This document shows positions 1-64,000 of a stretch of 64,000 nucleotides of DNA, in pieces. The translations under genes were made by a program, and so were the position numbers. Where the stretch lies: the NCBI GenBank assembly GCA_017445755.1, contig JAFSSE010000041.1:1-64000 (forward strand), given 5' to 3'. Under the pieces are notes generated by a model. That model searched no databases. It worked only from the letters and a program-made list of their open reading frames with translations, and had not been told where the DNA came from. Origin of the DNA: Bacteroidales bacterium (GTDB lineage: Bacteria; Bacteroidota; Bacteroidia; Bacteroidales; UBA932). Position 1 is the stretch's first letter; each line of letters starts with the position of its first letter.

Positions 1-449
1 AGGAAGGCCCGCTCACCGGCTCCTACGCCCGTGACATCCGCGTCTATGTCTATGACGGTAAGATGCACCCTGTGGACTCCAAGGAAATCGCCTTCATCAT
101 CGCCGGCCGTAACGCCTTCAAGGAGGCCTTCCGCAACGCCGGTCCGAAGATCCTCGAGCCGATTTACAATGTCGATATCATCACTCCGAACGACTATGTC
201 GGACCTTGCATGAGCGACCTGAACACCCGTCGCGGCATGATCATGAACCAGGATATGGACAAGGGCTTCACGGTCCTCCATGCCCGCGTTCCGCTCGCAG
301 AGCTTTACCGCTACTCGACCGTACTCAGCTCCCTGACCGGTGGCAGCGCGACTTTCCAGATGAAATTCGCCGAATACCAGCAGGTTCCCGCCGACGTACA
401 GTCCAAGCTCCTCGCCGAGTACGCCGCACAGGAAGAAGAAGAGGATTAA
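1..449 (+). CDS. Elongation factor G paralogue, C-terminal part (5' truncated)
   Basis: The reading frame is open from base 3 and encodes the last 148 residues of a translational GTPase of the EF-G/EF-2 type; the start lies outside the window. What is visible is the end of domain IV (AFIIAGRNAFKEAF) followed by domain V, with YNVDIITPNDYVG, the RRG turn and RYSTVLSSLTGGSATF. The acidic tail (EEEED) fits the second EF-G copy common in Bacteroidetes rather than canonical FusA, but without the G domain I cannot separate paralogues. Expected role: GTP-dependent ribosome translocation or recycling in the cytoplasm. A hairpin terminator follows 17 nt after the stop. Confidence 0.9.
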   Translation, partial: EGPLTGSYARDIRVYVYDGKMHPVDSKEIAFIIAGRNAFKEAFRNAGPKILEPIYNVDIITPNDYVGPCMSDLNTRRGMIMNQDMDKGFTVLHARVPLAELYRYSTVLSSLTGGSATFQMKFAEYQQVPADVQSKLLAEYAAQEEEED

Positions 450-465
450 CTCTTCACTCTGTCTT

Positions 466-504
466 AAAAAATCCCGTGCGGCTCTCCCGCGCGGGAATTT
501 TTTT
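466..504 (+). terminator. Rho-independent terminator after EF-G
   Basis: The arms TCCCGTGCG (472-480) and CGCGCGGGA (488-496) pair with one G-U wobble around a 7-nt loop. They are preceded by an A-run and followed by seven to eight T. It ends the EF-G transcript and insulates the next promoter. Confidence 0.85.
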
Positions 505-507
505 AGG

Positions 508-515
508 TATATTTG
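508..515 (+). promoter_or_regulatory. Promoter -7 element for the S46 peptidase
   Basis: TATATTTG matches the Bacteroidetes -7 consensus TAnnTTTG exactly and sits directly after the EF-G terminator. It predicts a leader of about 15-20 nt before the ATG at 537. No clear -33 box is visible because the terminator occupies that space. Confidence 0.6.
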
Positions 516-536
516 CACCCATAGGATTATTTGTAT

Positions 537-2645
537 ATGAAAAAGCTCCTCTCTCTGGCCGTCGCGGCCCTGATCTTCGTCCCGGCAATTGCCGACGAAG
601 GAATGTGGCTGCTGCCGCTCCTTAACAAAATGAACAAGAAAGATCTCGCCGCAGCCGGCTGCAAACTGACCCCGGAAGAGATTTACAACATCAACAATAC
701 CTCCCTGAAGGACGCGATTGTCCAGTTCGGGGGCGGCTGCACCGGGGAAATCATCTCCGGCGAAGGGCTCATAGTTACCAACCACCACTGCGGTTACAGC
801 TCAATCCAGCGGCTCTCCACCCCTGAGCACAATTATCTGATGGACGGATTCTGGGCCATCAGAAGGGACATGGAAATACCCTGCCCGGGTCTTTCCGTGA
901 CCTTCCTCGTGGAGATGAAGGATATCACCCAGCCGCTCGAAAAGGCGGAAAAGAAGGGCCAGGTGGAAGAAAAGCTGAAGGAGCTTACCTCGGCCGCCAG
1001 GGACGCGAATCCTGACTGCGAGGTCCTGACCCAGACCTTCTACAATGACAATGTTACCTATCTCATTGTCTATAAGGTCTATAACGATGTCCGCTTCGTC
1101 GGGGCCCCTCCGGCATCCATCGGTAAGTTCGGCGGAGAAACGGACAACTGGATGTGGCCCCGCCACACCGGCGATTTCTCTATGTTCCGGGTTTACATGG
1201 CCCCCGACGGATCCCCGGCAGAATATTCGGAGGACAATGTGCCGCTCCAGCCGAAAAACCACCTCAAAATCTCCCTCAAGGGGGTCCATGAGAATGATTA
1301 TACGATGATTATGGGTTATCCGGGAAGGACCCAGCGCTTCCAGACGGCCGCCCAGCTCGAGGACATGGTCGCCCAGAACCGGATCCGCATCGACGCCCGC
1401 ACCGTCCGCCAGAACCTGATGTGGGAGGCGATGTGCGCCGATCCGAAGGTCCAGCTCGAGTATGCCTCTAAATATGCATCCTCGGCAAACGGCTGGAAGA
1501 AGTGGCAGGGAATGGAACTCGCCTTCAAAAAGCTCGGTATCGTAGCGCGCGAAAAAGAAAAGGAAGAGCGGTTCATGGAGTGGGTCGCAAAGAAACCGAA
1601 ACGGCAGGAGCAATACGGCTCCGCCCTCGGGGAAATCTCTGAGGCCGTCGAAAAGGCCAGGGAGCCGATGGCTGCATATACCCTCCTTGTGGAAGCCCCG
1701 TACGGGATTGAGCTTGTAGGATTCGTTGGAAGATTCTTCAGGGGCGTTTCGAAAAAGCAGCAGGAGGGGGAATGCAGCGACGAGGAGGCCTTTGCCGCAG
1801 GAGTAAATGCCGTCAAGGGGCTGTACCGTGACTATGAACCCACCCTTGACAGGAAAGAGGCGGTCGCCCTCCTGGAATTCTACCGCGAAAGGGCGGACGA
1901 ACGCTTTGCTCTGGATTCCCTCGGAAACGGATTCGAGGACTTCGAAACACTTGATATTGAGCGCTATGCTTCCTGGCTCTTCGAGGAGAGCGCCTTTACC
2001 TCCCTTGAAAAGCTCACCGCGGCAGGGAGCGTTGAAAAGGTCAGCGCCGACCCCGCCGCCGTCCTCCAGGATGCAATTATCTCGAAGATTGCCGGGCTCT
2101 ATCCTGCCATCATGGGCCCGCAGGAGCTCCTCCAGAAGGGAAGCAAGGCCTTTACGGCAGGGCTCATGGAATGGGAAAAAGGGCAGCCGAGCTACCCTGA
2201 CGCCAATTTCACGATGCGCCTCACCTACGGCCATGTGCTCCCTTATTCCCCGAAGGACGCCGTCCTCTACAGGTACTATACGACCCTTACCGGGGTCATG
2301 GAAAAGGAAGATCCGACAAACCCCGAGTTCATCGTGCCCGAGAAGCTTAAGGAGCTCTACGGCAGCAGGGACTTCGGCCGCTACGCCGAGGACGGAATGA
2401 TAAGGACCTGCTTCCTTACCAATAACGACATCACCGGAGGAAACAGCGGCTCGCCCGTTCTCAACGCAAATGGAGAGCTTATCGGTCTCGCCTTCGACGG
2501 GAACTGGGAGTCGATGAGTTCGGACGTCATGTTCGAGCCGGATCTCCAGAGGTGTATCTGCGTAGATATCCGCTACGTGCTCTTCCTCGTGGAGAAGCTT
2601 GGCGGGGCGAAGAATATAATTGACGAACTTGATTTTGCATATTAA
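537..2645 (+). CDS. S46 family dipeptidyl-peptidase (DPP7-like)
   Basis: A 702-residue exported serine peptidase that removes dipeptides from oligopeptide N-termini in the periplasm, feeding amino-acid use. I chose ATG 537 because it starts a normal signal peptide (MKKLLSLAVAALIFVPAIA); an in-frame TTG at 531 adds only two residues. The S46 motifs are TNHHCGY (catalytic His84), TDNWMWPRHTGDF (catalytic Asp region, 202-214) and GGNSGSPV (catalytic Ser637). The residue 18 after the serine is Gly655. In DPP11 this position is the Arg that selects Asp/Glu at P1, so glycine suggests DPP7-like preference for hydrophobic P1 residues; this is inferred from family knowledge. Length is normal. The stop overlaps the next start by 1 nt (TAATG), so it is probably translationally coupled to mrp. 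Confidence 0.93.
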   Translation: MKKLLSLAVAALIFVPAIADEGMWLLPLLNKMNKKDLAAAGCKLTPEEIYNINNTSLKDAIVQFGGGCTGEIISGEGLIVTNHHCGYSSIQRLSTPEHNYLMDGFWAIRRDMEIPCPGLSVTFLVEMKDITQPLEKAEKKGQVEEKLKELTSAARDANPDCEVLTQTFYNDNVTYLIVYKVYNDVRFVGAPPASIGKFGGETDNWMWPRHTGDFSMFRVYMAPDGSPAEYSEDNVPLQPKNHLKISLKGVHENDYTMIMGYPGRTQRFQTAAQLEDMVAQNRIRIDARTVRQNLMWEAMCADPKVQLEYASKYASSANGWKKWQGMELAFKKLGIVAREKEKEERFMEWVAKKPKRQEQYGSALGEISEAVEKAREPMAAYTLLVEAPYGIELVGFVGRFFRGVSKKQQEGECSDEEAFAAGVNAVKGLYRDYEPTLDRKEAVALLEFYRERADERFALDSLGNGFEDFETLDIERYASWLFEESAFTSLEKLTAAGSVEKVSADPAAVLQDAIISKIAGLYPAIMGPQELLQKGSKAFTAGLMEWEKGQPSYPDANFTMRLTYGHVLPYSPKDAVLYRYYTTLTGVMEKEDPTNPEFIVPEKLKELYGSRDFGRYAEDGMIRTCFLTNNDITGGNSGSPVLNANGELIGLAFDGNWESMSSDVMFEPDLQRCICVDIRYVLFLVEKLGGAKNIIDELDFAY

Positions 2646-3709
2646 TGGACAGGTCTGAAATACTTTCCGTCCTGGAGACGGTTGTCCATCCTGCGCAGGG
2701 TGAAAAATCCATTGTGGAGCTCGGAATGGTCGATTCTGTAAATATCGACGAGGGGCGGATCACCGTCACTCTGGCCTTTCCGAAAAAACCGGATCCGCTG
2801 AAAAATTACCTCGCCGGGGCCGCCCGGGCTGCGATTTACCGGCTGGCTCCCGGCGGCACCGAGGTGGAGGTTAAAACCATTGTAAAAGAAACCGAGCCCC
2901 GTTCCGACAAGAAGGGCGTGAATGAGCTCGGGCTCGACCAGATTGCCGAGGTCCGCCATATCATCGGAATCGCTTCCGGAAAGGGCGGGGTCGGGAAATC
3001 CACCGTCGCCGTCAATCTCGCCGTCGCCCTTGCGCGGCTCGGGTACAGGGTCGGCCTCGCGGATGCGGATGTCTATGGACCTTCCGTCCCGATGATGACA
3101 GGAACCGAAGGCCAGGTGCCCGAGGCCTATGAATCAGAAGGGAAGGAACTGATGGTCCCTATCGAGAAATTCGGGGTCAAATGGATGTCCATCGGGTATT
3201 TCGCCCAGAGCGGACAGGCCCTCATCTGGCGGGGGCCCATGGCCTGCAGCGCGCTGAAACAGATGATTCTCCAGGTCGAGTGGGGTCCCCTTGACTTTCT
3301 TCTTATCGACATGCCCCCGGGAACGGGAGATATCCATATCTCCCTGGTCCAGGACATTCCGATGGAAGGAGCCATCATTGTCACAACCCCCCAGAGCGTC
3401 GCCCTCGCCGATGTCATCAAGGGGGTGGACATGTTCCGGAACAAGAACATCGACCGGCCGATCTTCGGTATTGTCGAAAACATGGCCTGGTTTACACCGG
3501 AGGAACTACCTGAGAATAAGTACTATATCTTCGGACGCGACGGCGGCGCGAAGATGGCCGCGGAGCTGGGGCTTCCCCTTCTCGGAGAGATTCCGCTCGT
3601 TCAGAGCATCCGCGAAAGCGGTGATGACGGCACCCCCGCGGCGCTTTCTTCCCGCCCCGACGGGGTCGCCTTCGTGAACCTCGCCACCCGGCTGGTATCC
3701 AGTATCTAG
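2645..3709 (+). CDS. mrp: Mrp/ApbC family iron-sulfur carrier ATPase
   Basis: A 354-residue cytoplasmic P-loop ATPase of the Mrp/NBP35 family, thought to carry and deliver Fe-S clusters. Residues 1-85 form a DUF59/MIP18-like domain (SVLETVVHPAQGEKSIVELG). A deviant Walker A, SGKGGVGKST, lies at 111-120, and DMPPGTGDIHI is the Switch/Walker B region. The C-terminal half has the usual VENMAWF stretch but no clear CxxC in the place used by some homologues. It overlaps the peptidase stop by 1 nt. Two hairpins follow, separating it from the convergent HTH gene. A second DUF59 protein and SufS/SufE are encoded near 38-40 kb. Confidence 0.94.
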   Translation: MDRSEILSVLETVVHPAQGEKSIVELGMVDSVNIDEGRITVTLAFPKKPDPLKNYLAGAARAAIYRLAPGGTEVEVKTIVKETEPRSDKKGVNELGLDQIAEVRHIIGIASGKGGVGKSTVAVNLAVALARLGYRVGLADADVYGPSVPMMTGTEGQVPEAYESEGKELMVPIEKFGVKWMSIGYFAQSGQALIWRGPMACSALKQMILQVEWGPLDFLLIDMPPGTGDIHISLVQDIPMEGAIIVTTPQSVALADVIKGVDMFRNKNIDRPIFGIVENMAWFTPEELPENKYYIFGRDGGAKMAAELGLPLLGEIPLVQSIRESGDDGTPAALSSRPDGVAFVNLATRLVSSI

Positions 3710-3726
3710 TCTCTGTTGTCTAGTGT

Positions 3727-3752
3727 CAACCTACCCTGTTACGGGTAGGTTG
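3727..3752. terminator. Hairpin between convergent genes, probable bidirectional terminator
   Basis: A perfect 10-bp stem, CAACCTACCC (3727-3736) with GGGTAGGTTG (3743-3752), closes a 6-nt loop. It has no T-run of its own and lies just past the mrp stop and just past the 3' end of the convergent HTH gene. Confidence 0.6.
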
Positions 3753-3754
3753 GC

Positions 3755-3961
3755 TTATATAAGCCCTTGCACAAGGGCTTTTTTTATCACCTCGACCATC
3801 GTGGAGGCGTCGAACTTCGCGCGTATTCTCTTCCGGTACCATTTGATGGTGGGAACGCTAAGGCACAGCTCCTCCGCTATCTGGGGGCTTGTCTTTCCCT
3901 CGGAGATAAGGACCAGGACAAGCTTCTCTTTCGTGCTCAGACGAATCCTTTCCTGCTCCAT
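3755..3961 (-). CDS. Orphan LuxR/GerE helix-turn-helix protein (68 aa)
   Basis: A free-standing GerE-type DNA-binding domain with no sensor or receiver. RLSTKEKLVLVLISEGKTSP and VPTIKWYRKRIRAKFD are the HTH. It closely resembles the C-terminal domain of the TPR-LuxR regulator at 5145-6362: both share TSPQIA, TIKWYRK and a final GL(I/V). I start it at ATG 3961 because GGAGGA (complement of 3968-3973) sits 6 nt upstream, a rare good Shine-Dalgarno here; an in-frame ATG at 3976 would add MGGLA. The upstream gene's stop is 2 nt before this start, so the two form one minus-strand operon. It could compete with or dimerise with the larger regulator; that is inference. Confidence 0.8.
   Translation of the reverse strand: MEQERIRLSTKEKLVLVLISEGKTSPQIAEELCLSVPTIKWYRKRIRAKFDASTMVEVIKKALVQGLI
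3761..3785 (+). terminator. Terminator for mrp, inside the 3' end of the opposing gene
   Basis: AAGCCCTT (3761-3768) pairs with AAGGGCTT (3773-3780) around a 4-nt loop and is followed by a T-run, so it works in the plus direction. It overlaps the last codons (KKALVQGLI) of the minus-strand HTH gene; one sequence serves as coding DNA and as the opposing terminator. Confidence 0.75.
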
Positions 3962-3963
3962 GG

Positions 3964-4992
3964 CTAATCCTCCCATGCGTGTCTCACCAGCGGACAGTCA
4001 TAAAGCAGATGAGGCATCGCCGCATAGTTGATTATCAAACCATTGAGGGTTGCGGCCATCGACTTGGCGCTTGCCCAGGAGGAGGTCTTTTTCACGGCGG
4101 GGCTCATGCCTTCCAATTCAGCGTCCAATTCTGCAACGCGCAGTGCCGCCGTGCCCTCTTTTTCGTCGAAACGCCTGAGGGTGGAAAGCCACCTTTGAAG
4201 CTGCTGCTTGTTCCACCTGTCGATAATCTCATTCTGCCCTCGCCGGCTTTCTTTTCCCTGGGATTTACTCTCCAGAACATTCACCTGGTGGCATTCCTGC
4301 GAGCGGGGCCAGGATGAAACAATCTGCTTCTTGAGTTTATAGAGGGCACCCGCAAGGGTGTTCTCGTCAATTGCGGCCTTCCCGCCGAGCAGGAGGCTCT
4401 GCAGCGAAGAGACTCCGGATGAAAGTTGCGAGAGCGCTCCCTCGAACTGCTTTTCATAGATTTCGCTCAGTCTTACTGCGATGGTGTCGCAACGCGCATC
4501 GGTTCCACTCCCCTGGACTGACTGCTCCGAAAGGTCATTTTGCCGGGCCATATAGACGCTGCACATTTCATTTACCGCCTTTTCGTAGTCGGCAAGACGG
4601 GCCATGTATGCTTCCAGTCCTTCTTTGTTTGACAGCTCGGCGTCAGTGGCCCATGCCGGCCTCCCGCCTATGGCCTGAGAGTAGCTCTTGAAAGAAAACG
4701 AGCTCTTCTCAAGGTCTGGAGCGAAATAACCGCTGCCGGAATTGGCATCCAGAAGGCCTTCGGCGTAGCCGCTTGCGGAAACCGCCCCTGTGTTGAATGA
4801 AGCCGCCGCCGATTTATCGACCCCAAGGGCGTCTCCTACCTTTTTGGAAACAGTCTGCTCGACTTTCTGGCCAAGCTTCTTCTCCGCTGCATCTACGGCT
4901 TTCTGCCCAAGCTTCTTAAGCAGGGCTCCCTGCGCAGAAGCCGTCGCGCACGAGAGCAGCAAAGAGAGCACAATAATTACATACTTTCTCAT
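3964..4992 (-). CDS. Secreted alpha-helical protein of unknown function
   Basis: 342 residues. A signal peptide (MRKYVIIVLSLLLSCATASA) with an ASA/Q cleavage site precedes a Lys/Ala/Glu-rich helical segment (LGQKAVDAAEKKLGQKVEQT) and a mostly helical body with frequent Gln, Ser and Glu. LLSC could be read as a weak lipobox, but the AxA site looks better. I do not recognise the family. It leads a minus-strand operon with the orphan GerE protein. It is transcribed from a -7-like box at 5026-5033, and two 16-bp dyads lie upstream of that, so it is probably regulated by the divergent TPR-LuxR protein. Confidence 0.75.
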   Translation of the reverse strand: MRKYVIIVLSLLLSCATASAQGALLKKLGQKAVDAAEKKLGQKVEQTVSKKVGDALGVDKSAAASFNTGAVSASGYAEGLLDANSGSGYFAPDLEKSSFSFKSYSQAIGGRPAWATDAELSNKEGLEAYMARLADYEKAVNEMCSVYMARQNDLSEQSVQGSGTDARCDTIAVRLSEIYEKQFEGALSQLSSGVSSLQSLLLGGKAAIDENTLAGALYKLKKQIVSSWPRSQECHQVNVLESKSQGKESRRGQNEIIDRWNKQQLQRWLSTLRRFDEKEGTAALRVAELDAELEGMSPAVKKTSSWASAKSMAATLNGLIINYAAMPHLLYDCPLVRHAWED

Positions 4993-5025
4993 ATATGGTA
5001 TCGGTTAGAGTTTATTCTTATATTG

Positions 5026-5033
5026 CAAAGTTC
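5026..5033 (-). promoter_or_regulatory. Weak -7 box of the 4992-3755 operon
   Basis: On the minus strand this reads GAACTTTG, one mismatch from TAnnTTTG, about 30 nt before the ATG at 4992. The G is exactly 37.5 bp from the centre of the nearest dyad (5063.5). The same geometry occurs at 6442-6449. Loss of the TA end suggests an activator-dependent promoter. Confidence 0.5.
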
Positions 5034-5055
5034 GTCAATCGAAAGTCGAAAAACA

Positions 5056-5093
5056 CCATCCCAAAGGATAGAAACCACTATCCCAAAGGATAG
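5056..5093. promoter_or_regulatory. Pair of 16-bp dyads, candidate LuxR-family operator
   Basis: CCATCCCAAAGGATAG (5056-5071) and CTATCCCAAAGGATAG (5078-5093) are near-perfect palindromes (ATCC-CAAA-GGAT core) with centres 22 bp apart, two helical turns. They lie between divergent genes, one encoding a LuxR-family regulator. The same pair with the same 22-bp spacing occurs at 6382-6419. Confidence 0.65.
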
Positions 5094-5131
5094 ATTTTCA
5101 ACCCTTTTGGGGAGATTTGGAAGGAAATGAC

Positions 5132-5139
5132 TATCTTCG
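5132..5139 (+). promoter_or_regulatory. Possible promoter of the TPR-LuxR gene
   Basis: TATCTTCG fits the relaxed consensus TAnnTTYG, and TTTG at 5106-5109 could be a -33 box with a 22-nt spacer. If real, the transcript starts close to ATG 5145 and the in-frame ATG at 5127 could not be used. Confidence 0.35.
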
Positions 5140-5144
5140 CTTTC

Positions 5145-6362
5145 ATGAAAAGGTTTTTTCTAATCATAGTTGTTTTCATCGCGTGCGCAACATCCGCGAG
5201 AGCCGAATACACGGACCACAGGGGCCGGAATATCGACTCCCTTGAAAGGGTCGCGGCCATGTGGACTGGCGGAAAGGACGCCTTCGCCGGCGAGGAGGAG
5301 AGTTCGGGGCTTGTATATGCATACCACGGGCTGATGCAGGGCTACCGCAACATCAACGGGGAGCGCTCCATGTATTTCGCCCGAAAGGAGTATGACCTTG
5401 CAAAGCGCTGGAACTGGCTTTCCAGGATGGTGGACGGACTCGAGGGCATAGGTATCATCCACTACGGCAAGGAGAGTTATGACAGCGCCCTCGTCTATCT
5501 TTTCAGGGCTCTTGAGGTCACGGACAGGATGGCCGCGGGGGAAACCTCCTTTACCAGTGATGAACACTATCCGGAGAGCACGGTCGATGACAATTACTCC
5601 GGGCTCTACGGGGCCATCGGCAATGTCTACAATATGATGGGCGACATCCCTACCGCCATGGATTACTATCAGAAGGCGGGGGAGATATTCGAAAAATACG
5701 GCTGGAACGAGAGCAATTCGGTGCTGTGGTACAACCTCGGCGAGACATGGTTCGACGATGGGGACCTCGACAAGGCAAAGGAGTGTTATGAAAAGGCCCT
5801 CGAATACGGGCGCATTGCTTCGGATTCCCTGAAGATCAGCGATGCCCTGAAGGGGCTCGGCGGGGTGTACCTCAAAAAGGGAAAGACCGGAAAGGCCCTG
5901 AGGTGTCTGGAGGAGGCGGACAAGTATTATTCCGTTCATGCTGACCAGGAGTTCGTGAGCGGACTTGAGAATCTGGATTTTATCCGGCAGGTGCTCACGG
6001 TCCAGAAGCGCAGCCGGACCTGGATTGCCGCCGTGGCGGCCGCCCTTGCGCTGGTGATGCTGCTTTTAATGCTTATCGTCATGAGGATAAGGCGTCTGCA
6101 AAAGGAGAACGAAGGAGCGGAAGCGGTTATCAATGAGGCCCTTGGAGAGATTGTCCCCGAAGAGGGGGAACCCTTCCTTTCCGAGCGGGAGGAGGAAATC
6201 CTCTCCCTTATCGCCTCCGGCCTCACCAGCCCCCAGATTGCCGACAAGGTCTATCTCAGCCCCGCCACCATAAAGTGGTACCGTAAGAAACTCCTCATTA
6301 AATTCGAGGCGGCCAATACCGCCGAACTTATCTCCAAGGCCAAGGAAAAAGGGCTCGTATAA
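5145..6362 (+). CDS. Membrane TPR regulator with C-terminal LuxR-type HTH
   Basis: 405 residues. An N-terminal signal or anchor (MKRFFLIIVVFIACATSARA) is followed by a TPR-rich region (roughly residues 30-275; clear units around AIGNVYNMMGDIPTAMDYYQ and LGETWFDDGDLDKAKECYEK). A single membrane segment (about 288-312, AAVAAALALVMLLLMLIVMR) follows, then a short linker and a GerE domain (about 345-405; LSEREEEILSLIASG, TIKWYRKKL). The layout suggests a periplasmic TPR sensor linked through the membrane to a cytoplasmic DNA-binding domain, a form common in Bacteroidetes. ATG 5127 is an alternative start that adds six residues and spoils the signal peptide. It is flanked on both sides by dyad pairs and sits between the genes those dyads probably control. 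Confidence 0.88.
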   Translation: MKRFFLIIVVFIACATSARAEYTDHRGRNIDSLERVAAMWTGGKDAFAGEEESSGLVYAYHGLMQGYRNINGERSMYFARKEYDLAKRWNWLSRMVDGLEGIGIIHYGKESYDSALVYLFRALEVTDRMAAGETSFTSDEHYPESTVDDNYSGLYGAIGNVYNMMGDIPTAMDYYQKAGEIFEKYGWNESNSVLWYNLGETWFDDGDLDKAKECYEKALEYGRIASDSLKISDALKGLGGVYLKKGKTGKALRCLEEADKYYSVHADQEFVSGLENLDFIRQVLTVQKRSRTWIAAVAAALALVMLLLMLIVMRIRRLQKENEGAEAVINEALGEIVPEEGEPFLSEREEEILSLIASGLTSPQIADKVYLSPATIKWYRKKLLIKFEAANTAELISKAKEKGLV

Positions 6363-6378
6363 GTTTCCCCGACCCCTA

Positions 6379-6427
6379 AAACCATCCCAAAGGATAGTAA
6401 AGTCTATTCTTTAGGATGGTTTTTTTG
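6379..6427 (+). terminator. Terminator of the TPR-LuxR gene built from two dyads
   Basis: AAACCATCC-type and GGATGGTTT-type arms (6379-6397 with 6404-6422) form a long stem around a short loop, followed by a T-run to 6426. The same bases contain two copies of the 16-bp dyad (6382-6397 and, inverted, 6404-6419), so it may be terminator and operator at once. Confidence 0.75.
6382..6419. promoter_or_regulatory. Second pair of 16-bp dyads, candidate operator
   Basis: CCATCCCAAAGGATAG (6382-6397) and CTATTCTTTAGGATGG (6404-6419; inverted copy) have centres 22 bp apart, as at 5056-5093. The promoter-proximal copy is 37.5 bp from the G of the downstream -7 box, exactly as in the other promoter, and the 22-nt linker is T-rich next to the dyad in both. 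Confidence 0.6.
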
Positions 6428-6441
6428 TGCCCGCTGTTCTG

Positions 6442-6449
6442 TTACTTTG
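6442..6449 (+). promoter_or_regulatory. Weak -7 box of the small peptide/GLUG lipoprotein operon
   Basis: TTACTTTG is one mismatch from TAnnTTTG and lies about 35 nt before ATG 6484. It shares ACTTTGC and the dyad spacing with the box at 5026-5033. Confidence 0.5.
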
Positions 6450-6483
6450 CAGTTAGGAAAACTTAAATCAACTAAAGAAAACC

Positions 6484-6630
6484 ATGACTGTGATTAAAAA
6501 AGGTGAATACCTCGCACCGGAAGTCGAGGTGGTGGAAATCTCCCCGAGAGAATGTGTCATGCTCATTGGCAGCCCCAATGAAGCAATACTCGACAGCGGC
6601 AACGTTTATGGGGACGATGCGTTTATTTAA
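6484..6630 (+). CDS. 48-residue peptide upstream of a surface lipoprotein
   Basis: A short ORF starting MTVIKKGEYLAPEVEVVEIS and ending NVYGDDAFI, with no signal peptide and one Cys (ECVML). It ends 15 nt before the lipoprotein start, with GGAGG between. Short proteins with a Y-x-x-P-E-V-E-x-x-E-I start and a small-residue-rich tail are common in Bacteroidales; I do not know a function. The intact frame, protein-like composition, own promoter and operon position support it as real. It could be a peptide precursor, chaperone or leader; I have no evidence to choose. Confidence 0.65.
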   Translation: MTVIKKGEYLAPEVEVVEISPRECVMLIGSPNEAILDSGNVYGDDAFI

Positions 6631-6645
6631 ACGGAGGAGGTAGTT

Positions 6646-8973
6646 ATGAAAAAGTATTTTTCCTTTCTTGTGCTTTTAACTGCGTTCGCTGCGTGCGATA
6701 AAGCCGAACAGTTTGAGATTGATGATCCTGCCCCGGCTACATCTTCCGACATCGTTTTCAAAGCAAGCATCGAGGAACCGCAGTTGACTAAAACTACTCT
6801 CTCTAACGACGGAGAAGGGGGATATAACATACTTTGGGCGGCGACGGACAGAATCGGTATCAAGTGCCCGTCCAGATATAGCATGTACAGACCTTCCGAA
6901 GAGGCAGCTACCTCAAGTTTGATTTATGTTACCGGATTAGATGGAGGCGTTACAGGATATCCTGTGGAGGCATATTACCCAAGCACCCTTTATACAAAAG
7001 GAGCAGGGGTCGCTTCCCTTCCTATAGAGCGTTCCGTTACCAACGGAGTCCTTACAGAATTCCCGATGTATGCATACTCCTCTGATGAGAACCTCAGTTT
7101 CAAGAACTTGTGTGGTGTGCTGCGCCTTCAACTTAGCGGAACCGGAGATGCCCAAATAGGGACAATCGTCATATCTGCAGATGAAGCTCTGTCAGGAGTA
7201 TTCACACCTGAGGCCGACGGAGGGGCTTACAAGGCAGTGGCAACTGGACTCAACAAGCTGACAGTTAACCTCTCGGGCTCGGCCAGGACTATTTCCGAGG
7301 GCTGTGACCTCTGGCTTCCTGTTCCAGCGGGTTCTTACACCAATCTGGCTATAAAGGTCTATAAGAGTGACAACACTTCCTATAGTCTCAAAACCGCAAA
7401 AAGCGCCATTGTGGTGCAGCGAAGCAGAATTACCACTATTAACCTGACCTCGCTCACCCTGGACACGCCGGTTGCGTCCCTTTCCGGAAACGGAACGGAA
7501 GACAATCCCTACACGCTTAAGAACGAAGCGGATATTGATCTTCTTCGTGAATTAATTGATATTGGCACCAGTTTCTCCGGTAAATACTTTGAGGTTCTGA
7601 ATGATATTACAATCACAAAGCCGCACACTCCTCTGGGACCTTTGACTTGCAATACCTTCAACGGTGGCAACCGCGTGATTACCCTTTCCGGTGGGTTCGA
7701 TATGTCTTCCAACCCTGCACACGCAGGATTTTTCTCCGAATTTTCCGGCAACTTGATTGATATGAACATTGCCGGTCCGGACGTAACCTTATCGGCCTAT
7801 GAAACAACAAATATTGAGGCCTTCGGAGTATTGATTGGCTATTGGGGCACTAAGAGCGGAACGGTTTCGGGCTGTCATAACAGTATCAACATTTCCGTCA
7901 CAACCAGTAATTCTTCCGGTCCGCTTGATGTCGGCGGTTTGCTGGGACGACATTACGGCACGCTGGAGAATTGCCATAATTCCGGAAATATAACGGTCAC
8001 TTCAACAGTATTGAGGTCTGACTATTCTTGCGTTGGTGGTATAGTTGGCAGAAGCGGAGGAATTATAACAGCAAGTAACTCGGGGAATATCACCGCTAAT
8101 AATATTCGCTACTGTGGAGGAATCTCCGGTAATGTAACCAGCGCCGGAAGCGGATACTATGTTGACAAATGCAATAATACCGGAAATATTGTGTCATCAA
8201 CGCCGACTGGCAACTCTCAAGCAGATAACCGTGTCCGCACAGGGGGAATCACAGGATACAATAATCTGTATATCAGAAATTGCTATAACACTGGAGACGT
8301 AACAGCGTATGGCCCAGAAGTTTATTACCCCGGAAGCATAGCCGGAGGAATAGCAGGAGAAGCCGGCGGTTCAGCTTCAACAATCACGAACTGCTATAAT
8401 CTTGGTGACATAACCGCTAAGGTCGGCCGAGAATTCACTGATGATGTGAATTACACTTGCAAGCCCTTGGCAGGAGGCATCAGCGGCCTGAACGGGACCG
8501 CAACAAATTGCTATAGCACCGGGGCGCTGATTACAATGCGCAGTTCCCGGACAGGAAGCGGCTGGAGCTATGGCCGCTGTGAGGGTGGCATTATAAGCAT
8601 GATTAGTCATAGTGGTGTCTCCTATAAAGGTTCCATGGAGTATTGTTATTATCCCGATGCCACATTGGATGAGTCTTCATATGTCCTACGCGGCGTCGGG
8701 TTTAAGACGGCATCAAAAGCGAATGATTATTATGTAAACGGAACTTCCACTACCTATGGGGCTGACGGAACAAACAGCTCAGCATTCAATGCATCCACAC
8801 TGGTTACTGGAGGTGCCAAATCTGCCGCAGTGACCATAAATGAGGTTGAGTATCCTGTGGGAACATCCATTCTTACCTTGCTGAATGCAGAGCGCGAAGT
8901 TCTTGGCACAAGCACATATCTTCCATGGAAAGCCGGAACCGGTGACCCGGCATATCCTGTATTCGACGAATAA
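6646..8973 (+). CDS. Fimbrillin-like lipoprotein with GLUG-type repeats
   Basis: 775 residues. A lipoprotein signal (MKKYFSFLVLLTAFAAC, Cys17) is followed by a Ser/Thr-rich fimbrillin/Mfa-like region (about 30-270; SDIVFKASIE, LTKTTLSNDG, YNILWAATDRIGIK, the pattern of Bacteroidales fimbrillins). After NGTEDNPYTLKNEADI (about 282-300) come GLUG-like beta-helix repeats with recurring NCxNxGxI units (NCHNSGNITV, KCNNTGNIVS, NCYNTGDVTA, NCYNLGDITA, NCYSTGAL), each usually preceded by a GGI(S/T/A)G turn. It is probably surface-exposed and adhesive. It is co-transcribed with the 48-aa peptide and is likely controlled by the dyad-binding regulator. A structured repeat follows the stop. Confidence 0.85.
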   Translation: MKKYFSFLVLLTAFAACDKAEQFEIDDPAPATSSDIVFKASIEEPQLTKTTLSNDGEGGYNILWAATDRIGIKCPSRYSMYRPSEEAATSSLIYVTGLDGGVTGYPVEAYYPSTLYTKGAGVASLPIERSVTNGVLTEFPMYAYSSDENLSFKNLCGVLRLQLSGTGDAQIGTIVISADEALSGVFTPEADGGAYKAVATGLNKLTVNLSGSARTISEGCDLWLPVPAGSYTNLAIKVYKSDNTSYSLKTAKSAIVVQRSRITTINLTSLTLDTPVASLSGNGTEDNPYTLKNEADIDLLRELIDIGTSFSGKYFEVLNDITITKPHTPLGPLTCNTFNGGNRVITLSGGFDMSSNPAHAGFFSEFSGNLIDMNIAGPDVTLSAYETTNIEAFGVLIGYWGTKSGTVSGCHNSINISVTTSNSSGPLDVGGLLGRHYGTLENCHNSGNITVTSTVLRSDYSCVGGIVGRSGGIITASNSGNITANNIRYCGGISGNVTSAGSGYYVDKCNNTGNIVSSTPTGNSQADNRVRTGGITGYNNLYIRNCYNTGDVTAYGPEVYYPGSIAGGIAGEAGGSASTITNCYNLGDITAKVGREFTDDVNYTCKPLAGGISGLNGTATNCYSTGALITMRSSRTGSGWSYGRCEGGIISMISHSGVSYKGSMEYCYYPDATLDESSYVLRGVGFKTASKANDYYVNGTSTTYGADGTNSSAFNASTLVTGGAKSAAVTINEVEYPVGTSILTLLNAEREVLGTSTYLPWKAGTGDPAYPVFDE

Positions 8974-8983
8974 CCCCTAGTGT

Positions 8984-9089
8984 CAAGAGGCTGACCAAAA
9001 AGATTCTTCACTACGTTCAGAATGACAGCCTGATGTCATTCTGAGGCAGGTAAGGCCTGCCGAAGAATCTCTTTTTAGTCAGCCTCTTG
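8984..9089. repeat. Nested inverted repeat (cruciform-forming), probable bidirectional terminator
   Basis: The outer arms 8984-9009 and 9062-9089 pair over about 25 bp (CAAGAGGCTGAC...GATTCTTC). Inside are two further perfect hairpins: TCAGAATGACA/TGTCATTCTGA (9017-9027/9034-9044) and GGCAGG/CCTGCC (9045-9050/9056-9061). The result is a three-stem structure between convergent genes, with TTTTATTTT after the right arm. AGATTCTTC...TTCAGAATGAC is a pattern I associate with dispersed intergenic repeats in many gut genomes. Confidence 0.8.
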
Positions 9090-9093
9090 GCTT

Positions 9094-11610
9094 TTATTTT
9101 CTGCGCTCGCGGGCGAAGAAGAGTAGGGAGAAAAGAAGCAGGAGGACGAGAAGAACTGAGGAGCCGCGGGATACTCTCTCGCCGATACGGTAGGAGGAGG
9201 GGACAAAGCGCATTACAAGGGCGTGGTCCCCTTCTGGCAGAAGGGCACCGCGGAGGGTCCAGTCGACCCGGATCGGGTCTTCCGAAAGCTCATCCCCAAG
9301 GGGTTTCCCGTCGAAGGAGATTATTTTCCAGCCGGGATACCATATTTCGCTGAATACCGCAAAGCGCTTAGAGGAGCAGGAGTAACTGTAGCTCAGCTCG
9401 TTAGGCGCATATGAGGTAAGTTCAATCCGGTCTTCGGAGGACGCTTTTCCGGAAGGGGCTTCAAGAAGGTCTGAATCCGAAGAGGAAAGGACCGCTTCAC
9501 GGCTCAGGTCAACTTTTCCGAGAAGGGCGATTTCATCGTCCGGAGTCGGCGCCAGGACGAGCGAATCCACGAACCAGGCGGCTCCAAGGGCTCCACGGTT
9601 CACAAGGGGGGCATTCTCTCCGCCGACTATTATGTATTTGTTATTCAGCGCATTGAGTACAGGAGTCACTGGAAGGGACTCTTCCGCTTCAGCAACGGTC
9701 TTTGCTCCGGAAAGCGATTTATATATAGAATTGATTTCCGCAGAAAGGTAGCGGTCGATAAGGTCCTGATATCGCTGGAGTTTTGCCGGAGAGTAACCGC
9801 CGATATTCTTGTGGCGGTAGCTCGGAACCGAGGAGTTGAAAACGTTTACCGTAAGGTCCAGAACCCGGTACGAAGGGGCTGGATCCTGAAGAATCAGCCG
9901 GTCAACAGGACGCTCGGCAAAGGGCTTGGAAAAATCTTTCGGGGTTATGAAATCCGAAGAGTTAAGATACCTTTTACCGGTAGAGAACATATTGATTACC
10001 ACAAGGATACCTATCCCGATTCCAGCGTACTTCTTTCCCTTCGGGTTCAATGACCAGAGAACGAGTACAAAAGTCAGGGCTATCCAGATAAAGGAGCCGA
10101 GGGCGTCCGAGCGGAGGAGATGAACCCGGTCGGCAACGAGGGCATCGACCAGAATCTCCGGCTGGGAAGCGTCGGAAGCTGCTTCGAAGTTACCGGCGAT
10201 TGAGGGGAAAAGGGCAGAAAGAAGACAGAATCCACCCGTAACGGCGAAGGCGATAAGGGCCGCGCGGCGAACCTTCAGGGCCGGGAATTCCCCTTTTATG
10301 ACCTTATCCAGAACGAGGAAACCGAGGAGGGGAAGGGTAAACTGAAGGACGATGAGGGCCATCGACACCGTCCTGAACTTATTGTAGAAGGGAAGGACCT
10401 TAAAGGCGAGCGCGGTGAAAGCCATGAAATGGTTCCCTACCGCAAGCAGCACCGCAAGGAGGGTCGCTATGATTATCCACCACTTATCCCTCCCCCGGCA
10501 CAGACAGAGCCCCAGGACGAAGAGGAAGATGGTAATCGCTCCCATGTACATCGGACCGGCCGTGAAGGGCTGGGGGCCCCAGTACATCGGCAGATGGGCG
10601 GCCGTTTCCCGGATATTGCCGGCCCCGGAACGGCGAAGGAGCGCTATGGTTTCGGATTTCGAGGGGTCGACGGCCATGGACGATGAACCCCCGTTGAAAT
10701 TCGGAATCATAAGGTTCGGTAGCTCCTCCCAGCCGTAGGACCATGCGGTCGCATATTCGAGGTCCAGCCCCTTCGTGCCGCCGTTTCCGGCAGTGGAGAG
10801 CTCCGAGCCGCCGCGCATCGTATGGGCGGTGTATTTATACAGGGGAAGCAGCTTGTTGACGTTTGTCGCTATCCCCGCGCTGCCTATAAAAAGGAGCAGG
10901 ACGGAGGCGATGGCAAACCTCGCAAAGCGGTCCCTGTGCCGAACGAGGACATCTACGAGGAGGGCAAGCGCATAGATGAGGATCATGAGCGCAAGATAAT
11001 AGGTTATCTGCTGATGGTTGGCCTTAACCTGCATGCTGACGGCAAGGGCGAAGAGCACCGAGCCGAGAATTGTCTTCGACAGGGAGAATTTTTCCCCCTT
11101 CAGGGCGGCGGAGTAGGTCCATACGAGGGCCGCAAGGGCCCATGGAAGGAAGGCGATGGCCTGCATCTTGGTATTGTGGCCGACCTGGATAATCTGGAAG
11201 TTATATGAACAGAAGGCCATTGCGACAGCCCCGCCGAGGGCTATTTTCCAGTCTATGCCCATGGCCAGAAGCAGGAGGAAGGCGCCGAGAAGGGCTATGA
11301 ACAGATAGGTCGCGGGCCGCTTTCCGGTCAGCATGAGGTCATAGAGCCCCTGGGTCCAGTCACCCTTGTTGCGGGTGGAAATCGAGGTTGTCGGCATCCC
11401 CCCGAACATGGAATCCGTCCAATAGGTCGGGTCGTCCGGATGGGCCTTGTTCCACTGGATCATCTCCTGGGCCATGCCCTGGTAGCCGGAGATATCTGAC
11501 TGGTTCACAATCTTGCCCTCAAGCACCTGCGGGACAAACCCGTAAGAGAGGACGAGGAAAAAAAGTACGGCGCCGACGGCGATGAGTATTGTCTTGACGG
11601 TCTTGTTCAT
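9094..11610 (-). CDS. YfhO-like polytopic membrane protein
   Basis: 838 residues with many membrane segments (first TILIAVGAVLFFLVLSYGF, last VLLVLLLLFSLLFF) and large loops. The composition and the start (KIVNQSDISGYQGMAQEMIQ, WTDSMFGGMPTTSISTRNKG) match the YfhO family of GT-C-like glycosyltransferase-related proteins. It is probably involved in glycosylating cell-wall or surface polymers; no substrate can be read. I start it at ATG 11610. The frame stays open to 13011, but that part is antisense to the glycosyltransferase and an exact -7 box lies just upstream of 11610. It is divergent from the GT4 gene through a shared palindromic promoter. Confidence 0.88.
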   Translation of the reverse strand: MNKTVKTILIAVGAVLFFLVLSYGFVPQVLEGKIVNQSDISGYQGMAQEMIQWNKAHPDDPTYWTDSMFGGMPTTSISTRNKGDWTQGLYDLMLTGKRPATYLFIALLGAFLLLLAMGIDWKIALGGAVAMAFCSYNFQIIQVGHNTKMQAIAFLPWALAALVWTYSAALKGEKFSLSKTILGSVLFALAVSMQVKANHQQITYYLALMILIYALALLVDVLVRHRDRFARFAIASVLLLFIGSAGIATNVNKLLPLYKYTAHTMRGGSELSTAGNGGTKGLDLEYATAWSYGWEELPNLMIPNFNGGSSSMAVDPSKSETIALLRRSGAGNIRETAAHLPMYWGPQPFTAGPMYMGAITIFLFVLGLCLCRGRDKWWIIIATLLAVLLAVGNHFMAFTALAFKVLPFYNKFRTVSMALIVLQFTLPLLGFLVLDKVIKGEFPALKVRRAALIAFAVTGGFCLLSALFPSIAGNFEAASDASQPEILVDALVADRVHLLRSDALGSFIWIALTFVLVLWSLNPKGKKYAGIGIGILVVINMFSTGKRYLNSSDFITPKDFSKPFAERPVDRLILQDPAPSYRVLDLTVNVFNSSVPSYRHKNIGGYSPAKLQRYQDLIDRYLSAEINSIYKSLSGAKTVAEAEESLPVTPVLNALNNKYIIVGGENAPLVNRGALGAAWFVDSLVLAPTPDDEIALLGKVDLSREAVLSSSDSDLLEAPSGKASSEDRIELTSYAPNELSYSYSCSSKRFAVFSEIWYPGWKIISFDGKPLGDELSEDPIRVDWTLRGALLPEGDHALVMRFVPSSYRIGERVSRGSSVLLVLLLLFSLLFFARERRK

Positions 11611-11616
11611 AACACG

Positions 11617-11633
11617 CAAAATTACTAATTTTG
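11617..11633. promoter_or_regulatory. 17-bp palindrome carrying two opposed -7 elements
   Basis: CAAAATTACTAATTTTG is a perfect palindrome around C11625. Bases 11626-11633 give TAATTTTG on plus for the glycosyltransferase, and 11617-11624 give the same on minus for the YfhO-like gene. The two promoters are back to back with 1 bp between, so polymerase can probably occupy only one at a time. Confidence 0.65.
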
Positions 11634-11640
11634 CATGAAT

Positions 11641-12987
11641 ATGAAAAGAGTCCTGGTAATTACCTACTACTGGCCCCCGAGCGGCGGATCCGGCGTGCAG
11701 CGCTGGGTCAAATTTTCGAAGTATCTCCTCCCGGAGGGCTGGCAGAGCGTAATCTATACTCCCGAGAATCCGGAGCTGATTGCAAGGGACGAGTCCCTCG
11801 CGGGGGATGTCCCGGAAGGGGTCGAAGTCGTAAAAAGACCGATTACAGAGCCCTACAACCTCTATCGGCGGCTCATGGGACGGGGCTCCTCGACGGACAT
11901 GGCAAAGCTTGTGACCCCGATTTCCGGAGGGCAGAAGTCCTTCAAGGAAAGGGTGTCGCTGTGGATCCGGGGAAATCTTTTCATTCCGGACCCAAGGGTC
12001 TGGTGGGTAAGACCGTCTGTACGTTTCCTGAAAAAATACCTCAAGGAACACCCCGTGGACGTCATTGTCACGACCGGTCCCCCTCAATCCATGCACCTTA
12101 TCGGACAGCGGCTCGCCAGGGCGACCGGACTCCCCTGGGTCAGTGATTTCAGGGATCCATGGACCAGGATGTACTACCTTCGGCACCTTCCCCTGACAAA
12201 GGGGACATGGCGGAAACTCCGCTCCATGGAACAGAGCGTCCTCGACGACTCGACGACGGTTCTGTCCGTTACTCCCTTTGTACAGAGGGACTTCCAGGGG
12301 AAAACAAGGACCCCTGTCGCCATGATTACAAACGGCTTCGACGAGGATGACTTCGCCTCCATAGACGCCGCTCCCGACGGGCTTTTCAACCTGACCCATA
12401 CCGGCTTCCTCGCCGAAGACGGCAACCCGAGAGCCCTCTGGAAGGTGCTCGGGGACATGGTCGGGAAGGACCCGTCCATGAAGGCCGCCCTCCGGATCCG
12501 CCTCTCTGGAAAGGTCGATGCAGCGGTCCTGGAGTCCATTTCCGGGGCCGGGCTGGGGGATAATGTCGTGACCCTCGGATATCTTGACCATAATTCCGCC
12601 GTCCGGGAGCAGAAAAGCGCCTCGGTGCTGCTGCTTCCGCTTCGGAATGATCCCCAGTACGCGATTATCCTTCCCGGGAAACTCTTTGAATACCTCGCCG
12701 CCCGCCGCCCGGTTCTCGGAATCGGCCAGACAGACGGAGCCATGGCGGAGGTCCTTCGGGACACCGCAGCCGGGAAAATGTGCAACTGGGATGACGAGGA
12801 GGCCATCCGCTCCTTCCTCTCCGAGCGCTGGGAAGAATACCGCTCCGGGGATGCTTCGAAGGAGGGCGGACTTGGCCCCGGGGACCCGTTCCATGGGGTC
12901 CCTGCGACATCCGGGGACATCACCGCCTATACACGAAGGGCTACGGCGCACTCTCTCGCCGCCCTGCTGGATTCTCTGACCAGATAG
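11641..12987 (+). CDS. Family 4 glycosyltransferase
   Basis: 448 residues with a two-Rossmann GT-B layout. The N-terminal part has the typical ITYYWPPSGGSGVQRWVKFS start. The C-terminal half has a donor-binding region (VLLLPLRNDPQYAIILPGKL, FEYLAARRPVLG), where the expected E-x7-E motif appears as PGKLFEYLAA. It probably transfers a sugar from a nucleotide donor in surface polysaccharide or glycolipid synthesis. An in-frame ATG at 11635 is possible, but the -7 element ends at 11633, so 11641 is the first ATG surely inside the transcript; the mRNA is then nearly leaderless. A perfect terminator lies at 13130-13164. Confidence 0.87.
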   Translation: MKRVLVITYYWPPSGGSGVQRWVKFSKYLLPEGWQSVIYTPENPELIARDESLAGDVPEGVEVVKRPITEPYNLYRRLMGRGSSTDMAKLVTPISGGQKSFKERVSLWIRGNLFIPDPRVWWVRPSVRFLKKYLKEHPVDVIVTTGPPQSMHLIGQRLARATGLPWVSDFRDPWTRMYYLRHLPLTKGTWRKLRSMEQSVLDDSTTVLSVTPFVQRDFQGKTRTPVAMITNGFDEDDFASIDAAPDGLFNLTHTGFLAEDGNPRALWKVLGDMVGKDPSMKAALRIRLSGKVDAAVLESISGAGLGDNVVTLGYLDHNSAVREQKSASVLLLPLRNDPQYAIILPGKLFEYLAARRPVLGIGQTDGAMAEVLRDTAAGKMCNWDDEEAIRSFLSERWEEYRSGDASKEGGLGPGDPFHGVPATSGDITAYTRRATAHSLAALLDSLTR

Positions 12988-13129
12988 CGACCCCGGAAAG
13001 GGATTACACACAGACCATGAAGCGAAGGACGGTCTGTTGCCGCAGACCGAAGGACGGTCGCCGTGGAGCGAAGGACACTCGCGGACTGAAGCCGTGGCGC
13101 ATAACTACTTGCCATACAGCGATTTATGC
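12988..13129 (+). repeat. Non-coding stretch with three short direct repeats
   Basis: CGAAGGACGGTC-type units occur at 13021-13034, 13048-13059 and 13067-13080 (the last ends in ACACTC). Between the first two, GGTCT and AGACC can pair as a small hairpin. No credible gene is present. Role unknown. Confidence 0.6.
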
Positions 13130-13164
13130 AAAACGACATACCTGAAAACAGGTATGTCGTTTTT
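13130..13164. terminator. Perfect 15-bp hairpin terminator
   Basis: The arms 13130-13144 (AAAACGACATACCTG) and 13149-13163 pair perfectly around an AAAA loop. A T-run is present on both strands, so it should stop transcription from the glycosyltransferase and from the convergent SPOR-like gene. Confidence 0.9.
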
Positions 13165-13363
13165 AGTAAAATGTTGGCTATAAGATACTTACGCGCCACA
13201 ACCAGATATGCCGGTAAAACGCAAAGCTTGCATGCAGCCACGCATCAAGACATAATCGCGGAGACGCTGCCGTGCCACGATGTTTGTGCCGATTTTGCTC
13301 CACGCTATTCGCATCACGCTATTCGCACCACACAGTTTCGCACTACGCCTCGGATCCTGGAAA
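13165..13363. other. Gene-free tail with a 14-bp tandem repeat
   Basis: CACGCTATTCGCAT (13301-13314) is followed directly by CACGCTATTCGCAC (13315-13328). The frames here have no recognisable protein features. I see nothing else. Confidence 0.5.
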
Positions 13364-15127
13364 CTATTCGTAATGGATCTGACGGCCGTCGCGGTAAGCG
13401 ACAATGTGGGCGTCCGGGAAGCCAAGGGAGCGGACGGTGTTAAGCTCGGCGAGGGCGTCGGCGTAAGTATAGAAAACTCCCACTGAATAGGTATATTGCA
13501 GCGACGAGGTGAGCCGTTCGTAAACCGGGCTCAGGCCGCCGAGGTCCTCGACGCTGGCGTGGGAGGGACTCGAGAACATGTAAATCTGGAAGACGAGGCC
13601 GCCGGGGAGGGTCGTCGTACGGGCGAAACGACCGACCGGGGAGACCCGGAAATCGGGGCGGGTCACGGACGGGGACGCTGCGAATTTCATCTTCAGCCGG
13701 GGCCCTAATGAATTTTTTGTGAACGTATATGCGCTGCCGGCGCCGACCACCTCTCGGTTGGAGGCGCTCCGGATGCGGTTCCGCTTCTGGGTGCCTTCGC
13801 TGAGGAAGGCCATTTCAATGTCCTGGACGTCCTTCTGGGCGGCGGCAAGGCGGGAGCGGAGTCCCGGCAGCCGCGCTTCGAGGGCGGATATCCTGGCGGC
13901 AATTACCGAGGGGTCTCCAGCAGTAGGAAGATCCATTCTAAGCCCGTCCACCGAGGATTCCACGAGATAGATAGAGTCTCTGAGGGAGCTCACCACCGCG
14001 GCCTTTTCCCGGTAGAGGCGGGTGTTGTCGCTCTCCGGGTCGGCGCTCTCGACGGCGGAACCGGTGTCGAGGAGGGTCGGGTCGGCGACTGGCTTCAGCG
14101 CGATAAGGTCACGGAGCGCGGAAGGGGCCGTGATTGCCCGGCGGCCGGTCGGAGCGGCGGCGTTGAGGACATAGAGATAAACACTGTCCGGCGAACAGGC
14201 ACGGTTGGAGGCGAAAATCGAATATTTCCCGTCCTCAGTATTGTAAAAGAGGAAATCGTCCCCGGGGGAGGAATAGGGGAAGCCCATGTTGATCGGCTCG
14301 CTCCAGCGGTGGGTATAATCATCCCAGTCGCAGCGGTACAGGTCATAGCCGCCCATTCCGTAAAGGGCGTCGGAGGAGAAATAAAGAGTCTTTCCGTCGG
14401 CGGAAAGCACCGGATAAATCTCGTTGCCGGAGGTTGTCATCTTCGCGTCCACAAGGACCGGCGCGCTCCAGAGGGTATCGTTACTGCGGGTAAAATAGAT
14501 GTTTCTAGGACCTCCTTCCCGGGATGCGGAGAAGTAGATATTCTTCTCATCCTTAGGCACATACGTAGCGCTGACGGGGCCCGAAGCGAGGGAATCGAGA
14601 GGATTCGGGGCGGCCCGCCATGAGGAGCCCTTCATCGGGTAGAAGAGATAAAAGTCACGTACGGAGAATCGCGCCCTCGCAATCGGGACGGGGTCGGAGC
14701 AGAACTCCGAGAGGGTCAGGGCGTTCTGGGTTTCGGACATCCTCCTGTGGACATCGGCGTTGTCGCTTAGGGACATGGCCCGGCGATAACTGTCCATGGC
14801 GGCGCGGAAGGCGCACTCCCGCCGAAGGGAATCCCCTCTTGCAATAAAGTCTGCGGCCGTTTGTTTACGGGCGACGGTGGTGACCGTCTCGGTGCGGTTT
14901 TCGATTTTCCGGAAATAACGCTCGGGGTCAAGGGGGACGTTTTCAATCAGTTTCGCCGTATCGACTGTCACTGCAATGGTGTCGGAACGGACTCCGACGC
15001 GTCCCCGGGAGATATCTATCGAGTCACGACGGAACACTAAAGTATCCGACTGCGCCATGGCGTTTTTTTGCGCCGACACAGCCAAGACAAGAAGGAACGT
15101 CACGATGACCGGTAACTTTATTCTCAC
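13364..15127 (-). CDS. Exported protein with TolB/PD40 propeller and SPOR-like C-terminus
   Basis: 587 residues. A signal peptide from GTG 15127 (RIKLPVIVTFLLVLAVSA) is followed by a TPR-like helical segment (DFIARGDSLRRECAFRAAMD). PD40/WD40-like strands follow (KNIYFSASREGG, PVLSADGKTLYFSSD, GGYDLYRCDW, SIFASN), then a coiled-coil linker (ISALEARLPGLRSRLAAAQK) and a last ~75 residues shaped like a SPOR domain (VFQIYMFSSP..., ALAELNTVRSLGFPDAHIVA). PD40 proteins of this kind in Bacteroidetes are often envelope or type IX secretion-associated lipoproteins ending in OmpA; here OmpA is absent and a peptidoglycan-binding SPOR-like fold may replace it. Function inferred only. Confidence 0.72.
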   Translation of the reverse strand: MRIKLPVIVTFLLVLAVSAQKNAMAQSDTLVFRRDSIDISRGRVGVRSDTIAVTVDTAKLIENVPLDPERYFRKIENRTETVTTVARKQTAADFIARGDSLRRECAFRAAMDSYRRAMSLSDNADVHRRMSETQNALTLSEFCSDPVPIARARFSVRDFYLFYPMKGSSWRAAPNPLDSLASGPVSATYVPKDEKNIYFSASREGGPRNIYFTRSNDTLWSAPVLVDAKMTTSGNEIYPVLSADGKTLYFSSDALYGMGGYDLYRCDWDDYTHRWSEPINMGFPYSSPGDDFLFYNTEDGKYSIFASNRACSPDSVYLYVLNAAAPTGRRAITAPSALRDLIALKPVADPTLLDTGSAVESADPESDNTRLYREKAAVVSSLRDSIYLVESSVDGLRMDLPTAGDPSVIAARISALEARLPGLRSRLAAAQKDVQDIEMAFLSEGTQKRNRIRSASNREVVGAGSAYTFTKNSLGPRLKMKFAASPSVTRPDFRVSPVGRFARTTTLPGGLVFQIYMFSSPSHASVEDLGGLSPVYERLTSSLQYTYSVGVFYTYADALAELNTVRSLGFPDAHIVAYRDGRQIHYE

Positions 15128-15152
15128 TTCTCTTCCGGACGTTTCAATCGTA

Positions 15153-15160
15153 CAAAAATA
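15153..15160 (-). promoter_or_regulatory. Promoter -7 element for the PD40/SPOR-like gene
   Basis: It reads TATTTTTG on the minus strand, an exact TAnnTTTG match about 26 nt before GTG 15127. Confidence 0.6.
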
Positions 15161-15201
15161 AGAAATAAGTAGGAGAATTTATGTTTCTAAGAAAAAAATC
15201 G

Positions 15202-15209
15202 TAAATTTG
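15202..15209 (+). promoter_or_regulatory. Promoter -7 element for secDF
   Basis: TAAATTTG matches the consensus exactly. It leaves an ~80-nt leader, longer than most here, holding a small hairpin (GGGC at 15230-15233 with GCCC about 5 nt later). Confidence 0.55.
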
Positions 15210-15293
15210 TACCCTATTTTGCCGAAGGTGGGCGAAACCCGCCCCTATTCGTGTGGAATAAATGGAAAACAAATAATTAAAAAATAACGTACA

Positions 15294-18269
15294 ATGCAAA
15301 GCAAAGGTGCTATCAGATTCGTCGCTATCCTGCTCGGAATCGCATGCATCTGGCAGCTCTCCTTCACCGCGGTTTCCCGCATCCAGGAGAGCAAGGCGGC
15401 AAAAGTCGCCGAGGCCAGGGCCCAGCAGTTTGTCGATGAAAACAATGTTCCCGCCGAACTCAGGGAGTTTGTCCTTGACTCAGTGGCGGCCGTCCGTAAC
15501 AGGGCTTATGTAGACTCCCTCAGCCAGGAAAAGGTCTATCTCGGATATACCTACCAGTCCTGCAAGGAGAAGGAGATCAACCTCGGCCTCGACCTCAAGG
15601 GCGGTATGAACGTCATGCTCCAGGTCCAGCTTGAAGACCTCGTCAGGGCTCTTTCCGGCTACAGCACGGATCCCGACTTCCTCAAGGCCATGGACGAAGC
15701 GAAGAAGAACAATGTCAATTCCAGTCAGGACTTCGTGGCCCTCTTCGGAGAGGCCTGGGCCCAGAATGCCGGCGGACGCCGTCTCGCCGAGATTTTCGGT
15801 ACCTATGAGCTCCGAGACAAGGTGAAACCCGAGTCCTCCGACAATGAGGTCATCGGTGTCATCAAGAGTGAGGCCAAGTCCGCCATTGACAATTCCTTCA
15901 ACGTTCTCCGTAACCGTATCGACCGCTTCGGCGTAACCCAGCCGAACATCCAGCGTATCGAGAACAGCGGCAAGATCCTCATCGAGCTCCCGGGCGTCAA
16001 GGATCCTGAGCGTGTCCGTAAACTCCTCCAGGGAACCGCTTCCCTCGAGTTCTGGCCTACCTTCCAGGGTAATGAGGTCAACATCAACGAGGTTGACCGC
16101 CGTGTCGCCGAAGTCCTCGCGAACCTCTCCGAGGATGAGGACCGGCCCGATTCCCTTACCGCCGAGCAGCTGATGGCCCGGGAGCACCCGCTCCTTTCGG
16201 TCTTCTCGCCGAGCGGATGGAACAACGCCTGCCTCGGTTTTGCCCAGGGTGTTGATACTGTGACTGTTAACAAGTATCTCGCAATGGCGCAGGATGTCCT
16301 TCCGCAGGGTTTCCGCGGCATGTGGACAGTTAAGCCGTCCGAGTTCGCCCAGGGCGCCAATGTCTATGAACTCGTAGCCATCAAGGCGACTTCCCGCGAC
16401 GGGAAGGCCCCGCTTGACGGTTCCGCAGTTACCGACGCCCGCGTCGAGTTCAACCAGACCAACGGAGGTAACCCGTCCGTGTCCATGTCCATGAACGCCG
16501 AAGGCGCCAGCACATGGGCCCGTCTCACCAAGGACAATATCGGAAAGCAGATTGCGATCGTCCTCGACGGTCTCGTCTATTCCTATCCGAACGTCCAGAG
16601 CGAGATCACCGGAGGTAACTCCTCGATTACCGGTAACTTCGACACCCAGGAGGCAGAGGACCTTGCAAACGTCCTCAAGTCCGGTAAGCTCCCCGCCCCT
16701 GCGACCATCATCCAGGAGCAGGTTGTCGGACCTTCCCTCGGTGCCGCCTCGATCCGCGCCGGTCTCATTTCCTTCATCATCGCGTTCATCGTGGTGCTGA
16801 TTTACATGATCTTCTTCTACCAGGGCGCCGGTCTCATCGCCGATACCGCTCTGCTCTGCAACGTACTCCTGCTCTTCGGTATCCTCGTTTCCTTCGGAGC
16901 CGTCCTGACGCTGCCCGGTATCGCCGGTCTCGTCCTGACCCTCGGTATGGCTGTGGATGCCAACGTTATTATCTATGAGCGTATCAAGGAAGAGCTGGCC
17001 GCAGGCAAGGGCTTCTCAAAGGCCGTTGCCGACGGTTACAAGAACGCCTACTCCGCCATTATCGACGGACAGGTAACCACCCTCCTCACCGGTCTTATCC
17101 TCTATTTCTTCGGTTCCGGTCCCGTCCAGGGTTTTGCAACAACCCTTATCATCGGTATCATTTCCTCCGTCCTTACGTCGATCTTCGTGACCCGGCTTAT
17201 CTTCGACGACCGCATCAAGGCCGGAAAGACCGTTTCCCTCTCCAACAAGGCCACGCAGAACTTCCTGAAGAACACCAAGGTAGACTTCATCAAGGCGAAG
17301 AAATATTCCTATGTCATTTCCGGTGCGCTGATCCTTATCTCGATCCTTTCCATCTGCTTCAAGGGCTTCAGCTACGGTGTCGATTTCACCGGTGGCCGTA
17401 CGTATATCGTCCGGTTCGACCAGGCCGTCACCGCAGAAGATGTCCGCGCAGCAGTCGAAGGAACCTTTGCGGTTGCCGCCCAGGAGCAGGATATCGACCA
17501 GTATTCGGTTGAGGTCAAGCAGTTCGGCGGTGAAAGCCAGATGAAGGTTACGACCCAGTTCAAGGTGAACAGCGAGGACGCCGCGGTGGACGCTGAAATC
17601 GAGGCCCTCCTCTTCAACGCCCTAAAGCCGTTCTACACCGAGGATATCACCCTCGAGGGCTTTACCTCTACGCTGGAGAACCCGAACGGTATCATCTCTT
17701 CCGACAAGGTCGGACCGACCATCGCCCGCGACATCCAGCGGAGCGCAATCATCTCCGTCCTCCTCGCCCTCCTCGTTATCTTCGGATACATCGCCATCCG
17801 GTTCAAGGGCTGGACATGGGGTCTCGGCGGCGTTGTTTCGCTGGCCCATACCGCCATTATCGTCATCGGCTTCTTCTCGCTGTTCAACGGTATCCTTCCG
17901 TTCAACCTCGATGTTGACCAGACGTTTATCGCAGCTATCCTGACGATTATCGGTTACGCCATCAACGACAACGTGGTTATCTTCGACCGTATCCGTGAAC
18001 AGAAGGGTCTCCACCCGAATGACGAGTTCCGGAAGACGGTCAACACTGCTATCAACGCCACGCTGACCCGTACGGTTAACACTTCCGTATCGACCCTCCT
18101 CCCGATGCTGACAATCGCCATCTTCGGCGGTGAGTCCATCAGGGGTCTCGCGGTTGCTCTCTGCCTCGGTGTCATCATCGGTACCTACGCTTCCATCATG
18201 ATCGGTACTCCGATTATGTTCGACGCTACGGTCCGCGCTGAAGCTAAGAAGAAGGCGGCGAAGAAATAA
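15294..18269 (+). CDS. secDF: Protein translocase subunit SecDF (fused)
   Basis: 991 residues, an RND-type inner-membrane protein that uses proton flow to help SecYEG export. It is a natural SecD-SecF fusion, usual in Bacteroidetes. The SecD half has the N-terminal membrane segment, NLGLDLKGGMNVMLQV, the periplasmic P1 region and the membrane block around GTLGMAVDANVIIYERIKEE-type motifs (read as LVLTLGMAVDANVIIYERIK). The SecF half starts near residue 670 with FSYGVDFTGGRTYIVRFD and has AINDNVVIFDRIRE. The conserved membrane Asp residues are present in both halves. A terminator follows 18 nt after the stop. Confidence 0.97.
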   Translation: MQSKGAIRFVAILLGIACIWQLSFTAVSRIQESKAAKVAEARAQQFVDENNVPAELREFVLDSVAAVRNRAYVDSLSQEKVYLGYTYQSCKEKEINLGLDLKGGMNVMLQVQLEDLVRALSGYSTDPDFLKAMDEAKKNNVNSSQDFVALFGEAWAQNAGGRRLAEIFGTYELRDKVKPESSDNEVIGVIKSEAKSAIDNSFNVLRNRIDRFGVTQPNIQRIENSGKILIELPGVKDPERVRKLLQGTASLEFWPTFQGNEVNINEVDRRVAEVLANLSEDEDRPDSLTAEQLMAREHPLLSVFSPSGWNNACLGFAQGVDTVTVNKYLAMAQDVLPQGFRGMWTVKPSEFAQGANVYELVAIKATSRDGKAPLDGSAVTDARVEFNQTNGGNPSVSMSMNAEGASTWARLTKDNIGKQIAIVLDGLVYSYPNVQSEITGGNSSITGNFDTQEAEDLANVLKSGKLPAPATIIQEQVVGPSLGAASIRAGLISFIIAFIVVLIYMIFFYQGAGLIADTALLCNVLLLFGILVSFGAVLTLPGIAGLVLTLGMAVDANVIIYERIKEELAAGKGFSKAVADGYKNAYSAIIDGQVTTLLTGLILYFFGSGPVQGFATTLIIGIISSVLTSIFVTRLIFDDRIKAGKTVSLSNKATQNFLKNTKVDFIKAKKYSYVISGALILISILSICFKGFSYGVDFTGGRTYIVRFDQAVTAEDVRAAVEGTFAVAAQEQDIDQYSVEVKQFGGESQMKVTTQFKVNSEDAAVDAEIEALLFNALKPFYTEDITLEGFTSTLENPNGIISSDKVGPTIARDIQRSAIISVLLALLVIFGYIAIRFKGWTWGLGGVVSLAHTAIIVIGFFSLFNGILPFNLDVDQTFIAAILTIIGYAINDNVVIFDRIREQKGLHPNDEFRKTVNTAINATLTRTVNTSVSTLLPMLTIAIFGGESIRGLAVALCLGVIIGTYASIMIGTPIMFDATVRAEAKKKAAKK

Positions 18270-18286
18270 GCTTCGCCATTCGCACG

Positions 18287-18322
18287 AAAAACCGGCTGGA
18301 AGTAATTCCAGTCGGTTTTTTT
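18287..18322 (+). terminator. Terminator after secDF
   Basis: ACCGGCTGGAA (18291-18301) pairs with TTCCAGTCGGT (18306-18316) around GTAA with one G-U pair, followed by seven T. Confidence 0.9.
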
Positions 18323-18426
18323 GTGCTCCTCCGCCAGCAGGCGGCAGCTGCCTCCGAGAGGCGTGTCCACCAGCGGCTGGATCCCATTCCGGATCATCAA
18401 AACAATAGCTAAACTGATACTGAACG

Positions 18427-18463
18427 TGCGCAAGGTCGATTTTCACCTCGGGGACTTTGCGCA
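18427..18463 (+). repeat. 37-nt hairpin repeat, copy A
   Basis: It starts TGCGCAAGGTCGA and ends GGGGACTTTGCGCA, with ends that pair over about 11 bp. It aligns without gaps to the complement of 18502-18538 with about 70% identity. Confidence 0.7.
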
Positions 18464-18501
18464 GCGAATGTGCCCCCTGATACCCTCCAGCAAGGATTTT
18501 G

Positions 18502-18538
18502 TGCACAAGGTCCCCCACCTGTTTTTCGACCTTGTGCA
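18502..18538 (-). repeat. 37-nt hairpin repeat, copy B (inverted)
   Basis: On the minus strand it starts TGCACAAGGTCGA and ends GGGGACCTTGTGCA. It has the same length and fold as copy A, with compensatory changes at the stem ends (GCGC to GCAC on one side, GCGC to GTGC on the other). Confidence 0.7.
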
Positions 18539-18666
18539 GTGTAACGGACGCGGCAGACGTTGGGAGGGATGAAGTGAGCGAAGCGAACGGAACCTTCCGG
18601 GGGCGACCTACCGCCTGCTGGCTGTCGCCCGGCTGCCTTCTTCGCGGCGGTTGCCCGACAGGGCGA

Positions 18667-18755
18667 TTCATGGGCAAAAAAGGCGGTATTTGCTCACGAG
18701 ATGGTATTTCGAGGCCGTTCATGGGCAAAAAGGGTGGCTTTTGCCCACGAGGTGG
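18667..18755 (+). repeat. Two tandem copies of a 38-nt GGGCAAAAA element
   Basis: The copies are at 18667-18704 and 18718-18755 (51-bp period). They share TTCATGGGCAAAAA, GG(C/T)GG, TTTGC and CACGAG-TGG. In the second copy GGGCAAAA and TTTTGCCC pair as a hairpin. A third, diverged copy is at 60403-60440. Confidence 0.75.
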
Positions 18756-18999
18756 GGAATTGCGGCGGCAGGTGTCCGGGCGAATAGGAGGGAAAGGTCA
18801 GCGGGGCCCGACGAGGTTCGCGGTGCTGCGTGCGAAGGAACGAGCGAGCAGGGCGGCAGCGCGGCGTGTGTCTGACGAGTGTTAGACGGCGCCGACAGGG
18901 GCTGGCTAAAAACGAGAAGTTAGCCGCGCAGCGACCCGAGGCGGAAATGCCCCGCCCTTTCCCGACGACAGCCCGGAGGCCTGCCGCCGCGCTGCGCAA

Positions 19000-19081
19000 G
19001 TGGGCAAAAAGAAACGGCCGGCGTCGGTTGACTGCGGGCCGTGGGCAAAAAGAAACGGCCTGCGTCGGTTGACTGCAGGCC
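19000..19081 (-). repeat. 41-bp tandem repeat containing the tonB terminator
   Basis: 19000-19040 and 19041-19081 match at 39 of 41 bases. On the minus strand the unit nearer tonB gives CGGCCTGC/GCAGGCCG (19075-19082 with 19056-19063) followed by TTTCTTTTT, a good intrinsic terminator. The second unit has one mismatch in the stem. A duplicated terminator explains both function and repetition. Confidence 0.75.
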
Positions 19082-19154
19082 GCTTTCTAAAATTGTCTGA
19101 CGAGGTCGAAGGCCGCTACGATACTGTGCGCCTCCGGGCTCTACAGCAGCGTCT

Positions 19155-19847
19155 TTAGCGGAGCTGGAAGATAACGGGGAAGGTGTAGGTAACCTTGACG
19201 GCGCGGTCACGCTGCTTGCCGGGTTTCCACTTCGGGGAGCTGGAAACAACGCGAACGGCTTCCTTGTCGAGGGACTCGTCAACACCACGAAGTACGCGGA
19301 CGTTGGTCACGCGGCCATCGTTCTCAACCGTGAACTGGAGGGTTACACGGCCCTGAACACCATTTTCCTTGGCGATTTCAGGATAGACGAGGCGGGAGTT
19401 GACCCACTTCGAGAACTCGTTGGCATCACCACCGTTGAACGAGGGCTTCTCTTCAACGAGCTGGAACGGAATGGCTTCTTCCTCAACTTCTTCCTCAACG
19501 ACTTCCTCTTCCCTGTAATCAACGATGTCAACACCGAGGGAAGCGTCGTCTTCGAGGGTCTGGAACACATCATCGACCTTGATTTCATCGTCGACGATGT
19601 CGATGACGTCAGAGAGCACCGGGATGTTCGGAGTCTCAGGCGGCGGCGGAGGGGTCTCCTGCTGGATGGCGACCATCTCTTCAACGTCGGCCATTTCGGT
19701 GGTGTCCTCAAGAACGGCTACCTCGGAGTCCTTCGTCGAATAGTTGAACGCTCCGTAAACCACGCCGAGGGCAACCACGAGACCGATCTCTGTGAAAAGC
19801 AGCTTCTTGTTTTCCAAGCTGGCTTTCTCGCTCTTTTTGATTTCCAT
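19155..19847 (-). CDS. tonB: TonB family energy transducer
   Basis: 230 residues, a single-pass inner-membrane protein that spans the periplasm and energises TonB-dependent outer-membrane transporters. The N-terminal charged segment (MEIKKSEKASLENKK) precedes the membrane helix (FTEIGLVVALGVVYGAF, about 19-35). An acidic and Pro-rich linker (PPPPPETP and many Glu/Asp) follows, then the TonB C-terminal domain (about 145-230; FSKWVNSRLVYPEIAKENG, GRVTLQFTV, VRVLRGVDESLDKEAVRVV). Bacteroidetes TonB proteins of this size commonly have this start. ExbB/ExbD are not nearby. An exact promoter -7 box lies about 33 nt upstream. Confidence 0.95.
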   Translation of the reverse strand: MEIKKSEKASLENKKLLFTEIGLVVALGVVYGAFNYSTKDSEVAVLEDTTEMADVEEMVAIQQETPPPPPETPNIPVLSDVIDIVDDEIKVDDVFQTLEDDASLGVDIVDYREEEVVEEEVEEEAIPFQLVEEKPSFNGGDANEFSKWVNSRLVYPEIAKENGVQGRVTLQFTVENDGRVTNVRVLRGVDESLDKEAVRVVSSSPKWKPGKQRDRAVKVTYTFPVIFQLR

Positions 19848-19879
19848 AATACGCGTTTTTTAGGTATTGTTTTACGGTA

Positions 19880-19887
19880 CAAAGTTA
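19880..19887 (-). promoter_or_regulatory. Promoter -7 element for tonB
   Basis: It reads TAACTTTG on the minus strand, an exact match to TAnnTTTG, with an ~30-nt leader. Confidence 0.65.
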
Positions 19888-20062
19888 CGTAGAGATTTCG
19901 AAGACGCAAAAACCACTCGAATTTTTAAACTCGCAAAGAAATTTTATAAATGGTTGTTTTTCAATATATTATAAAACCCATAACTAAAATAAAACTCTCA
20001 CCCCCACCCCTTTGTCCTCGCAACTCGAGGTTTTGGCACCCTCCTTGGAAAACGATAATTAC
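19888..20062. other. AT-rich divergent intergenic region
   Basis: This gap lies between the tonB promoter and the operon promoter at 20064-20095. It is AT-rich with a C-rich patch near 20008-20022. I see no further structure. Confidence 0.4.
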
Positions 20063-20063
20063 C

Positions 20064-20095
20064 TTTTGAGGTTTTAAAAATAATGTATAACTTTG
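20064..20095 (+). promoter_or_regulatory. Promoter of the phosphatase/kinase/alarmone operon
   Basis: A complete Bacteroidetes promoter: -33 TTTTG (20064-20068), a 19-nt spacer and -7 TAACTTTG (20088-20095). The leader is about 50 nt before ATG 20150. Confidence 0.75.
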
Positions 20096-20149
20096 AACTT
20101 GGAAGCACGTCTGACGCGTTTCTGTTTGGGACAAAAAAAACAAAATGCC

Positions 20150-20701
20150 ATGAACGCAATTAAAAAAACAATCGCGGTCCTTTTTCTTGCCGCAATCCCT
20201 TTTTTATCTTCAGCACAAAAATCAAAGATTCCCCAGAGGAATGAAATAATAACGGTCACCTCCGGAGAGGAAGGAGTGGAGGAAACCCTCGAGGTCTTCA
20301 ACATGCCGGAAGGCGACAAAAACAACTACTTCCTTTCAGTAGGCCATCTCGGCTTCGGCGACGAGGTCGTTCAGGTTCTTTTCGACCCGATCTTCGAACT
20401 GTTCATTCCCCTTGGAGAAACTCTCGAAGAGGCCCAGGAAACCCTTCTTAAGCTCCAGGCGCTTTACAAGGAGGCCCCCGGAACAAGTATCGAAACAGAG
20501 GGCTGCCTCGCCTTCGGCTTCCCGACCGAAAAGAGGGAGACGGTAAAGGTTACCTACCGGAAACGCCTGCTTTCGAAGCAGTTGGAGTTCACCTTGGAGA
20601 GGGAGGGATATATCCGTTCCGCATATGTGAACAAGAGCGACTTTGGCGCCATTGTCAGCGGAGTGAAGTTCTATCGCAAGATACACCCGAAACAAAAATG
20701 A
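20150..20701 (+). CDS. Secreted protein of unknown function, first gene of the signalling operon
   Basis: 183 residues. A signal peptide (MNAIKKTIAVLFLAAIPFLSSAQ) precedes a small globular domain with alternating beta-strand and acidic segments (ETLEVFNMPEGDKNNYFLSV, GFPTEKRETVKVTYRKRLL). I do not recognise the family. I start at ATG 20150 rather than 20093, because the longer form adds a non-signal extension that begins inside the promoter. The stop overlaps the next start (ATGA), so it is translationally coupled to the phosphatase gene. Confidence 0.78.
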   Translation: MNAIKKTIAVLFLAAIPFLSSAQKSKIPQRNEIITVTSGEEGVEETLEVFNMPEGDKNNYFLSVGHLGFGDEVVQVLFDPIFELFIPLGETLEEAQETLLKLQALYKEAPGTSIETEGCLAFGFPTEKRETVKVTYRKRLLSKQLEFTLEREGYIRSAYVNKSDFGAIVSGVKFYRKIHPKQK

Positions 20702-21528
20702 GAGAACTGCCCTCCGGCACGAGGAACGTCCCTTTTGAAGGGATAGAAAACGCCCGGGACCTCGGGGGTCTCAGAATGCGCGGCGGAAATGTAATCCGTA
20801 AGGATATGCTCATCCGCTCCGGGGAGCTTTCCAGGGCGACGGACGGCGATCTCAAGATTCTCTCTGACAGGTTCATGCTCAGCGATATTTTCGACTTCCG
20901 CTTTGACGCGGAAGTCGAATCGGCAAGGGATAAGGTGGGTGACGGCGTGCGTTACACCCGCCTTTCAACTCTTCCGGAGGTGCTTGTGAACGGGTTTTCC
21001 GACGGAAGGGCCGACAGTGAAAAGATAAAGTCGGAAGATTTTACGGCTCAGCTGGTCTCCTTCGCTTTTAATCCAAAGGCGCAGGAACTTTCCCGCCAGA
21101 TGTATCCCCTGACTGTGTCAGACACAACCTCGCAGCGCCTTTACGGGGAGTTTCTCCGGGGGGTGCTAAAGGCGGAGGGCGGATCGCTGTGGCACTGTTC
21201 CCAGGGTAAGGACAGGGCCGGATGGGGAACGGCCTTCCTTCTTGCGGCCCTCGGCGCCGAAAGAGGGACCATTGTGGAGGATTTTGCCCTTTCTAACATC
21301 AGCTATGCTCCGGTTGTGGAACAATTGTCCGAAAAGGTCCTTCAGAAGGGCGGCGGCGAAAATGAGCTTCGCTTCATCCGAAGCATGGCCGGGGTCAGCG
21401 TAGAGAACTTCGAGAGGGGGCTCGATCTCATCGATGAAAGATTCGGAGGGATGGATGTTTACATCGAAAAAGCCCTCGGCTTTTCATCGGACATGAAGAA
21501 ACAATTAAGAATCAAATACTTGGAATAA
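20698..21528 (+). CDS. Tyrosine/dual-specificity protein phosphatase-like (Y_phosphatase3)
   Basis: 276 residues, probably cytoplasmic. The signature HCSQGKDRAGWG (166-177) is the Cys-x5-Arg loop of this family (usual form HCxxGKDRTG), with Cys167 the nucleophile and Arg173 the phosphate binder. The N-terminal IENARDLGGLRMRGG and LIRSGELSRAT stretches are also typical. Homologues dephosphorylate phosphotyrosine and in some cases phosphoinositides or other phosphoesters; the substrate here is unknown. It overlaps its neighbours on both sides by 4 and 1 nt. The next gene encodes an APH-fold kinase, which suggests, but does not prove, an opposing pair. Confidence 0.88.
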   Translation: MRELPSGTRNVPFEGIENARDLGGLRMRGGNVIRKDMLIRSGELSRATDGDLKILSDRFMLSDIFDFRFDAEVESARDKVGDGVRYTRLSTLPEVLVNGFSDGRADSEKIKSEDFTAQLVSFAFNPKAQELSRQMYPLTVSDTTSQRLYGEFLRGVLKAEGGSLWHCSQGKDRAGWGTAFLLAALGAERGTIVEDFALSNISYAPVVEQLSEKVLQKGGGENELRFIRSMAGVSVENFERGLDLIDERFGGMDVYIEKALGFSSDMKKQLRIKYLE

Positions 21529-22391
21529 TGAGCCGGCAGCAGTTCAGGGAAATTGACCTGTCCAAATGGCGTCAGGTAGGAGAAGGGGGTAACGGCAAGA
21601 CCTACATCTGTCCGGATGACCCCGATATTCTCCTTAAGGTAAACAACTCCCGCCTCAGTACGCTGGAGGCGGTGACCAAGGAGTATAATGTCTCCCGGAA
21701 GGTGCAGGAAACAGGGCTGAGCGTTCCCCGGATGAAGGAAATTGTCCGGGTGTCGGGGGTTTATGGAACCATTACGGAGCGCATTGCCGGGAAAAAATCC
21801 CTCTCGAAAATCTGCCATGACTCTCCGGAAAAGACCGAAGAAATGGCGGAATTCCTTTGCGAAAGGGCGAAGGAGCTGTTCTCCAAGGAATGTGACACCG
21901 AGTTCTTCCCCGACAGGAAAAAGCAGCTTCTTTCCGCCCTTGAAAAGGCGACTTTCTTAGGAAAGGAAACCCTCGGGATAATCAGCGCCTTCGCCCGGAA
22001 TATACCCGACTGCACAACCTGTGTCCATGGGGACTTCCAGATGGGGAATCTGATTGTTTCCGGAGACAGGTATTTCTGGATAGACCTGGACCGCTTCGGA
22101 TACGGGGACCCGATGTTCGATATCGGTCACCTTTACCTTCTTTGCAAGGTCTATTCTTCGATGAAAAGGGTCCAGGAGCTGTTCCATATCTCGAAAGAGC
22201 AGTTCGACCGGTTCTGGGACGCCTTCGCGAGGGCTTATACCGGGAAGGATAACCATGAGGAGTTTGACCTTCAGGCGAAGAGGTTCGCCTGTATTGATAT
22301 TATATTGAGGACCCATTTTATGAAACCCACCTTTCTGGAGAAGATGTTTTTCAAAATGCATGTCCGTAAACTTATAGGAGCATTTAAATAA
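21528..22391 (+). CDS. APH-fold small-molecule/protein kinase-like (TIGR02172-like), copy 1
   Basis: 287 residues with the aminoglycoside/choline phosphotransferase fold. There is a glycine-rich start (VGEGGNGKTYICPDD), a catalytic loop VHGDFQMGN (166-174) with the Asp and Asn expected for phosphotransfer, and a DxD-like metal site in WIDLDRFGYGDPMFDIGHL. It resembles the poorly understood TIGR02172 family. The substrate is unknown; antibiotic resistance is unlikely from context. It begins 1 nt inside the phosphatase stop and abuts the synthetase gene without a gap. A paralogue at 24049-24879 lies in the same operon. Confidence 0.83.
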   Translation: MSRQQFREIDLSKWRQVGEGGNGKTYICPDDPDILLKVNNSRLSTLEAVTKEYNVSRKVQETGLSVPRMKEIVRVSGVYGTITERIAGKKSLSKICHDSPEKTEEMAEFLCERAKELFSKECDTEFFPDRKKQLLSALEKATFLGKETLGIISAFARNIPDCTTCVHGDFQMGNLIVSGDRYFWIDLDRFGYGDPMFDIGHLYLLCKVYSSMKRVQELFHISKEQFDRFWDAFARAYTGKDNHEEFDLQAKRFACIDIILRTHFMKPTFLEKMFFKMHVRKLIGAFK

Positions 22392-23471
22392 ATGGATCTA
22401 CACGCTGAAGAGCTGCTTTCGCAGTACAGGTCCCTCAAGGGAACATTTTCAAGCATGGCCGACGGCATTCCGAAGCGGCTGGAGGAGTTTTTCGCCGAGG
22501 CGGGGATAATTGTCGCCGCGGTAGAGCACCGCGTCAAGACCGAGGAGTCACTCAAGGGAAAACTTGCCCTCAAGGGAGGGAAGTACAAGGATATCTTCGA
22601 TATAACCGACCTTGTCGGAATCAGGGTCATAACCTTCTACATTGACGATGTGGACAAGGTGGCTTCAGTACTGGAGCGGCTTTTTGAAATCGACTGGGAA
22701 AACTCTATCGATAAGCGCAAGGTCCATGAAATAGACAGTTTCGGTTACCTTTCACTCCATTATATCTGCCGGATTCCGGAGTCTTCGTGGCATGATCCCG
22801 CATATCCGGATCTGAACAAAATCCGCTTTGAGGTCCAGATGAGAACGGTTCTCCAGCACGCCTGGGCAAACATGAACCATGATACCGGCTATAAGAGCGG
22901 GGTGGAGATTCCAAAGGTGTATCTTAGGAACCTCAGCCGGCTTGCAGGTATGCTGGAACTCGTTGACGACGAGTTCAGCCGCATCCGAAGGGAACTGTCC
23001 GACTACCGGAGGAGGGTCCAGGGGCTCGTCGCCTCCGGAAACCTCTCCGAAGTGGCCCTGGACGGGGATTCATTCCGGAGCTATCTTTCGATCGGGCCTT
23101 TCGACGCCCTTACCAGGAGAATCGCCTCTATCAACCAGGCGGAGGTCCAAAGCGCGGACCTCTCCCCCTTCCTTCCGCTTCTGAAGGCAATGGGCATGGC
23201 TACGCTCGGGGACATCGAGCAGCTTATCCGGGATTACTCGGACGCCGCCTACCAGATCGCCTGTTTCCAGATCGGACTGACCGATCTCGATATCCTTTCC
23301 GCTTCGGTGGCCCCGCAGGATATCTGCACCGCGTTTATACTTAAGAACGGAGGCGGCTCGGCAGGGCTGAAAATGATGCTGGATATCCTCAACGGTCCGT
23401 CCGAAGGCAATTCCGCCATGGCCCGATTCCTCCTGGACCAGGCCAAAGACCTACCTTTCATGAACCAATAG
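22392..23471 (+). CDS. RelA/SpoT-type (p)ppGpp synthetase domain protein
   Basis: 359 residues. The RelA_SpoT synthetase fold occupies about residues 20-170: HRVKTEESLKGK (pyrophosphate donor side), DIFDITDLVGIRVI (66-79), SFGYLSLHY (117-125, where canonical enzymes have GYQSLH) and FEVQMRTVLQHAW (147-159, canonical ExQIRT). It has no HD hydrolase domain and no TGS/ACT, so it is a small-alarmone-synthetase-like protein with an extra ~180-residue C-terminal region I do not recognise. It probably moves pyrophosphate from ATP to GDP/GTP or another acceptor. The HD hydrolase is encoded separately 3 nt downstream, so the two activities of a Rel protein appear split. Confidence 0.85.
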   Translation: MDLHAEELLSQYRSLKGTFSSMADGIPKRLEEFFAEAGIIVAAVEHRVKTEESLKGKLALKGGKYKDIFDITDLVGIRVITFYIDDVDKVASVLERLFEIDWENSIDKRKVHEIDSFGYLSLHYICRIPESSWHDPAYPDLNKIRFEVQMRTVLQHAWANMNHDTGYKSGVEIPKVYLRNLSRLAGMLELVDDEFSRIRRELSDYRRRVQGLVASGNLSEVALDGDSFRSYLSIGPFDALTRRIASINQAEVQSADLSPFLPLLKAMGMATLGDIEQLIRDYSDAAYQIACFQIGLTDLDILSASVAPQDICTAFILKNGGGSAGLKMMLDILNGPSEGNSAMARFLLDQAKDLPFMNQ

Positions 23472-23474
23472 CTT

Positions 23475-24062
23475 ATGGCAAACAAACCTCTTGACACATC
23501 CCTTCTCGACAGGGCCATTGTATTTGCTGTCCGGGCCCACGGGGGCACAGAACGCCGCGGTAAGGGTTTCCCGTATATAGTCCACCCGATGGAGGCCATG
23601 GAAATCGTGGCCACCATAACCTCCGACCAGGAGCTTCTCGCGGCGGCTGCGCTGCATGACACCGTGGAAGACACTTCCGTAACCGTCGAAGAAATCCGCT
23701 CCGAGTTTGGAGAGAGGATTGCCTCCCTGGTCGCCGCAGAGAGCGATGTCTTCGAAGATGGCGTCAGCGAAGAGGACAGCTGGCATGTGCGGAAGAAGGC
23801 CGCGATAGACCGGCTGGCAAGGGCTTCCCATGACGCCAAGATCGTCGCCCTCGGGGACAAGCTCTCCAACATGAGGGCAATCGCGCGGGACTATGCCCTC
23901 CAGGGTGACGAACTCTGGAATCTCTTCCACGCCAAGGACAGGCGGGACCATGAGTGGCATTACCGGGGACTCGCGGATTCTCTCCGGGAGCTATCGGACA
24001 CTTTTGCATTCAAGGAATTCGAACAACTTATAAACCAGGTATTCAGCCATGGAAGCAATTAA
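23475..24062 (+). CDS. MESH1-like HD hydrolase, probable (p)ppGpp hydrolase
   Basis: 195 residues, the length of stand-alone SpoT-type hydrolases (MESH1/SAH). Metal and catalytic motifs are present in order: YIVHP (His near 36), LHDTVEDT (about 60-67, the HD and ED motifs) and GDKLSNMR (about 128-135, matching ADRLHNMR of Rel/SpoT). The expected reaction is Mn-dependent removal of the 3' pyrophosphate from ppGpp; some homologues act on NADPH or other alarmones. It follows the synthetase by 3 nt and its last 14 nt overlap the next kinase gene, so expression of all three must be linked. Confidence 0.88.
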   Translation: MANKPLDTSLLDRAIVFAVRAHGGTERRGKGFPYIVHPMEAMEIVATITSDQELLAAAALHDTVEDTSVTVEEIRSEFGERIASLVAAESDVFEDGVSEEDSWHVRKKAAIDRLARASHDAKIVALGDKLSNMRAIARDYALQGDELWNLFHAKDRRDHEWHYRGLADSLRELSDTFAFKEFEQLINQVFSHGSN

Positions 24063-24879
24063 AATAAACCTTGACGACTACGTTCTTTCCGGAGGCGGGG
24101 CCAACGGAGACAGTTTCGATCACAAGAGCGACCCTTCGGTCATGCTCAAGCTCTATTTCCCGGGGATCATCAAGCAGCCGCAGGACGAGATGCTTCTTGC
24201 GCGAAAGGTCTATGACGCAGGTATTTCCACCCCTGAACCCGGAGATTTCGTGACTACCGGAGACCGCTACGGCATCCGTTTCAAGCGTATCGTCGGGAAG
24301 AAATCCTATTCAAGGGCTACCGCTGACAACCCGGAAAAAGTCGGACAATATGCCGCCGAATTTGCCAAGATGTGCCGCGACCTGCATGAAACCAGGGTGG
24401 ATACATCGATTTTCGAGAATGTCAAGGACCGCTATTTCCGCCTACTGGAGGAGAATCCTTTCTTCACCACCGTGGAAAAGGACAAACTTGGGAAATTCAT
24501 AGCGGATGTCCCCGATGAGGACACCGCCGTCCACGGGGATCTCCAGTTCAGCAACGCCATCTTCGTCGGGGACAAGAGGTATTTCATCGACCTCGGGGAC
24601 TTCTGTTACGGAAACCACCTCTTCGATGTCGCCATGGTCTATCTCTGCTGCTGCCTTGACGGTGAGCCCTTTATCATGGAAACCTTCCATATGCATAAGG
24701 ATCTCGCCGTACGCTTCTGGCAGGAGTTCGCCCCGGTATATTTCGGAGCGGACAGGCCGCTCTCGGACATCGAGGAAGAAATCGCTCCTTTCGCGGGGCT
24801 TAAGACGCTCATTATTGAGCGCGACACCCGACGGCCCATGCCGGAATTCCGCGCCGCACTTGACAGCATCCTGAAATGA
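24049..24879 (+). CDS. APH-fold kinase-like (TIGR02172-like), copy 2
   Basis: 276 residues, similar in layout to 21528-22391 but clearly diverged. It has the start LSGGGANGDSFDHKSDPSVM, the catalytic loop VHGDLQFSN (about 160-168) and FIDLGDFCYGNHLFDVAMVY (about 179-198). The second site reads DLGDF where copy 1 has DLDRF. The active-site Asp and Asn are kept, so it is probably active. It overlaps the HD hydrolase by 14 nt and the SpoIIE gene by 4 nt. The substrate is unknown. Confidence 0.82.
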   Translation: MEAIKINLDDYVLSGGGANGDSFDHKSDPSVMLKLYFPGIIKQPQDEMLLARKVYDAGISTPEPGDFVTTGDRYGIRFKRIVGKKSYSRATADNPEKVGQYAAEFAKMCRDLHETRVDTSIFENVKDRYFRLLEENPFFTTVEKDKLGKFIADVPDEDTAVHGDLQFSNAIFVGDKRYFIDLGDFCYGNHLFDVAMVYLCCCLDGEPFIMETFHMHKDLAVRFWQEFAPVYFGADRPLSDIEEEIAPFAGLKTLIIERDTRRPMPEFRAALDSILK

Positions 24880-27080
24880 AAAGCCATAAATTAAAAGAGG
24901 GAGCTTCGGCAATTAAGGACATTCTCCGGCACTCCGCCGGGATGGGCCTTCTCCTTGTCATTGTCGCAGCTTTGACCCTCGAACTGACCGGTCTCGTCCA
25001 GTACTATTTCTCCAAGAAGGGTATCCGGGAGGAGGCCTCGAGAAGGGCGGAATGCCAGCTGGAAGCCACCCGGCTCCAGATTGTAGATATCGTGGACCAG
25101 GCCGAGAGCGCGGTGAGAAACAGCGTCTGGATTGCGCGCTGGTGCCTTGAAAACACGGACTCCCTCCATGCCGTAGCCAGAAGGATTGTCGAGGACAATC
25201 CGGTTGTCGTGGGCTCCACGGTAGCCCTTGTTGAAGGATATGACAAGAAGCATCCCCTCCTTGCACCATACGCCTGTCGGGAAGACGGAAATGTTATCAT
25301 AAAATCCCTTGCGACAGAAGAATACAACTATCCAGCGCAGGAATGGTTTACCCGTCCCATTGAGCTGGACGAGGGGTACTGGTCTGAGCCGTATGTTGAT
25401 ATCGGCGGCGGAGATATCCTGATGACGACCTATTCCATGCCGGTTCATGACGCCGCAGGGCGGATTGCCGCCGTCCTTACCGCGGACATTTCCCTCGACT
25501 GGCTGAGAGAGGTTGTCGGAGGTGCGCAGATTTACCCGAATGCCTTCGGCGTTGTCCTAAGCCGGGAGGGCCAGCTCATGGTAAGTCCGGCCGAATCCCT
25601 CAATATGCGCTCTTCCATCAATGATTTCAGCTCTCAGGCCGAAGACCGGCGTGCTTTTGACAGCTTAAGCCGCTCGATGCTCTCCGGAAGGTCCGGAAAC
25701 ATGCCTTTCAAGGCGGCGGGGAAGAAGAGCCAGGTCTATTTCGCCCCGGTTGAAAAGACCGGCTGGTCAATGTCCATTGTCATTCCGGAAGATGAAATTT
25801 ACAGCGGAATCAAGAATGTAGGACTTCTCGTAACGATTCTCCAGTTAATCGGAGTCGGACTCCTTATCCTTATCCTTTACGCCGTCGCAAAGAGCCAGAT
25901 GAAATACAGGGAAATCAGCGACAAGAAGGAGAGGATGGAAAGCGAGCTCCAGATTGGCCGCGGCATCCAGATGTCTATGATTCCCAATATCTTCCCGCCC
26001 TTCCCGGAGCGGAGGGACATCGACATGTCCGCCTGCCTTGTTCCGGCGAAGGAAGTTGGAGGAGACCTTTATGACTTTTATATCAGGGACGAAAAGCTCT
26101 ATTTCTGCATCGGAGACGTGAGCGGGAAGGGCGTTCCGGCTTCGCTCGTTATGGCAGTCACGCGCAGTCTCTTCCGCACGGTTTCGGCCCATGAAAAGAG
26201 CCCCCAGCGCATTGTGACGGCGATGAACGACTCGATGTCGGATATGAACGAAAGCAGTATGTTTGTCACCTTCTTCTGCGGCATTCTCGACCTTTCGACG
26301 GGCCATCTCCGCTATTGCAACGCCGGACACAATCCGCCCTTTATCTTTACCGACAAGATTGCAAAGCTGGATGTAGTTCCAAATCTCCCGCTCGGGATCG
26401 CATCGGGAATGTCCTTCCAGGAGCAGGAAACCGACCTCTCCTATGACGACTCCCTCTTCCTCTATACCGATGGGCTCACAGAGGCGGAGAACCTCTCCCA
26501 CGAGCAGTTTGGAGAGGCGCGGCTCGAAGCCATCCTCCACGTCAGAAGGAGCGCCCAGGGGCAGATGGATGCAGTCCGGGAAGCGGTCGAGGTGTTCGTC
26601 GATGGCGCACCCCAGAGCGATGACCTTACCATGCTATTTATCCACTACCTGAACGACAAACGGCCGGACTCCAGCGAGCGCCACCTGATTCTCCACAACG
26701 ATATCCAGCAGATTCCTCAGCTGGCGGATTTTGTAGAGACCATCGCCCAGGAAAAAACTCTGGATCAGGGACTTGTAATGGGTCTCAACCTGGCTCTCGA
26801 GGAGGCGGTCACAAATGTTATCCTCTATGCCTACCCTAAGGGCTCCGACGGGCTTGTGGATGTTGAGGCCATACTTGGCAAAAACCGTATTGACTTCATT
26901 ATTTCCGACAGCGGGACCCCTTTCGATCCCACCGCCGCGGCGGAGCCGGATCTCAACGCCCCGGTCCAGGACAGGCCTATCGGAGGGCTTGGAATCCATC
27001 TGGTAAAGACCATTATGGACAGCGTTTCATACCAGCGGAGCGATGGAAAGAATATTTTGACAATGATAAAAAAAATATAA
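24876..27080 (+). CDS. Membrane sensor phosphatase: Cache domain, SpoIIE/PP2C and HATPase fusion
   Basis: 734 residues. Membrane segments at about 21-45 and 315-338 bracket a periplasmic Cache-like sensor region (45-310). The cytoplasmic part starts with a helical linker (DKKERMESELQIGRGIQMSM), then a SpoIIE/RsbU-type PP2C domain (about 370-595) with VGGDLYD, GDVSGKGVPASL, CNAGHNPP, LYTDGLTEAEN and QSDDLTML, which keep the metal-binding Asp residues. Residues 605-734 form an RsbW-type HATPase with the N-box LALEEAVTNVI and GGLGIHLVKTI. The protein thus carries both the phosphatase and the kinase expected to act on a STAS partner, encoded 3 nt downstream. Confidence 0.9.
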   Translation: MKSHKLKEGASAIKDILRHSAGMGLLLVIVAALTLELTGLVQYYFSKKGIREEASRRAECQLEATRLQIVDIVDQAESAVRNSVWIARWCLENTDSLHAVARRIVEDNPVVVGSTVALVEGYDKKHPLLAPYACREDGNVIIKSLATEEYNYPAQEWFTRPIELDEGYWSEPYVDIGGGDILMTTYSMPVHDAAGRIAAVLTADISLDWLREVVGGAQIYPNAFGVVLSREGQLMVSPAESLNMRSSINDFSSQAEDRRAFDSLSRSMLSGRSGNMPFKAAGKKSQVYFAPVEKTGWSMSIVIPEDEIYSGIKNVGLLVTILQLIGVGLLILILYAVAKSQMKYREISDKKERMESELQIGRGIQMSMIPNIFPPFPERRDIDMSACLVPAKEVGGDLYDFYIRDEKLYFCIGDVSGKGVPASLVMAVTRSLFRTVSAHEKSPQRIVTAMNDSMSDMNESSMFVTFFCGILDLSTGHLRYCNAGHNPPFIFTDKIAKLDVVPNLPLGIASGMSFQEQETDLSYDDSLFLYTDGLTEAENLSHEQFGEARLEAILHVRRSAQGQMDAVREAVEVFVDGAPQSDDLTMLFIHYLNDKRPDSSERHLILHNDIQQIPQLADFVETIAQEKTLDQGLVMGLNLALEEAVTNVILYAYPKGSDGLVDVEAILGKNRIDFIISDSGTPFDPTAAAEPDLNAPVQDRPIGGLGIHLVKTIMDSVSYQRSDGKNILTMIKKI

Positions 27081-27083
27081 ATC

Positions 27084-27389
27084 ATGGAAATTAAGACAAG
27101 TAAGGAAAACTCCGTCCTGACGGCCCGGCTGATCGGCCGGCTGGACACTCCCGCCTCCCAGGAAATCGCGCCGCAGATGAACGCCCTCGCCGAAGAGGCC
27201 GATGGAACAATTGTTCTCGATTGCACTGAGCTGAATTATATTTCGAGCTCCGGACTCCGGCTTTTCCTGACCCTTAGGAAGGCCGCAGGCGCCAAGGGAG
27301 GGAAGATTATAGTTAAAGGTATAAGCAACGATATCCGGACCGTCTTTATGATGACCGGCTTCCTGAACCTGTTCCAAATTGAAGAATAA
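27084..27389 (+). CDS. STAS-domain anti-anti-sigma-like protein
   Basis: 101 residues, a single STAS domain of the SpoIIAA/RsbV class. The phosphorylation loop is YISSSGLR (52-59), where Ser55 or Ser56 is the expected site. In partner switching the unphosphorylated form binds the HATPase kinase and frees its target. It is the probable substrate of the upstream SpoIIE-HATPase protein. No sigma factor is encoded nearby and Bacteroidetes are not known to use sigma-B, so the output is open. Confidence 0.9.
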   Translation: MEIKTSKENSVLTARLIGRLDTPASQEIAPQMNALAEEADGTIVLDCTELNYISSSGLRLFLTLRKAAGAKGGKIIVKGISNDIRTVFMMTGFLNLFQIEE

Positions 27390-27411
27390 ACAATTTTTTT
27401 ATATTTCAACA

Positions 27412-28005
27412 ATGAAAAAGATCATTTCACTTCTCGTTGTGATGGTAGCCGCCGGCTCCATCGCTTCTGCTCAGATTGCTCCTCAGGGGTCATCTTACAA
27501 AGAGCTCAAAAACTACTACTCCGCAAAGGATTATGTCAAGAGCGACGCGGATCCGTATTCCGTCTTCTGGACGGGTCTCGAGTCCCTGGCTACCCCGGGT
27601 ATCCCCCACCTTATCATGAAAGAAACAGGCCGTGGATGGACCTTTATCGGCGCCGCCGTGGTTATCGATTTATTTGGACAGAGCGCTGTTAATAAGCTTA
27701 TGAAACAGGTTGAATACAAGGATGGAGAGCTCGTAAAAGACGCCAACGGCAGCATTGTCTTCAATGACGAGGAAAAGGCAAAACAGGCGGCCGGAATGAT
27801 GTTCGGAGCCATCGTTGCCGACCTTGCCCTCAGGATCTGGGCTACTGTTGACGGCGTCAAGGTTGCAAAGGTCAAGAACCAGTATTTCCAGGACCTCCAG
27901 GGAAAGAAGGCCTTCTCCGCCAACCTGTACCCTTCGGTCAACTTCGCCCAGAGCGCGAACGGACTGGCCGCCGCTCCCGGAATGACCTTCGCCCTTACCT
28001 TCTAA
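27412..28005 (+). CDS. Secreted/envelope protein of unknown function
   Basis: 197 residues. A signal peptide (MKKIISLLVVMVAAGSIASAQ) precedes a domain with two hydrophobic stretches (GWTFIGAAVVIDLFGQ, GMMFGAIVADLALRIWATV) and ends in an aromatic residue (MTFALTF), which would suit an outer-membrane or membrane-associated protein. I do not recognise it. I chose ATG 27412 over an upstream TTG at 27379 because it begins the signal peptide. It follows the STAS gene by 22 nt; a TATATTTC box just before the ATG may give it its own nearly leaderless promoter. Confidence 0.78.
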   Translation: MKKIISLLVVMVAAGSIASAQIAPQGSSYKELKNYYSAKDYVKSDADPYSVFWTGLESLATPGIPHLIMKETGRGWTFIGAAVVIDLFGQSAVNKLMKQVEYKDGELVKDANGSIVFNDEEKAKQAAGMMFGAIVADLALRIWATVDGVKVAKVKNQYFQDLQGKKAFSANLYPSVNFAQSANGLAAAPGMTFALTF

Positions 28006-28026
28006 AGGGATCACGGTCTTTTCTTC

Positions 28027-28062
28027 ATAGAGGTCGCCTCAAAAAGCGGCCCCTATTTTTTT
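28027..28062 (+). terminator. Terminator ending the 20-28 kb operon
   Basis: ATAGAGGTCGC (28027-28037) pairs with GCGGCCCCTAT (28046-28056), with one mismatch and one G-U, followed by a T-run. It overlaps the 3' end of the convergent dnaE gene. Confidence 0.7.
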
Positions 28063-31000
28063 ATAACCTCTGTATCGGTGACGCCGATGGCGGCGAGGTC
28101 GGAGATGAGTTCGTTCGAAGGAGCTACAAAGTACTTCTTTGAATGGAACTGAATCCGGTATTTCGTTTCCGGATCGTAGAGATACATAGTAAGGGGAAGG
28201 GTACCCTTGTTGCGCTTCAACACTTCAGCGAGTTTCTTTCGGAACTCAGGTGTCAGCATCGGGGTCGAAAGCTGCATTGAGAAACCCTTCATGAGGGAGT
28301 CGGACACGTTCCCAAGGAGGGAAATCCGTTTCACCTTGAAGGCGTAGGGGACCGTTTTCCCGGCGGCGCGCTCTTCTGGTTTCAGGAAATAGCGCTCGTT
28401 GACCTCGCCTTCTATGTAGAGCGCGGCATGGAGGGTCATGTACCCGAGAAAGGCCTCATGGTCCTTCCCGAAAAGGGAAATCTCATAGCTGCCGCTATAA
28501 TCCTCGAGGGTCGTTTTCGACCATGGGCGCCCGGCCTTGGATGTCATGGTCTTCGTATCGGTCACAAGCCCCGCCAGGGTCACTTTGGAGGGCTTTTTGA
28601 GCCGTTCGCACTCGGCGACGAATGAATCCAGGGAAGCGAGTTCCGTCGTTACGAAGCGGTCGATAATGAAACGGTGGCAGTCCAGGGGGTGGGAGGAAAG
28701 GTACATTCCGACAAGTTCCTTTTCCTGCTGAAGAAGGGAGAAAATGTCCTCCTCTCCGCTCATCTGGGGCACCGACGGGGGCTCGGGCTTGAGCTCTTCC
28801 ATGTCCCCGAAAAGGGAAACTGACGCATCTACGGTGTCGTTCCGGTAACCGTCCATGTAGCGGACAAGCTCGTCTATGAACATGTCCCCGCTCTTCCCGG
28901 GAAGGAAATACTGGGCCCTCTTGTAGCCGAAACTGTCGAGGGCGCCGGCCCCGATAAGGGTCTCCATGGACTTCCGGTTAAGATAGGGACTCATTCTCTC
29001 GGCAAAGTCAAAGAGCGTCTTGTAAGGTCCGTTTTCCCTGCGGTCGGAAATGATGGCATCGACAATGTTGGCGCCGAAACCCTTCATCGCAGAAAGGGCG
29101 AAGCGTATGTCTCCGCTCTGGTTGACCGAGAAATGAGCCCCGCTTTCGTTGATATCGGGATTGAGGACCTTTATGCGGTGGGAGCGGCAGTCGTCCATGA
29201 TCTTCTTTATTTCATCCATGCTCCTCGCAGAGGTCAGGCAGGACGCGAAGAATTCTGAAGGGTAATGGCATTTCAGCCAGCCGGTCTGGTAGCTGACCCA
29301 GGCGTAGCAGGTCGCGTGGGACTTGTTGAAGGCGTACTGGGCGAATTTCTCCCAGTCTTTCCATATCTTGTCGAGGATTTTCTCGGGATGGCCCTTGGCG
29401 ATACCTCCAGACATGAATTTATCCTTCAGGGATTCCAGGATGTCGATTTGCTTTTTACCCATGGCCTTCCGGAGCTTGTCCGCCTCGCCCTTTGTGAAGC
29501 CCGCAAGCTTCTGGGAGAGGAGCATGACCTGCTCCTGATAGACCGTAACCCCGTAAGTATCATTGAGATATTCCTCCATTTCAGGGAGGTCGTACTCTAT
29601 CTGCTTCAGCCCCAGTTTCCGGTCCACGAAGTCGGGAATATAATCCATGGGGCCCGGCCGGTATAGGGCATTCATGGCTATGAGGTCCTCGAAGCGCTCC
29701 GGGTGGAGCTTCTGGAGCCAGGCCTGCATTCCCTCGGATTCAAACTGGAAAACGCTGACCGTGTCGCCCCGGCCGTAGAGTTCGTATGTCGGCTTATCGT
29801 CGATCGGAATCTTCTCTATATCAATATCTTCCCCGAAACGCTCCTTAATCAGGTCGAGGGTGTTGTGGATTATCGTAAGGGTGATGAGACCGAGAAAGTC
29901 CATCTTCAGCATGCCGACGTCCTCGATATAGTGGCCGTCATACTGGGATATCCTTACATCCTCCCCGGTCTCCTTGTCCTTCGCCAGGGAGAGGGGCAGG
30001 TAATTGGTAAGGTCGCCGCGGCCGATGATCGTCGCGCAGGCATGGACGCCGACCTGGCGGACGCAGCCCTCGAGGCGCTGGGCGTAGTATAGGACTTCCT
30101 TATTGATATCCGTGCCGTTCTGCAGCTCGTTTATGAACTCCGGAACGAGGCGGTAGCAGTTCTTGAGGGTTATCTTTACATCTACGTCCTCCATTCCCTT
30201 CTGGAAGAGCTTCTTCTGGTCCCCTACGATTTTCTCCACCACCTTGAATCCCGGCTTCAGCTCGTCCAGGGAAGGATTGTAGGGATATTCCCGCTCTATT
30301 TTCTCGCTGAGGCGGTCCGGGACCATCTTGGTCAGCCGGTTTGACTCGTCGATGGAAACATGGCTGATTCGCGCGACGTCCTTGATGGCGCTCTTGGCGG
30401 CCATGGTACCGAAGGTTATGACGCGGGAGACATGGTCCGTCCCGTATTTCTTCTCTACATAGTCATGGGCCTTTGTCAGGTCCTCGAAGTCCACGTCGAT
30501 ATCCGGCATGGAGATTCGGTCGGGGTTCAGGAAGCGCTCGAACAGGAGCTGGTACCGGATAGGATCCAAGTTCGTAATTTTCAGGCAGTAAGCTACCACA
30601 GAACCGGCCGCCGAGCCGCGGCCCGGGCCGACCATGCTGCCCATCGCACGGGAGGCGGCGATATAATCCTGGACAATCAGAAAATAGTCCGGATAACCCA
30701 TTCGGCAGATGGTCTTCAACTCGAAGTCGATCCTCTCCTGCTGCTCTTGAGTAAGGGGGTCCCCGTAACGCTCCCGGGCGCCTTCATATGTCAAGTAACA
30801 GAGATAGGCGACCGAGCGGCAAAACTCTTCCCCGCGGCTTTTCCCGCTTTTGTCGCACCGGCCCGCGTCGATAATGTCCTTATACTTCTCGAGATAGGAG
30901 TCGATATCTTTCAGGAAGAGGGGGTCGATGTCGAATTTAGGAAGCACCGGATCCCGGTCAATAGAGTATGATTCGACCTTATCGACGATTTCCTGGGTAT

Positions 31001-31814
31001 TTGAAAGGGCTTCCGGGTGATCCGGGAACAGGGCGGCCATTTCCTCCTCGCTCTTAAGATACTCCTGCTGGGTATAGCGTAGGCGGTCGGTATCGTCGAT
31101 ATAAGCGTTGGTTGTCAGGCAGATAAGCCGGTCATGAACCGGTCCGTCCTCCTTTCTGACAAAGTGGACGTCATTGGTTGCAATTACCTTGACGCTATGT
31201 TTCTCGGCAAGCTCAAAGACGACGGGGACATAGGAGCTCTGGCCCTCATAGACATCCTGAGCAACTCCGGGAATTTCGGATTTGTGGAGCATGACTTCGA
31301 GATAATAGTCCTCTCCGAAGACGCTTTTGTGCCATTCTATGGCCTTGTCGGCCGCTTCGATGTCTCCCGAAAGGATATCCCTCGCTATCTCTCCGGCCAT
31401 GCAGGCGGAACTGCAGATAAGCCCCTCATGGTACTTCTCGAGGATCTCGTGGGATACCCTCGGGCGATAGTACATACCCTCTACATGGGCCTCGGAAACG
31501 ATTTTCACGAGGTTCAGATAGCCCTGATAATTCTTTGCAAGGAGAATAAGGTGGTAGTACTTCCGGTGGCCATTGTCCTTCAGGTGGTGGTCATAGTGGG
31601 TCGAAACATAGATCTCGCAGCCGATAATCGGCTTTATAGAGGGGTGCTTCGAAGCGCTTTTGAAGAACTCTTTTACGCCGTACATGTTGCCATGGTCCGT
31701 TATCGCAAGGGCGGACATGCCGAGTTCTTCGGCCCTGTCAAAGAGGTTCGGAATCGAGGAAAGTCCGTCCAGGATTGAATACTGAGTATGGACATGAAGG
31801 TGGGTAAAGGCCAT
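28053..31814 (-). CDS. dnaE: DNA polymerase III alpha subunit
   Basis: 1253 residues, the replicative polymerase catalytic subunit. The N-terminal PHP domain begins THLHVHTQYSILDG and has ALAITDHGNMYG; it keeps the His cluster that in many DnaE proteins gives a metal-dependent proofreading exonuclease, unlike the degenerate E. coli version. The catalytic palm is seen at PDIDVDFED (about residue 435), with GPGRGSAAGS just before it. The C-terminal part has an OB-fold-like segment (KVTLAGLVTDTKTM). Length and order match DnaE1. It is transcribed alone from an exact promoter 29-36 nt upstream. Confidence 0.97.
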   Translation of the reverse strand: MAFTHLHVHTQYSILDGLSSIPNLFDRAEELGMSALAITDHGNMYGVKEFFKSASKHPSIKPIIGCEIYVSTHYDHHLKDNGHRKYYHLILLAKNYQGYLNLVKIVSEAHVEGMYYRPRVSHEILEKYHEGLICSSACMAGEIARDILSGDIEAADKAIEWHKSVFGEDYYLEVMLHKSEIPGVAQDVYEGQSSYVPVVFELAEKHSVKVIATNDVHFVRKEDGPVHDRLICLTTNAYIDDTDRLRYTQQEYLKSEEEMAALFPDHPEALSNTQEIVDKVESYSIDRDPVLPKFDIDPLFLKDIDSYLEKYKDIIDAGRCDKSGKSRGEEFCRSVAYLCYLTYEGARERYGDPLTQEQQERIDFELKTICRMGYPDYFLIVQDYIAASRAMGSMVGPGRGSAAGSVVAYCLKITNLDPIRYQLLFERFLNPDRISMPDIDVDFEDLTKAHDYVEKKYGTDHVSRVITFGTMAAKSAIKDVARISHVSIDESNRLTKMVPDRLSEKIEREYPYNPSLDELKPGFKVVEKIVGDQKKLFQKGMEDVDVKITLKNCYRLVPEFINELQNGTDINKEVLYYAQRLEGCVRQVGVHACATIIGRGDLTNYLPLSLAKDKETGEDVRISQYDGHYIEDVGMLKMDFLGLITLTIIHNTLDLIKERFGEDIDIEKIPIDDKPTYELYGRGDTVSVFQFESEGMQAWLQKLHPERFEDLIAMNALYRPGPMDYIPDFVDRKLGLKQIEYDLPEMEEYLNDTYGVTVYQEQVMLLSQKLAGFTKGEADKLRKAMGKKQIDILESLKDKFMSGGIAKGHPEKILDKIWKDWEKFAQYAFNKSHATCYAWVSYQTGWLKCHYPSEFFASCLTSARSMDEIKKIMDDCRSHRIKVLNPDINESGAHFSVNQSGDIRFALSAMKGFGANIVDAIISDRRENGPYKTLFDFAERMSPYLNRKSMETLIGAGALDSFGYKRAQYFLPGKSGDMFIDELVRYMDGYRNDTVDASVSLFGDMEELKPEPPSVPQMSGEEDIFSLLQQEKELVGMYLSSHPLDCHRFIIDRFVTTELASLDSFVAECERLKKPSKVTLAGLVTDTKTMTSKAGRPWSKTTLEDYSGSYEISLFGKDHEAFLGYMTLHAALYIEGEVNERYFLKPEERAAGKTVPYAFKVKRISLLGNVSDSLMKGFSMQLSTPMLTPEFRKKLAEVLKRNKGTLPLTMYLYDPETKYRIQFHSKKYFVAPSNELISDLAAIGVTDTEVIKK

Positions 31815-31842
31815 GGGTCTGCAAACGTTAATAGTCGGAGAA

Positions 31843-31873
31843 CAAAGTTAACCAAATCCCTCCATCGAATCAA
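31843..31873 (-). promoter_or_regulatory. Promoter of dnaE
   Basis: On the minus strand the -7 element is TAACTTTG (complement of 31843-31850) and TTG (31873-31871) lies 20 nt upstream as a -33 element. Confidence 0.65.
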
Positions 31874-32150
31874 GTATAGCGGCGCTTTTTTCGCATAGAT
31901 TTTTTTGGGCTTTTTGGCAGGATTTTTGCAGTATAAGAGGAAAAGGCCTTATTTCAGGTGAATTTTTAACGCCTACACGTGGGTTGAAATCAAAAATAAG
32001 AGCTCTTTTTTATATCTATATTCGACTCTATATTTTTAGTCAGAATATATTAAACGGAATTGCTTTGTTAACAAAAAGTTAAGCAAACAATTCCGTTTCT
32101 TTATTTCTATATTTGATTCTTTATTTTTAAGGGGTTTTTTCCTCCCTTTT
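31874..32150. other. AT-rich gap with 30-bp direct repeats around a long hairpin
   Basis: No gene. The structure at 32009-32129 is described separately. The rest is T-rich, with several short poly-T runs on the plus strand. Confidence 0.5.
32009..32129. repeat. 30-bp direct repeats flanking a 21-bp hairpin
   Basis: 32009-32038 and 32100-32129 match at 26 of 30 bases (TTTAT-TCTATATT-GA-TCT-TATTTTTA). Between them, arms 32052-32072 and 32078-32098 pair almost fully (AAACGGAATTG outer 11 bp perfect, TTAAC inner 5 bp perfect) around AAAAA. The hairpin could also end the minus-strand nuclease transcript. Confidence 0.75.
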
Positions 32151-32987
32151 TCAGAGTTCCAATATAGCTTTGATGGGGTGATGGTCGGAAATGAACTTTC
32201 TGTCCATGTACGGCTTTGTCACCGTCTCGTAAGAGATGATTTTCGAAAATCCTCTGACAAAAATGTAGTCGATAATTCCCTGTCCTTTGCCCCATCCGTT
32301 GAAGGTCGAATGATGGTCGGTAACCGGAGCGACATCGCGGACGGAGCTCATCACTGAAAGAATCGGGGCGAACTCTTCACGACCGGGTTCCATGTTGAAA
32401 TCTCCGGCAAGGACAACCGGCAGTCCGTCCGGATTCAGGGACGCGATCTTTTCCGCGATAAGAACCAGGGCCCTCTTCCGGGCCTCGACCCCCTTGTGGT
32501 CAAGGTGGGTATTGACGAAGATGAACTTCTTTCCGCCTCCCTTTTCTTTCAAAAGGGCCCAGGTGGCAGTCCTCGGATAAGCGGCATCCCAGCCGACAGA
32601 GGGCTCATCAGGGGTTTCTGAAAGCCAGAAAGTGCCCCATTTCAGGAGTTTAACCGTCTTTTTGTTGTAAAGGATGCCCATTATTTCACCTTTTCTACGC
32701 CCGTCATCCCTGCCTACGCCTACACCTTTATAATATCCGGGGTACTCGACAAGGTAGTTAAACTGGAAATATTGGGCTTCCTGGAGCCCGACGACGTCCG
32801 GCTTCTGGTCATCCAGCATCATGGCAGACGAGGGATAACGGAGATCCCAGGCGTTTGTCCCGTCTTTGGCGTAACCTTGGCGTATGTTGTACGACATGAC
32901 GGAAATCTGCGAAGGACCCTTGTCCCGGCTCGATGAAAAAGGGGCCGAAAGGGTCAAACAAAGTAAAATAAGGATAATTTTCAGCAT
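32151..32987 (-). CDS. Secreted endonuclease/exonuclease/phosphatase family protein
   Basis: 278 residues. A signal peptide (MLKIILILLCLTLSAPFSSS) precedes an EEP (DNase I-like) domain with the ordered motifs VMSYNIRQG, VVGLQEAQ (catalytic Glu), FVNTHLDHKG, VVLAGDFNMEPG, GIIDYIFV and KFISDHHPIKAI. All catalytic residues of the fold are present. Substrates in this superfamily range from nucleic acids to phospholipids and inositol phosphates, so activity beyond phosphodiesterase is not assignable. I start at ATG 32987; the frame upstream of it is antisense to the ThiL-like gene. A -7 box lies about 21 nt upstream. Confidence 0.9.
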   Translation of the reverse strand: MLKIILILLCLTLSAPFSSSRDKGPSQISVMSYNIRQGYAKDGTNAWDLRYPSSAMMLDDQKPDVVGLQEAQYFQFNYLVEYPGYYKGVGVGRDDGRRKGEIMGILYNKKTVKLLKWGTFWLSETPDEPSVGWDAAYPRTATWALLKEKGGGKKFIFVNTHLDHKGVEARKRALVLIAEKIASLNPDGLPVVLAGDFNMEPGREEFAPILSVMSSVRDVAPVTDHHSTFNGWGKGQGIIDYIFVRGFSKIISYETVTKPYMDRKFISDHHPIKAILEL

Positions 32988-33007
32988 AAGCTTCGTTTTT
33001 CTAACCT

Positions 33008-33035
33008 CAAAATTAGCAAATAATATGTAATTTTG
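33008..33035. promoter_or_regulatory. Divergent -7 elements for the EEP and ThiL-like genes
   Basis: TAATTTTG on minus (complement of 33008-33015) and TAATTTTG on plus (33028-33035) lie 12 bp apart. The arrangement resembles 11617-11633 but does not overlap. Confidence 0.6.
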
Positions 33036-33051
33036 CATAATTTTCAACGAT

Positions 33052-34050
33052 ATGGAACAAGCAGATTTCACCGATATCGGAAGAATTGAGGCAATTGAAC
33101 GGCTCTTCGAAGGCAGTGGCTTCGAGCGAAAAGGTGTTTTCTCCCCCGGCGAAGGCAGTTCTGTTGTCGGCTCGTCCCGGCTCTTTCTTGAAGGAACGGA
33201 TTTCAACCTGGTTTATTTCCCCCTGAAACACCTCGGATATAAAACCGTCGTTGCTGTGACGGGTGGACTCCATGCCTCTCTCGCTCATCCGAAATCCCTG
33301 GAAATAACCCTTGGAGTGTCTTCAAAGCTCGATTTTTCAAAAATATCTGAACTTTGGAGCGGTATTTTGGCGGGGGCAAGGGAGCAGGGATATGAGGACC
33401 TTTCCCTCGATCTTATCCCTTCGCAAAACGGTCTTGCAATCAGCGTTTCGGCCCATGGAGAAATCCGAAAAGAATCCATCTCGCGCCGTCCTTCCCCGAA
33501 AACAAAGGATCTTATCTGCGTTTCAGGAGCCCTCGGAGCGGCATATCTCGGAATGAGGGTTCTTGAAAAAGGGCTGGAAACCTTCGGAAAGACCGGTGAG
33601 CAGCCCGACCTCGGTGGATCAAAAATGTTTGTCGGGGCCTATCTGAAGCCGGAACTAAGCCCGGAAACCGTTTCCCGTCTGGAAGAAGCATCTATTTATC
33701 CTTCAAGTGGTTATCTTGTCTCAAAGGGGCTTGCAGATGCCGTTAAACGGCTTTCCCGTGAAACCGGACTCGGCGCTAAAATATACGCTGACAGGATTCC
33801 TTTTGAGGGAAATACCTTTTCCCTTGCCAGGGAACTTGACATCGACCCGGTATCCGCTGCCATGAACGGCGGGGACGACTACCGTCTGCTCTTTACTATA
33901 CCTATACTCGAAGCAGAAAAATTCCGCCGGGAGTTCCAGGGTTTCGATGTTATAGGACACCTTGCCATGCCCGAGGCGGGGACAGTCCTTGTAACTCCTG
34001 ACGGCGTAGAATTACCTCTTAAGGCGCAGGGATGGCCTGATAATGAATGA
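33052..34050 (+). CDS. AIR-synthase-related/ThiL-like protein
   Basis: 332 residues with the PurM/ThiL fold. The C-terminal NGGDDYRLLFTI motif matches thiamine-monophosphate kinase (NGGEDYELLFT). The N-terminal part is degenerate: ThiL normally has a GDDAA metal-binding stretch and DLAAMGA, while here they read GEGSSVV and GGLHASL. It therefore may not be a true ThiL; a Bacteroidetes AIR-synthase-like protein is the safer name. No thiamine gene lies nearby. Start ATG 33052 follows the -7 element by 16 nt. Confidence 0.78.
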   Translation: MEQADFTDIGRIEAIERLFEGSGFERKGVFSPGEGSSVVGSSRLFLEGTDFNLVYFPLKHLGYKTVVAVTGGLHASLAHPKSLEITLGVSSKLDFSKISELWSGILAGAREQGYEDLSLDLIPSQNGLAISVSAHGEIRKESISRRPSPKTKDLICVSGALGAAYLGMRVLEKGLETFGKTGEQPDLGGSKMFVGAYLKPELSPETVSRLEEASIYPSSGYLVSKGLADAVKRLSRETGLGAKIYADRIPFEGNTFSLARELDIDPVSAAMNGGDDYRLLFTIPILEAEKFRREFQGFDVIGHLAMPEAGTVLVTPDGVELPLKAQGWPDNE

Positions 34051-34114
34051 GTTACAAGTGGAATAATTTTTGCAGAATAACCTGCTCGGAAAATATTAAT
34101 TTTATATTATTTAT

Positions 34115-34765
34115 ATGAAAAAGCATCTCATGATCCTCTCGGCGGCAGCCCTCCTCTTCGCTGGCGCCAACGCCTCTGCGCAGTCCTTCCTTTCCTCGCT
34201 TCTCGGAAGCTCCTCTGCGGCAAGCACTGTTACCTCCCTTGTCAACGCAGTAACCGGAGGCAATGTCGTCTATTCAGCCCCTATCTCTCTGAACGGGACT
34301 TATACGTACAACGGGGTCGCCGTCTCCATCAGCAGTTCTGATGCCAGCGCGGTCCTTACCAACATCGCCGGCGCAGCCGCGAACTCTACGGTTGAAGCGA
34401 AGATCGATGAGAAACTCCAGAAAGTCGGAATCAAACCCGGGAGCTTCACGATGACCTTCAATAATACAGATAACACATTTACTCTCAATATTTTCGGTCT
34501 CTCCCTGCCCGGCTCATACAAGATCGGCGAAGGCGAGAAAACCGTTACTCTGACCTTCGGAAAGACCATGCAGTATTTCTGCATGACAGGTACGCTGAAT
34601 TCTACTTCCACCGGGGCAACAATGCTCTTCACAGCTGACAAATACCTCGGCTTTGCCAAGAAGGTCCTCAAGAATGCTGGCGAAAAGAGCACTGAGCTCA
34701 GCAGCATCACTTCCCTCGTAGACAACTACGACCAGCTTAAAATCGGATTCAAACTTACTAAATAA
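34115..34765 (+). CDS. DUF4923 family secreted protein
   Basis: 216 residues. A signal peptide (MKKHLMILSAAALLFAGANASAQ) is followed by a Ser/Thr-rich linker, then a beta-rich domain typical of DUF4923 (GTYTYNGVAVSISS, KIDEKLQKVGIKPGSFTMTF, MLFTADKYLGFAKKV, LVDNYDQLKIGFKL). These proteins are common in Bacteroidales and have no assigned function; they are probably periplasmic or outer-membrane associated. The beta-barrel gene starts 9 nt downstream, so the pair is an operon. Confidence 0.87.
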   Translation: MKKHLMILSAAALLFAGANASAQSFLSSLLGSSSAASTVTSLVNAVTGGNVVYSAPISLNGTYTYNGVAVSISSSDASAVLTNIAGAAANSTVEAKIDEKLQKVGIKPGSFTMTFNNTDNTFTLNIFGLSLPGSYKIGEGEKTVTLTFGKTMQYFCMTGTLNSTSTGATMLFTADKYLGFAKKVLKNAGEKSTELSSITSLVDNYDQLKIGFKLTK

Positions 34766-34774
34766 AGATTGAAA

Positions 34775-35401
34775 ATGAAAAAGATTATCATGACAGCGGC
34801 TTCTCTTCTGATTGCCGCAATGGCTTTTGCGCAGGTTCAGGTTGGTGCCGGTTACCTCCAGCAGAGCAATGAAAGCAAGAGCGGTGACAACACCTCTAAC
34901 AGCAAACTCAACGGTGCCTATGTAGGCGCTTCGTACAATGTAGCCCTTCCTGTAGCAGGTCTTAGCGTGGCCCCTGGTATCTACTATTCCTTCCTGACAG
35001 GATCGAGCTCTTCTACACTTTCCGCCCTGGGATTAAGCCAGACCACTACCGGAACTACCACCGAGCAGTACATCAACGTCCCCGTCCTCTTCAATTATGG
35101 CGCTGAGGTCGGTCCCGGCAAGGTTTATTGCTACCTTGGCCCGACCGTTTCCTACGCTATCGCGGGACAGTACAAGGTTGAAGGCAGCGGCGTTGTCTCC
35201 GGCACTTCCACCACGGATCTCTTCGGCGACGACAGCAACTACAATCCGCTTGATGTCAAGGCCTCTATCGGCGTCGGCTTCAAATACAACGGACTTGCAC
35301 TGAACGTAGGTTTCGACTGGGGCCTTCTTGATCGCAATACTACCGACGATACGACCCTCAAGACGAACCTTATCCACGTCGGTGTCGGATACAGTTTCTA
35401 A
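34775..35401 (+). CDS. Outer-membrane beta-barrel protein
   Basis: 208 residues. A signal peptide (MKKIIMTAASLLIAAMAFAQ) precedes alternating amphipathic strands and a C-terminal GVGYSF, the aromatic end recognised by the BAM machinery. The size suggests an 8-stranded barrel of the porin-like OMP_b-brl class. I use ATG 34775; an in-frame TTG at 34769 adds two residues. It is co-transcribed with the DUF4923 gene and ends at a strong terminator. Confidence 0.88.
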   Translation: MKKIIMTAASLLIAAMAFAQVQVGAGYLQQSNESKSGDNTSNSKLNGAYVGASYNVALPVAGLSVAPGIYYSFLTGSSSSTLSALGLSQTTTGTTTEQYINVPVLFNYGAEVGPGKVYCYLGPTVSYAIAGQYKVEGSGVVSGTSTTDLFGDDSNYNPLDVKASIGVGFKYNGLALNVGFDWGLLDRNTTDDTTLKTNLIHVGVGYSF

Positions 35402-35422
35402 AATAACAGGATTTGAATCATT

Positions 35423-35451
35423 AAGGACGGCCTCACGCGGCCGTCCTTTTT
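35423..35451 (+). terminator. Terminator after the beta-barrel gene
   Basis: A perfect 10-bp stem, AAGGACGGCC (35423-35432) with GGCCGTCCTT (35439-35448), is followed by T-rich sequence. It touches the 3' end of the convergent lipoprotein gene. Confidence 0.9.
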
Positions 35452-36328
35452 ATTTTTGAAGAGGAGTGAGAAACTCCTCTTTTTCAGGGGATTCCAGGGC
35501 GGAAATCCTTCCTTTTATGCGGTAAAGCCGGTTATAGACATACTGCTTGTCGCGCTCCAGCAGGGTTGAGACGGTTGTAGATGAAAAGCCGGAAGCGGTA
35601 TATAAGTAAAGCAGAAAATCTTCCTCTTTCCACTTCGGGAAGGCGCTGCGAAGGCGCTGCATGAGGTTGTTATTCTCCGAATCGAGGTTTTTCTCAAGGG
35701 TCTTAAGCACCTTGGGGTCGCTTCTGAGCCCTTCTACGATTGACTTTACCTCACGAAGAATTTTCGGCTGGAGGTTTTCTGTCCCTTCATAGATATAATA
35801 CTGCTCGCAGAGCCGGTCCAGGGTATCGAACCCTTCCGCCGGCCTCTTTTTCTCAAGCCGCCTCTGGAGATCCTCGGCTATAGACATAAGCCGCTCGTTT
35901 TCAGTATGTTCCTCTTCCCTTAAGCGCTCTGTTTGATTCTTTCTTGCGAGGAGGTACATGACAAGCGTAGACAGGATGGCAACTATAAGGAGAAGAAGGG
36001 CTCCCATCTGCGTTCTGACAGCGGAGGAACGGGCTTTTTCGAGCTCCAGCTGGGCCTGGACAAGGAGCGTAGTCGCCGTTGCGGCGTCGTCCACAAGCTC
36101 ATATTCCCGCGAAATCTGCCTTTCTATATATGAAACCGAGACGGCGTCATCGAGGCGGATAGCGCAGTTCATGGCCTTGGTAAGGGATACAAGGGCTGCG
36201 TAATGGTCCCCCTCCTCGCTCTTTTCGAGCCCCTCAGCGTACCAGCGGCTCATTTCTGCGGCCTCCCGCCCGCTATCCGAGCAGGACACCGCCAGGGAGG
36301 CCAGCAGTATGAGAAGGAACTTTTTCAG
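35450..36328 (-). CDS. Lipoprotein-anchored regulator-like protein with HTH-like C-terminus (CTG start)
   Basis: 292 residues if translation begins at CTG 36328. That start gives a clean lipoprotein signal, xKKFLLILLASLAVSC, with Cys16 in a lipobox. The only in-frame conventional start (GTG 36289) falls inside the lipobox and removes the signal. Then come a helical TPR-like region (about 20-85), a membrane helix (MGALLLLIVAILSTLVMYLL, about 108-128), a coiled coil and a C-terminal domain (FPKWKEEDFLLYLYTASGFS...YVYNRLYRIKGRI) resembling the HTH end of Bacteroidetes TPR regulators. The start is 3 nt after the glyS stop. Confidence 0.72.
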   Translation of the reverse strand: MKKFLLILLASLAVSCSDSGREAAEMSRWYAEGLEKSEEGDHYAALVSLTKAMNCAIRLDDAVSVSYIERQISREYELVDDAATATTLLVQAQLELEKARSSAVRTQMGALLLLIVAILSTLVMYLLARKNQTERLREEEHTENERLMSIAEDLQRRLEKKRPAEGFDTLDRLCEQYYIYEGTENLQPKILREVKSIVEGLRSDPKVLKTLEKNLDSENNNLMQRLRSAFPKWKEEDFLLYLYTASGFSSTTVSTLLERDKQYVYNRLYRIKGRISALESPEKEEFLTPLQK

Positions 36329-36331
36329 GGG

Positions 36332-37870
36332 CTAGAGCTTCCTCAGAAGGTTCGTCAGGGATACGCGCTGCTCAATCATGGAGCGAAGGTCTTCGATCTT
36401 CACGCGCTCCTGGGTCATGGTGTCGCGGTCGCGGACGGTAACAGTGCCGTCAACGAGGGAATCGTTGTCTACAGTGACGCAGAAGGGCGTTCCGATGGCA
36501 TCCTGGCGACGATAGCGCTTGCCGATGGAGTCCTTCTCGTCATACTGGTAAGAGAAGTCGTATTTAAGGGTGTCGACTACCTTCTGGGCGAGTTCCGGCA
36601 GGCCGTCTTTTCTGACGAGCGGCAGGACGGCAACCTTAATCGGAGCAAGCGGAGCGGGTATTTTCATTACCACGCGGCTATCTCCGCCTTCCAGCTGCTC
36701 TACGCAGTAAGAGTGGCTAAGGACGGCAAGCGTCATACGGTCAACGCCAATCGATGTTTCCACGCAGTAGGGAACATAGCTCTCGCCGCTTTCCGGGTCG
36801 AAATACTGGATCTTCTTGCCGGAGAGTTTCTGGTGGTTTCCAAGGTCGAAATCGGTGCGGGAATGGATTCCCTCGAGCTCTTTGAAGCCGAAGGGGAAGT
36901 TGAACTCGATATCGGTTGCGGCGTTGGCGTAATGGGCAAGCTTCTCATGGTCATGGAAGCGGTAGTTTTCCTCTCCCATTCCAAGGGCAACATGCCATTT
37001 CATGCGGTTCTCCTTCCATTTTTTAAACCATTCCATCTCGGTTCCGGGCTTCACGAAGAATTCCATTTCCATCTGCTCGAACTCTTTCATTCGGAAGATG
37101 AACTGGCGGGCGACAATCTCGTTACGGAAGGCCTTTCCGATCTGGGCAATACCGAAAGGAATCTTCATGCGCCCGGTCTTCTGGACGTTGAGATATTCGA
37201 CAAAAATGCCCTGGGCGGTCTCAGGACGCAGATATAGCTTATCGTCCGCGCCGGCGTTATTGGAGCCCTGGGTGGAGAACATGAGGTTAAACTGGCGGAC
37301 ATCCGTCCAGTTGGCGGTTCCGGAAATCGGACAGACAATGCCGCAGTCGAGTATTATCTGCTTGTATTCCGCAAGGTCATTGGCGTCCTCTGCGGCCTTG
37401 TAACGGGCATGAACCTCGTCGTATTTCTGCTTTTCGCGGAGGATGTTGGGGTTGGTGGCTCGGAACTGTTCCTCATTGAAACTGTCTCCAAAGCGCTTTT
37501 TGCCTTTGGCGACCTCCTTATCCATCTTCTCCTCAATCTTCGCAAGATATTCCTCTATCAGAACGTCTGCGCGGTAGCGTTTCTTGGAGTCTTTATTGTC
37601 GATAAGCGGGTCGTTGAACGCTGCGACATGGCCGGAGGCGACCCAGGTCTTCGGATGCATGAAGATGCAGGAGTCAATTCCGACAATATTCTCATTGAGG
37701 CGGGTCATGGCCTCCCACCAATAGGTCTTGATATTGTTTTTCAGCTGTACGCCCATCTGGCCGTAATCATAGACTGCTGCCAGTCCGTCGTAGATTTCAC
37801 TCGAGGGGAAAATGAATCCATACTCCTTGCAATGGGCTACAAGCACCTTGAAAAGTTCTTCCTGTGTCAT
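36332..37870 (-). CDS. glyS: Glycine--tRNA ligase
   Basis: 512 residues, a class II aminoacyl-tRNA synthetase of the single-chain (eukaryote/archaea-like alpha2) type, charging tRNA-Gly in the cytoplasm. It starts MTQEELFKVLVAHCKEYGFI and shows IYDGLAAVYDYGQMG, RPETAQGIFVEYLNVQKTG (motif 2 region), FRNEIVARQFIFRMKEFEQM and VETSIGVDRMTLAVLSHSY (motif 3). An exact -7 box inside the end of folK gives it its own promoter. It is followed 3 nt later by the lipoprotein gene. Confidence 0.96.
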   Translation of the reverse strand: MTQEELFKVLVAHCKEYGFIFPSSEIYDGLAAVYDYGQMGVQLKNNIKTYWWEAMTRLNENIVGIDSCIFMHPKTWVASGHVAAFNDPLIDNKDSKKRYRADVLIEEYLAKIEEKMDKEVAKGKKRFGDSFNEEQFRATNPNILREKQKYDEVHARYKAAEDANDLAEYKQIILDCGIVCPISGTANWTDVRQFNLMFSTQGSNNAGADDKLYLRPETAQGIFVEYLNVQKTGRMKIPFGIAQIGKAFRNEIVARQFIFRMKEFEQMEMEFFVKPGTEMEWFKKWKENRMKWHVALGMGEENYRFHDHEKLAHYANAATDIEFNFPFGFKELEGIHSRTDFDLGNHQKLSGKKIQYFDPESGESYVPYCVETSIGVDRMTLAVLSHSYCVEQLEGGDSRVVMKIPAPLAPIKVAVLPLVRKDGLPELAQKVVDTLKYDFSYQYDEKDSIGKRYRRQDAIGTPFCVTVDNDSLVDGTVTVRDRDTMTQERVKIEDLRSMIEQRVSLTNLLRKL

Positions 37871-37880
37871 ATTTCGTTAT

Positions 37881-38384
37881 TTATTCCGTACAAATATAAG
37901 AAAAATATTGAGGAAAGGCCGCCTTAAGGGACGGCTTTGCTATTTCACGAAGCGGTATCAGTACGAAATTCCGCTCCATAATCCTCGGATGTGGTATTAT
38001 AAGTTCTTCTGTTTCTATTGTTTCCGTCCCATAAAAAAGAATATCGATATCGATTGGGCGGTCCTGGTAAACCCTGTTTCCGAAGGCGTCTATCCTGGTC
38101 TTTTCGGTTCGGCCGAGGGCCCTTTCGATTTCTTTACATGCCAGAAGGATCTCTTCCGCGGCTTTTTGCGAATCAGGGTTCCTCTGGTATATGCGGTAAA
38201 GGACGCAGCAATTGAGGAATTTATGGGAGCTGGAAAACCCTTGAGGGGCCGTCTCAATTAGGCGGGAAATGGCGTTATAATGACATCCAAAGCGCCTGTC
38301 CATCATCTCGAGCGCCGTTTTTATGTTCTCTTCGCGGCGTCCGAGATTACACCCAAGGGAAAAATATACGCTCTTAAAAGCCAT
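37881..38384 (-). CDS. folK: 2-amino-4-hydroxy-6-hydroxymethyldihydropteridine diphosphokinase
   Basis: 167 residues. It transfers pyrophosphate from ATP to 6-hydroxymethyl-dihydropterin in folate synthesis. Family motifs are present: SLGCNLGRREENI at the start, QDRPIDIDILFYG (catalytic Asp pair) and IPHPRIMERNFVLIPL. Length is normal. Its start overlaps the DUF59 gene stop by 1 nt (TAATG). The other folate genes are not in the window. Confidence 0.95.
   Translation of the reverse strand: MAFKSVYFSLGCNLGRREENIKTALEMMDRRFGCHYNAISRLIETAPQGFSSSHKFLNCCVLYRIYQRNPDSQKAAEEILLACKEIERALGRTEKTRIDAFGNRVYQDRPIDIDILFYGTETIETEELIIPHPRIMERNFVLIPLREIAKPSLKAAFPQYFSYICTE
37891..37898 (-). promoter_or_regulatory. 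Internal promoter for glyS
   Basis: On the minus strand it reads TATATTTG inside the last codons of folK, about 20 nt before the glyS ATG at 37870. Confidence 0.5.
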
Positions 38385-38761
38385 TATTCTTCAGCGTCAA
38401 GGCCAAGCTCAACCCTTGCCTCTTCGGAAAGCATGCTCCGGTCCCAGACCGGGTCGAATGTGAGCTCTATTTCACATGAAGTAACGCCCGGAACGTCTTC
38501 GACGTTGTTTCTTACATCCATAACCACCTCTTCGGCCATCGGACAGTTCGGCGCCGTGAACGTCATGAGAATGGAAACCTCGTGCTTCTTGTTGACATTA
38601 ATCTCGTAAATCAGTCCAAGATCGTAGATATTGACCGGAATTTCGGGATCATATACCTGCTTAAGGGCAAGTATGACATTGGCATATATGGGCTGGAGTT
38701 CCTTGACGTCTTCTGCCGTCAAAACCTCTTCCTGGGGCTTTATTTCCTTATTTTCAGACAT
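38384..38761 (-). CDS. DUF59/MIP18 family protein, SUF-associated
   Basis: 125 residues. The core VYDPEIPVNIYDLGLIYEIN is the typical FeS_assembly_P motif, and MTFTAPNCPMAEEVV contains the conserved Cys region. Such proteins help Fe-S cluster assembly or transfer and often sit in suf operons (SufT type). I chose ATG 38761, which overlaps the sufE stop by 8 nt; a longer in-frame start at 38791 lies inside sufE. Mrp at 2645 carries a related domain. Confidence 0.92.
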   Translation of the reverse strand: MSENKEIKPQEEVLTAEDVKELQPIYANVILALKQVYDPEIPVNIYDLGLIYEINVNKKHEVSILMTFTAPNCPMAEEVVMDVRNNVEDVPGVTSCEIELTFDPVWDRSMLSEEARVELGLDAEE

Positions 38762-39167
38762 TTTCCCGTGCAATTCTTTTAATGGTTTCAACCATGGAAG
38801 CGAGTCCGTTTGCCCTTGTCGGGGATAAGTTTTCCTTCAGTCCGATTTCCTCAATGAAGGAAAAATCATCGGCCGCAATTTCAGAGGGGGTACGGCCTGA
38901 ATAGACGCTGATTAGAAGAGAAATAATTCCCTTGGTAATAATTGCGTCACTGTCAGCTGTAAAACGAAGAAATCCGTCTGAAACCTCGCCCTCAAGCCAA
39001 ACTCGGGACTGACATCCTTTGATAAGACGGTCTTCTGTCTTCTTTTCCTCAGGAAACGGCTCTAAACTCCTCCCTAATTCAATCAAATACTCATACTTGT
39101 CCAACCACTCGTCGTACATCGAGAAGTCCTCTATAACGGCTTTTTTCGCTTCTTCTAAAGTATTCAT
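38754..39167 (-). CDS. sufE: SufE family sulfur acceptor
   Basis: 137 residues. It accepts persulfide sulfur from SufS and passes it to the assembly scaffold. KGCQSRVWL holds the acceptor Cys (about Cys52), and the rest of the fold is normal (DEWLDKYEYLIELGRSL, DAIITKGIISLLISVYSG). It begins 5 nt after the sufS stop and overlaps the DUF59 gene by 8 nt. Confidence 0.94.
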   Translation of the reverse strand: MNTLEEAKKAVIEDFSMYDEWLDKYEYLIELGRSLEPFPEEKKTEDRLIKGCQSRVWLEGEVSDGFLRFTADSDAIITKGIISLLISVYSGRTPSEIAADDFSFIEEIGLKENLSPTRANGLASMVETIKRIARENV

Positions 39168-39172
39168 GATTT

Positions 39173-40399
39173 CTATATAAGCATTTTAATCGCCTTATCC
39201 AGCGAAGAGATGAAATATTCTGCCTCCGAAAGGGTGTTATAGGGCGCAAATGAGGCCCGGACCATTCCGCTTACCCCCAGCCGATCCATAAGGGGCTCAG
39301 CGCACATCTGCCCCGAGCGCACCGCAATGCCCATTTTATCTAAAATCAGAGCCAGATCCTCGTGGTGAGCACCTTTGACAGAGAAGGAAAACAGGGGTAT
39401 TTTATCTTCTGTTCTACGTGGAACACCATAAAGAATAACTCTTTCATCTCCGAGAAGACGCTCCATCATATAGTCACGGATTGCCTCCATTCTTTCCTCG
39501 GTCTCCCTGTCATCACGAAGCCGCTCAGCCAATTCGAGGGCAGGTATCAAAGTTGGAATACCGGTAATGTTCTGGGTCCCTGCTTCGAATTTTTCGGGGA
39601 GGGGGGCAAAGGTTGTTCCGGAGAACCTGACGGTCTCTATCATTTCACCTCCTCCAAGGAAGGGTGGCATCTCATCCAGCCATTTTCTCTTCCCGTATAG
39701 TACCCCTACTCCAGGGACGGAGAAAACCTTGTGTCCGGAAAAGGCAAGGAAGTCGCAATCGATCTGCTGGACATCAATTTTTTCATGTAAAGGCGCCTGA
39801 GCAGCGTCAATAAGGACAGGAACGCCTTTTTCATGACAAATCCGTACAATTTCCGTTACAGGATTTTTAATACCTAAAATATTGGAAATCAGATTAATGG
39901 CGACTACTTTTGTCTTCTGAGAAATCGATTTTTTGAGATCATCGATATCTAAGTCACCAAATTCTGTAATTCTCAGGGGCTTAACGACGGCTTTTTTTCG
40001 ACCGCAAGCAAGTTGCCATGGAACAATATTGGAATGGTGCTCGGCTTCCGAAACGAGCACTTCGTCTCCTTCTTTCAGGTAACGCTCACAAAAACTTGAA
40101 GCGACAAGATTGATCGCGCCGGTCGTTCCGGATGTAAAGATTACTTCTTCCCTGCTTGGAGCGTTAATAAAAACACGGACCCTGTCACGGGCTGATTCAA
40201 ACTCCTCGGTCGCCTCAGTCGCCAGGCGGTGGACCGATCGGTGGATATTAGCATTATTTTCCAGAGACAGGCGGGAAAACATTTCGACAACCGAACGCGG
40301 CCGCTGGGTCGTTGCAGCGCTGTCCAGGTATACAAGAGCTTTTCCGTAAACCGTCCTGGAAAGAATAGGAAACTCGGACCTTATGGTGTTTTCATTCAT
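39173..40399 (-). CDS. sufS: Cysteine desulfurase SufS
   Basis: 408 residues, a PLP enzyme that takes sulfur from cysteine for Fe-S clusters. Motifs are YLDSAATTQRP, HHSNIVPWQ, the PLP Lys in FSGHKVF and the active-site Cys in RSGQMCAEPL. The usual motif is RxGHHC; here His-His is Gln-Met. It leads the operon sufS-sufE-DUF59-folK-glyS-lipoprotein. SufBCD are not in the window. An exact -7 box is at 40421-40428. Confidence 0.95.
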   Translation of the reverse strand: MNENTIRSEFPILSRTVYGKALVYLDSAATTQRPRSVVEMFSRLSLENNANIHRSVHRLATEATEEFESARDRVRVFINAPSREEVIFTSGTTGAINLVASSFCERYLKEGDEVLVSEAEHHSNIVPWQLACGRKKAVVKPLRITEFGDLDIDDLKKSISQKTKVVAINLISNILGIKNPVTEIVRICHEKGVPVLIDAAQAPLHEKIDVQQIDCDFLAFSGHKVFSVPGVGVLYGKRKWLDEMPPFLGGGEMIETVRFSGTTFAPLPEKFEAGTQNITGIPTLIPALELAERLRDDRETEERMEAIRDYMMERLLGDERVILYGVPRRTEDKIPLFSFSVKGAHHEDLALILDKMGIAVRSGQMCAEPLMDRLGVSGMVRASFAPYNTLSEAEYFISSLDKAIKMLI

Positions 40400-40420
40400 C
40401 TCTTAAGAAAATAAAGCATG

Positions 40421-40428
40421 CAAATTTA
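40421..40428 (-). promoter_or_regulatory. Promoter -7 element of the suf operon
   Basis: TAAATTTG on the minus strand, about 22 nt before ATG 40399. Confidence 0.6.
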
Positions 40429-40462
40429 CGAAAGTAATCTTTCATTTGACATTAAAATAACA

Positions 40463-40470
40463 TAATTTTG
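40463..40470 (+). promoter_or_regulatory. Promoter -7 element of ruvA
   Basis: TAATTTTG, 20 nt before ATG 40491, divergent from the suf promoter. Confidence 0.6.
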
Positions 40471-40490
40471 CCGTACAAAGAAATTTATCC

Positions 40491-41078
40491 ATGATTGACT
40501 ACATTAAAGGAACGGTCATAGAACTGACTCCAACCGAACTGATTCTCGAGTGCGGGGGTATTGGATACAGTATTCTGATAACACTCCAGACCTTCGAAAA
40601 ACTGCAAAATTCAGAAAAGGCAGTTGCTTATATCCACCACTATATCCGGGAAGATGAGGAACTGTATTTCGGTTTTGCAAGCAAGGACGAGAGAGAGCTG
40701 TTCCGTCTTCTCATCAGCGTATCCGGAATCGGAGTATCCTCGGCCAGGATGATGCTTTCGTCCCTCACCTCAGACGAAATCCGAAATGCTATACTCTCTG
40801 AAGATGTCAATAAGATAAAAAGTGTTAAAGGAATCGGGCTTAAAAGTGCCCAGAGACTCGTTTTAGAGCTAAAAGACAAGATCGTAAAGGGCGAAGGAAG
40901 CAATTCGACAACACTCTTTGCAAGAGAGAATAGCGCTATTGCCGAAGAGGCGACAACGGCACTTGTTATGCTGGGATTCACTAAACAGAGCGTTGGAAAA
41001 GTTCTTCCGGATATTCTTAAAGCGAACCCTTCGGCAAGGGTCGAAGACGTTATCAAACAGGCGCTTAAAAAGCTCTAG
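40491..41078 (+). CDS. ruvA: Holliday junction branch migration protein RuvA
   Basis: 195 residues. The N-terminal OB fold (MIDYIKGTVIELTPTELILE) is followed by two helix-hairpin-helix motifs (LISVSGIGVSSARMML, IKSVKGIGLKSAQRLVLELK) and the C-terminal RuvB-binding domain (EEATTALVMLGF). It binds Holliday junctions and loads RuvB, which here is encoded separately at 48550. The stop abuts the convergent mnmG stop with no gap and no terminator. Confidence 0.96.
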   Translation: MIDYIKGTVIELTPTELILECGGIGYSILITLQTFEKLQNSEKAVAYIHHYIREDEELYFGFASKDERELFRLLISVSGIGVSSARMMLSSLTSDEIRNAILSEDVNKIKSVKGIGLKSAQRLVLELKDKIVKGEGSNSTTLFARENSAIAEEATTALVMLGFTKQSVGKVLPDILKANPSARVEDVIKQALKKL

Positions 41079-42974
41079 CTACCTGCCAAAATAAACCAGT
41101 AGAACAGAAATATCGGCCGGCGACACACCTGAAATGCGTGACGCCTGGGCAATTGTCGATGGACGGTATCGAATCAGCTTCTGGCGGGCTTCTATTGATA
41201 GTGCTTGAACAGAATTGAAATCAAAATCAGAAGGAATACGGACATACTCAAGCCGAGACAGCTTTTCAGCAAGCTTCTCTTCCCTTTCAATATATCCTTT
41301 GTACTTTAGATAGATTTCAACGGATTCGATTATCTGCCGTTTATAATCTTCCTCTAGTTCCTCAAAGTTGATATTTCTGTTGAAAAGTGTTCCACGTGGA
41401 ACATTATTCAGTAGTTCCTCAAGAGAAACCTCAGGCCTGGAGGCAAGTTCGGAAATCTTCTTTGAATCAGAAATTGAACTTGATTGGACCGAATTCAAAT
41501 AAGAATTAACCGTGGAACTCCTCATTTTATACTCCTCACAAAAAGCCAAGAGAGTATCCGCCTGTTCGTATTTTCTCATAGTATAAGAATAGCGGAATTC
41601 GTCCGCGAGTCCTATAGCGTGAGATAGGGAAGTAAGCCGTCTGTCCGCATTATCCTGGCGAAGAAGTATCCTGTACTCAGCCCTGGAAGTAAACATCCTG
41701 TACGGTTCATCAACTCCCTTAGTAATAAGATCATCGATCAAAACTCCTATGTATGCCTGGTCACGGTGAAGAACAAAGGGCTCTTTTTCATGGACCTTAA
41801 GATGGGCATTAATCCCAGCCACAAGGCCCTGGGCGGCCGCTTCTTCGTATCCGGTTGTACCATTAACCTGCCCGGCCAGGAAAAGATTCTCTACCACCTT
41901 GGATTCAAGGGTTTCCCTGAGGTAAGTCGGATCGAAATAATCGTATTCGACAGCATACGCGGGCTTATAAATAATCGCGTTCTCAAGTCCCTCTATCGCG
42001 TGCATCGCATCCAGCTGAACCTGTAAAGGAAGGGAGGAAGAAAAGCCCTGAAGATAATACTCATTTGTAAAACGGCCTTCCGGTTCAAGGAAAAGAAGGT
42101 GGGAATCCTTATCCGCAAAAGTGCGTAATTTATCCTCGATGCTGGGGCAGTACCGGGGTCCTTTTCCGTGGATCATACCTGTAAAGAGCGGAGAATCCGA
42201 AAATCCGCTCCGAAGTATATCGTGGACCTTTTCGTTTGTATGAACTATAAAACAGGGAAGCTGCGGAGTACCGTCCTGGACCGTGGAAGGAGTAGGAAGG
42301 AATGAAAACTTATCCGGGTATTCATCTCCTACCTGTTGAACAAGCGCCCCGGTATCAATGGAAGAAATATCGATACGCGGAGGAGTACCTGTCTTCATCC
42401 GGTCCGAAGGAATTCCTCTTTCAACGAGCTGCTCTGTCAGACCATATGAAGATTTCTCTCCGATGCGTCCTCCTTCGAAAGAAGTTCTGCCGATGAAAAG
42501 TTTACCGGAGAGAAAGGTTCCGGCGGTCAGAATAACGGTTCTAGAGTGGAAAATTGCTCCGGTAGTAGTACAAACTCCTGTAATTTTTGAATTCTCAAAG
42601 AGAAAAGAAGTTGCAGAATCAGCGTAAATATTTAATTTACAATTACTTTCGAGTATTCTACGCCAGTTTGTAGAAAACTGCTGTTTATCGCACTGGGCTC
42701 TCGGGCTCCACATGGCCGGACCTTTCGACCGGTTAAGCATCCTGAACTGCAGGGTAGAAGCATCGGTAACAATTCCGGTATATCCACCGAGAGCGTCTAT
42801 TTCCCGAACTATCTGTCCCTTTGCTATACCTCCAATCGCCGGATTGCATGACATCCTCGCAAAACCGTTTAAATCCATCGTTATCAAAAGAACAGACGAC
42901 CCCATGGAAGCTGCTGCCATAGCAGCTTCACATCCGGCATGTCCGCCCCCGACAACGATTACATCGTAGGTCAT
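41079..42974 (-). CDS. mnmG: tRNA uridine-5-carboxymethylaminomethyl modification enzyme MnmG
   Basis: 631 residues, an FAD enzyme that works with MnmE to modify the wobble uridine of certain tRNAs. FAD-binding [19 protein letters not shown] (about 7-25), [20 protein letters not shown] and the C-terminal helical domain ([20 protein letters not shown]) are all present; length is normal. It is downstream of ybeY with a 4-nt overlap, and convergent with ruvA. Confidence 0.97.
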
Positions 42975-43390
42975 ACAAGTTCCCTTAACGAAAGATAATA
43001 GTTTTCCTTAGCCCGCATCTGCTTAATATCTTTCTCGGTATGATCATCATATCCGATCAGATGGAGAATACCATGGACAATGACACGATTCAATTCATCC
43101 TTGAATTCGGTTCCATAGAAAGAACTGTTTTCCCGGACAGAGTCAATACTGATAAAAAGGTCTCCGCTGATCTTATCGCCTTCGCAGTAATCAAAGGTAA
43201 TAATATCAGTAAAATAATCGTGTTGGAGGTATTTCAGATTGACATCCAGTATATAATTATCAGAACAGAAAACAATGGAAATATCCCCAAGCCGGCGGAT
43301 TTCACTTTCAGCAACAAGTTTCAGCCAGCGGGATGTAAGCCGTTTTTCCTTAAAATTAAATACAATGTCCTCGGTAAAATAAGATACCAT
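42971..43390 (-). CDS. ybeY: Endoribonuclease YbeY
   Basis: 139 residues, involved in 16S rRNA 3'-end maturation and ribosome quality control. The zinc-binding signature [15 protein letters not shown] (HGxLHLxGYDH) is present, as is [13 protein letters not shown] start at ATG 43390; the frame open to 43435 includes the promoter. It overlaps mnmG by 4 nt (ATGA). Confidence 0.95.
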
Positions 43391-43408
43391 AGCAGCGGTT
43401 TTAACGTG

Positions 43409-43416
43409 CAAAATTA
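43409..43416 (-). promoter_or_regulatory. Promoter -7 element of ybeY-mnmG
   Basis: TAATTTTG on the minus strand, about 19 nt before ATG 43390. Confidence 0.6.
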
Positions 43417-43451
43417 CAAAATAATCACAAGGCAATACGAAATAATATCAC

Positions 43452-43459
43452 TAATTTTG
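43452..43459 (+). promoter_or_regulatory. Promoter -7 element of hflX
   Basis: TAATTTTG ends only 6 nt before ATG 43466, implying a leaderless or nearly leaderless mRNA. Confidence 0.6.
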
Positions 43460-43465
43460 CATGCT

Positions 43466-44650
43466 ATGAGTGAACAGAAAACAGAAAAAGCAGTCTTCGT
43501 AGGCGTCGTCCTGGAAAAGGGTGGAGAGCGGAAGACCATGGAATATCTGGACGAATTACAATTTCTTGCCGAGACAGCCGGAGCTGTAGGAGATAAAAAA
43601 TTCATCCAGCGGCTGGACAGTACCTTCAAGGCAACATATATCGGAACCGGAAAGCTTGAAGAAATAAAAACATACTGTGAACAAAATGATATTCAGTATG
43701 TTATCTTCGATGATGAACTGACAGGAACCCAGCAGCGGAATATTGAAAAAATCATCGGCTGCGCCCATATCATAGACAGGACTTCCCTCATTCTGGAAAT
43801 ATTTGCCCAGAGAGCAAAAACCTCCTATGCAAAAATGCAGGTGGAACTTGCCCGGCACCAGTACATGCTCCCCCGCCTCGCCGGAATGTGGACCCACCTT
43901 GAACGCCAGAGAGGTGGTGTAGGAACCCGTGGAGGTATGGGTGAAACCCAGATAGAAGTCGACAGGCGAATTGTAAAGGAACGAATAACCCGCCTCAAGG
44001 AAGAACTCCGGAAAGTAGACCGACAGATGTCCACCCAGAGGGGAAACCGCGGCTCGATGGTACGTCTCTCCCTTGTCGGTTATACCAATGTCGGGAAGAG
44101 CACCCTGATGAACCTGCTTGCAAAATCGGATGTATTTGCAGAGAATAAACTCTTCGCAACCCTCGATACTACAGTCAGAAAAGTAGTCATCGAAAACGTT
44201 CCTTTCCTTTTGAGCGACACCGTAGGATTCATAAGAAAACTACCCACCCAACTTATTGAGGCCTTTAAAAGTACCCTTGACGAGGTAAGGGAAGCCGATA
44301 TTCTGGTCCATGTTGTAGATATCTCCCACCCCGATTTTGAAGAACAGATGCAGGTTGTGGAAGATACTCTTAAAGATATAGGGGCGGCAAATAAACCCGT
44401 CTATGTGGTATTTAACAAAATAGACGCTTACAAGAGCGAAACCTATGACGAGTTTTCACTCGAGCCGAAAGGAAAGGAGCACCGGACCCTTGAAGAGCTG
44501 AAAAACAGCTGGATAGCAGAGGAAAAGACCCCCTGTATCTTCATTTCCGCCACTAAAAAAATTGGCATAGAAAAACTCCGCAACGACCTTTACAAGATGG
44601 TTGCGGAGATTCATGCGGGACGTTATCCCTTCAATAATTTTCTCTATTAG
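43466..44650 (+). CDS. hflX: GTPase HflX
   Basis: 394 residues, a ribosome-associated GTPase that splits stalled ribosomes. It has the N-terminal HflX domain (ATYIGTGKLEEIKTYCEQND), the glycine-rich linker (GGVGTRGGMGETQIEVDRR) and the G domain with GYTNVGKST (G1, about 207-215), DTVGFIRKLP (G3) and NKIDA (G4). I start at ATG 43466 because the promoter lies just upstream, although the frame is open back to 43040. The 3' end overlaps the convergent frdB by 4 nt. Confidence 0.95.
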   Translation: MSEQKTEKAVFVGVVLEKGGERKTMEYLDELQFLAETAGAVGDKKFIQRLDSTFKATYIGTGKLEEIKTYCEQNDIQYVIFDDELTGTQQRNIEKIIGCAHIIDRTSLILEIFAQRAKTSYAKMQVELARHQYMLPRLAGMWTHLERQRGGVGTRGGMGETQIEVDRRIVKERITRLKEELRKVDRQMSTQRGNRGSMVRLSLVGYTNVGKSTLMNLLAKSDVFAENKLFATLDTTVRKVVIENVPFLLSDTVGFIRKLPTQLIEAFKSTLDEVREADILVHVVDISHPDFEEQMQVVEDTLKDIGAANKPVYVVFNKIDAYKSETYDEFSLEPKGKEHRTLEELKNSWIAEEKTPCIFISATKKIGIEKLRNDLYKMVAEIHAGRYPFNNFLY

Positions 44651-45390
44651 AGAGAGAATTTCGCATTGATATACTCGCGGTTCAGCCGGGCGATATGGTC
44701 GATGGTAACATGCTTCGGGCACTCCATCTCGCAGGCGCGGGTATTGGTGCAGTTACCGAAGCCGAGTTCATCCATCTTCGCGACCATAGCGCGGGCGCGG
44801 CGGGCGGCCTCAGGACGACCCTGCGGAAGCAGGGCGAGCGATGAAACGCGGGCAGCAACAAAAAGCATGGCTGAACCATTCTTACATGTAGCTACACAGG
44901 CGCCGCAGCCGACGCAAGCGGCAGCATCCATACTGTCTTCAGCCCTGTCATGAGGAATAAGGATATTATTCGCATCCTGGGCACTTCCGGCGCGGACAGT
45001 GATAAATCCACCCGCCTGAAGAATCTTATCGAAGGCCCTGCGGTCAACTACAAGATCCTTGATGACAGGGAAAGCACCTGAGCGCCAGGGTTCTACGGTA
45101 ATAGTAGCACCGGGCTTGAAATGGCGCATAAACAGCTGGCAGGTCGTAACCTGGTCATCCGGACCATGGGCGCGGCCGTCAACATACAGCGAGCATGCGC
45201 CGCAAATACCCTCACGGCAATCATGATCAAACGCCACCGGCTCCTTACCCTGACGGATCAGCTGGTCATTGAGGATGTCAAGCATCTCGAGGAATGAGCA
45301 ATCCTCCTCAACATCGGTGACATGATAAGTTTCGAAATGTCCCTTTGTCTTGGCGTTCTTCTGACGCCATACCTTGATATTGTATTCCAT
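44647..45390 (-). CDS. frdB: Fumarate reductase/succinate dehydrogenase iron-sulfur subunit
   Basis: 247 residues. The 2Fe-2S ligands are in CREGICGACSLYVDG, and the other clusters use CVGCGACVATC and CTNTRACEMECPKHV. It carries electrons between the membrane quinone site and FrdA. The start is 6 nt after the frdA stop. No cytochrome b subunit (FrdC) gene is adjacent. Confidence 0.95.
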   Translation of the reverse strand: MEYNIKVWRQKNAKTKGHFETYHVTDVEEDCSFLEMLDILNDQLIRQGKEPVAFDHDCREGICGACSLYVDGRAHGPDDQVTTCQLFMRHFKPGATITVEPWRSGAFPVIKDLVVDRRAFDKILQAGGFITVRAGSAQDANNILIPHDRAEDSMDAAACVGCGACVATCKNGSAMLFVAARVSSLALLPQGRPEAARRARAMVAKMDELGFGNCTNTRACEMECPKHVTIDHIARLNREYINAKFSL

Positions 45391-45396
45391 ATCCGA

Positions 45397-47346
45397 TCAG
45401 TCTTTGTAGTTTCTGGTGGCAATCTTGATATTCTCGTATTTGAGCGGCTCCTTATGGAGTTCCGGCTCAACACCTTCGCCCTTGTATTCCCAGGCGGCGA
45501 CATACATGAAATTCTCATCGTCACGCTTGGTCTCCCCTTCCTCGGTCTGCATCTCCTCGCGGAAATGGCCGCCGCAGGATTCCCTGCGGTTCAGGGCATC
45601 GCGGGCCATGAGTTCACCGATATCGAAGAAGTCAATAAGACGAAGCGCCTTCTCAAGTTCCTGGTTGAACTCCTCATTGGTTCCGGGAACACGGACAGTC
45701 TTCCAGAATTCCTCGCGGAGTTTTCCAATCTCCTCAATACCCTTCTTCAGTCCCTCTTCAGTACGGGCCATACCGACGTACTCCCACATAATGTGGCCGA
45801 GTTTCTTATGGATAGAATCGACGGTTTCAGTACCCTTGACGGCAAAAATCTTATCAATACGCTCGCGTACCTGCCTTTCCGCCTCCGCAAATTCAGGGGC
45901 GTTGACATCAGTCTTCGGCTCGGCAAACTTATGGGAAAGATAATCACCAATAGTGTACGGAAGGATGAAATATCCATCTGCAAGACCCTGCATAAGGGCA
46001 GAGGCGCCGAGGCGGTTGCCGCCATGATCGGAGAAGTTTGCCTCACCGATAGCATAAAGTCCCGGAATAGTGGTCTGGAGATCATAATCCACCCACAGAC
46101 CACCCATTGTATAATGGATAGCCGGATAAATCATCATCGGCTCCTCCCAGGGAGAAGTGGTCGTAATCTTCTCGTACATGTCAAAGAGGTTACCATAACG
46201 CTCGGCAACTCTCTGATGACCAAGGCGTTTGATAGCATCCGCAAAGTCGAGGAAAACGGCCAGACCGGTCTCATTTACACCATAACCGGCGTCGCAGCGC
46301 TCCTTTGCCGCACGGGAAGCAACGTCACGGGGAACGAGGTTTCCGAAGGCAGGATAACGGCGCTCGAGATAGTAATCACGATCCTCTTCAGGAATCTGGG
46401 ACGGCTTAATCTCATGTTTACGGAGTTTCATTACATCCTCCATCTTCTTCGGAACCCAGATACGGCCGTCGTTTCGGAGAGACTCCGACATAAGAGTCAG
46501 CTTACACTGCTGGTCGCCATGAACCGGAATACAAGTCGGGTGGATCTGCGCAAAACAGGGATTCGCAAAGAAAGCACCCTTCTTATAGCACTGCCATGCG
46601 GCCGAACCATTGGAATTCATTGCATTAGTGGAAAGGAAATACGTATTTCCATAACCACCGGTTGCAAGGACAACTGCATGGGCACCGAAGCGCTCCAGTT
46701 CACCGGTTACCAGATTACGGGCAATAATACCCTTTGCCTGACCATTAATAATCACAAGATCAAGCATTTCATGGCGAGGATAACTCTTAACTGTCCCGGC
46801 CGCTATTTCCTTATTGAGGGAAGCATATGCACCGAGGAGAAGCTGCTGTCCGGTTTGTCCGCGGGCATAGAAAGTACGGCTGACCTGGACACCTCCGAAA
46901 GAACGGTTGGCGAGATATCCGCCATATTCACGGGCAAAAGGTACTCCCTGGGCGACGCACTGGTCGATAATCGCGGCGCTCACCTCTGCAAGACGGTACA
47001 CATTAGCTTCGCGGCTGCGGTAGTCTCCACCCTTAATAGTGTCATAGAAAAGACGATAAATGGAGTCATTATCATTCTGATAGTTCTTAGCAGCGTTAAT
47101 ACCACCCTGGGCAGCGATTGAATGGGCCCGGCGGGGGGAGTCGCTGATACAGAAAATCTTGACATTGTATCCGAGCTCTCCGAGAGAAGCAGCTGCGGAT
47201 GCACCGCCAAGACCGGTTCCTACCACAATCACCTCCAGCTTCCGCTTGTTGTTTGGACTTACAATCCTGATTTCAGATTTACGCTTCGTCCATTTTTCGG
47301 CGAGCGGTCCATCCGGGATCTTTGAGATTAATTTTGTATCGGCCAT
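45397..47346 (-). CDS. frdA: Fumarate reductase/succinate dehydrogenase flavoprotein subunit
   Basis: 649 residues. The FAD site is [20 protein letters not shown] (about 41-60), [11 protein letters not shown] carries the His usually bound covalently to FAD, and [20 protein letters not shown] is the active-site region. It catalyses fumarate reduction to succinate, a core step of Bacteroidales anaerobic energy metabolism. Bacteroides operons usually read frdC-frdA-frdB; here the gene upstream is a C45-like hydrolase and frdC is missing from this locus. Confidence 0.96.
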
Positions 47347-47380
47347 AATTAAATTGAATATATATTCACTAAAAATCCTG

Positions 47381-47412
47381 CAATTTTAGTCATTTTTCAT
47401 CGATTTCCCAAA
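47381..47412 (-). promoter_or_regulatory. Promoter of frdAB
   Basis: On the minus strand the -7 box is TAAAATTG (one mismatch; complement of 47381-47388) and TTTTG (complement of 47409-47413) lies 20 nt upstream as a -33 box. Confidence 0.5.
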
Positions 47413-47414
47413 AA

Positions 47415-48548
47415 TTACCTTCCTGTACCAATGTATTGCTTATAAGCCATACGTATAAAAGTATCATAGAAGGATCCGAACTGGTCAGTATCAATCTTCC
47501 CTTCCCTCCAGTTTTCAATAATTACATCGAACTTCTCATCAATGAATTTTTCAACCTCAAAGCCCTCAGTCCTGGGCTCCAGGCCACGTTTTGCCTTTTC
47601 AGAAAGGGCAAGGTCACAGAACTCCGCATTATCCCCCGACTTCCCTTTTTTCAAATAAAAAGGAATATGATCCGAATCCAGTACAAGGACCGGAATGTAA
47701 GGAATACATGTAGGTAATCCAAGGCAGGTCCACATAACCGTATGGAGCGGATTCTCTCCGCTCTTAACGCCTTCAATAACGATAGAGCACGCGGTAATAT
47801 CCCTAAGAATAGGGCTTCCAGAACGGGAAATTACATTGAAAAGACCCTTATGGCTGTATATATCCTTAACAAGATAAACCCTCTGACTGTCAGTCCGGTA
47901 ACTCATCTTAGGAACCTCGTTCATAAGCTTCGACGCCCTGTTGTAACGGTCCACTCCCTTTCTCTGCTTCGGCCGGCCGGTCATTGTAAAATTAGTTACC
48001 ACCCGGTATCCCTTCTCCTCTTCATTCACGTCGAACTTCGTCCACTTATGATTATTAACCTCATAATAGCAGGCACCGCCATACGCATCTATGACCCCAA
48101 AATTGGCCTCAACCCCCATCGGGCGGGAAAGAGTATCCAGAAGTACTTCAAAATCAGATACATCCTTGCAAATTTCAAGGGCCCGGTACATAAGTTCTCC
48201 TTCCCTGTCCATGAACTCGTCCGCTACCTTATCATCCTTAAGATCATAAGTTGCGGTATTCATTATACTGAACCCCGCGCTGTTGGTTCCGGTCCATACT
48301 TCACCGCGGGCAAAAGGATGCTTTGCCACCCTCTCCTTTTCCCAGGATGAATTTACAAGACCGACGAAGGAATACTTCTCCCCCTGAAACCACTGAAGAC
48401 GATTGTTAAGCTCTCCGGTATCACGGTGCTTAAGCATCAGAGGACGTCCATCACGCGTCGCTTTTCCCGAAATAATAACTGAGGTACAGCATATTCCCTC
48501 AAAAGAAAAGAGAAAGCAAGCGAGCAGTATGGATATAATTCTTTTCAT
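47415..48548 (-). CDS. Secreted C45/penicillin-acylase-like Ntn hydrolase
   Basis: 377 residues. A signal peptide (MKRIISILLACFLFSFEGIC) is followed directly by CTSVIISGKATRDGRPLMLK. A Cys exposed at the mature N-terminus, followed by this strand, is the pattern of C45-type Ntn hydrolases (acyl-CoA:6-aminopenicillanate acyltransferase and carcinine hydrolase relatives), in which that Cys is both nucleophile and general base. GVEANFGVIDAYGGACYYEV also fits. It probably hydrolyses an amide in the periplasm; the substrate is unknown. The start is 1 nt after the ruvB stop, so the two are co-transcribed. Confidence 0.85.
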   Translation of the reverse strand: MKRIISILLACFLFSFEGICCTSVIISGKATRDGRPLMLKHRDTGELNNRLQWFQGEKYSFVGLVNSSWEKERVAKHPFARGEVWTGTNSAGFSIMNTATYDLKDDKVADEFMDREGELMYRALEICKDVSDFEVLLDTLSRPMGVEANFGVIDAYGGACYYEVNNHKWTKFDVNEEEKGYRVVTNFTMTGRPKQRKGVDRYNRASKLMNEVPKMSYRTDSQRVYLVKDIYSHKGLFNVISRSGSPILRDITACSIVIEGVKSGENPLHTVMWTCLGLPTCIPYIPVLVLDSDHIPFYLKKGKSGDNAEFCDLALSEKAKRGLEPRTEGFEVEKFIDEKFDVIIENWREGKIDTDQFGSFYDTFIRMAYKQYIGTGR

Positions 48549-48549
48549 A

Positions 48550-49575
48550 TCAAAACAGCATTCCATCTTCCGACTGCGGCATGAACCCCTCGAGTCCGAG
48601 ATGCTTATATGCAAGTTCGGTTGCAACGCGGCCCCTCTGGGTCCTCACGAGAAAGCCCTCCTTGATAAGGAATGGCTCATAAACCTCCTCAAGGGTACCT
48701 GTATCCTCGCTGATAGAGGTCGCAAGGGTACCAACCCCGACCGGACCGCCCTTGAAAAGGGTAATCAGGGTACGGAGAATCTTATTGTCAACTGAATCCA
48801 GTCCCCTCTTGTCAATCTTCAGTTTATTAAGGGCAAAGCGCGTGATTTCCAGGTCAATGCGGCCGTCCCCCATAACCTGCGCAAAGTCCCTGACCCGCTT
48901 CAGAAGGGCATTGGCTATACGGGGAGTACCGCGGCTTCGAAGGGCTATCTCCTCGGCGGCCTCACTGTCTATATCAACCTTCAGAATAAGGGCGCTTCTA
49001 ATTACAATCTTCCGAAGATCCTCCTTGTCATAATACTCCAGCGGGCAGTTTATGCCGAACCTCTCCCTAAGAGGAGCAGTCAGGAGTCCGCTTCTGGTAG
49101 TAGCCCCGACAAGGGTAAAGGGATTGAGGGATATCCTGACAGACCTCGCGCCTGGGCCTTTATCTATCATGATATCAATCACATAATCCTCCATTGCGGA
49201 ATAAAGATACTCCTCAACTTCGGGGGACAGGCGGTGGATTTCATCAATGAAAAGGACATCCCCGGGATCCAGGGAGGTGAGGAGCCCGGCGAGATCCCCC
49301 GGCTTATCGAGGACCGGGCCGGAAGTAACCTTCATATTGACTCCCATCTCATTTGCAATGATATGGGCAAGGGTGGTTTTTCCGAGTCCGGGCGGGCCAT
49401 GGAACAAAGTATGATCCAGGGCCTCTCCCCTCTTTTTCGCCGCCTTAATATATACCTCAAGATTGGACACAATCTCCCTCTGTCCTGTAAAATCATCCAG
49501 TTCCTGGGGGCGGATTATTCCGTCCAAATCATTATCTTTGCGCTCGATTGTCGTATGCGGATTGAATTCGTCCAT
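48550..49575 (-). CDS. ruvB: Holliday junction helicase RuvB
   Basis: 341 residues, an AAA+ motor that drives branch migration with RuvA. Walker [14 protein letters not shown], Walker [16 protein letters not shown], sensor 1 GATTRSGLL and arginine-finger [19 protein letters not shown] are present. The C-terminal winged helix ends [13 protein letters not shown]. ruvA is not linked. It heads a two-gene unit with the C45-like gene. Confidence 0.97.
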
Positions 49576-49598
49576 AGGGCGGGGTCGGTAAAGTCATA

Positions 49599-49606
49599 CA
49601 AATATA
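49599..49606 (-). promoter_or_regulatory. Promoter -7 element of ruvB
   Basis: TATATTTG on the minus strand, about 25 nt before ATG 49575. Confidence 0.55.
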
Positions 49607-49643
49607 GTGTTTTTATTTGAAAATATATTGATGTTTATGTTTC

Positions 49644-49841
49644 GGTTGAAAAGTTGAAAACTAAACAGAAACAAATGAATACCAATAATTTAAACTAATT
49701 TAGAGTTGTTGATAAATAGGTTGTTTTCCCTCTCTTTCCCGGTTGATAATTTTTTAGGAATAGTTTCCTTCGCCGGAAAGGTAGTTTATCAACAAGTTTA
49801 TTAACAGGTTTTCAACCGATTTTTCGGAAAAATGTTGATAA
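49644..49841. other. Candidate replication origin: cluster of DnaA-box-like 9-mers
   Basis: Near-matches to the DnaA box TTATCCACA: TTTTCAACC (49644-49652, minus), TTTTCAACT (49652-49660, minus), TTATCAACA (49707-49715, minus), TTATCAACC (49741-49749, minus), TTATCAACA (49786-49794, plus), TTATTAACA (49798-49806, plus), TTTTCAACC (49809-49817, plus) and TTATCAACA (49833-49841, minus, over the mfd start). Three plus-strand boxes are spaced 12 and 11 bp apart. The gap is AT-rich and lies where gene direction changes from mostly minus to all plus. Confidence 0.4.
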
Positions 49842-52800
49842 GTGAAAATTCATCGGAGAAACTGAAAGCAAAGCTTCGGAATGAAAAAGAAATATTCTGC
49901 AGCGGACTTTTTCTATCAGCCCGTTGGTTCGTACTTTCATCAGTTGCAAAAAAAGGAACTCACCTTATAATTCTTCCGAGCCGGGAGGCAGCTGAATACT
50001 GTGCCGCCGACCTTTATTCCCTGACAGAAGGAGACTGCGTATTTTATTTTCCCGATACCGGAAAGGCGGTAGAAAGAAGCAATTATAAATCCTCGCTCGG
50101 AGTTCAGAGAACATCAGCCCTCGCCGCCCTTTCAAAGGGAATGGAACTTCTTTATCTGGTTACATATCCGGAAGCCCTGAGCGAAAGTGTTCCCTCTTCT
50201 TCCCACCTCTGCGGATCCATCATCTCGCTTTCAAAAGGAGATACTATCCGTTTTGAAGACCTTAGAAACCTTCTCGGGGAAAAGGGCTTTGAAAAGGTTG
50301 ACTTCGTTTCAGCCCCGGGACAGTTTGCAGTCAGGGGTTCCATAATAGACATATTCTCTTTTTCCGAAAACAATCCGTTCCGCTTTTCATTCTTCGGAAA
50401 CGAAATAGATGCTGTCCACGTTTTCGACTGCAATACCCAGCTTTCCCTTTCGGAAGTTGAAAATGCAGACATTTATCCCGACATGGTGTCTTCCGCTTCA
50501 GGAGAAACTCTTCTTTCTGAGATACTTCCGAAAGATACTGTAGTATGGATGGATTCCTCCGACATGTATCGGAAAGAGCCCTTCTTTTCCTCGTTCGAGC
50601 CCTTTAAAAAAGTATTTTTAGAGGTGCCTCTTTCAAAAGAAAACGTCGAGCCGGTAAAATTCAGCATAGCTCCCCAGCCCGTATTCAACAAAAACTTTGA
50701 ACTCCTTATATCCGATATCGGTAACAGGTTGGACGAAGGTTACCGGGTCCTCATATATGGAGAGAAAGAATCCCAGCTGAACCGCCTCCGCTCCATCCTG
50801 ATGGAAGAACTCCATGTCCTTCCTGAATTCATAGTCGGAAAGAATATCCACAGCGGTTTCATAGACAATGAAAACAGGGTCTGCTGTTATTCGGACCATG
50901 AAATATTCGACCGCTTCCACCGCGTCCGACTCCGCCGGACCGTCGACAAGAGCGAACAGCTTACCCTCAACGACCTGAGTTCCTTCAATATAGGGGATTA
51001 TATTGTCCATATAGACCATGGAGTAGGTATTTTTGGCGGTCTCGTCCGCATGACGGACGATAAGGGAAGGGTCCATGAAGTAGTGAAACTGACCTACCGG
51101 GGCGGTGATGTGGTATTCGTCTCGGTCCATTCCCTCCATAAAATATCCCGCTTCCGCTCCCGCGAAGGAGAGGCGCCAAAGATAAATAAACTCGGCTCAA
51201 AGAGCTGGCAGAACCTTAAATCAGGGGCAAAGTCACGTGTAAAGGACATAGCCAAGGAACTTATCCAGCTGTATGCGAAGCGGAAGAGTTCCCGCGGGTT
51301 TGCCTTCTCCCCCGACACCTACCTCCAGGAAGAACTCGAATCCTCATTCATGTATGAGGACACCCCCGACCAGGAAAAGGCGAATGAAGCCGTTAAAAGG
51401 GACATGGAAGACAGCTGCCCGATGGACCGGCTCATCTGCGGCGACGTCGGCTTCGGAAAGACGGAAATTGCCGTCCGGGCCGCCTTTAAGGCCGTTACCG
51501 ACAGTAAACAGGTTGCCCTTCTGGTACCTACAACCATCCTTGCCCTCCAGCATTATACTACCTTTAAATCCCGTCTAAAGGACTTTCCATGCACGGTCGA
51601 GTACGTCAGCCGCCTGAGGAGCACAAAAGAGGTTAACGACATAAAGAAACGACTGAAAGAAGGGAAGATAGACATACTTATCGGAACACATAAGATTCTC
51701 GGCGAGGGCTTTTCCTTCAAAGACCTTGGGCTGCTTATAATCGATGAAGAGCAGAAATTCGGAGTAAGCGCAAAGGAAAAACTCCGCTACCTCAAGGAAA
51801 GTGTGGATACCCTTACCCTGACCGCCACCCCGATTCCGAGGACCCTGCAGTTCTCCCTTCTCGGGGCCCGCGACCTTTCAATAATCAATACTCCCCCGCC
51901 GAACCGCATTCCTATTCAGACCGAAATCATCCTTTTCAACAAGGAAGAAATCAAGAGCATCCTGGAATATGAGCTCAACCGGGGCGGACAGATATTTTTC
52001 CTCCATAACAAGGTTGAGGAACTGCCCTCAATAGAGGAAATCCTCCACCGGCTGGTTCCCGACATGAGGATATGCGTGGCCCATGGACAGATGGAATCCC
52101 GCGTCCTGGAAGACCGTATGCTCGATTTCATGAAAGGGGAGTATGACCTTCTTCTCTGCACCACCATCATTGAAAACGGGCTCGACATTCCAAATGCCAA
52201 TACAATCATAATCAACCAGGCCCAGAATATCGGGCTCAGCGACCTCCACCAGCTTCGCGGCCGGGTAGGAAGATCCAACCGCAAGGCCTTCTGCTACCTC
52301 ATTGTTCCTCCCCTTGTTTCCATTACCGACGATGCCCGCCGGCGTCTCAAGGCGATAGAGGAATTCTCAGACCTCGGCAGCGGCTTCAATATAGCCATGC
52401 AGGATTTGGATATCCGCGGCGCCGGAAATCTTCTCGGGGCGGAGCAGAGCGGCTTCATTATGGACATGGGACTGGAGGTTTATCAGCAGATTCTCTCCGA
52501 GGCCATGGAAGAACTGGGTGTTGAAACCGGCAACACAACCCGTCCGGACAATGATTACTACGTGACCGACTGCACAATTGAAACTGACCAGCCCGCCTTC
52601 ATTCCGGACAGCTACATAGATATAAGCGCTGAAAAGATACGTATTTATAAGCAGCTTGACTCGATAACCTCCGAAAAGGAGATTGACCGCTACCGCAGCG
52701 AGCTGAGAGACCGGTTCGGCACCTTCCCGGAAGAACTTGAAAACCTCTTCAACGTAGTGAAAATCCGTAATTTAGGTGCTTCCCGCGGCTTTGAGAAAAT

Positions 52801-53008
52801 TATAGTAAAGAACGGCATGCAGATTATGTTCTTCATAGGTAATCCCATGTCTCCGTATTACAAATCAAAGGAGTTCGGGGCGATAATTGATTCAGTAAAT
52901 GCGGGTAAGACGCGCTTTTCCTTTGTCCAGAAAGACGGCCGCCTCAGGGTAATCACCCGAGGAGTAAATTCCCTTTCAACCGCCCTTAAAAACCTCCAGA
53001 CGCTATAA
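49832..53008 (+). CDS. mfd: Transcription-repair coupling factor Mfd
   Basis: 1058 residues. It removes stalled RNA polymerase from damaged DNA and recruits UvrA. The UvrB-like N-terminal part is GQFAVRGSIIDIFSFSENNP. The RNA-polymerase-interacting domain is at about 370-450 (NIGDYIVHIDHGVGIFGG). The RecG-like motor has Walker A CGDVGFGKTE (about 535-544), DEEQ (about 637-640), TATPIPRTL and QLRGRVGRSNRKAFCYL. The C-terminal TRCF domain is present. Start ATG 49832 coincides with a DnaA-box-like 9-mer. Confidence 0.96.
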   Translation: MLISENSSEKLKAKLRNEKEIFCSGLFLSARWFVLSSVAKKGTHLIILPSREAAEYCAADLYSLTEGDCVFYFPDTGKAVERSNYKSSLGVQRTSALAALSKGMELLYLVTYPEALSESVPSSSHLCGSIISLSKGDTIRFEDLRNLLGEKGFEKVDFVSAPGQFAVRGSIIDIFSFSENNPFRFSFFGNEIDAVHVFDCNTQLSLSEVENADIYPDMVSSASGETLLSEILPKDTVVWMDSSDMYRKEPFFSSFEPFKKVFLEVPLSKENVEPVKFSIAPQPVFNKNFELLISDIGNRLDEGYRVLIYGEKESQLNRLRSILMEELHVLPEFIVGKNIHSGFIDNENRVCCYSDHEIFDRFHRVRLRRTVDKSEQLTLNDLSSFNIGDYIVHIDHGVGIFGGLVRMTDDKGRVHEVVKLTYRGGDVVFVSVHSLHKISRFRSREGEAPKINKLGSKSWQNLKSGAKSRVKDIAKELIQLYAKRKSSRGFAFSPDTYLQEELESSFMYEDTPDQEKANEAVKRDMEDSCPMDRLICGDVGFGKTEIAVRAAFKAVTDSKQVALLVPTTILALQHYTTFKSRLKDFPCTVEYVSRLRSTKEVNDIKKRLKEGKIDILIGTHKILGEGFSFKDLGLLIIDEEQKFGVSAKEKLRYLKESVDTLTLTATPIPRTLQFSLLGARDLSIINTPPPNRIPIQTEIILFNKEEIKSILEYELNRGGQIFFLHNKVEELPSIEEILHRLVPDMRICVAHGQMESRVLEDRMLDFMKGEYDLLLCTTIIENGLDIPNANTIIINQAQNIGLSDLHQLRGRVGRSNRKAFCYLIVPPLVSITDDARRRLKAIEEFSDLGSGFNIAMQDLDIRGAGNLLGAEQSGFIMDMGLEVYQQILSEAMEELGVETGNTTRPDNDYYVTDCTIETDQPAFIPDSYIDISAEKIRIYKQLDSITSEKEIDRYRSELRDRFGTFPEELENLFNVVKIRNLGASRGFEKIIVKNGMQIMFFIGNPMSPYYKSKEFGAIIDSVNAGKTRFSFVQKDGRLRVITRGVNSLSTALKNLQTL

Positions 53009-53024
53009 ATCAAATAAAAATTAG

Positions 53025-53032
53025 TATTTTTG
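53025..53032 (+). promoter_or_regulatory. Promoter -7 element of coaX
   Basis: TATTTTTG ends 7 nt before the GTG start at 53040, implying a very short or absent leader. Confidence 0.55.
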
Positions 53033-53039
53033 CAATCTT

Positions 53040-53768
53040 GTGTCAAACCTTTTGATTGAAATAGGCAACACTGCCCTCAAAGCGGCTTATTCCGACGGAA
53101 TCACCCTCGGAAAAACCTTCCGTTATCAGGGGGAGAAGGTTATGGATTTCATAATGGACCTTCTGTCAAAGGGAAAGCCGGAAGTTACCGTAATCGCCTC
53201 GGTTTATGGAATTTCCTCTTCCGACGCCGAGATGCTCCGAACCGCGACGAAGGAACTTCTGGTTCTGGACCGGGACCATCCGGAGGAACTCATCCGTAAT
53301 TCCCTTCCCGCCTGCCTTACCTACGACCGCGCCGCCTCGATAATTGCAGCCCGTTACCTTTTCCGCGGAAAGGGTTGTACCATAGTTGATTTCGGCACCA
53401 CCCTGACCGTCGATGTGACCGATTCTGAAGGGCGGTACATGGAGGGAATCATTTCTCCCGGTTGCCGCACCCGCTTCAAGGCCCTGAACCGGTATTCCAG
53501 GGAACTTCCCCTTCTGGATTCCCCTGAAATAAAGGAGTTTTCCCCGCTCTCGACAGAGGGCTCAATGGTCAAGGGAGTCGTTTCGGGCATGGTGTTTGAA
53601 ATAGAGGGTTATCTGAGTACTCATCCGGACCATATGGTGGTATTCACCGGTGGCGACGCGATTTATTTTGCAAAACGGATGAAAAACTCGATATTTGTAA
53701 TTTCCAATCTCGTACTTATGGGATTGGCCTTAATTGCGGACAGATATGTCACTGAGATGGAGAAATAG
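53040..53768 (+). CDS. coaX: Type III pantothenate kinase
   Basis: 242 residues. It phosphorylates pantothenate in the first step of coenzyme A synthesis. LLIEIGNTALKAAYSDG is the N-terminal phosphate-binding motif, VDFGTTLTVDV the second (catalytic) region and MEGIISPGCRTRFKAL the third. The start is GTG 53040, the only reasonable one near the promoter. The 3' end overlaps the next gene by 23 nt. Confidence 0.92.
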   Translation: MSNLLIEIGNTALKAAYSDGITLGKTFRYQGEKVMDFIMDLLSKGKPEVTVIASVYGISSSDAEMLRTATKELLVLDRDHPEELIRNSLPACLTYDRAASIIAARYLFRGKGCTIVDFGTTLTVDVTDSEGRYMEGIISPGCRTRFKALNRYSRELPLLDSPEIKEFSPLSTEGSMVKGVVSGMVFEIEGYLSTHPDHMVVFTGGDAIYFAKRMKNSIFVISNLVLMGLALIADRYVTEMEK

Positions 53769-55065
53769 TCTTGCAACCCTCGCCGCGGCCGTTTTCACCG
53801 CTGTTTCCGCTCTTGCCCAGAACGGAACATTCAACGATTACAGCCCCTATTCCGTGTATGGAATCGGGCAGCTCCACGATAAGGGTACGGCTTTTAACGA
53901 GAGCATGGGCGGAGTAGGCATAGCGACAAGGACGCGTCGCTATGTAAATATCCTGAATCCCGCCTCCATCACAGCCCGCGATTCCCTCTCGTTCATGGCC
54001 GATTTCGGACTTAACGGAAAAGCTTCCTACTATACCCAGGGAGATCTCCATTCGGCGAATAACATAATGAATATTAACGACTTCGTTATTTCATTCCCGA
54101 TTTATCGCCGCTCCGCAATGATGATAGGAATTACCCCCTACAGCAACGTCGGCTATAATTTCACCTATGTGGAGAACGACCCCATGAAGGTCGGAAAGAT
54201 GGGTAATCAGGGATATACCGTTTCCGGCTCCGGAAGTATTTACCAGATTTTCGCCGGCGGCGCCGTGACCCTTTGGAACCGACTCTCGCTTGGAGCTGAA
54301 TATATCCTGTATTTCGGAACCATCAACCGCGACCTTTCCCTGACTTTCGTCGATGAAACGGTCCGGGATATTTCGACGGGCCATGTAGAGCAGCTCCGCA
54401 GCCATACCGGAAAATTCGGGCTCCAGTATGAGCAGCCCGTCGGCGGAGGAAAGACCCTGACTCTTGGCGCGACATATAAACTTTCGACTCCTGTCGGAGG
54501 ATATTCCACCGATGAAACCTATGCCAGCATGGAGTCGATCGTAGATACGATTTCCTTCAGTTCGGTCCATCTTACCGGTACGGATAAGCTGAAGTTCGCG
54601 AGCGAAATCGGAATCGGACTGTCCCTGCGCGCCGGAGAAAGGTGGCTCGCGGAAGTGGATTATACCCGTTCGGACTGGACCGGCAGTGGTTTTGACAACG
54701 TAAGCGGCTTCCGGAACAACTCCGCCTTCAAGTTTTCCTCTTCCGTCGCCCAGATGGTCCGGGCCGGCTTCGCCTTTACCCCCAACCGGAACGATATCCG
54801 TTATTTCTACAGGAGGATTACCTATCGGGGCGGACTGTACTGCGGGGAAACATATTTCAAGCTGGACAATAACCCGGTTACCTCCTACGGACTTACCCTC
54901 GGAGCGACAATCCCGGTCTCAAGGGGTTATAACGGGGTTACATTCGGACTCGACATCGGTAAACGCGGCACGGCGAAAAACGGAATGGTCCGCGAAAACT
55001 ATATAGGATTCAACTTCGGAGTCAACATCTTCGACATATGGTTCCAGAAGTCACAATATAAGTAG
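53746..55065 (+). CDS. Outer-membrane beta-barrel protein
   Basis: 439 residues. A signal peptide (MSLRWRNSLATLAAAVFTAVSALAQ) is followed by SPYSVYGIGQLHDKGTAFNE and GGVGIATRTRRYVNILNPAS. This start, with many alternating strands, resembles the FadL/OmpP1-like or PorV-like barrels placed after coaX in many Bacteroidales. Transport function is not assignable. I use ATG 53746; TTG 53734 would add four residues. It overlaps coaX by 23 nt. Confidence 0.85.
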   Translation: MSLRWRNSLATLAAAVFTAVSALAQNGTFNDYSPYSVYGIGQLHDKGTAFNESMGGVGIATRTRRYVNILNPASITARDSLSFMADFGLNGKASYYTQGDLHSANNIMNINDFVISFPIYRRSAMMIGITPYSNVGYNFTYVENDPMKVGKMGNQGYTVSGSGSIYQIFAGGAVTLWNRLSLGAEYILYFGTINRDLSLTFVDETVRDISTGHVEQLRSHTGKFGLQYEQPVGGGKTLTLGATYKLSTPVGGYSTDETYASMESIVDTISFSSVHLTGTDKLKFASEIGIGLSLRAGERWLAEVDYTRSDWTGSGFDNVSGFRNNSAFKFSSSVAQMVRAGFAFTPNRNDIRYFYRRITYRGGLYCGETYFKLDNNPVTSYGLTLGATIPVSRGYNGVTFGLDIGKRGTAKNGMVRENYIGFNFGVNIFDIWFQKSQYK

Positions 55066-55085
55066 AACAAATAAAACTCAGCGAT

Positions 55086-56420
55086 ATGAAAAAAGTAGTC
55101 TATCTTATCATCGCCCTTTCGGCAGTGTTCATGAGCGGAAAGGTTTCCGCCCAGGGAAAATTTGGTGCAGACAGTGCCGAGTGTATCAAGTACCTCTCCT
55201 ACTACCAGGAGTATTACAAGCAGAAAAACTATGACGCAGCGCTCCCCAACTGGAGGAATGCATACCGTCTCTGCCCTGCTTCCGCATCGCAGAACATGTT
55301 CATCCACGGTTCATTCCTTATGAACCGGGAGATTTCCAAGACCCGCGACGCCGCAAAGCGCAGCGCCCTCGTGGATACCCTTCTGATCCTCCAGGACCAG
55401 CGTCTTACCAACTATCCGACCACCCGCGGCGGAGTCAGCCAGGCCCCGACCATCCTCAACAACAAGGGAACCTACCTGATCAAGTACCGCGAGCAGGATG
55501 CGAAATACCTGTATGACAACCTCCACGAGATTATCACCGAGCTCGGCGGCAAGGCGAAGGCCAACCTCCTTGTGTATGACCTCCAGACCGCCATCAAGCT
55601 CTACCGTGACGACATGCTTTCCGCCGACGATGTTATAGCTGAGTACAACACCGTCGTCGCCTGCATCGACGCCGCCAGGGCTAAAAACGACGAGGAAGCC
55701 GCGGAAAACGCCCAGACAAAGCGTGACCTCGAATCCATTTTCGCCGACAGCAAGGTTGCCAGCTGCGATAACATCATCTCGATTTTCGGACCCCGTTTCG
55801 AACAGAATTCCGACGACGTGGCCCTCGCCTCGACTATCGTGAAACTTATGAACACGGCCGACGACTGCGTGGATAACGACCTCTACCTCAAGGCCGTAAC
55901 CTCGATGCATAAGAACGATCCTTCGGCCCAGAGCGCCTACTTCCTCTACAAGCTCCAGGCAGCCCGCAGCAACACCTCCGCGGCGGTTTCCTACCTCGAG
56001 GAAGCGATTGCCTCCTCCGATGAAACAACGAAGGCGCAGTATCTCTACGAGCTCGCTTCCTTCGCCATCAAGAACGGAATGAAGGCAAAGGCCTATGACG
56101 CTGCCCGCAAGACCGTCGAATGCGGCGGCGAATATGTCGGCAAGGCCTATTACCTTATCGGCAACATGTGGATCGGCACCGCCTGCCAGGGCAATGAAAT
56201 CGAGCGCCGCGCCCCTTACTGGGTGGCAACGGACTATTTCCAGAAGGCAAAGAACGCCGACGCCTCCCTCGCCGATGACTGCAACCGCATGATTTCCCAG
56301 GCGAGCGCCTACTATCCCCAGGCGGCCGAGGCCTTCATGTACGACCTCTCCGCCGGCCAATCCTATACCATAAGCTGCGGCGGCCTTTCCGCCACCACAA
56401 CGGTGCGTGTGAACAGGTAG
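55086..56420 (+). CDS. Secreted TPR-type protein
   Basis: 444 residues. A signal peptide (MKKVVYLIIALSAVFMSGKVSAQ) precedes helical repeats (YYQEYYKQKNYDAALPNWRN, YFLYKLQAARSNTSAAVSYL, YELASFAIKNGMKAKAYDAA). It is probably a periplasmic scaffold. It lies 20 nt after the barrel gene and just before lptC, so an envelope-assembly role is likely but not proven. Confidence 0.85.
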   Translation: MKKVVYLIIALSAVFMSGKVSAQGKFGADSAECIKYLSYYQEYYKQKNYDAALPNWRNAYRLCPASASQNMFIHGSFLMNREISKTRDAAKRSALVDTLLILQDQRLTNYPTTRGGVSQAPTILNNKGTYLIKYREQDAKYLYDNLHEIITELGGKAKANLLVYDLQTAIKLYRDDMLSADDVIAEYNTVVACIDAARAKNDEEAAENAQTKRDLESIFADSKVASCDNIISIFGPRFEQNSDDVALASTIVKLMNTADDCVDNDLYLKAVTSMHKNDPSAQSAYFLYKLQAARSNTSAAVSYLEEAIASSDETTKAQYLYELASFAIKNGMKAKAYDAARKTVECGGEYVGKAYYLIGNMWIGTACQGNEIERRAPYWVATDYFQKAKNADASLADDCNRMISQASAYYPQAAEAFMYDLSAGQSYTISCGGLSATTTVRVNR

Positions 56421-56421
56421 C

Positions 56422-57060
56422 GTGAGTCGTCATATCCGCATACTGAAAACGATGGCAACCGCAATCGCGGTTGCTTTCGTCGTATATTCGTGCAAGGGAA
56501 AACTCTCTGAGGCCGAGCGGATAAATATCGGCGAAACCCCCGTCCAGACGGTCCGGGACATGTTTTTTGTCCAGACTGAGAACGGGCGCGTAAAGATGAG
56601 GGTGGAAGCCCCCGTTATGGAGCGCTATGACAACGACACCCTTTCGTACGACCTTTTTCCGGAAGGGCTGAAAGTTTTTGCATATACCGACGAGGGCCTG
56701 CTCGAGACTACAATCCGCTCCGACAACGCCCGCCACGAGACGGCGAAAAAGAAGGATGACGAACTCTGGGAGGCCTTCGGCAACGTCGTTGTCCGGAACG
56801 AGATGAAGCAGGAAACCATGGAAACCGATACCCTGTACTGGGACCGGAAGACAAAGGAAATATGGACCGACTGCTATATCATCATGCGCTCCCCGCGCGG
56901 TTACATGCAGGGTCATGGCATGCGCTCGGACGATATGGCGCGGAACGCTATGCTCATGAATCCCTTCGACAGTCCGGTCCGGGTTGCGGAGGATACCACC
57001 GTCGTGGTGCTTGACACAGTCAATTTTATAGGGCCCCTGCTAAAAAATAGTGATAATTAA
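56422..57060 (+). CDS. lptC: LptC-like LPS export lipoprotein
   Basis: 212 residues from GTG 56422, which gives MSRHIRILKTMATAIAVAFVVYSC with a lipobox Cys24. ATG 56452 would lose the positive N-region. The LptC/YrbK beta-jellyroll is seen in FVQTENGRVKMRVEAPVMER, IRSDNARHETAKKKDDELWE and DTLYWDRKTKEIWTD. It would carry lipopolysaccharide from the LptBFG complex to LptA. It starts 1 nt after the TPR gene stop. Confidence 0.88.
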   Translation: MSRHIRILKTMATAIAVAFVVYSCKGKLSEAERINIGETPVQTVRDMFFVQTENGRVKMRVEAPVMERYDNDTLSYDLFPEGLKVFAYTDEGLLETTIRSDNARHETAKKKDDELWEAFGNVVVRNEMKQETMETDTLYWDRKTKEIWTDCYIIMRSPRGYMQGHGMRSDDMARNAMLMNPFDSPVRVAEDTTVVVLDTVNFIGPLLKNSDN

Positions 57061-57072
57061 GATAAAAATTGC

Positions 57073-57080
57073 TAACTTCG
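57073..57080 (+). promoter_or_regulatory. Possible promoter -7 element of the PPIase gene
   Basis: TAACTTCG fits the relaxed TAnnTTYG consensus and leaves an ~45-nt leader before ATG 57127. Confidence 0.4.
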
Positions 57081-57126
57081 CACCCCATATCCAGTTTTGG
57101 TAATAATTTAAACGACAGATAAAAAA

Positions 57127-59211
57127 ATGGCAGTTTTACAGAAAATGCGCGGCTGGGGTATCGTCCTTTCGATACTTGTAGCCATTCCGCTCCTGCTCTT
57201 CATCATTGATCCTTCGCAGATCATGCAGACAGTCCAGTCGGTTTCTTCCCGCAACGACGTGGGTAAAATCAACGGAAAGTCAATTTCTTACATGGATTTT
57301 CAGCAGGATGTCGACAAGTACCAGACAATAACCGAAATCCTTACCGGCAACTCCGCCAACGAGGAGGCCCAGAAGCAGGCGCGCGACGCCGCCTGGCAGT
57401 CCCTCGTCGATAAGTATCTCTTCCTCGAGAACGCTTCCAAGGCAGGTATTGTCGTAGGCAAGGACGAAATCCTTGACCTGACGGTCGGCGAGAACGTTTC
57501 CCCGCTTCTGGCCAATAACGGACTTTTCTATGACGAGAACGGAGAGTTTTCCGCCGACAGGGTCCGTGACTTTGTCCAGATGATCAGTGACGGCAGCGTC
57601 GATCCCCGCTACAGCACCTACTGGGATTACCTCCAGACGTCCGTAAAGACGGCGAAGTTCTATGAGAAGTACAACGCCCTCTTCACCGCCTCTTCTTTCG
57701 AGAATGCGCTGTCCCTCAGGAATGCAATCCAGGGCAACAACGAGACGGCGGATGTGGACTATGTAATGGTTCCGCTCAGCTTCGTTACGGATACGACCGT
57801 CGTCGTTTCCGATAAGGAAATCAAGGACTTCTACAAAAACCATAAGGATTTCTACCGCCAGCAGGCCTCCCGTGAAATCGAATACGCTGTCTTTGAGGTT
57901 GTTCCTTCCGCAGACGATATCGCCCGCGAGAGCGCTTCCTTCGTGAAGCTCTATGACGAGTTCGCCTCCGCGTCGAATGTCCGTTCCTTCCTCCAGAGAA
58001 ACTCCGACCGCCAGTGGAGCGACTACTTCTACAAGGTCGGCGAGCTCAATACCGTCAACCGCGACGTCGAGAGCTTCGTTGCAGCAAACGGCGTGGGTGC
58101 TGTTTCCCCGGTTATCCAGGACGGCAATACTTTCTATGCCGCCAAGGTGGTCGAGCAGGCGTCCCTTCCCGACTCGGTCTATGTCCGCCACATCCTCTTC
58201 CAGGGTGCTGACGCCGCCCATATGGCCGATTCCCTCATGGGTGTCCTGAAAAAGAATGACTTCCAGACCCTCGCAATGGTCTATTCCGCCGACAAGGGTT
58301 CCGCCGCTGACGGCCAGACCGGCAATATCGGCTGGATGACCCAGAGCTACATGATTCCCGGCTTCGAGTCGGTAATCAGTGCAAAGGTCGGCGTCCCGTT
58401 CATCCTCAATACCCAGTACGGCACCCATATCGTTGAGGTCACCAAGGCCACCAAGCCCGTCGTGAAGAAGAAAGTGGCTATCTTCGAGAAAGAGGCCCTC
58501 GCTTCCAAGGAGACCTTCAACACCTTCTACAACAAGGCCAACCGTCTTGCCACCATCGCCGCAGGTAAGGGAGAGAACTACAAGGCCGCCTGCGACAGCG
58601 TCGGAGCATATTCCCATCCGATGACTATCCGCGAGAGCACCGATACCTACGGAACGATTTCCCACGCCAAGGAAGTTACCCGCTGGGCGTTCGACAACAA
58701 GCCCGGAAAGGTCTCCCAGATCATTACCGTCGATAACAACTACTTCTTCGTAGTCGCCGTCAAGGAGGCCCACAAGGAGGGCTTCGCGGAGATCAGGGAA
58801 GTCGCCCCCGCAATCAAGAACCAGCTCTATGCCGAGAAGTATGCGGAGAAGCGCCAGAAGGAAGTCGCCGAAGAGATTGCAGGTCTCGAGACCCTCGGAG
58901 AGGTCGCCGAAAAGCTTGACGCCACGGTCTCCAGCCAGAGCGGAGTCGCCTTCGCCGCGATGTCCCGTTCGCTCGATCCGAAATTCATCGGCGCTATCGC
59001 TGCGGCTAAGGAAGGCGTGCTTTCCGGTCCCGTTGCGGGTTCTTATGGAGTCTATGTGTTCCAGGTCACCGGCCGCGATACCGGCGCCTATTACACAGAG
59101 GATGATGCAAAGACATACAATGGCCAGTTAACCTCGTACGAAGCCCAGATGATTCTGCCCGTCATGATGGACGATGCGGATGTCAAGGACAATCGTGCCC
59201 GTTTCTTCTAG
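57127..59211 (+). CDS. PpiD/SurA-like periplasmic peptidyl-prolyl isomerase
   Basis: 694 residues. An N-terminal membrane anchor (about 11-30, GWGIVLSILVAIPLLLFIID) precedes a SurA_N-like chaperone domain. A parvulin domain is near 355-450 (VYVRHILFQGADAAHMADSL, QTGNIGWMTQSYMIPGFESV, YGTHIVEVTKA). A second, degenerate PPIase-like region follows. It probably folds outer-membrane proteins in the periplasm. Confidence 0.9.
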   Translation: MAVLQKMRGWGIVLSILVAIPLLLFIIDPSQIMQTVQSVSSRNDVGKINGKSISYMDFQQDVDKYQTITEILTGNSANEEAQKQARDAAWQSLVDKYLFLENASKAGIVVGKDEILDLTVGENVSPLLANNGLFYDENGEFSADRVRDFVQMISDGSVDPRYSTYWDYLQTSVKTAKFYEKYNALFTASSFENALSLRNAIQGNNETADVDYVMVPLSFVTDTTVVVSDKEIKDFYKNHKDFYRQQASREIEYAVFEVVPSADDIARESASFVKLYDEFASASNVRSFLQRNSDRQWSDYFYKVGELNTVNRDVESFVAANGVGAVSPVIQDGNTFYAAKVVEQASLPDSVYVRHILFQGADAAHMADSLMGVLKKNDFQTLAMVYSADKGSAADGQTGNIGWMTQSYMIPGFESVISAKVGVPFILNTQYGTHIVEVTKATKPVVKKKVAIFEKEALASKETFNTFYNKANRLATIAAGKGENYKAACDSVGAYSHPMTIRESTDTYGTISHAKEVTRWAFDNKPGKVSQIITVDNNYFFVVAVKEAHKEGFAEIREVAPAIKNQLYAEKYAEKRQKEVAEEIAGLETLGEVAEKLDATVSSQSGVAFAAMSRSLDPKFIGAIAAAKEGVLSGPVAGSYGVYVFQVTGRDTGAYYTEDDAKTYNGQLTSYEAQMILPVMMDDADVKDNRARFF

Positions 59212-59213
59212 TC

Positions 59214-60317
59214 ATGTCTTTGAAGTGTGGAATAGTGGGACTTCCCAATGTAGGGAAGTCCACTTTGTTTAACTGCGTCAGCTCCGGGAAGGCGCAGAGC
59301 GCGAATTTTCCGTTCTGCACCATCGATCCGAACATCGGTTCCACCCCTGTTCCGGACCGCCGTCTGGACGTCCTGACGGAGATTTGCAGTCCCAAGCGGA
59401 CGATTCCGGCGACCGTCGAAATTGTTGACATCGCCGGGCTCGTGAAGGGAGCATCGAAGGGGGAGGGGCTTGGCAACCAGTTCCTTGCGAATATCCGCGA
59501 GACCGATGCCATCCTCCATGTCCTCCGCTGTTTCGACGGCGGAAATATCGTCCATGTGGACGGCTCCGTAGACCCGGTAAGGGACAAGGAAGTGGTTGAC
59601 ACGGAGCTCCAGATAAAGGATCTGGAAACCGTTGAAAACCGTATCCGGAAGGTTGAGAAACAGGCGACAACCGGCGGGGACAAGGATGCGAAAAAGCTGC
59701 TTGTCCTCCTCCAGAAATACCGCGAGGCCCTGCTTCAGGGACGCTCCTGCCGGACAGTCGCCCTCGATACCCCAGAGGAAGCGGAAATGTCCAGGGAGCT
59801 TTTCCTTCTGACGGATAAGCCGGTGCTCTATGTCTGCAACGTGGACGAGGGCTCCGCGGTCAGCGGGAACCGCTATGTAGATGCGGTGAGGGAAGCGGTG
59901 AAGGATGAGAACGCTGAAATTCTTGTCATTGCGGCGAAAACAGAGGCGGAAATAGCTGAAATAGAGGAGTATGAGGACCGGAAGATGTTTCTAGAGGAGA
60001 TGGGGCTCGAAGAGTCCGGCGTTGTCCGGCTTATCCAGAGCGCCTATAAACTCCTGGGACTGAGGACCTTCTTTACTGCCGGAGCCGATGAGTGCCGGGC
60101 ATGGACAATCCACGCCGGCGACAAGGCCCCGCGCGCTGCCGGAGTTATCCATACCGACTTCGAAAAGGGCTTTATCCGCGCTGAAGTAATTAAGTACGAG
60201 GACTTTGTCCAATACCGGACCGAAGCAGCAGTCCGCGCAGCCGGGAAGATGGGCATCGAAGGCAAGGACTATGTAGTCCAGGACGGTGACATAATGCATT
60301 TCCTGTTTAACGTTTAG
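59214..60317 (+). CDS. ychF: Ribosome-binding GTPase/ATPase YchF
   Basis: 367 residues. GLPNVGKSTLFN (G1, about 9-20), DIAGLVKGASKGEGLGNQFL (G3), CNVDEG in the NKxD position (typical for ATP preference) and a C-terminal TGS domain (FFTAGADECRAWTIHAGDKA, DYVVQDGDIMHFLFNV). It starts 2 nt after the PPIase stop. Confidence 0.96.
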   Translation: MSLKCGIVGLPNVGKSTLFNCVSSGKAQSANFPFCTIDPNIGSTPVPDRRLDVLTEICSPKRTIPATVEIVDIAGLVKGASKGEGLGNQFLANIRETDAILHVLRCFDGGNIVHVDGSVDPVRDKEVVDTELQIKDLETVENRIRKVEKQATTGGDKDAKKLLVLLQKYREALLQGRSCRTVALDTPEEAEMSRELFLLTDKPVLYVCNVDEGSAVSGNRYVDAVREAVKDENAEILVIAAKTEAEIAEIEEYEDRKMFLEEMGLEESGVVRLIQSAYKLLGLRTFFTAGADECRAWTIHAGDKAPRAAGVIHTDFEKGFIRAEVIKYEDFVQYRTEAAVRAAGKMGIEGKDYVVQDGDIMHFLFNV

Positions 60318-60634
60318 AGAGTCAAGGAATAGCCGTAACCACGATTACGGATGATTCTCGACCGTGCGTCTTGGCGGCGGCGGAAGCAGGCAAACAAGAT
60401 TTTTCATGGGCGGAAAAGCCGGTTTTTGCCTACGAAGCCAGGCGCAGTGGAGCTTTCCGCCGCGTTCGCTTACCGCGAGTTCAGAAAAACAGCCGTCAAA
60501 TGCAGTTTCCCGGCATTCGCGGCAGTTAAAACCGCCGAAACAAACTTTTTCCTTACCGCGACTGCATAAAAACCGCCGCAGAAAGGCGAGATGCTGCATT
60601 CGCGGCGCCGGAAACAGGCAGAACGGCCTTTTTG
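60318..60634. other. Non-coding gap with a third copy of the 38-nt element
   Basis: CCGTAA and TTACGG form a small hairpin just after ychF. 60403-60440 is a diverged copy of the repeats at 18667-18755 (TTCATGGGC, then GG-TTTTTGCC-ACGA). The frames here are repeat-derived and I call no gene. Confidence 0.55.
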
Positions 60635-60665
60635 CTTTGTTTTTTCACCGGTATTCCTTACCTTT
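60635..60665 (+). promoter_or_regulatory. Promoter of the RHS-type gene
   Basis: -33 TTTG (60635-60638), a 19-nt spacer and -7 TACCTTTG (60658-60665), then a ~20-nt leader to ATG 60687. Confidence 0.7.
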
Positions 60666-60686
60666 GGTGATTGAGGGTAAAAGTAT

Positions 60687-63638
60687 ATGAACGTTAAGTG
60701 TTTAGCGGCGATGGCTGCGCTATGTATGGTGCTGCCTCTTCGGGCGGACGATTCTCCGAGGGAGCATATCCTGTTTTCGAACGGGATAGTCAATCCTGCT
60801 TCCCCGGAAGCGTGGTCGATGATCAAGTACGGGGATCCTTCCGTAAACCTTTACAGCGGGTCGCTTGGTCTGTCGATACCGTTCTATACATATAGCGACG
60901 ACGATTTTACTCTACCTGTTTCTTTTGATTACGGCTTCTGCGGGTATCGTCCTAATGTTTCCACGGGGACGATGGGGCTCGGATGGTATTGTAACGTAGG
61001 GGGATGCATCACCCGGGACGTGAACGGAATCATGGACGACGCCTGGCCCGACCTGGAGATGTACGATTACCGCGACAAATGGTACGGCGGCATCCGTACC
61101 GGCGAATACCTTTCCATCGCCGTGTTCGGGTATGCCCACTACTGCCAGCAAGGTTTTGATGAGATAGATGTCCTTCGTGACCGGGTATATGGCAACAAAG
61201 CCGGGGAAGAGTACATGTCTGTGCTCTATTCGAACGACGATTACGAGACCATGTATGAATACGAGCCGGACGTTTTCCATTTCTCCATGCCCGGGCATAG
61301 TGGTTCCTTTATTCTGTCGCCGGACGGCGGAATCTTTTCCGAGACGAGCGGGCCTTCGAAGTTATATTCTTTGGAGTACACACTGGGAAGGAGCGGTTTT
61401 ACTTCTTTCACGATAATCACTCCTGACCGGTACCGTTACGTTTTCGCCTGCGTGGAACGAGCTTACAGCTGGTCGGACAATGCATCGGACGACGGGGTCG
61501 GAACTCCCGGAAGTTGGCGGCTTACTCGGATTGTCGCCCCTTCGGGTCGCATCCTTGTTTTCAACTACGGAGTCAGCGGATACAGCCAGACCCTAAGTCC
61601 ATGTTACGTAGATGATTATAATTACAAGGTGGCCAGGAAAGAGGACTCCGGGGCAGACATCACGGAGGATAGGTCATATTACACGGCGGCATACACTTCC
61701 TGCTCCTATGTAGAGTCATTCTGCCCCACCATGATTGAGACATCGGACAGCACGGTACGCCTTGTGCTGGATTACAGGAGGAAGGCATTGGAGCGTGGCA
61801 GTTACGACTATCCCTCGTACCTTCTTACCGGGATATCCGTTTATTCTGCCGAAGGCCGTTCCGTCCGGAGCTGTACCCTTGTATATCGGAACGAGCAGGC
61901 GGTCGGAACGGAATCTTATGACAGCACCCGCTTGTGCGTTACCTTTCTGGATTCCCTCCTGGTGTCCGGGGAAGGGGCGTATGTTTTCCGGTACAATGAC
62001 ATCGGGAGTTCCCCGGACTTGGGGACAAAGGGTACCGACTGGTACGGGTACTGGCGTACGGATACAGACAGTTGGAGCGGTTTTGCACCGACCGTGGCGA
62101 CTGCCCGGAGTGGGAACGGCTATCTGCTTACCCTTCGCCAGGGATCCTTCAGCCATGCACTCTGGGGTTCCCTTTCGGAAGCCGTCTATCCTACGGGGGG
62201 AAAAATATCCGTTGAGTGGGAGCCGAACCGCTATGGCCGTGACGACACCGGAGTGGATGCTCGGAGCGGCGGAGGCGGTTCTTCTGGGATCCGGGTAGCA
62301 GCCGTCAATACTTCCGATGCAGACGGACGTGTGCTGAAACGGAAGGAGTATAGTTACATTCTTCAGGACGGAACCTCTTCCGGAGTCCTGCTATGGAGAC
62401 CCATCCTGTACTCGGAGTATTCATCGAGGACATCCTCCCCCTGGAAGAATCTTGATCGGGAAACCCTCTCAACGGCGAGTGATTATGTCTTCTCCCGATA
62501 TCCTCACCTTGAGTACCTCCGGGTAGTCGAGACGACCTATGATCCGGAGAACCCCTTGAAACGGGAGATTGTGGAGAACACGTTCCTGAGCGGGCACACC
62601 TCATCTGCCAGGAGCAATTTTGTGCGGAGGAACGATTACATGGTTGATGACGACGCTTTCATCTTGGCCTTGACTCCCGGCAATATGTCCGATATAACCG
62701 CAGCCCGCCTCCCAGATGCGGAACAAAGCGCCCTTGCCGGAAAGCCGCTTTCCCGGACGGTATATTCGGACGACTTGGATCATCCCGTTTCCCGTCAGGA
62801 GTACAGCTGGCAGAGTCCGGAATGCGGCAGCATGATCACTCCGGTCATCAAGGCAGGGATGGCGTTCAACCATTACCTGGTTACGTTCTTCCCCGACATA
62901 GGGACGGAACGCCTGATCACATACGGCAGTTCCGGGGAGGCGATGACCATGCGGGAGACTACGAACACCCTTGACGGAGTGTTTCGCATTTCCGACAGCG
63001 TGACCAGCGACAGCGACGGTAATACCCTCAGAAACCACTACAGCTACTTCAGCCCGGTCCCTGCATGGCTTTCGGAAGCCGTTGTCCTTCGGGGAGGGAA
63101 GCTTTCCGGGGCAAAGAAATATGAGTACATCCGCCCGGCAGCATCCTCTTTGCCTTCATTCTGGATGCCTTGGAAAGTCTCCACTGCGCGGGTTACCGAA
63201 CATGAGACGTCCCCGTCTACATATGATACGGATATGACCGTCAGCCGTTACAGTGCCGGCGGGAAGCCCCTCGAGGTGACCGACAAGGCAGGTGTCAGGA
63301 CCTGCTATGTATGGGAATGGAACGGACTCTGCCTGGCCATGAAGATAGAGGGGACAGACTGGGCGTCACTAGTCTCGGCTGTTCCTTCGCTGGGCTCCGG
63401 AGTGTTCACAGGGACGCTCCCCGCCTCGGTCGACGCTGCGGTTCGGGCGATCCCCGGGCTTGTCGTCACGACCTGGAGCCACCGGCCCCTTGTCGGCATC
63501 CTGTCGGTAAAGGACCCTTCCGGAAAGACGCAAACTTTTGAATACGATGCGGCAGGACGGCTGACAGAAGTATACAATGCGGAAGGCATGAAGACGCAGG
63601 GATATGAGTACCATATACTGACGGAGGAGGGAGAATGA
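60687..63638 (+). CDS. Secreted RHS-type protein
   Basis: 983 residues. A signal peptide (MNVKCLAAMAALCMVLPLRA) precedes a long beta-rich body starting with EAWSMIKYGDPSVNLYSGSL and TMGLGWYCNVGGCITRDVNG, the N-terminal pattern of Bacteroidetes RHS/YD-repeat proteins. An RHS/YD unit appears only at the end (YDAAGRLTEVYNAEGM). It lacks the RHS core cage and a toxin tip, so it is either a short family member or the first part of a two-gene system with the gene that follows 1 nt later. It has its own promoter and looks accessory next to the housekeeping genes. Confidence 0.75.
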   Translation: MNVKCLAAMAALCMVLPLRADDSPREHILFSNGIVNPASPEAWSMIKYGDPSVNLYSGSLGLSIPFYTYSDDDFTLPVSFDYGFCGYRPNVSTGTMGLGWYCNVGGCITRDVNGIMDDAWPDLEMYDYRDKWYGGIRTGEYLSIAVFGYAHYCQQGFDEIDVLRDRVYGNKAGEEYMSVLYSNDDYETMYEYEPDVFHFSMPGHSGSFILSPDGGIFSETSGPSKLYSLEYTLGRSGFTSFTIITPDRYRYVFACVERAYSWSDNASDDGVGTPGSWRLTRIVAPSGRILVFNYGVSGYSQTLSPCYVDDYNYKVARKEDSGADITEDRSYYTAAYTSCSYVESFCPTMIETSDSTVRLVLDYRRKALERGSYDYPSYLLTGISVYSAEGRSVRSCTLVYRNEQAVGTESYDSTRLCVTFLDSLLVSGEGAYVFRYNDIGSSPDLGTKGTDWYGYWRTDTDSWSGFAPTVATARSGNGYLLTLRQGSFSHALWGSLSEAVYPTGGKISVEWEPNRYGRDDTGVDARSGGGGSSGIRVAAVNTSDADGRVLKRKEYSYILQDGTSSGVLLWRPILYSEYSSRTSSPWKNLDRETLSTASDYVFSRYPHLEYLRVVETTYDPENPLKREIVENTFLSGHTSSARSNFVRRNDYMVDDDAFILALTPGNMSDITAARLPDAEQSALAGKPLSRTVYSDDLDHPVSRQEYSWQSPECGSMITPVIKAGMAFNHYLVTFFPDIGTERLITYGSSGEAMTMRETTNTLDGVFRISDSVTSDSDGNTLRNHYSYFSPVPAWLSEAVVLRGGKLSGAKKYEYIRPAASSLPSFWMPWKVSTARVTEHETSPSTYDTDMTVSRYSAGGKPLEVTDKAGVRTCYVWEWNGLCLAMKIEGTDWASLVSAVPSLGSGVFTGTLPASVDAAVRAIPGLVVTTWSHRPLVGILSVKDPSGKTQTFEYDAAGRLTEVYNAEGMKTQGYEYHILTEEGE

Positions 63639-63639
63639 T

Positions 63640-64000
63640 ATGAAAGCGCGTTCCGTCCATACCACAATCCTTTCGGCAGTGCTTTCCGTGCTGCTGCCGG
63701 CCATTGTCTGCCGGGGCCAGGTGCCGAATGTAGTCATTCCGTCCGGGCACGGGAACATCTATGCCGGAGTAGACAGCTGCAGTTGGAATGCGGGATCGGT
63801 CGCCATTCCGCTCCACGACGTGGAGACTGGTGGATTATCCGGACTTGATACGGACGTGTCTGCAGCCCTGAATACCGCCGGAGTTACGTGGTTGTCCTAC
63901 CTTTACGCGGAGTCGGGCGGGGATTCGGAGACGTATGACATGATTTTTGTCCCGTCTTCCAACACGACGGTGTACATCCGCAGCGTCCTTTTCAACGGAG
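63640..64000 (+). CDS. Secreted protein, 3' end outside window
   Basis: The frame is open from ATG 63640 to the window end, at least 120 residues. A signal peptide (MKARSVHTTILSAVLSVLLP) is followed by VPNVVIPSGHGNIYAGVDSC and further Ser/Gly/Asp-rich sequence. It begins 1 nt after the RHS-type gene stop and is probably translated with it. I cannot assign a family. Confidence 0.6.
   Translation, partial: MKARSVHTTILSAVLSVLLPAIVCRGQVPNVVIPSGHGNIYAGVDSCSWNAGSVAIPLHDVETGGLSGLDTDVSAALNTAGVTWLSYLYAESGGDSETYDMIFVPSSNTTVYIRSVLFNG

Follow-up and report, generated by a model that had tools for sequence, protein, structure and literature searches.

Does the run of seven genes at positions 20698–27389 of a 64 000-nt window (the whole stretch of DNA analyzed here) from a Bacteroidales bacterium form a single system, and on which of its products would the sensory phosphorylation switch that it is predicted to encode act? 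The earlier note had read this run as a coupled operon that joins separate alarmone enzymes to APH-fold kinases, a phosphatase and a partner-switching pair.

Organization of the locus

The run proved to be real: all seven open reading frames (ORFs) were intact, and neighboring genes overlapped or lay at most 3 nt apart. The order was Y_phosphatase3 (YP3), APH-fold kinase 1 (APH1), small alarmone synthetase (SAS), small alarmone hydrolase (SAH), APH-fold kinase 2 (APH2), a dCache-PP2C(SpoIIE)-HATPase sensor and a STAS protein, with overlaps of 1 nt (YP3/APH1), 14 nt (SAH/APH2) and 4 nt (APH2/SpoIIE), gaps of 3 nt (SAS/SAH and SpoIIE/STAS) and neither gap nor overlap at APH1/SAS. Pfam and NCBIfam matches supported the family assignments of the earlier note for all seven genes, and alignments of relatives indicated that the predicted catalytic residues and the putative STAS phospho-acceptor serine are conserved. 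Upstream, a match at 20065..20095 (+) to the pattern TTTG-N19-TAnnTTTG, which we take to be the Bacteroidota-type promoter consensus, likely marks the start of the transcription unit; the pattern occurred three times in 64 kb compared with 0.59 expected, and two of the three matches fell in the divergent intergenic region directly 5΄ of the operon. Two small ORFs with N termini that look signal-peptide-like by eye, neither matching any family in Pfam or NCBIfam, flank the run as optional neighbors: one of 183 aa (20150..20701, +), which overlaps the YP3 gene by 4 nt and has relatives in seven other loci, and one of 197 aa (27412..28005, +), 3΄ of the STAS gene on the same strand. A terminator-like hairpin at 28032..28051 (+) may end the transcription unit, a site that is weak by itself, with 10 such hairpins found in the scanned region compared with 11.6 expected.

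SAS (359 aa, 22392..23471, +; PF04607, E = 2e-17) matched the RelA_SpoT synthetase domain with 64.1 bits (cut-off 27) and no other family, so that the chain carries no HD domain. Its RelQ/RelP-like catalytic domain spans approximately residues 1–204 and is followed by a helical C-terminal domain (approximately residues 204–359). Among 43 sequences, R47, K49, D73, Y119, H123, E147, Q149 and R151, presumably the ATP- and GDP/GTP-site residues, were invariant, and S53 and K57 nearly so. The structure model of SAS had a pLDDT of 92, and that of the C-terminal domain (23001..23468, +), a possible docking or regulatory domain, a pLDDT of 93. The best Foldseek match of this domain in the PDB reached only E = 2.6, and its identity was 34–78% within the family and 13–21% in 11 outgroup rows. 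Solved RelQ/RelP chains share the catalytic fold and active-site residues with SAS, but align only to its residues 1–209. Membership of the RelQ subfamily was rejected on the NCBIfam YjbM (GTPPhKinYjbM) score (59.1 bits against a cut-off of 320), and the RelQ motifs EFVT and LAMNFWAT (taken from passages of PMC10434055) were absent from SAS by eye. No TPR, the trait of DsRel (SAS-TPR), was matched in SAS by Pfam, although the lack of a match does not exclude a TPR.

SAH (195 aa, 23475..24062, +) is of the MESH1/HD_4 type (HD_4, E = 7e-21), and its closest PDB chains were 7qoe, 4yf1 and 7qoc. The predicted HD metal site and ED/DxxxN motifs were conserved in the ungapped rows of an alignment of 95: H37 in 95/95, H61, D62, E65 and D66 in 94/94, and D128 and N132 in 92/92. 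APH2 (276 aa, 24049..24879, +) is TIGR02172-like, with 217 bits just under the cut-off of 228.2, and retained HGD (162–164), N169 and D181 in all 87 ungapped rows of 88. APH1 (287 aa, 21528..22391, +) exceeded the same TIGR02172 cut-off with 247 bits. YP3 (276 aa, 20698..21528, +; PF13350, E = 4e-51) carries the active site HC-x-x-GKDR, whose residues H166, C167, K171, D172 and R173 were present in 10/10 sequences.

The membrane sensor (734 aa, 24876..27080, +) combines dCache (dCache_1 and MCP-like_PDC_1, PF22673) with a PP2C/SpoIIE phosphatase (PF07228, E = 2e-50) and an RsbW-like HATPase kinase (HATPase_c_2, PF13581, E = 9e-28). Conserved PP2C/HATPase residues were D397 and D414 (69/69), D532, D582 and D583 (66/66), N647 (71/71) and D678, G704 and G706 (70/70), counted in the ungapped rows of 122, the remaining rows being fragments or covering other domains. 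The STAS protein (101 aa, 27084..27389, +; PF01740/TIGR00377, STAS E = 3e-16) resembles anti-sigma-factor antagonists; its Ser55, present in 91/91 sequences, aligns with the SpoIIAA serine (Ala in 1tid_B) and is likely the phospho-acceptor. All parts of a partner-switching module, namely a PP2C phosphatase, a GHKL kinase and a STAS protein with a conserved predicted phospho-acceptor, are thus present. The nine ORFs scanned at 20093–28005 included neither a sigma factor for a SigB/SigF-type switch nor a GGDEF cyclase as in SiaABCD, with which the locus shares only a similar logic. In the source genome (83% complete), we found no second STAS match and no second SpoIIE match over the cut-off.

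The earlier note had also supposed that SAS and SAH replace a single Rel protein. This was wrong: the source genome also has an apparently complete long Rel, a 674-aa ORF with HD, synthetase, TGS and ACT regions that seem intact by eye, and a 715-aa RelA-like ORF whose HD motif reads HE (by eye).

Conservation of a five-gene core

Conservation of the cluster was borne out for five genes and not for all seven. Of 64 loci of related Bacteroidales that could be tested, mostly from ruminant guts, 52 had SAS, SAH, kinase, SpoIIE and STAS in exactly this order; 17 of 81 loci had been left out of this count because less than 5 kb lay downstream, and a stand-alone HATPase takes the place of SpoIIE in 2 of the 64. 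By comparison, the largest non-core neighbor families had 16 and 12 members among the 81 loci (ORFs on the strand opposite the core genes excluded), which indicates that the core is more than chance co-location. YP3 and kinase 1 as core genes were rejected. YP3 is recurrent but optional: it was near SAS in 6/65 loci and varied in position (preceding SAS in L141 and following STAS in L064, L100 and L173), while two kinases near the SAS core were seen only at the source locus and, divergently, in L108. One locus (L077) has a separate APH-YP3-SAH group without SAS near the cassette.

SAH was near SAS in 61/65 loci, while several other loci, some of them on short contigs, showed no SAH close to SAS; in six loci, SAH and APH2 form one fused protein. 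Reduced sets also occur. SAS, SAH, a stand-alone HATPase and STAS stand with an APH kinase in L068, L105 and L107 and with YP3 in L141 and L173. In L139 and L140, which have near-identical flanks and whose contigs stop 1.6 and 3.0 kb past SAS, SAS is followed directly by STAS and then by an MFS transporter gene, with no SAH or kinase between. SAS lacked any switch part nearby in 7 of the 65 loci, all of which have 5 kb on both sides. The 65-locus set comprises 49 named and 16 unnamed loci, the unnamed ones (L139–L144, L164–L187) having been picked for low identity or around SAS/SpoIIE, so that counts on this set describe a non-random sample in which some loci may be of the same species as a named one. 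The 64-locus order count and the genus count below are less biased, although their genomes, being related and often incomplete, do not give independent counts.

Among 121 same-genus genomes, stand-alone STAS was present in 67/67 SAS-positive compared with 7/54 SAS-negative genomes, and strong SpoIIE in 66/67 compared with 12/54, whereas the control, SulP-size STAS, showed 4/67 compared with 28/54. This count excluded SpoIIE matches weaker than about 1e-13 (G222, G107, G341, G307, G355 and one of G320). Of the STAS ORFs, three with 365–381 aa belonged to neither size class. SpoIIE or stand-alone STAS lay within 6 kb of SAS in 59 of the 67 SAS-positive genomes; neither did in the other eight, some of which short contigs may explain. 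STAS was also present in 73/78 SpoIIE-positive genomes of the genus and thus tracks SpoIIE as closely as SAS, so the STAS–SAS association may run partly through SpoIIE. In one SAS-less genome, a SpoIIE-STAS pair stands beside LuxE/LuxC-like genes.

Outside this group, a phylum sample of 296 genomes held SAS relatives in 11 other genomes. Profile HMMs found no SAH, APH, PP2C, HATPase, STAS or YP3 neighbor beside these 11 or beside three divergent same-family loci (L125–L138 together), 4 of these 14 stretches being shorter than 10 kb. In a scan of named genomes, the best 80 of 253 relatives were all, by title, from Bacteroidales or Bacteroidia.

Candidate targets of the switch

The earlier note had proposed that a periplasmic signal sets STAS phosphorylation, which in turn tunes the alarmone level or the kinases. 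The best reading is still a sensory switch that works through STAS phosphorylation and is linked to alarmone metabolism, given the conserved core, the catalytic residues, the co-occurrence and the co-divergence; the idea of all seven genes as one system did not hold. We give about an even chance to a reading in which the sensor of the conserved cassette sets the phosphorylation of STAS, and STAS probably binds and controls the neighboring SAS. A periplasmic ligand would shift the sensor balance between its HATPase kinase and PP2C phosphatase, and STAS would then be dephosphorylated at Ser55, as the conserved residues suggest. Free STAS might dock on SAS, perhaps at its C-terminal domain, and raise (p)ppGpp synthesis, the docking site and the sign of the effect being the weakest steps. 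SAH, often with its partner APH-fold kinase, would serve as the erasing arm that brings the alarmone level back to the base line, and the upstream phosphatase and first kinase would be accessory.

Of all genes in the operon, SAS is the one whose divergence STAS follows most closely; the two genes lie at opposite ends of the usual core order. Across 64 loci, the partial rank correlation between STAS and the catalytic half of SAS was 0.46, compared with 0.07 for SAH, 0.04 for APH, 0.19 for PP2C and 0.13 for HATPase; when the model held all six partners, it was 0.31, and no other value exceeded 0.19. Loci were kept only if no domain was missing or short, which left 40/53 in one run and 64/101 in the other. 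The bootstrap preference of STAS for SAS over PP2C was 0.94, which is not decisive, and mere neighbors such as APH2 and PP2C (0.34) reached the same level as SAS and STAS (0.33). STAS and HATPase, a pair expected to touch, gave a non-significant 0.10, so the method misses real partners. For the SAS C-terminal domain, the correlation with STAS was 0.11 (P = 0.09), or 0.19 with the catalytic half in the model.

The same data bear on the possibility that alarmone breakdown is what the sensor controls, the switch acting on SAH or the APH-fold kinase rather than SAS. No neighbor is more constant than SAH (61/65 loci), the six fusions join it to the kinase, kinase and hydrolase co-diverge (partial correlation 0.46 in one run and 0.33 in another), and in E. 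coli, according to passages of PMC7581894, Rsd freed from phospho-HPr tilts SpoT towards hydrolysis. However, the near-zero partial correlations of STAS with SAH and kinase, against 0.46 with SAS, and the loci L139 and L140, where STAS follows SAS with neither SAH nor kinase nearby, make this rather unlikely. We likewise consider it unlikely that several stress functions merely share one regulated cassette without contact, the STAS target being unlinked. Flanking genes do vary between loci, and 40/96 stand-alone STAS and 91/146 SpoIIE matches in the genus are not within 6 kb of SAS; against this, the set remains linked across many gene orders and strand arrangements and whether genes are split or fused, STAS accompanies SAS in all 67 SAS-positive genomes, and the source genome, 83% complete, yielded no other STAS system.

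A toxin–antitoxin unit, with SAS as a toxSAS, SAH as the antidote and the sensor as the trigger, seems improbable. SAHs often accompany toxic synthetases (PMC9765508; ATFaRel is named in PMC10434055), and SAS matched PDC-S33 in PADLOC (E = 1e-14). This match, the sole one, covers residues 28–159, the generic synthetase region, and a defence role is not supported.

Relation to known systems

The claim that no described system has this set stood up to a literature search, which found no published description of the cassette; nor did the published abstracts and passages searched describe a SAS switched by a reversible protein-phosphorylation relay, or name the TIGR02172 kinase family. The closest parallels are SiaABCD of Pseudomonas aeruginosa, HsbA-HsbD and BgrV-BgrR, in which, as predicted for the cassette, a PP2C phosphatase and a kinase balance the phosphorylation of a STAS-type protein. 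In SiaABCD-type systems, the unphosphorylated protein binds and activates a second-messenger synthase, and siaABCD is co-transcribed (passages of PMC7647112, PMC8457831 and PMC7278518); SiaC-SiaD, HsbA-HsbD and BgrV-BgrR are given in a passage of PMC8457831 as cases in which STAS or STAS-like proteins control diguanylate cyclases. The SiaABCD output is a GGDEF diguanylate cyclase, whereas that of the cassette would be a synthetase of the RelA_SpoT family, accompanied by a hydrolase and an APH-fold kinase; in the cassette, unlike in SiaABCD, one Cache protein usually holds both the kinase and the phosphatase of the switch. RsbU/RsbW/RsbV and SpoIIE/SpoIIAB/SpoIIAA share the PP2C, HATPase and STAS domains and the conserved phospho-serine, but the cassette has no sigma factor among the nine ORFs scanned, and its phosphatase and kinase are mostly fused.

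Among alarmone enzymes, Tde-SAS and Tde-SAH of Treponema denticola (DsRel and ActSpo2) likewise pair a synthetase bearing a C-terminal domain of about 150–180 aa with a separate hydrolase. According to passages of PMC10434055, that domain is a TPR and brakes synthesis, the two gene tags are 21 apart, and no long Rel is present; the words 'operon' and 'neighbor' are absent from that paper. Rsd-SpoT resembles the proposed switch in that an alarmone enzyme is tuned by a partner protein set free according to phosphorylation state, but in the passages of PMC7581894 the phospho-carrier is HPr rather than STAS, the target is the long SpoT and the effect is towards hydrolysis.

It is possible, if somewhat doubtful, that the cassette is the first partner switch with an alarmone output: an exchangeable Cache-PP2C-HATPase sensor would read a periplasmic signal and act through phospho-STAS on a (p)ppGpp synthetase of its own, one that carries a C-terminal regulatory domain of a new kind, and a sometimes fused hydrolase-kinase pair would erase the signal. 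The stringent response would thereby gain a third arm, driven by a sensor and running in parallel to the long Rel and the RelA-like protein. The co-divergence, which does not single out the SAS C-terminal domain, weakens this reading. If STAS does control SAS, rumen Bacteroidales would have a second, sensor-driven route into the stress response, and an external ligand would directly govern the alarmone level of these gut bacteria, in the way that c-di-GMP is governed via SiaABCD. The fusion with SAH gives the TIGR02172 kinases a testable role, and partner switching would then be not a device for sigma factors but a module that can be attached generally to nucleotide second messengers.

Conservation of the cluster

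The seven genes that the earlier note had placed in a row at 20698–27389 proved intact on the plus strand, with neighbours overlapping or at most 3 nt apart, and Pfam and NCBIfam bore out all their identities: a Y_phosphatase3-type phosphatase (YP3), two TIGR02172-type APH-fold kinases (by NCBIfam, the second slightly below the model cut-off), a RelA_SpoT synthetase without an HD domain (small alarmone synthetase, SAS), an HD_4 hydrolase (SAH), a dCache-SpoIIE(PP2C)-HATPase_c_2 membrane protein and a STAS protein. The Bacteroidota promoter consensus, taken as general background, gave three matches in the 64-kb window versus 0.59 expected, at 19880–19910 (minus), 20065–20095 (plus) and 60636–60666 (plus). 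The match at 20065–20095 and a hairpin with a T-run at 28032–28051, weak by itself, suggest a single transcription unit that would include two small ORFs with signal-peptide-like starts (20150–20701 and 27412–28005). The first two matches face away from each other in the gap that separates a TonB-type gene (assigned by eye) from the operon.

The synthetase was found in 100 of 299 sampled genomes of the family. We compared 81 loci, comprising the window and 80 named relatives (the best 80 of 253; Bacteroidales, mostly ruminant-gut by record title), of which 64 extended 5 kb or more downstream. On the same strand and no further than 7.5 kb away, these 64 contained SAH (62), APH-fold kinase (60), STAS (60), SpoIIE-type (59, a stand-alone HATPase in two) and YP3 (3) genes, and the exact order SAS-SAH-APH-SpoIIE-STAS occurred in 52. 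Because the largest other neighbour families around the 81 loci, excluding ORFs antisense to core genes, have just 16 and 12 members (the larger an ion antiporter by eye), the five-gene core stands out; the cassette is real and conserved. Flanking genes vary among most of the loci L034–L113 while the five core genes remain together, as though the cassette were moving as one unit.

Within the genus, SAS was present in 67 of 121 genomes. Strong SpoIIE matches occurred in 66/67 SAS-positive versus 12/54 SAS-negative genomes, and stand-alone STAS ORFs (<260 aa) in 67/67 versus 7/54, whereas SulP-size STAS ORFs, an internal control, showed the reverse trend (4/67 versus 28/54); Fisher values for these comparisons are not to be taken at face value because of shared ancestry and incomplete bins. 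SpoIIE or stand-alone STAS lay within 6 kb of SAS in 59 of the 67 genomes, and neither did in eight. The bond is not exclusive, since 40/96 stand-alone STAS ORFs and 91/146 SpoIIE matches are not near SAS, and the tie of STAS to SpoIIE (73 genomes with both, five and one with one of them) is as tight as that to SAS.

Long Rel proteins and variant loci

The earlier view that SAS and SAH stand in place of one Rel protein fails. The host draft genome (2.18 Mb, 83% complete) also encodes a pair of long RSH proteins, one of which has HD and synthetase motifs that look intact, while the other carries HE at its HD motif. The cassette thus adds to these proteins rather than replacing them. Passages of an RSH survey list Bacteroidia with long Rel and RshB, and SpoIIE is nowhere mentioned in it (PMC3153485). 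As far as literature searches reach, the set is unreported, as the earlier note had supposed: among the matches listed, with subscription papers and preprints outside the scope, no paper coupled a STAS/PP2C switch with an alarmone synthetase, and none named TIGR02172.

Gene order varies between loci and the gene set persists. SpoIIE-STAS is located upstream of SAS in L037, the order is SAS-SAH-SpoIIE-STAS-APH in L053, and the cassette is split into divergent (L165, L172, L175) or convergent (L166) halves. A stand-alone RsbW-like kinase replaces the sensor in five loci (L068, L105, L107, L141, L173), and six have hydrolase-kinase fusions (L142, L143, L172, L175, L177, L186; Pfam bears out those of L142 and L143). 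Among the reduced sets, L168 has SAH-SAS-STAS where its contig ends, and in L139 and L140 (contigs ending 1.6 and 3.0 kb past SAS) a STAS gene and then a transporter gene come after SAS; these two count as one case because their flanks are alike. Among 65 loci with 5 kb on each side, SAS had nearby SAH in 61, APH in 58, HATPase in 57, STAS in 56, PP2C in 55 and YP3 in 6; 58 had some switch part, and seven had none (L059, L089, L094, L142, L144, L169, L187).

Near the L077 cassette lies a second group, APH-fold kinase, Y_phosphatase3 and SAH (14962–17068, minus; SAH 63% to that of the window), without its own synthetase, a hint that the three make up a separate unit. Beside the L143 cassette, a single ORF (10446–11816) carries both a diacylglycerol-kinase/YegS domain and an RsbW-like HATPase; the switch kinase may here be fused to a lipid kinase. 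In genomes in which SAS was not found, a MatE transporter fused to HATPase_c_2 immediately follows a SpoIIE-STAS pair (L151:6246–8006), and SpoIIE and STAS adjoin LuxE- and LuxC/AMP-binding-type genes (L163:2236–7947), where the switch may have a different output.

Partner of the STAS protein

Active-site positions were invariant or almost so in an alignment of 43 synthetases, and the examined catalytic residues were kept in every ungapped row of hydrolases, kinases, PP2C and HATPase domains. Ser55 of the window STAS protein, the likely phospho-acceptor, was present in 91/91 sequences; these counts, the synthetases apart, take in some loci without SAS. The SpoIIAA serine with which Ser55 aligns, and which we take to be phospho-Ser58, is Ala in chain 1tid_B.

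We compared distance correlations over the 64 loci having all domains. STAS best matched the SAS catalytic half (Spearman 0.74), with a partial correlation of 0.46 given SAH, kinase, PP2C and HATPase. The rival possibility that the switch controls the hydrolase or kinase arm is opposed by the partials of STAS with SAH (0.07) and kinase (0.04); those with PP2C and HATPase were 0.19 and 0.13. When the SAS C-terminal half was included, the values were 0.31 for the catalytic half, 0.19 for the C-terminal half, 0.18 for PP2C and lower for the rest. In bootstraps, STAS preferred SAS over SAH (0.996), kinase (0.97) and PP2C (0.94). Other rivals are a toxin-antidote unit and mere co-location of the genes. 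In the 40 strict-order loci, the mere neighbours kinase and PP2C stood out (0.34), as did hydrolase and kinase (0.46), and STAS was again nearest the SAS catalytic half (0.33); since SAS and STAS mark the two ends of the core, plain linkage would favour the genes lying between them. Domains of one protein, as positive controls, gave 0.74 and 0.54. In this set STAS versus the SAS C-terminal half was not significant (0.11, P = 0.09), and the method has blind spots, since STAS-HATPase also fell below significance (0.10).

From these sequence comparisons we infer two pairs, SAS-STAS and SAH-kinase, plus an exchangeable sensor. SiaC-SiaD of Pseudomonas aeruginosa, a STAS-type protein and its diguanylate cyclase, offers a model for an activating unphosphorylated STAS protein (PMC7647112, PMC8457831). 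STAS may dock on the catalytic half of the synthetase, and the sign of its control could be opposite to activation. In our preferred reading, the cassette would be a partner switch whose output is an alarmone synthetase, which unphosphorylated STAS, by analogy with SiaC, would activate.
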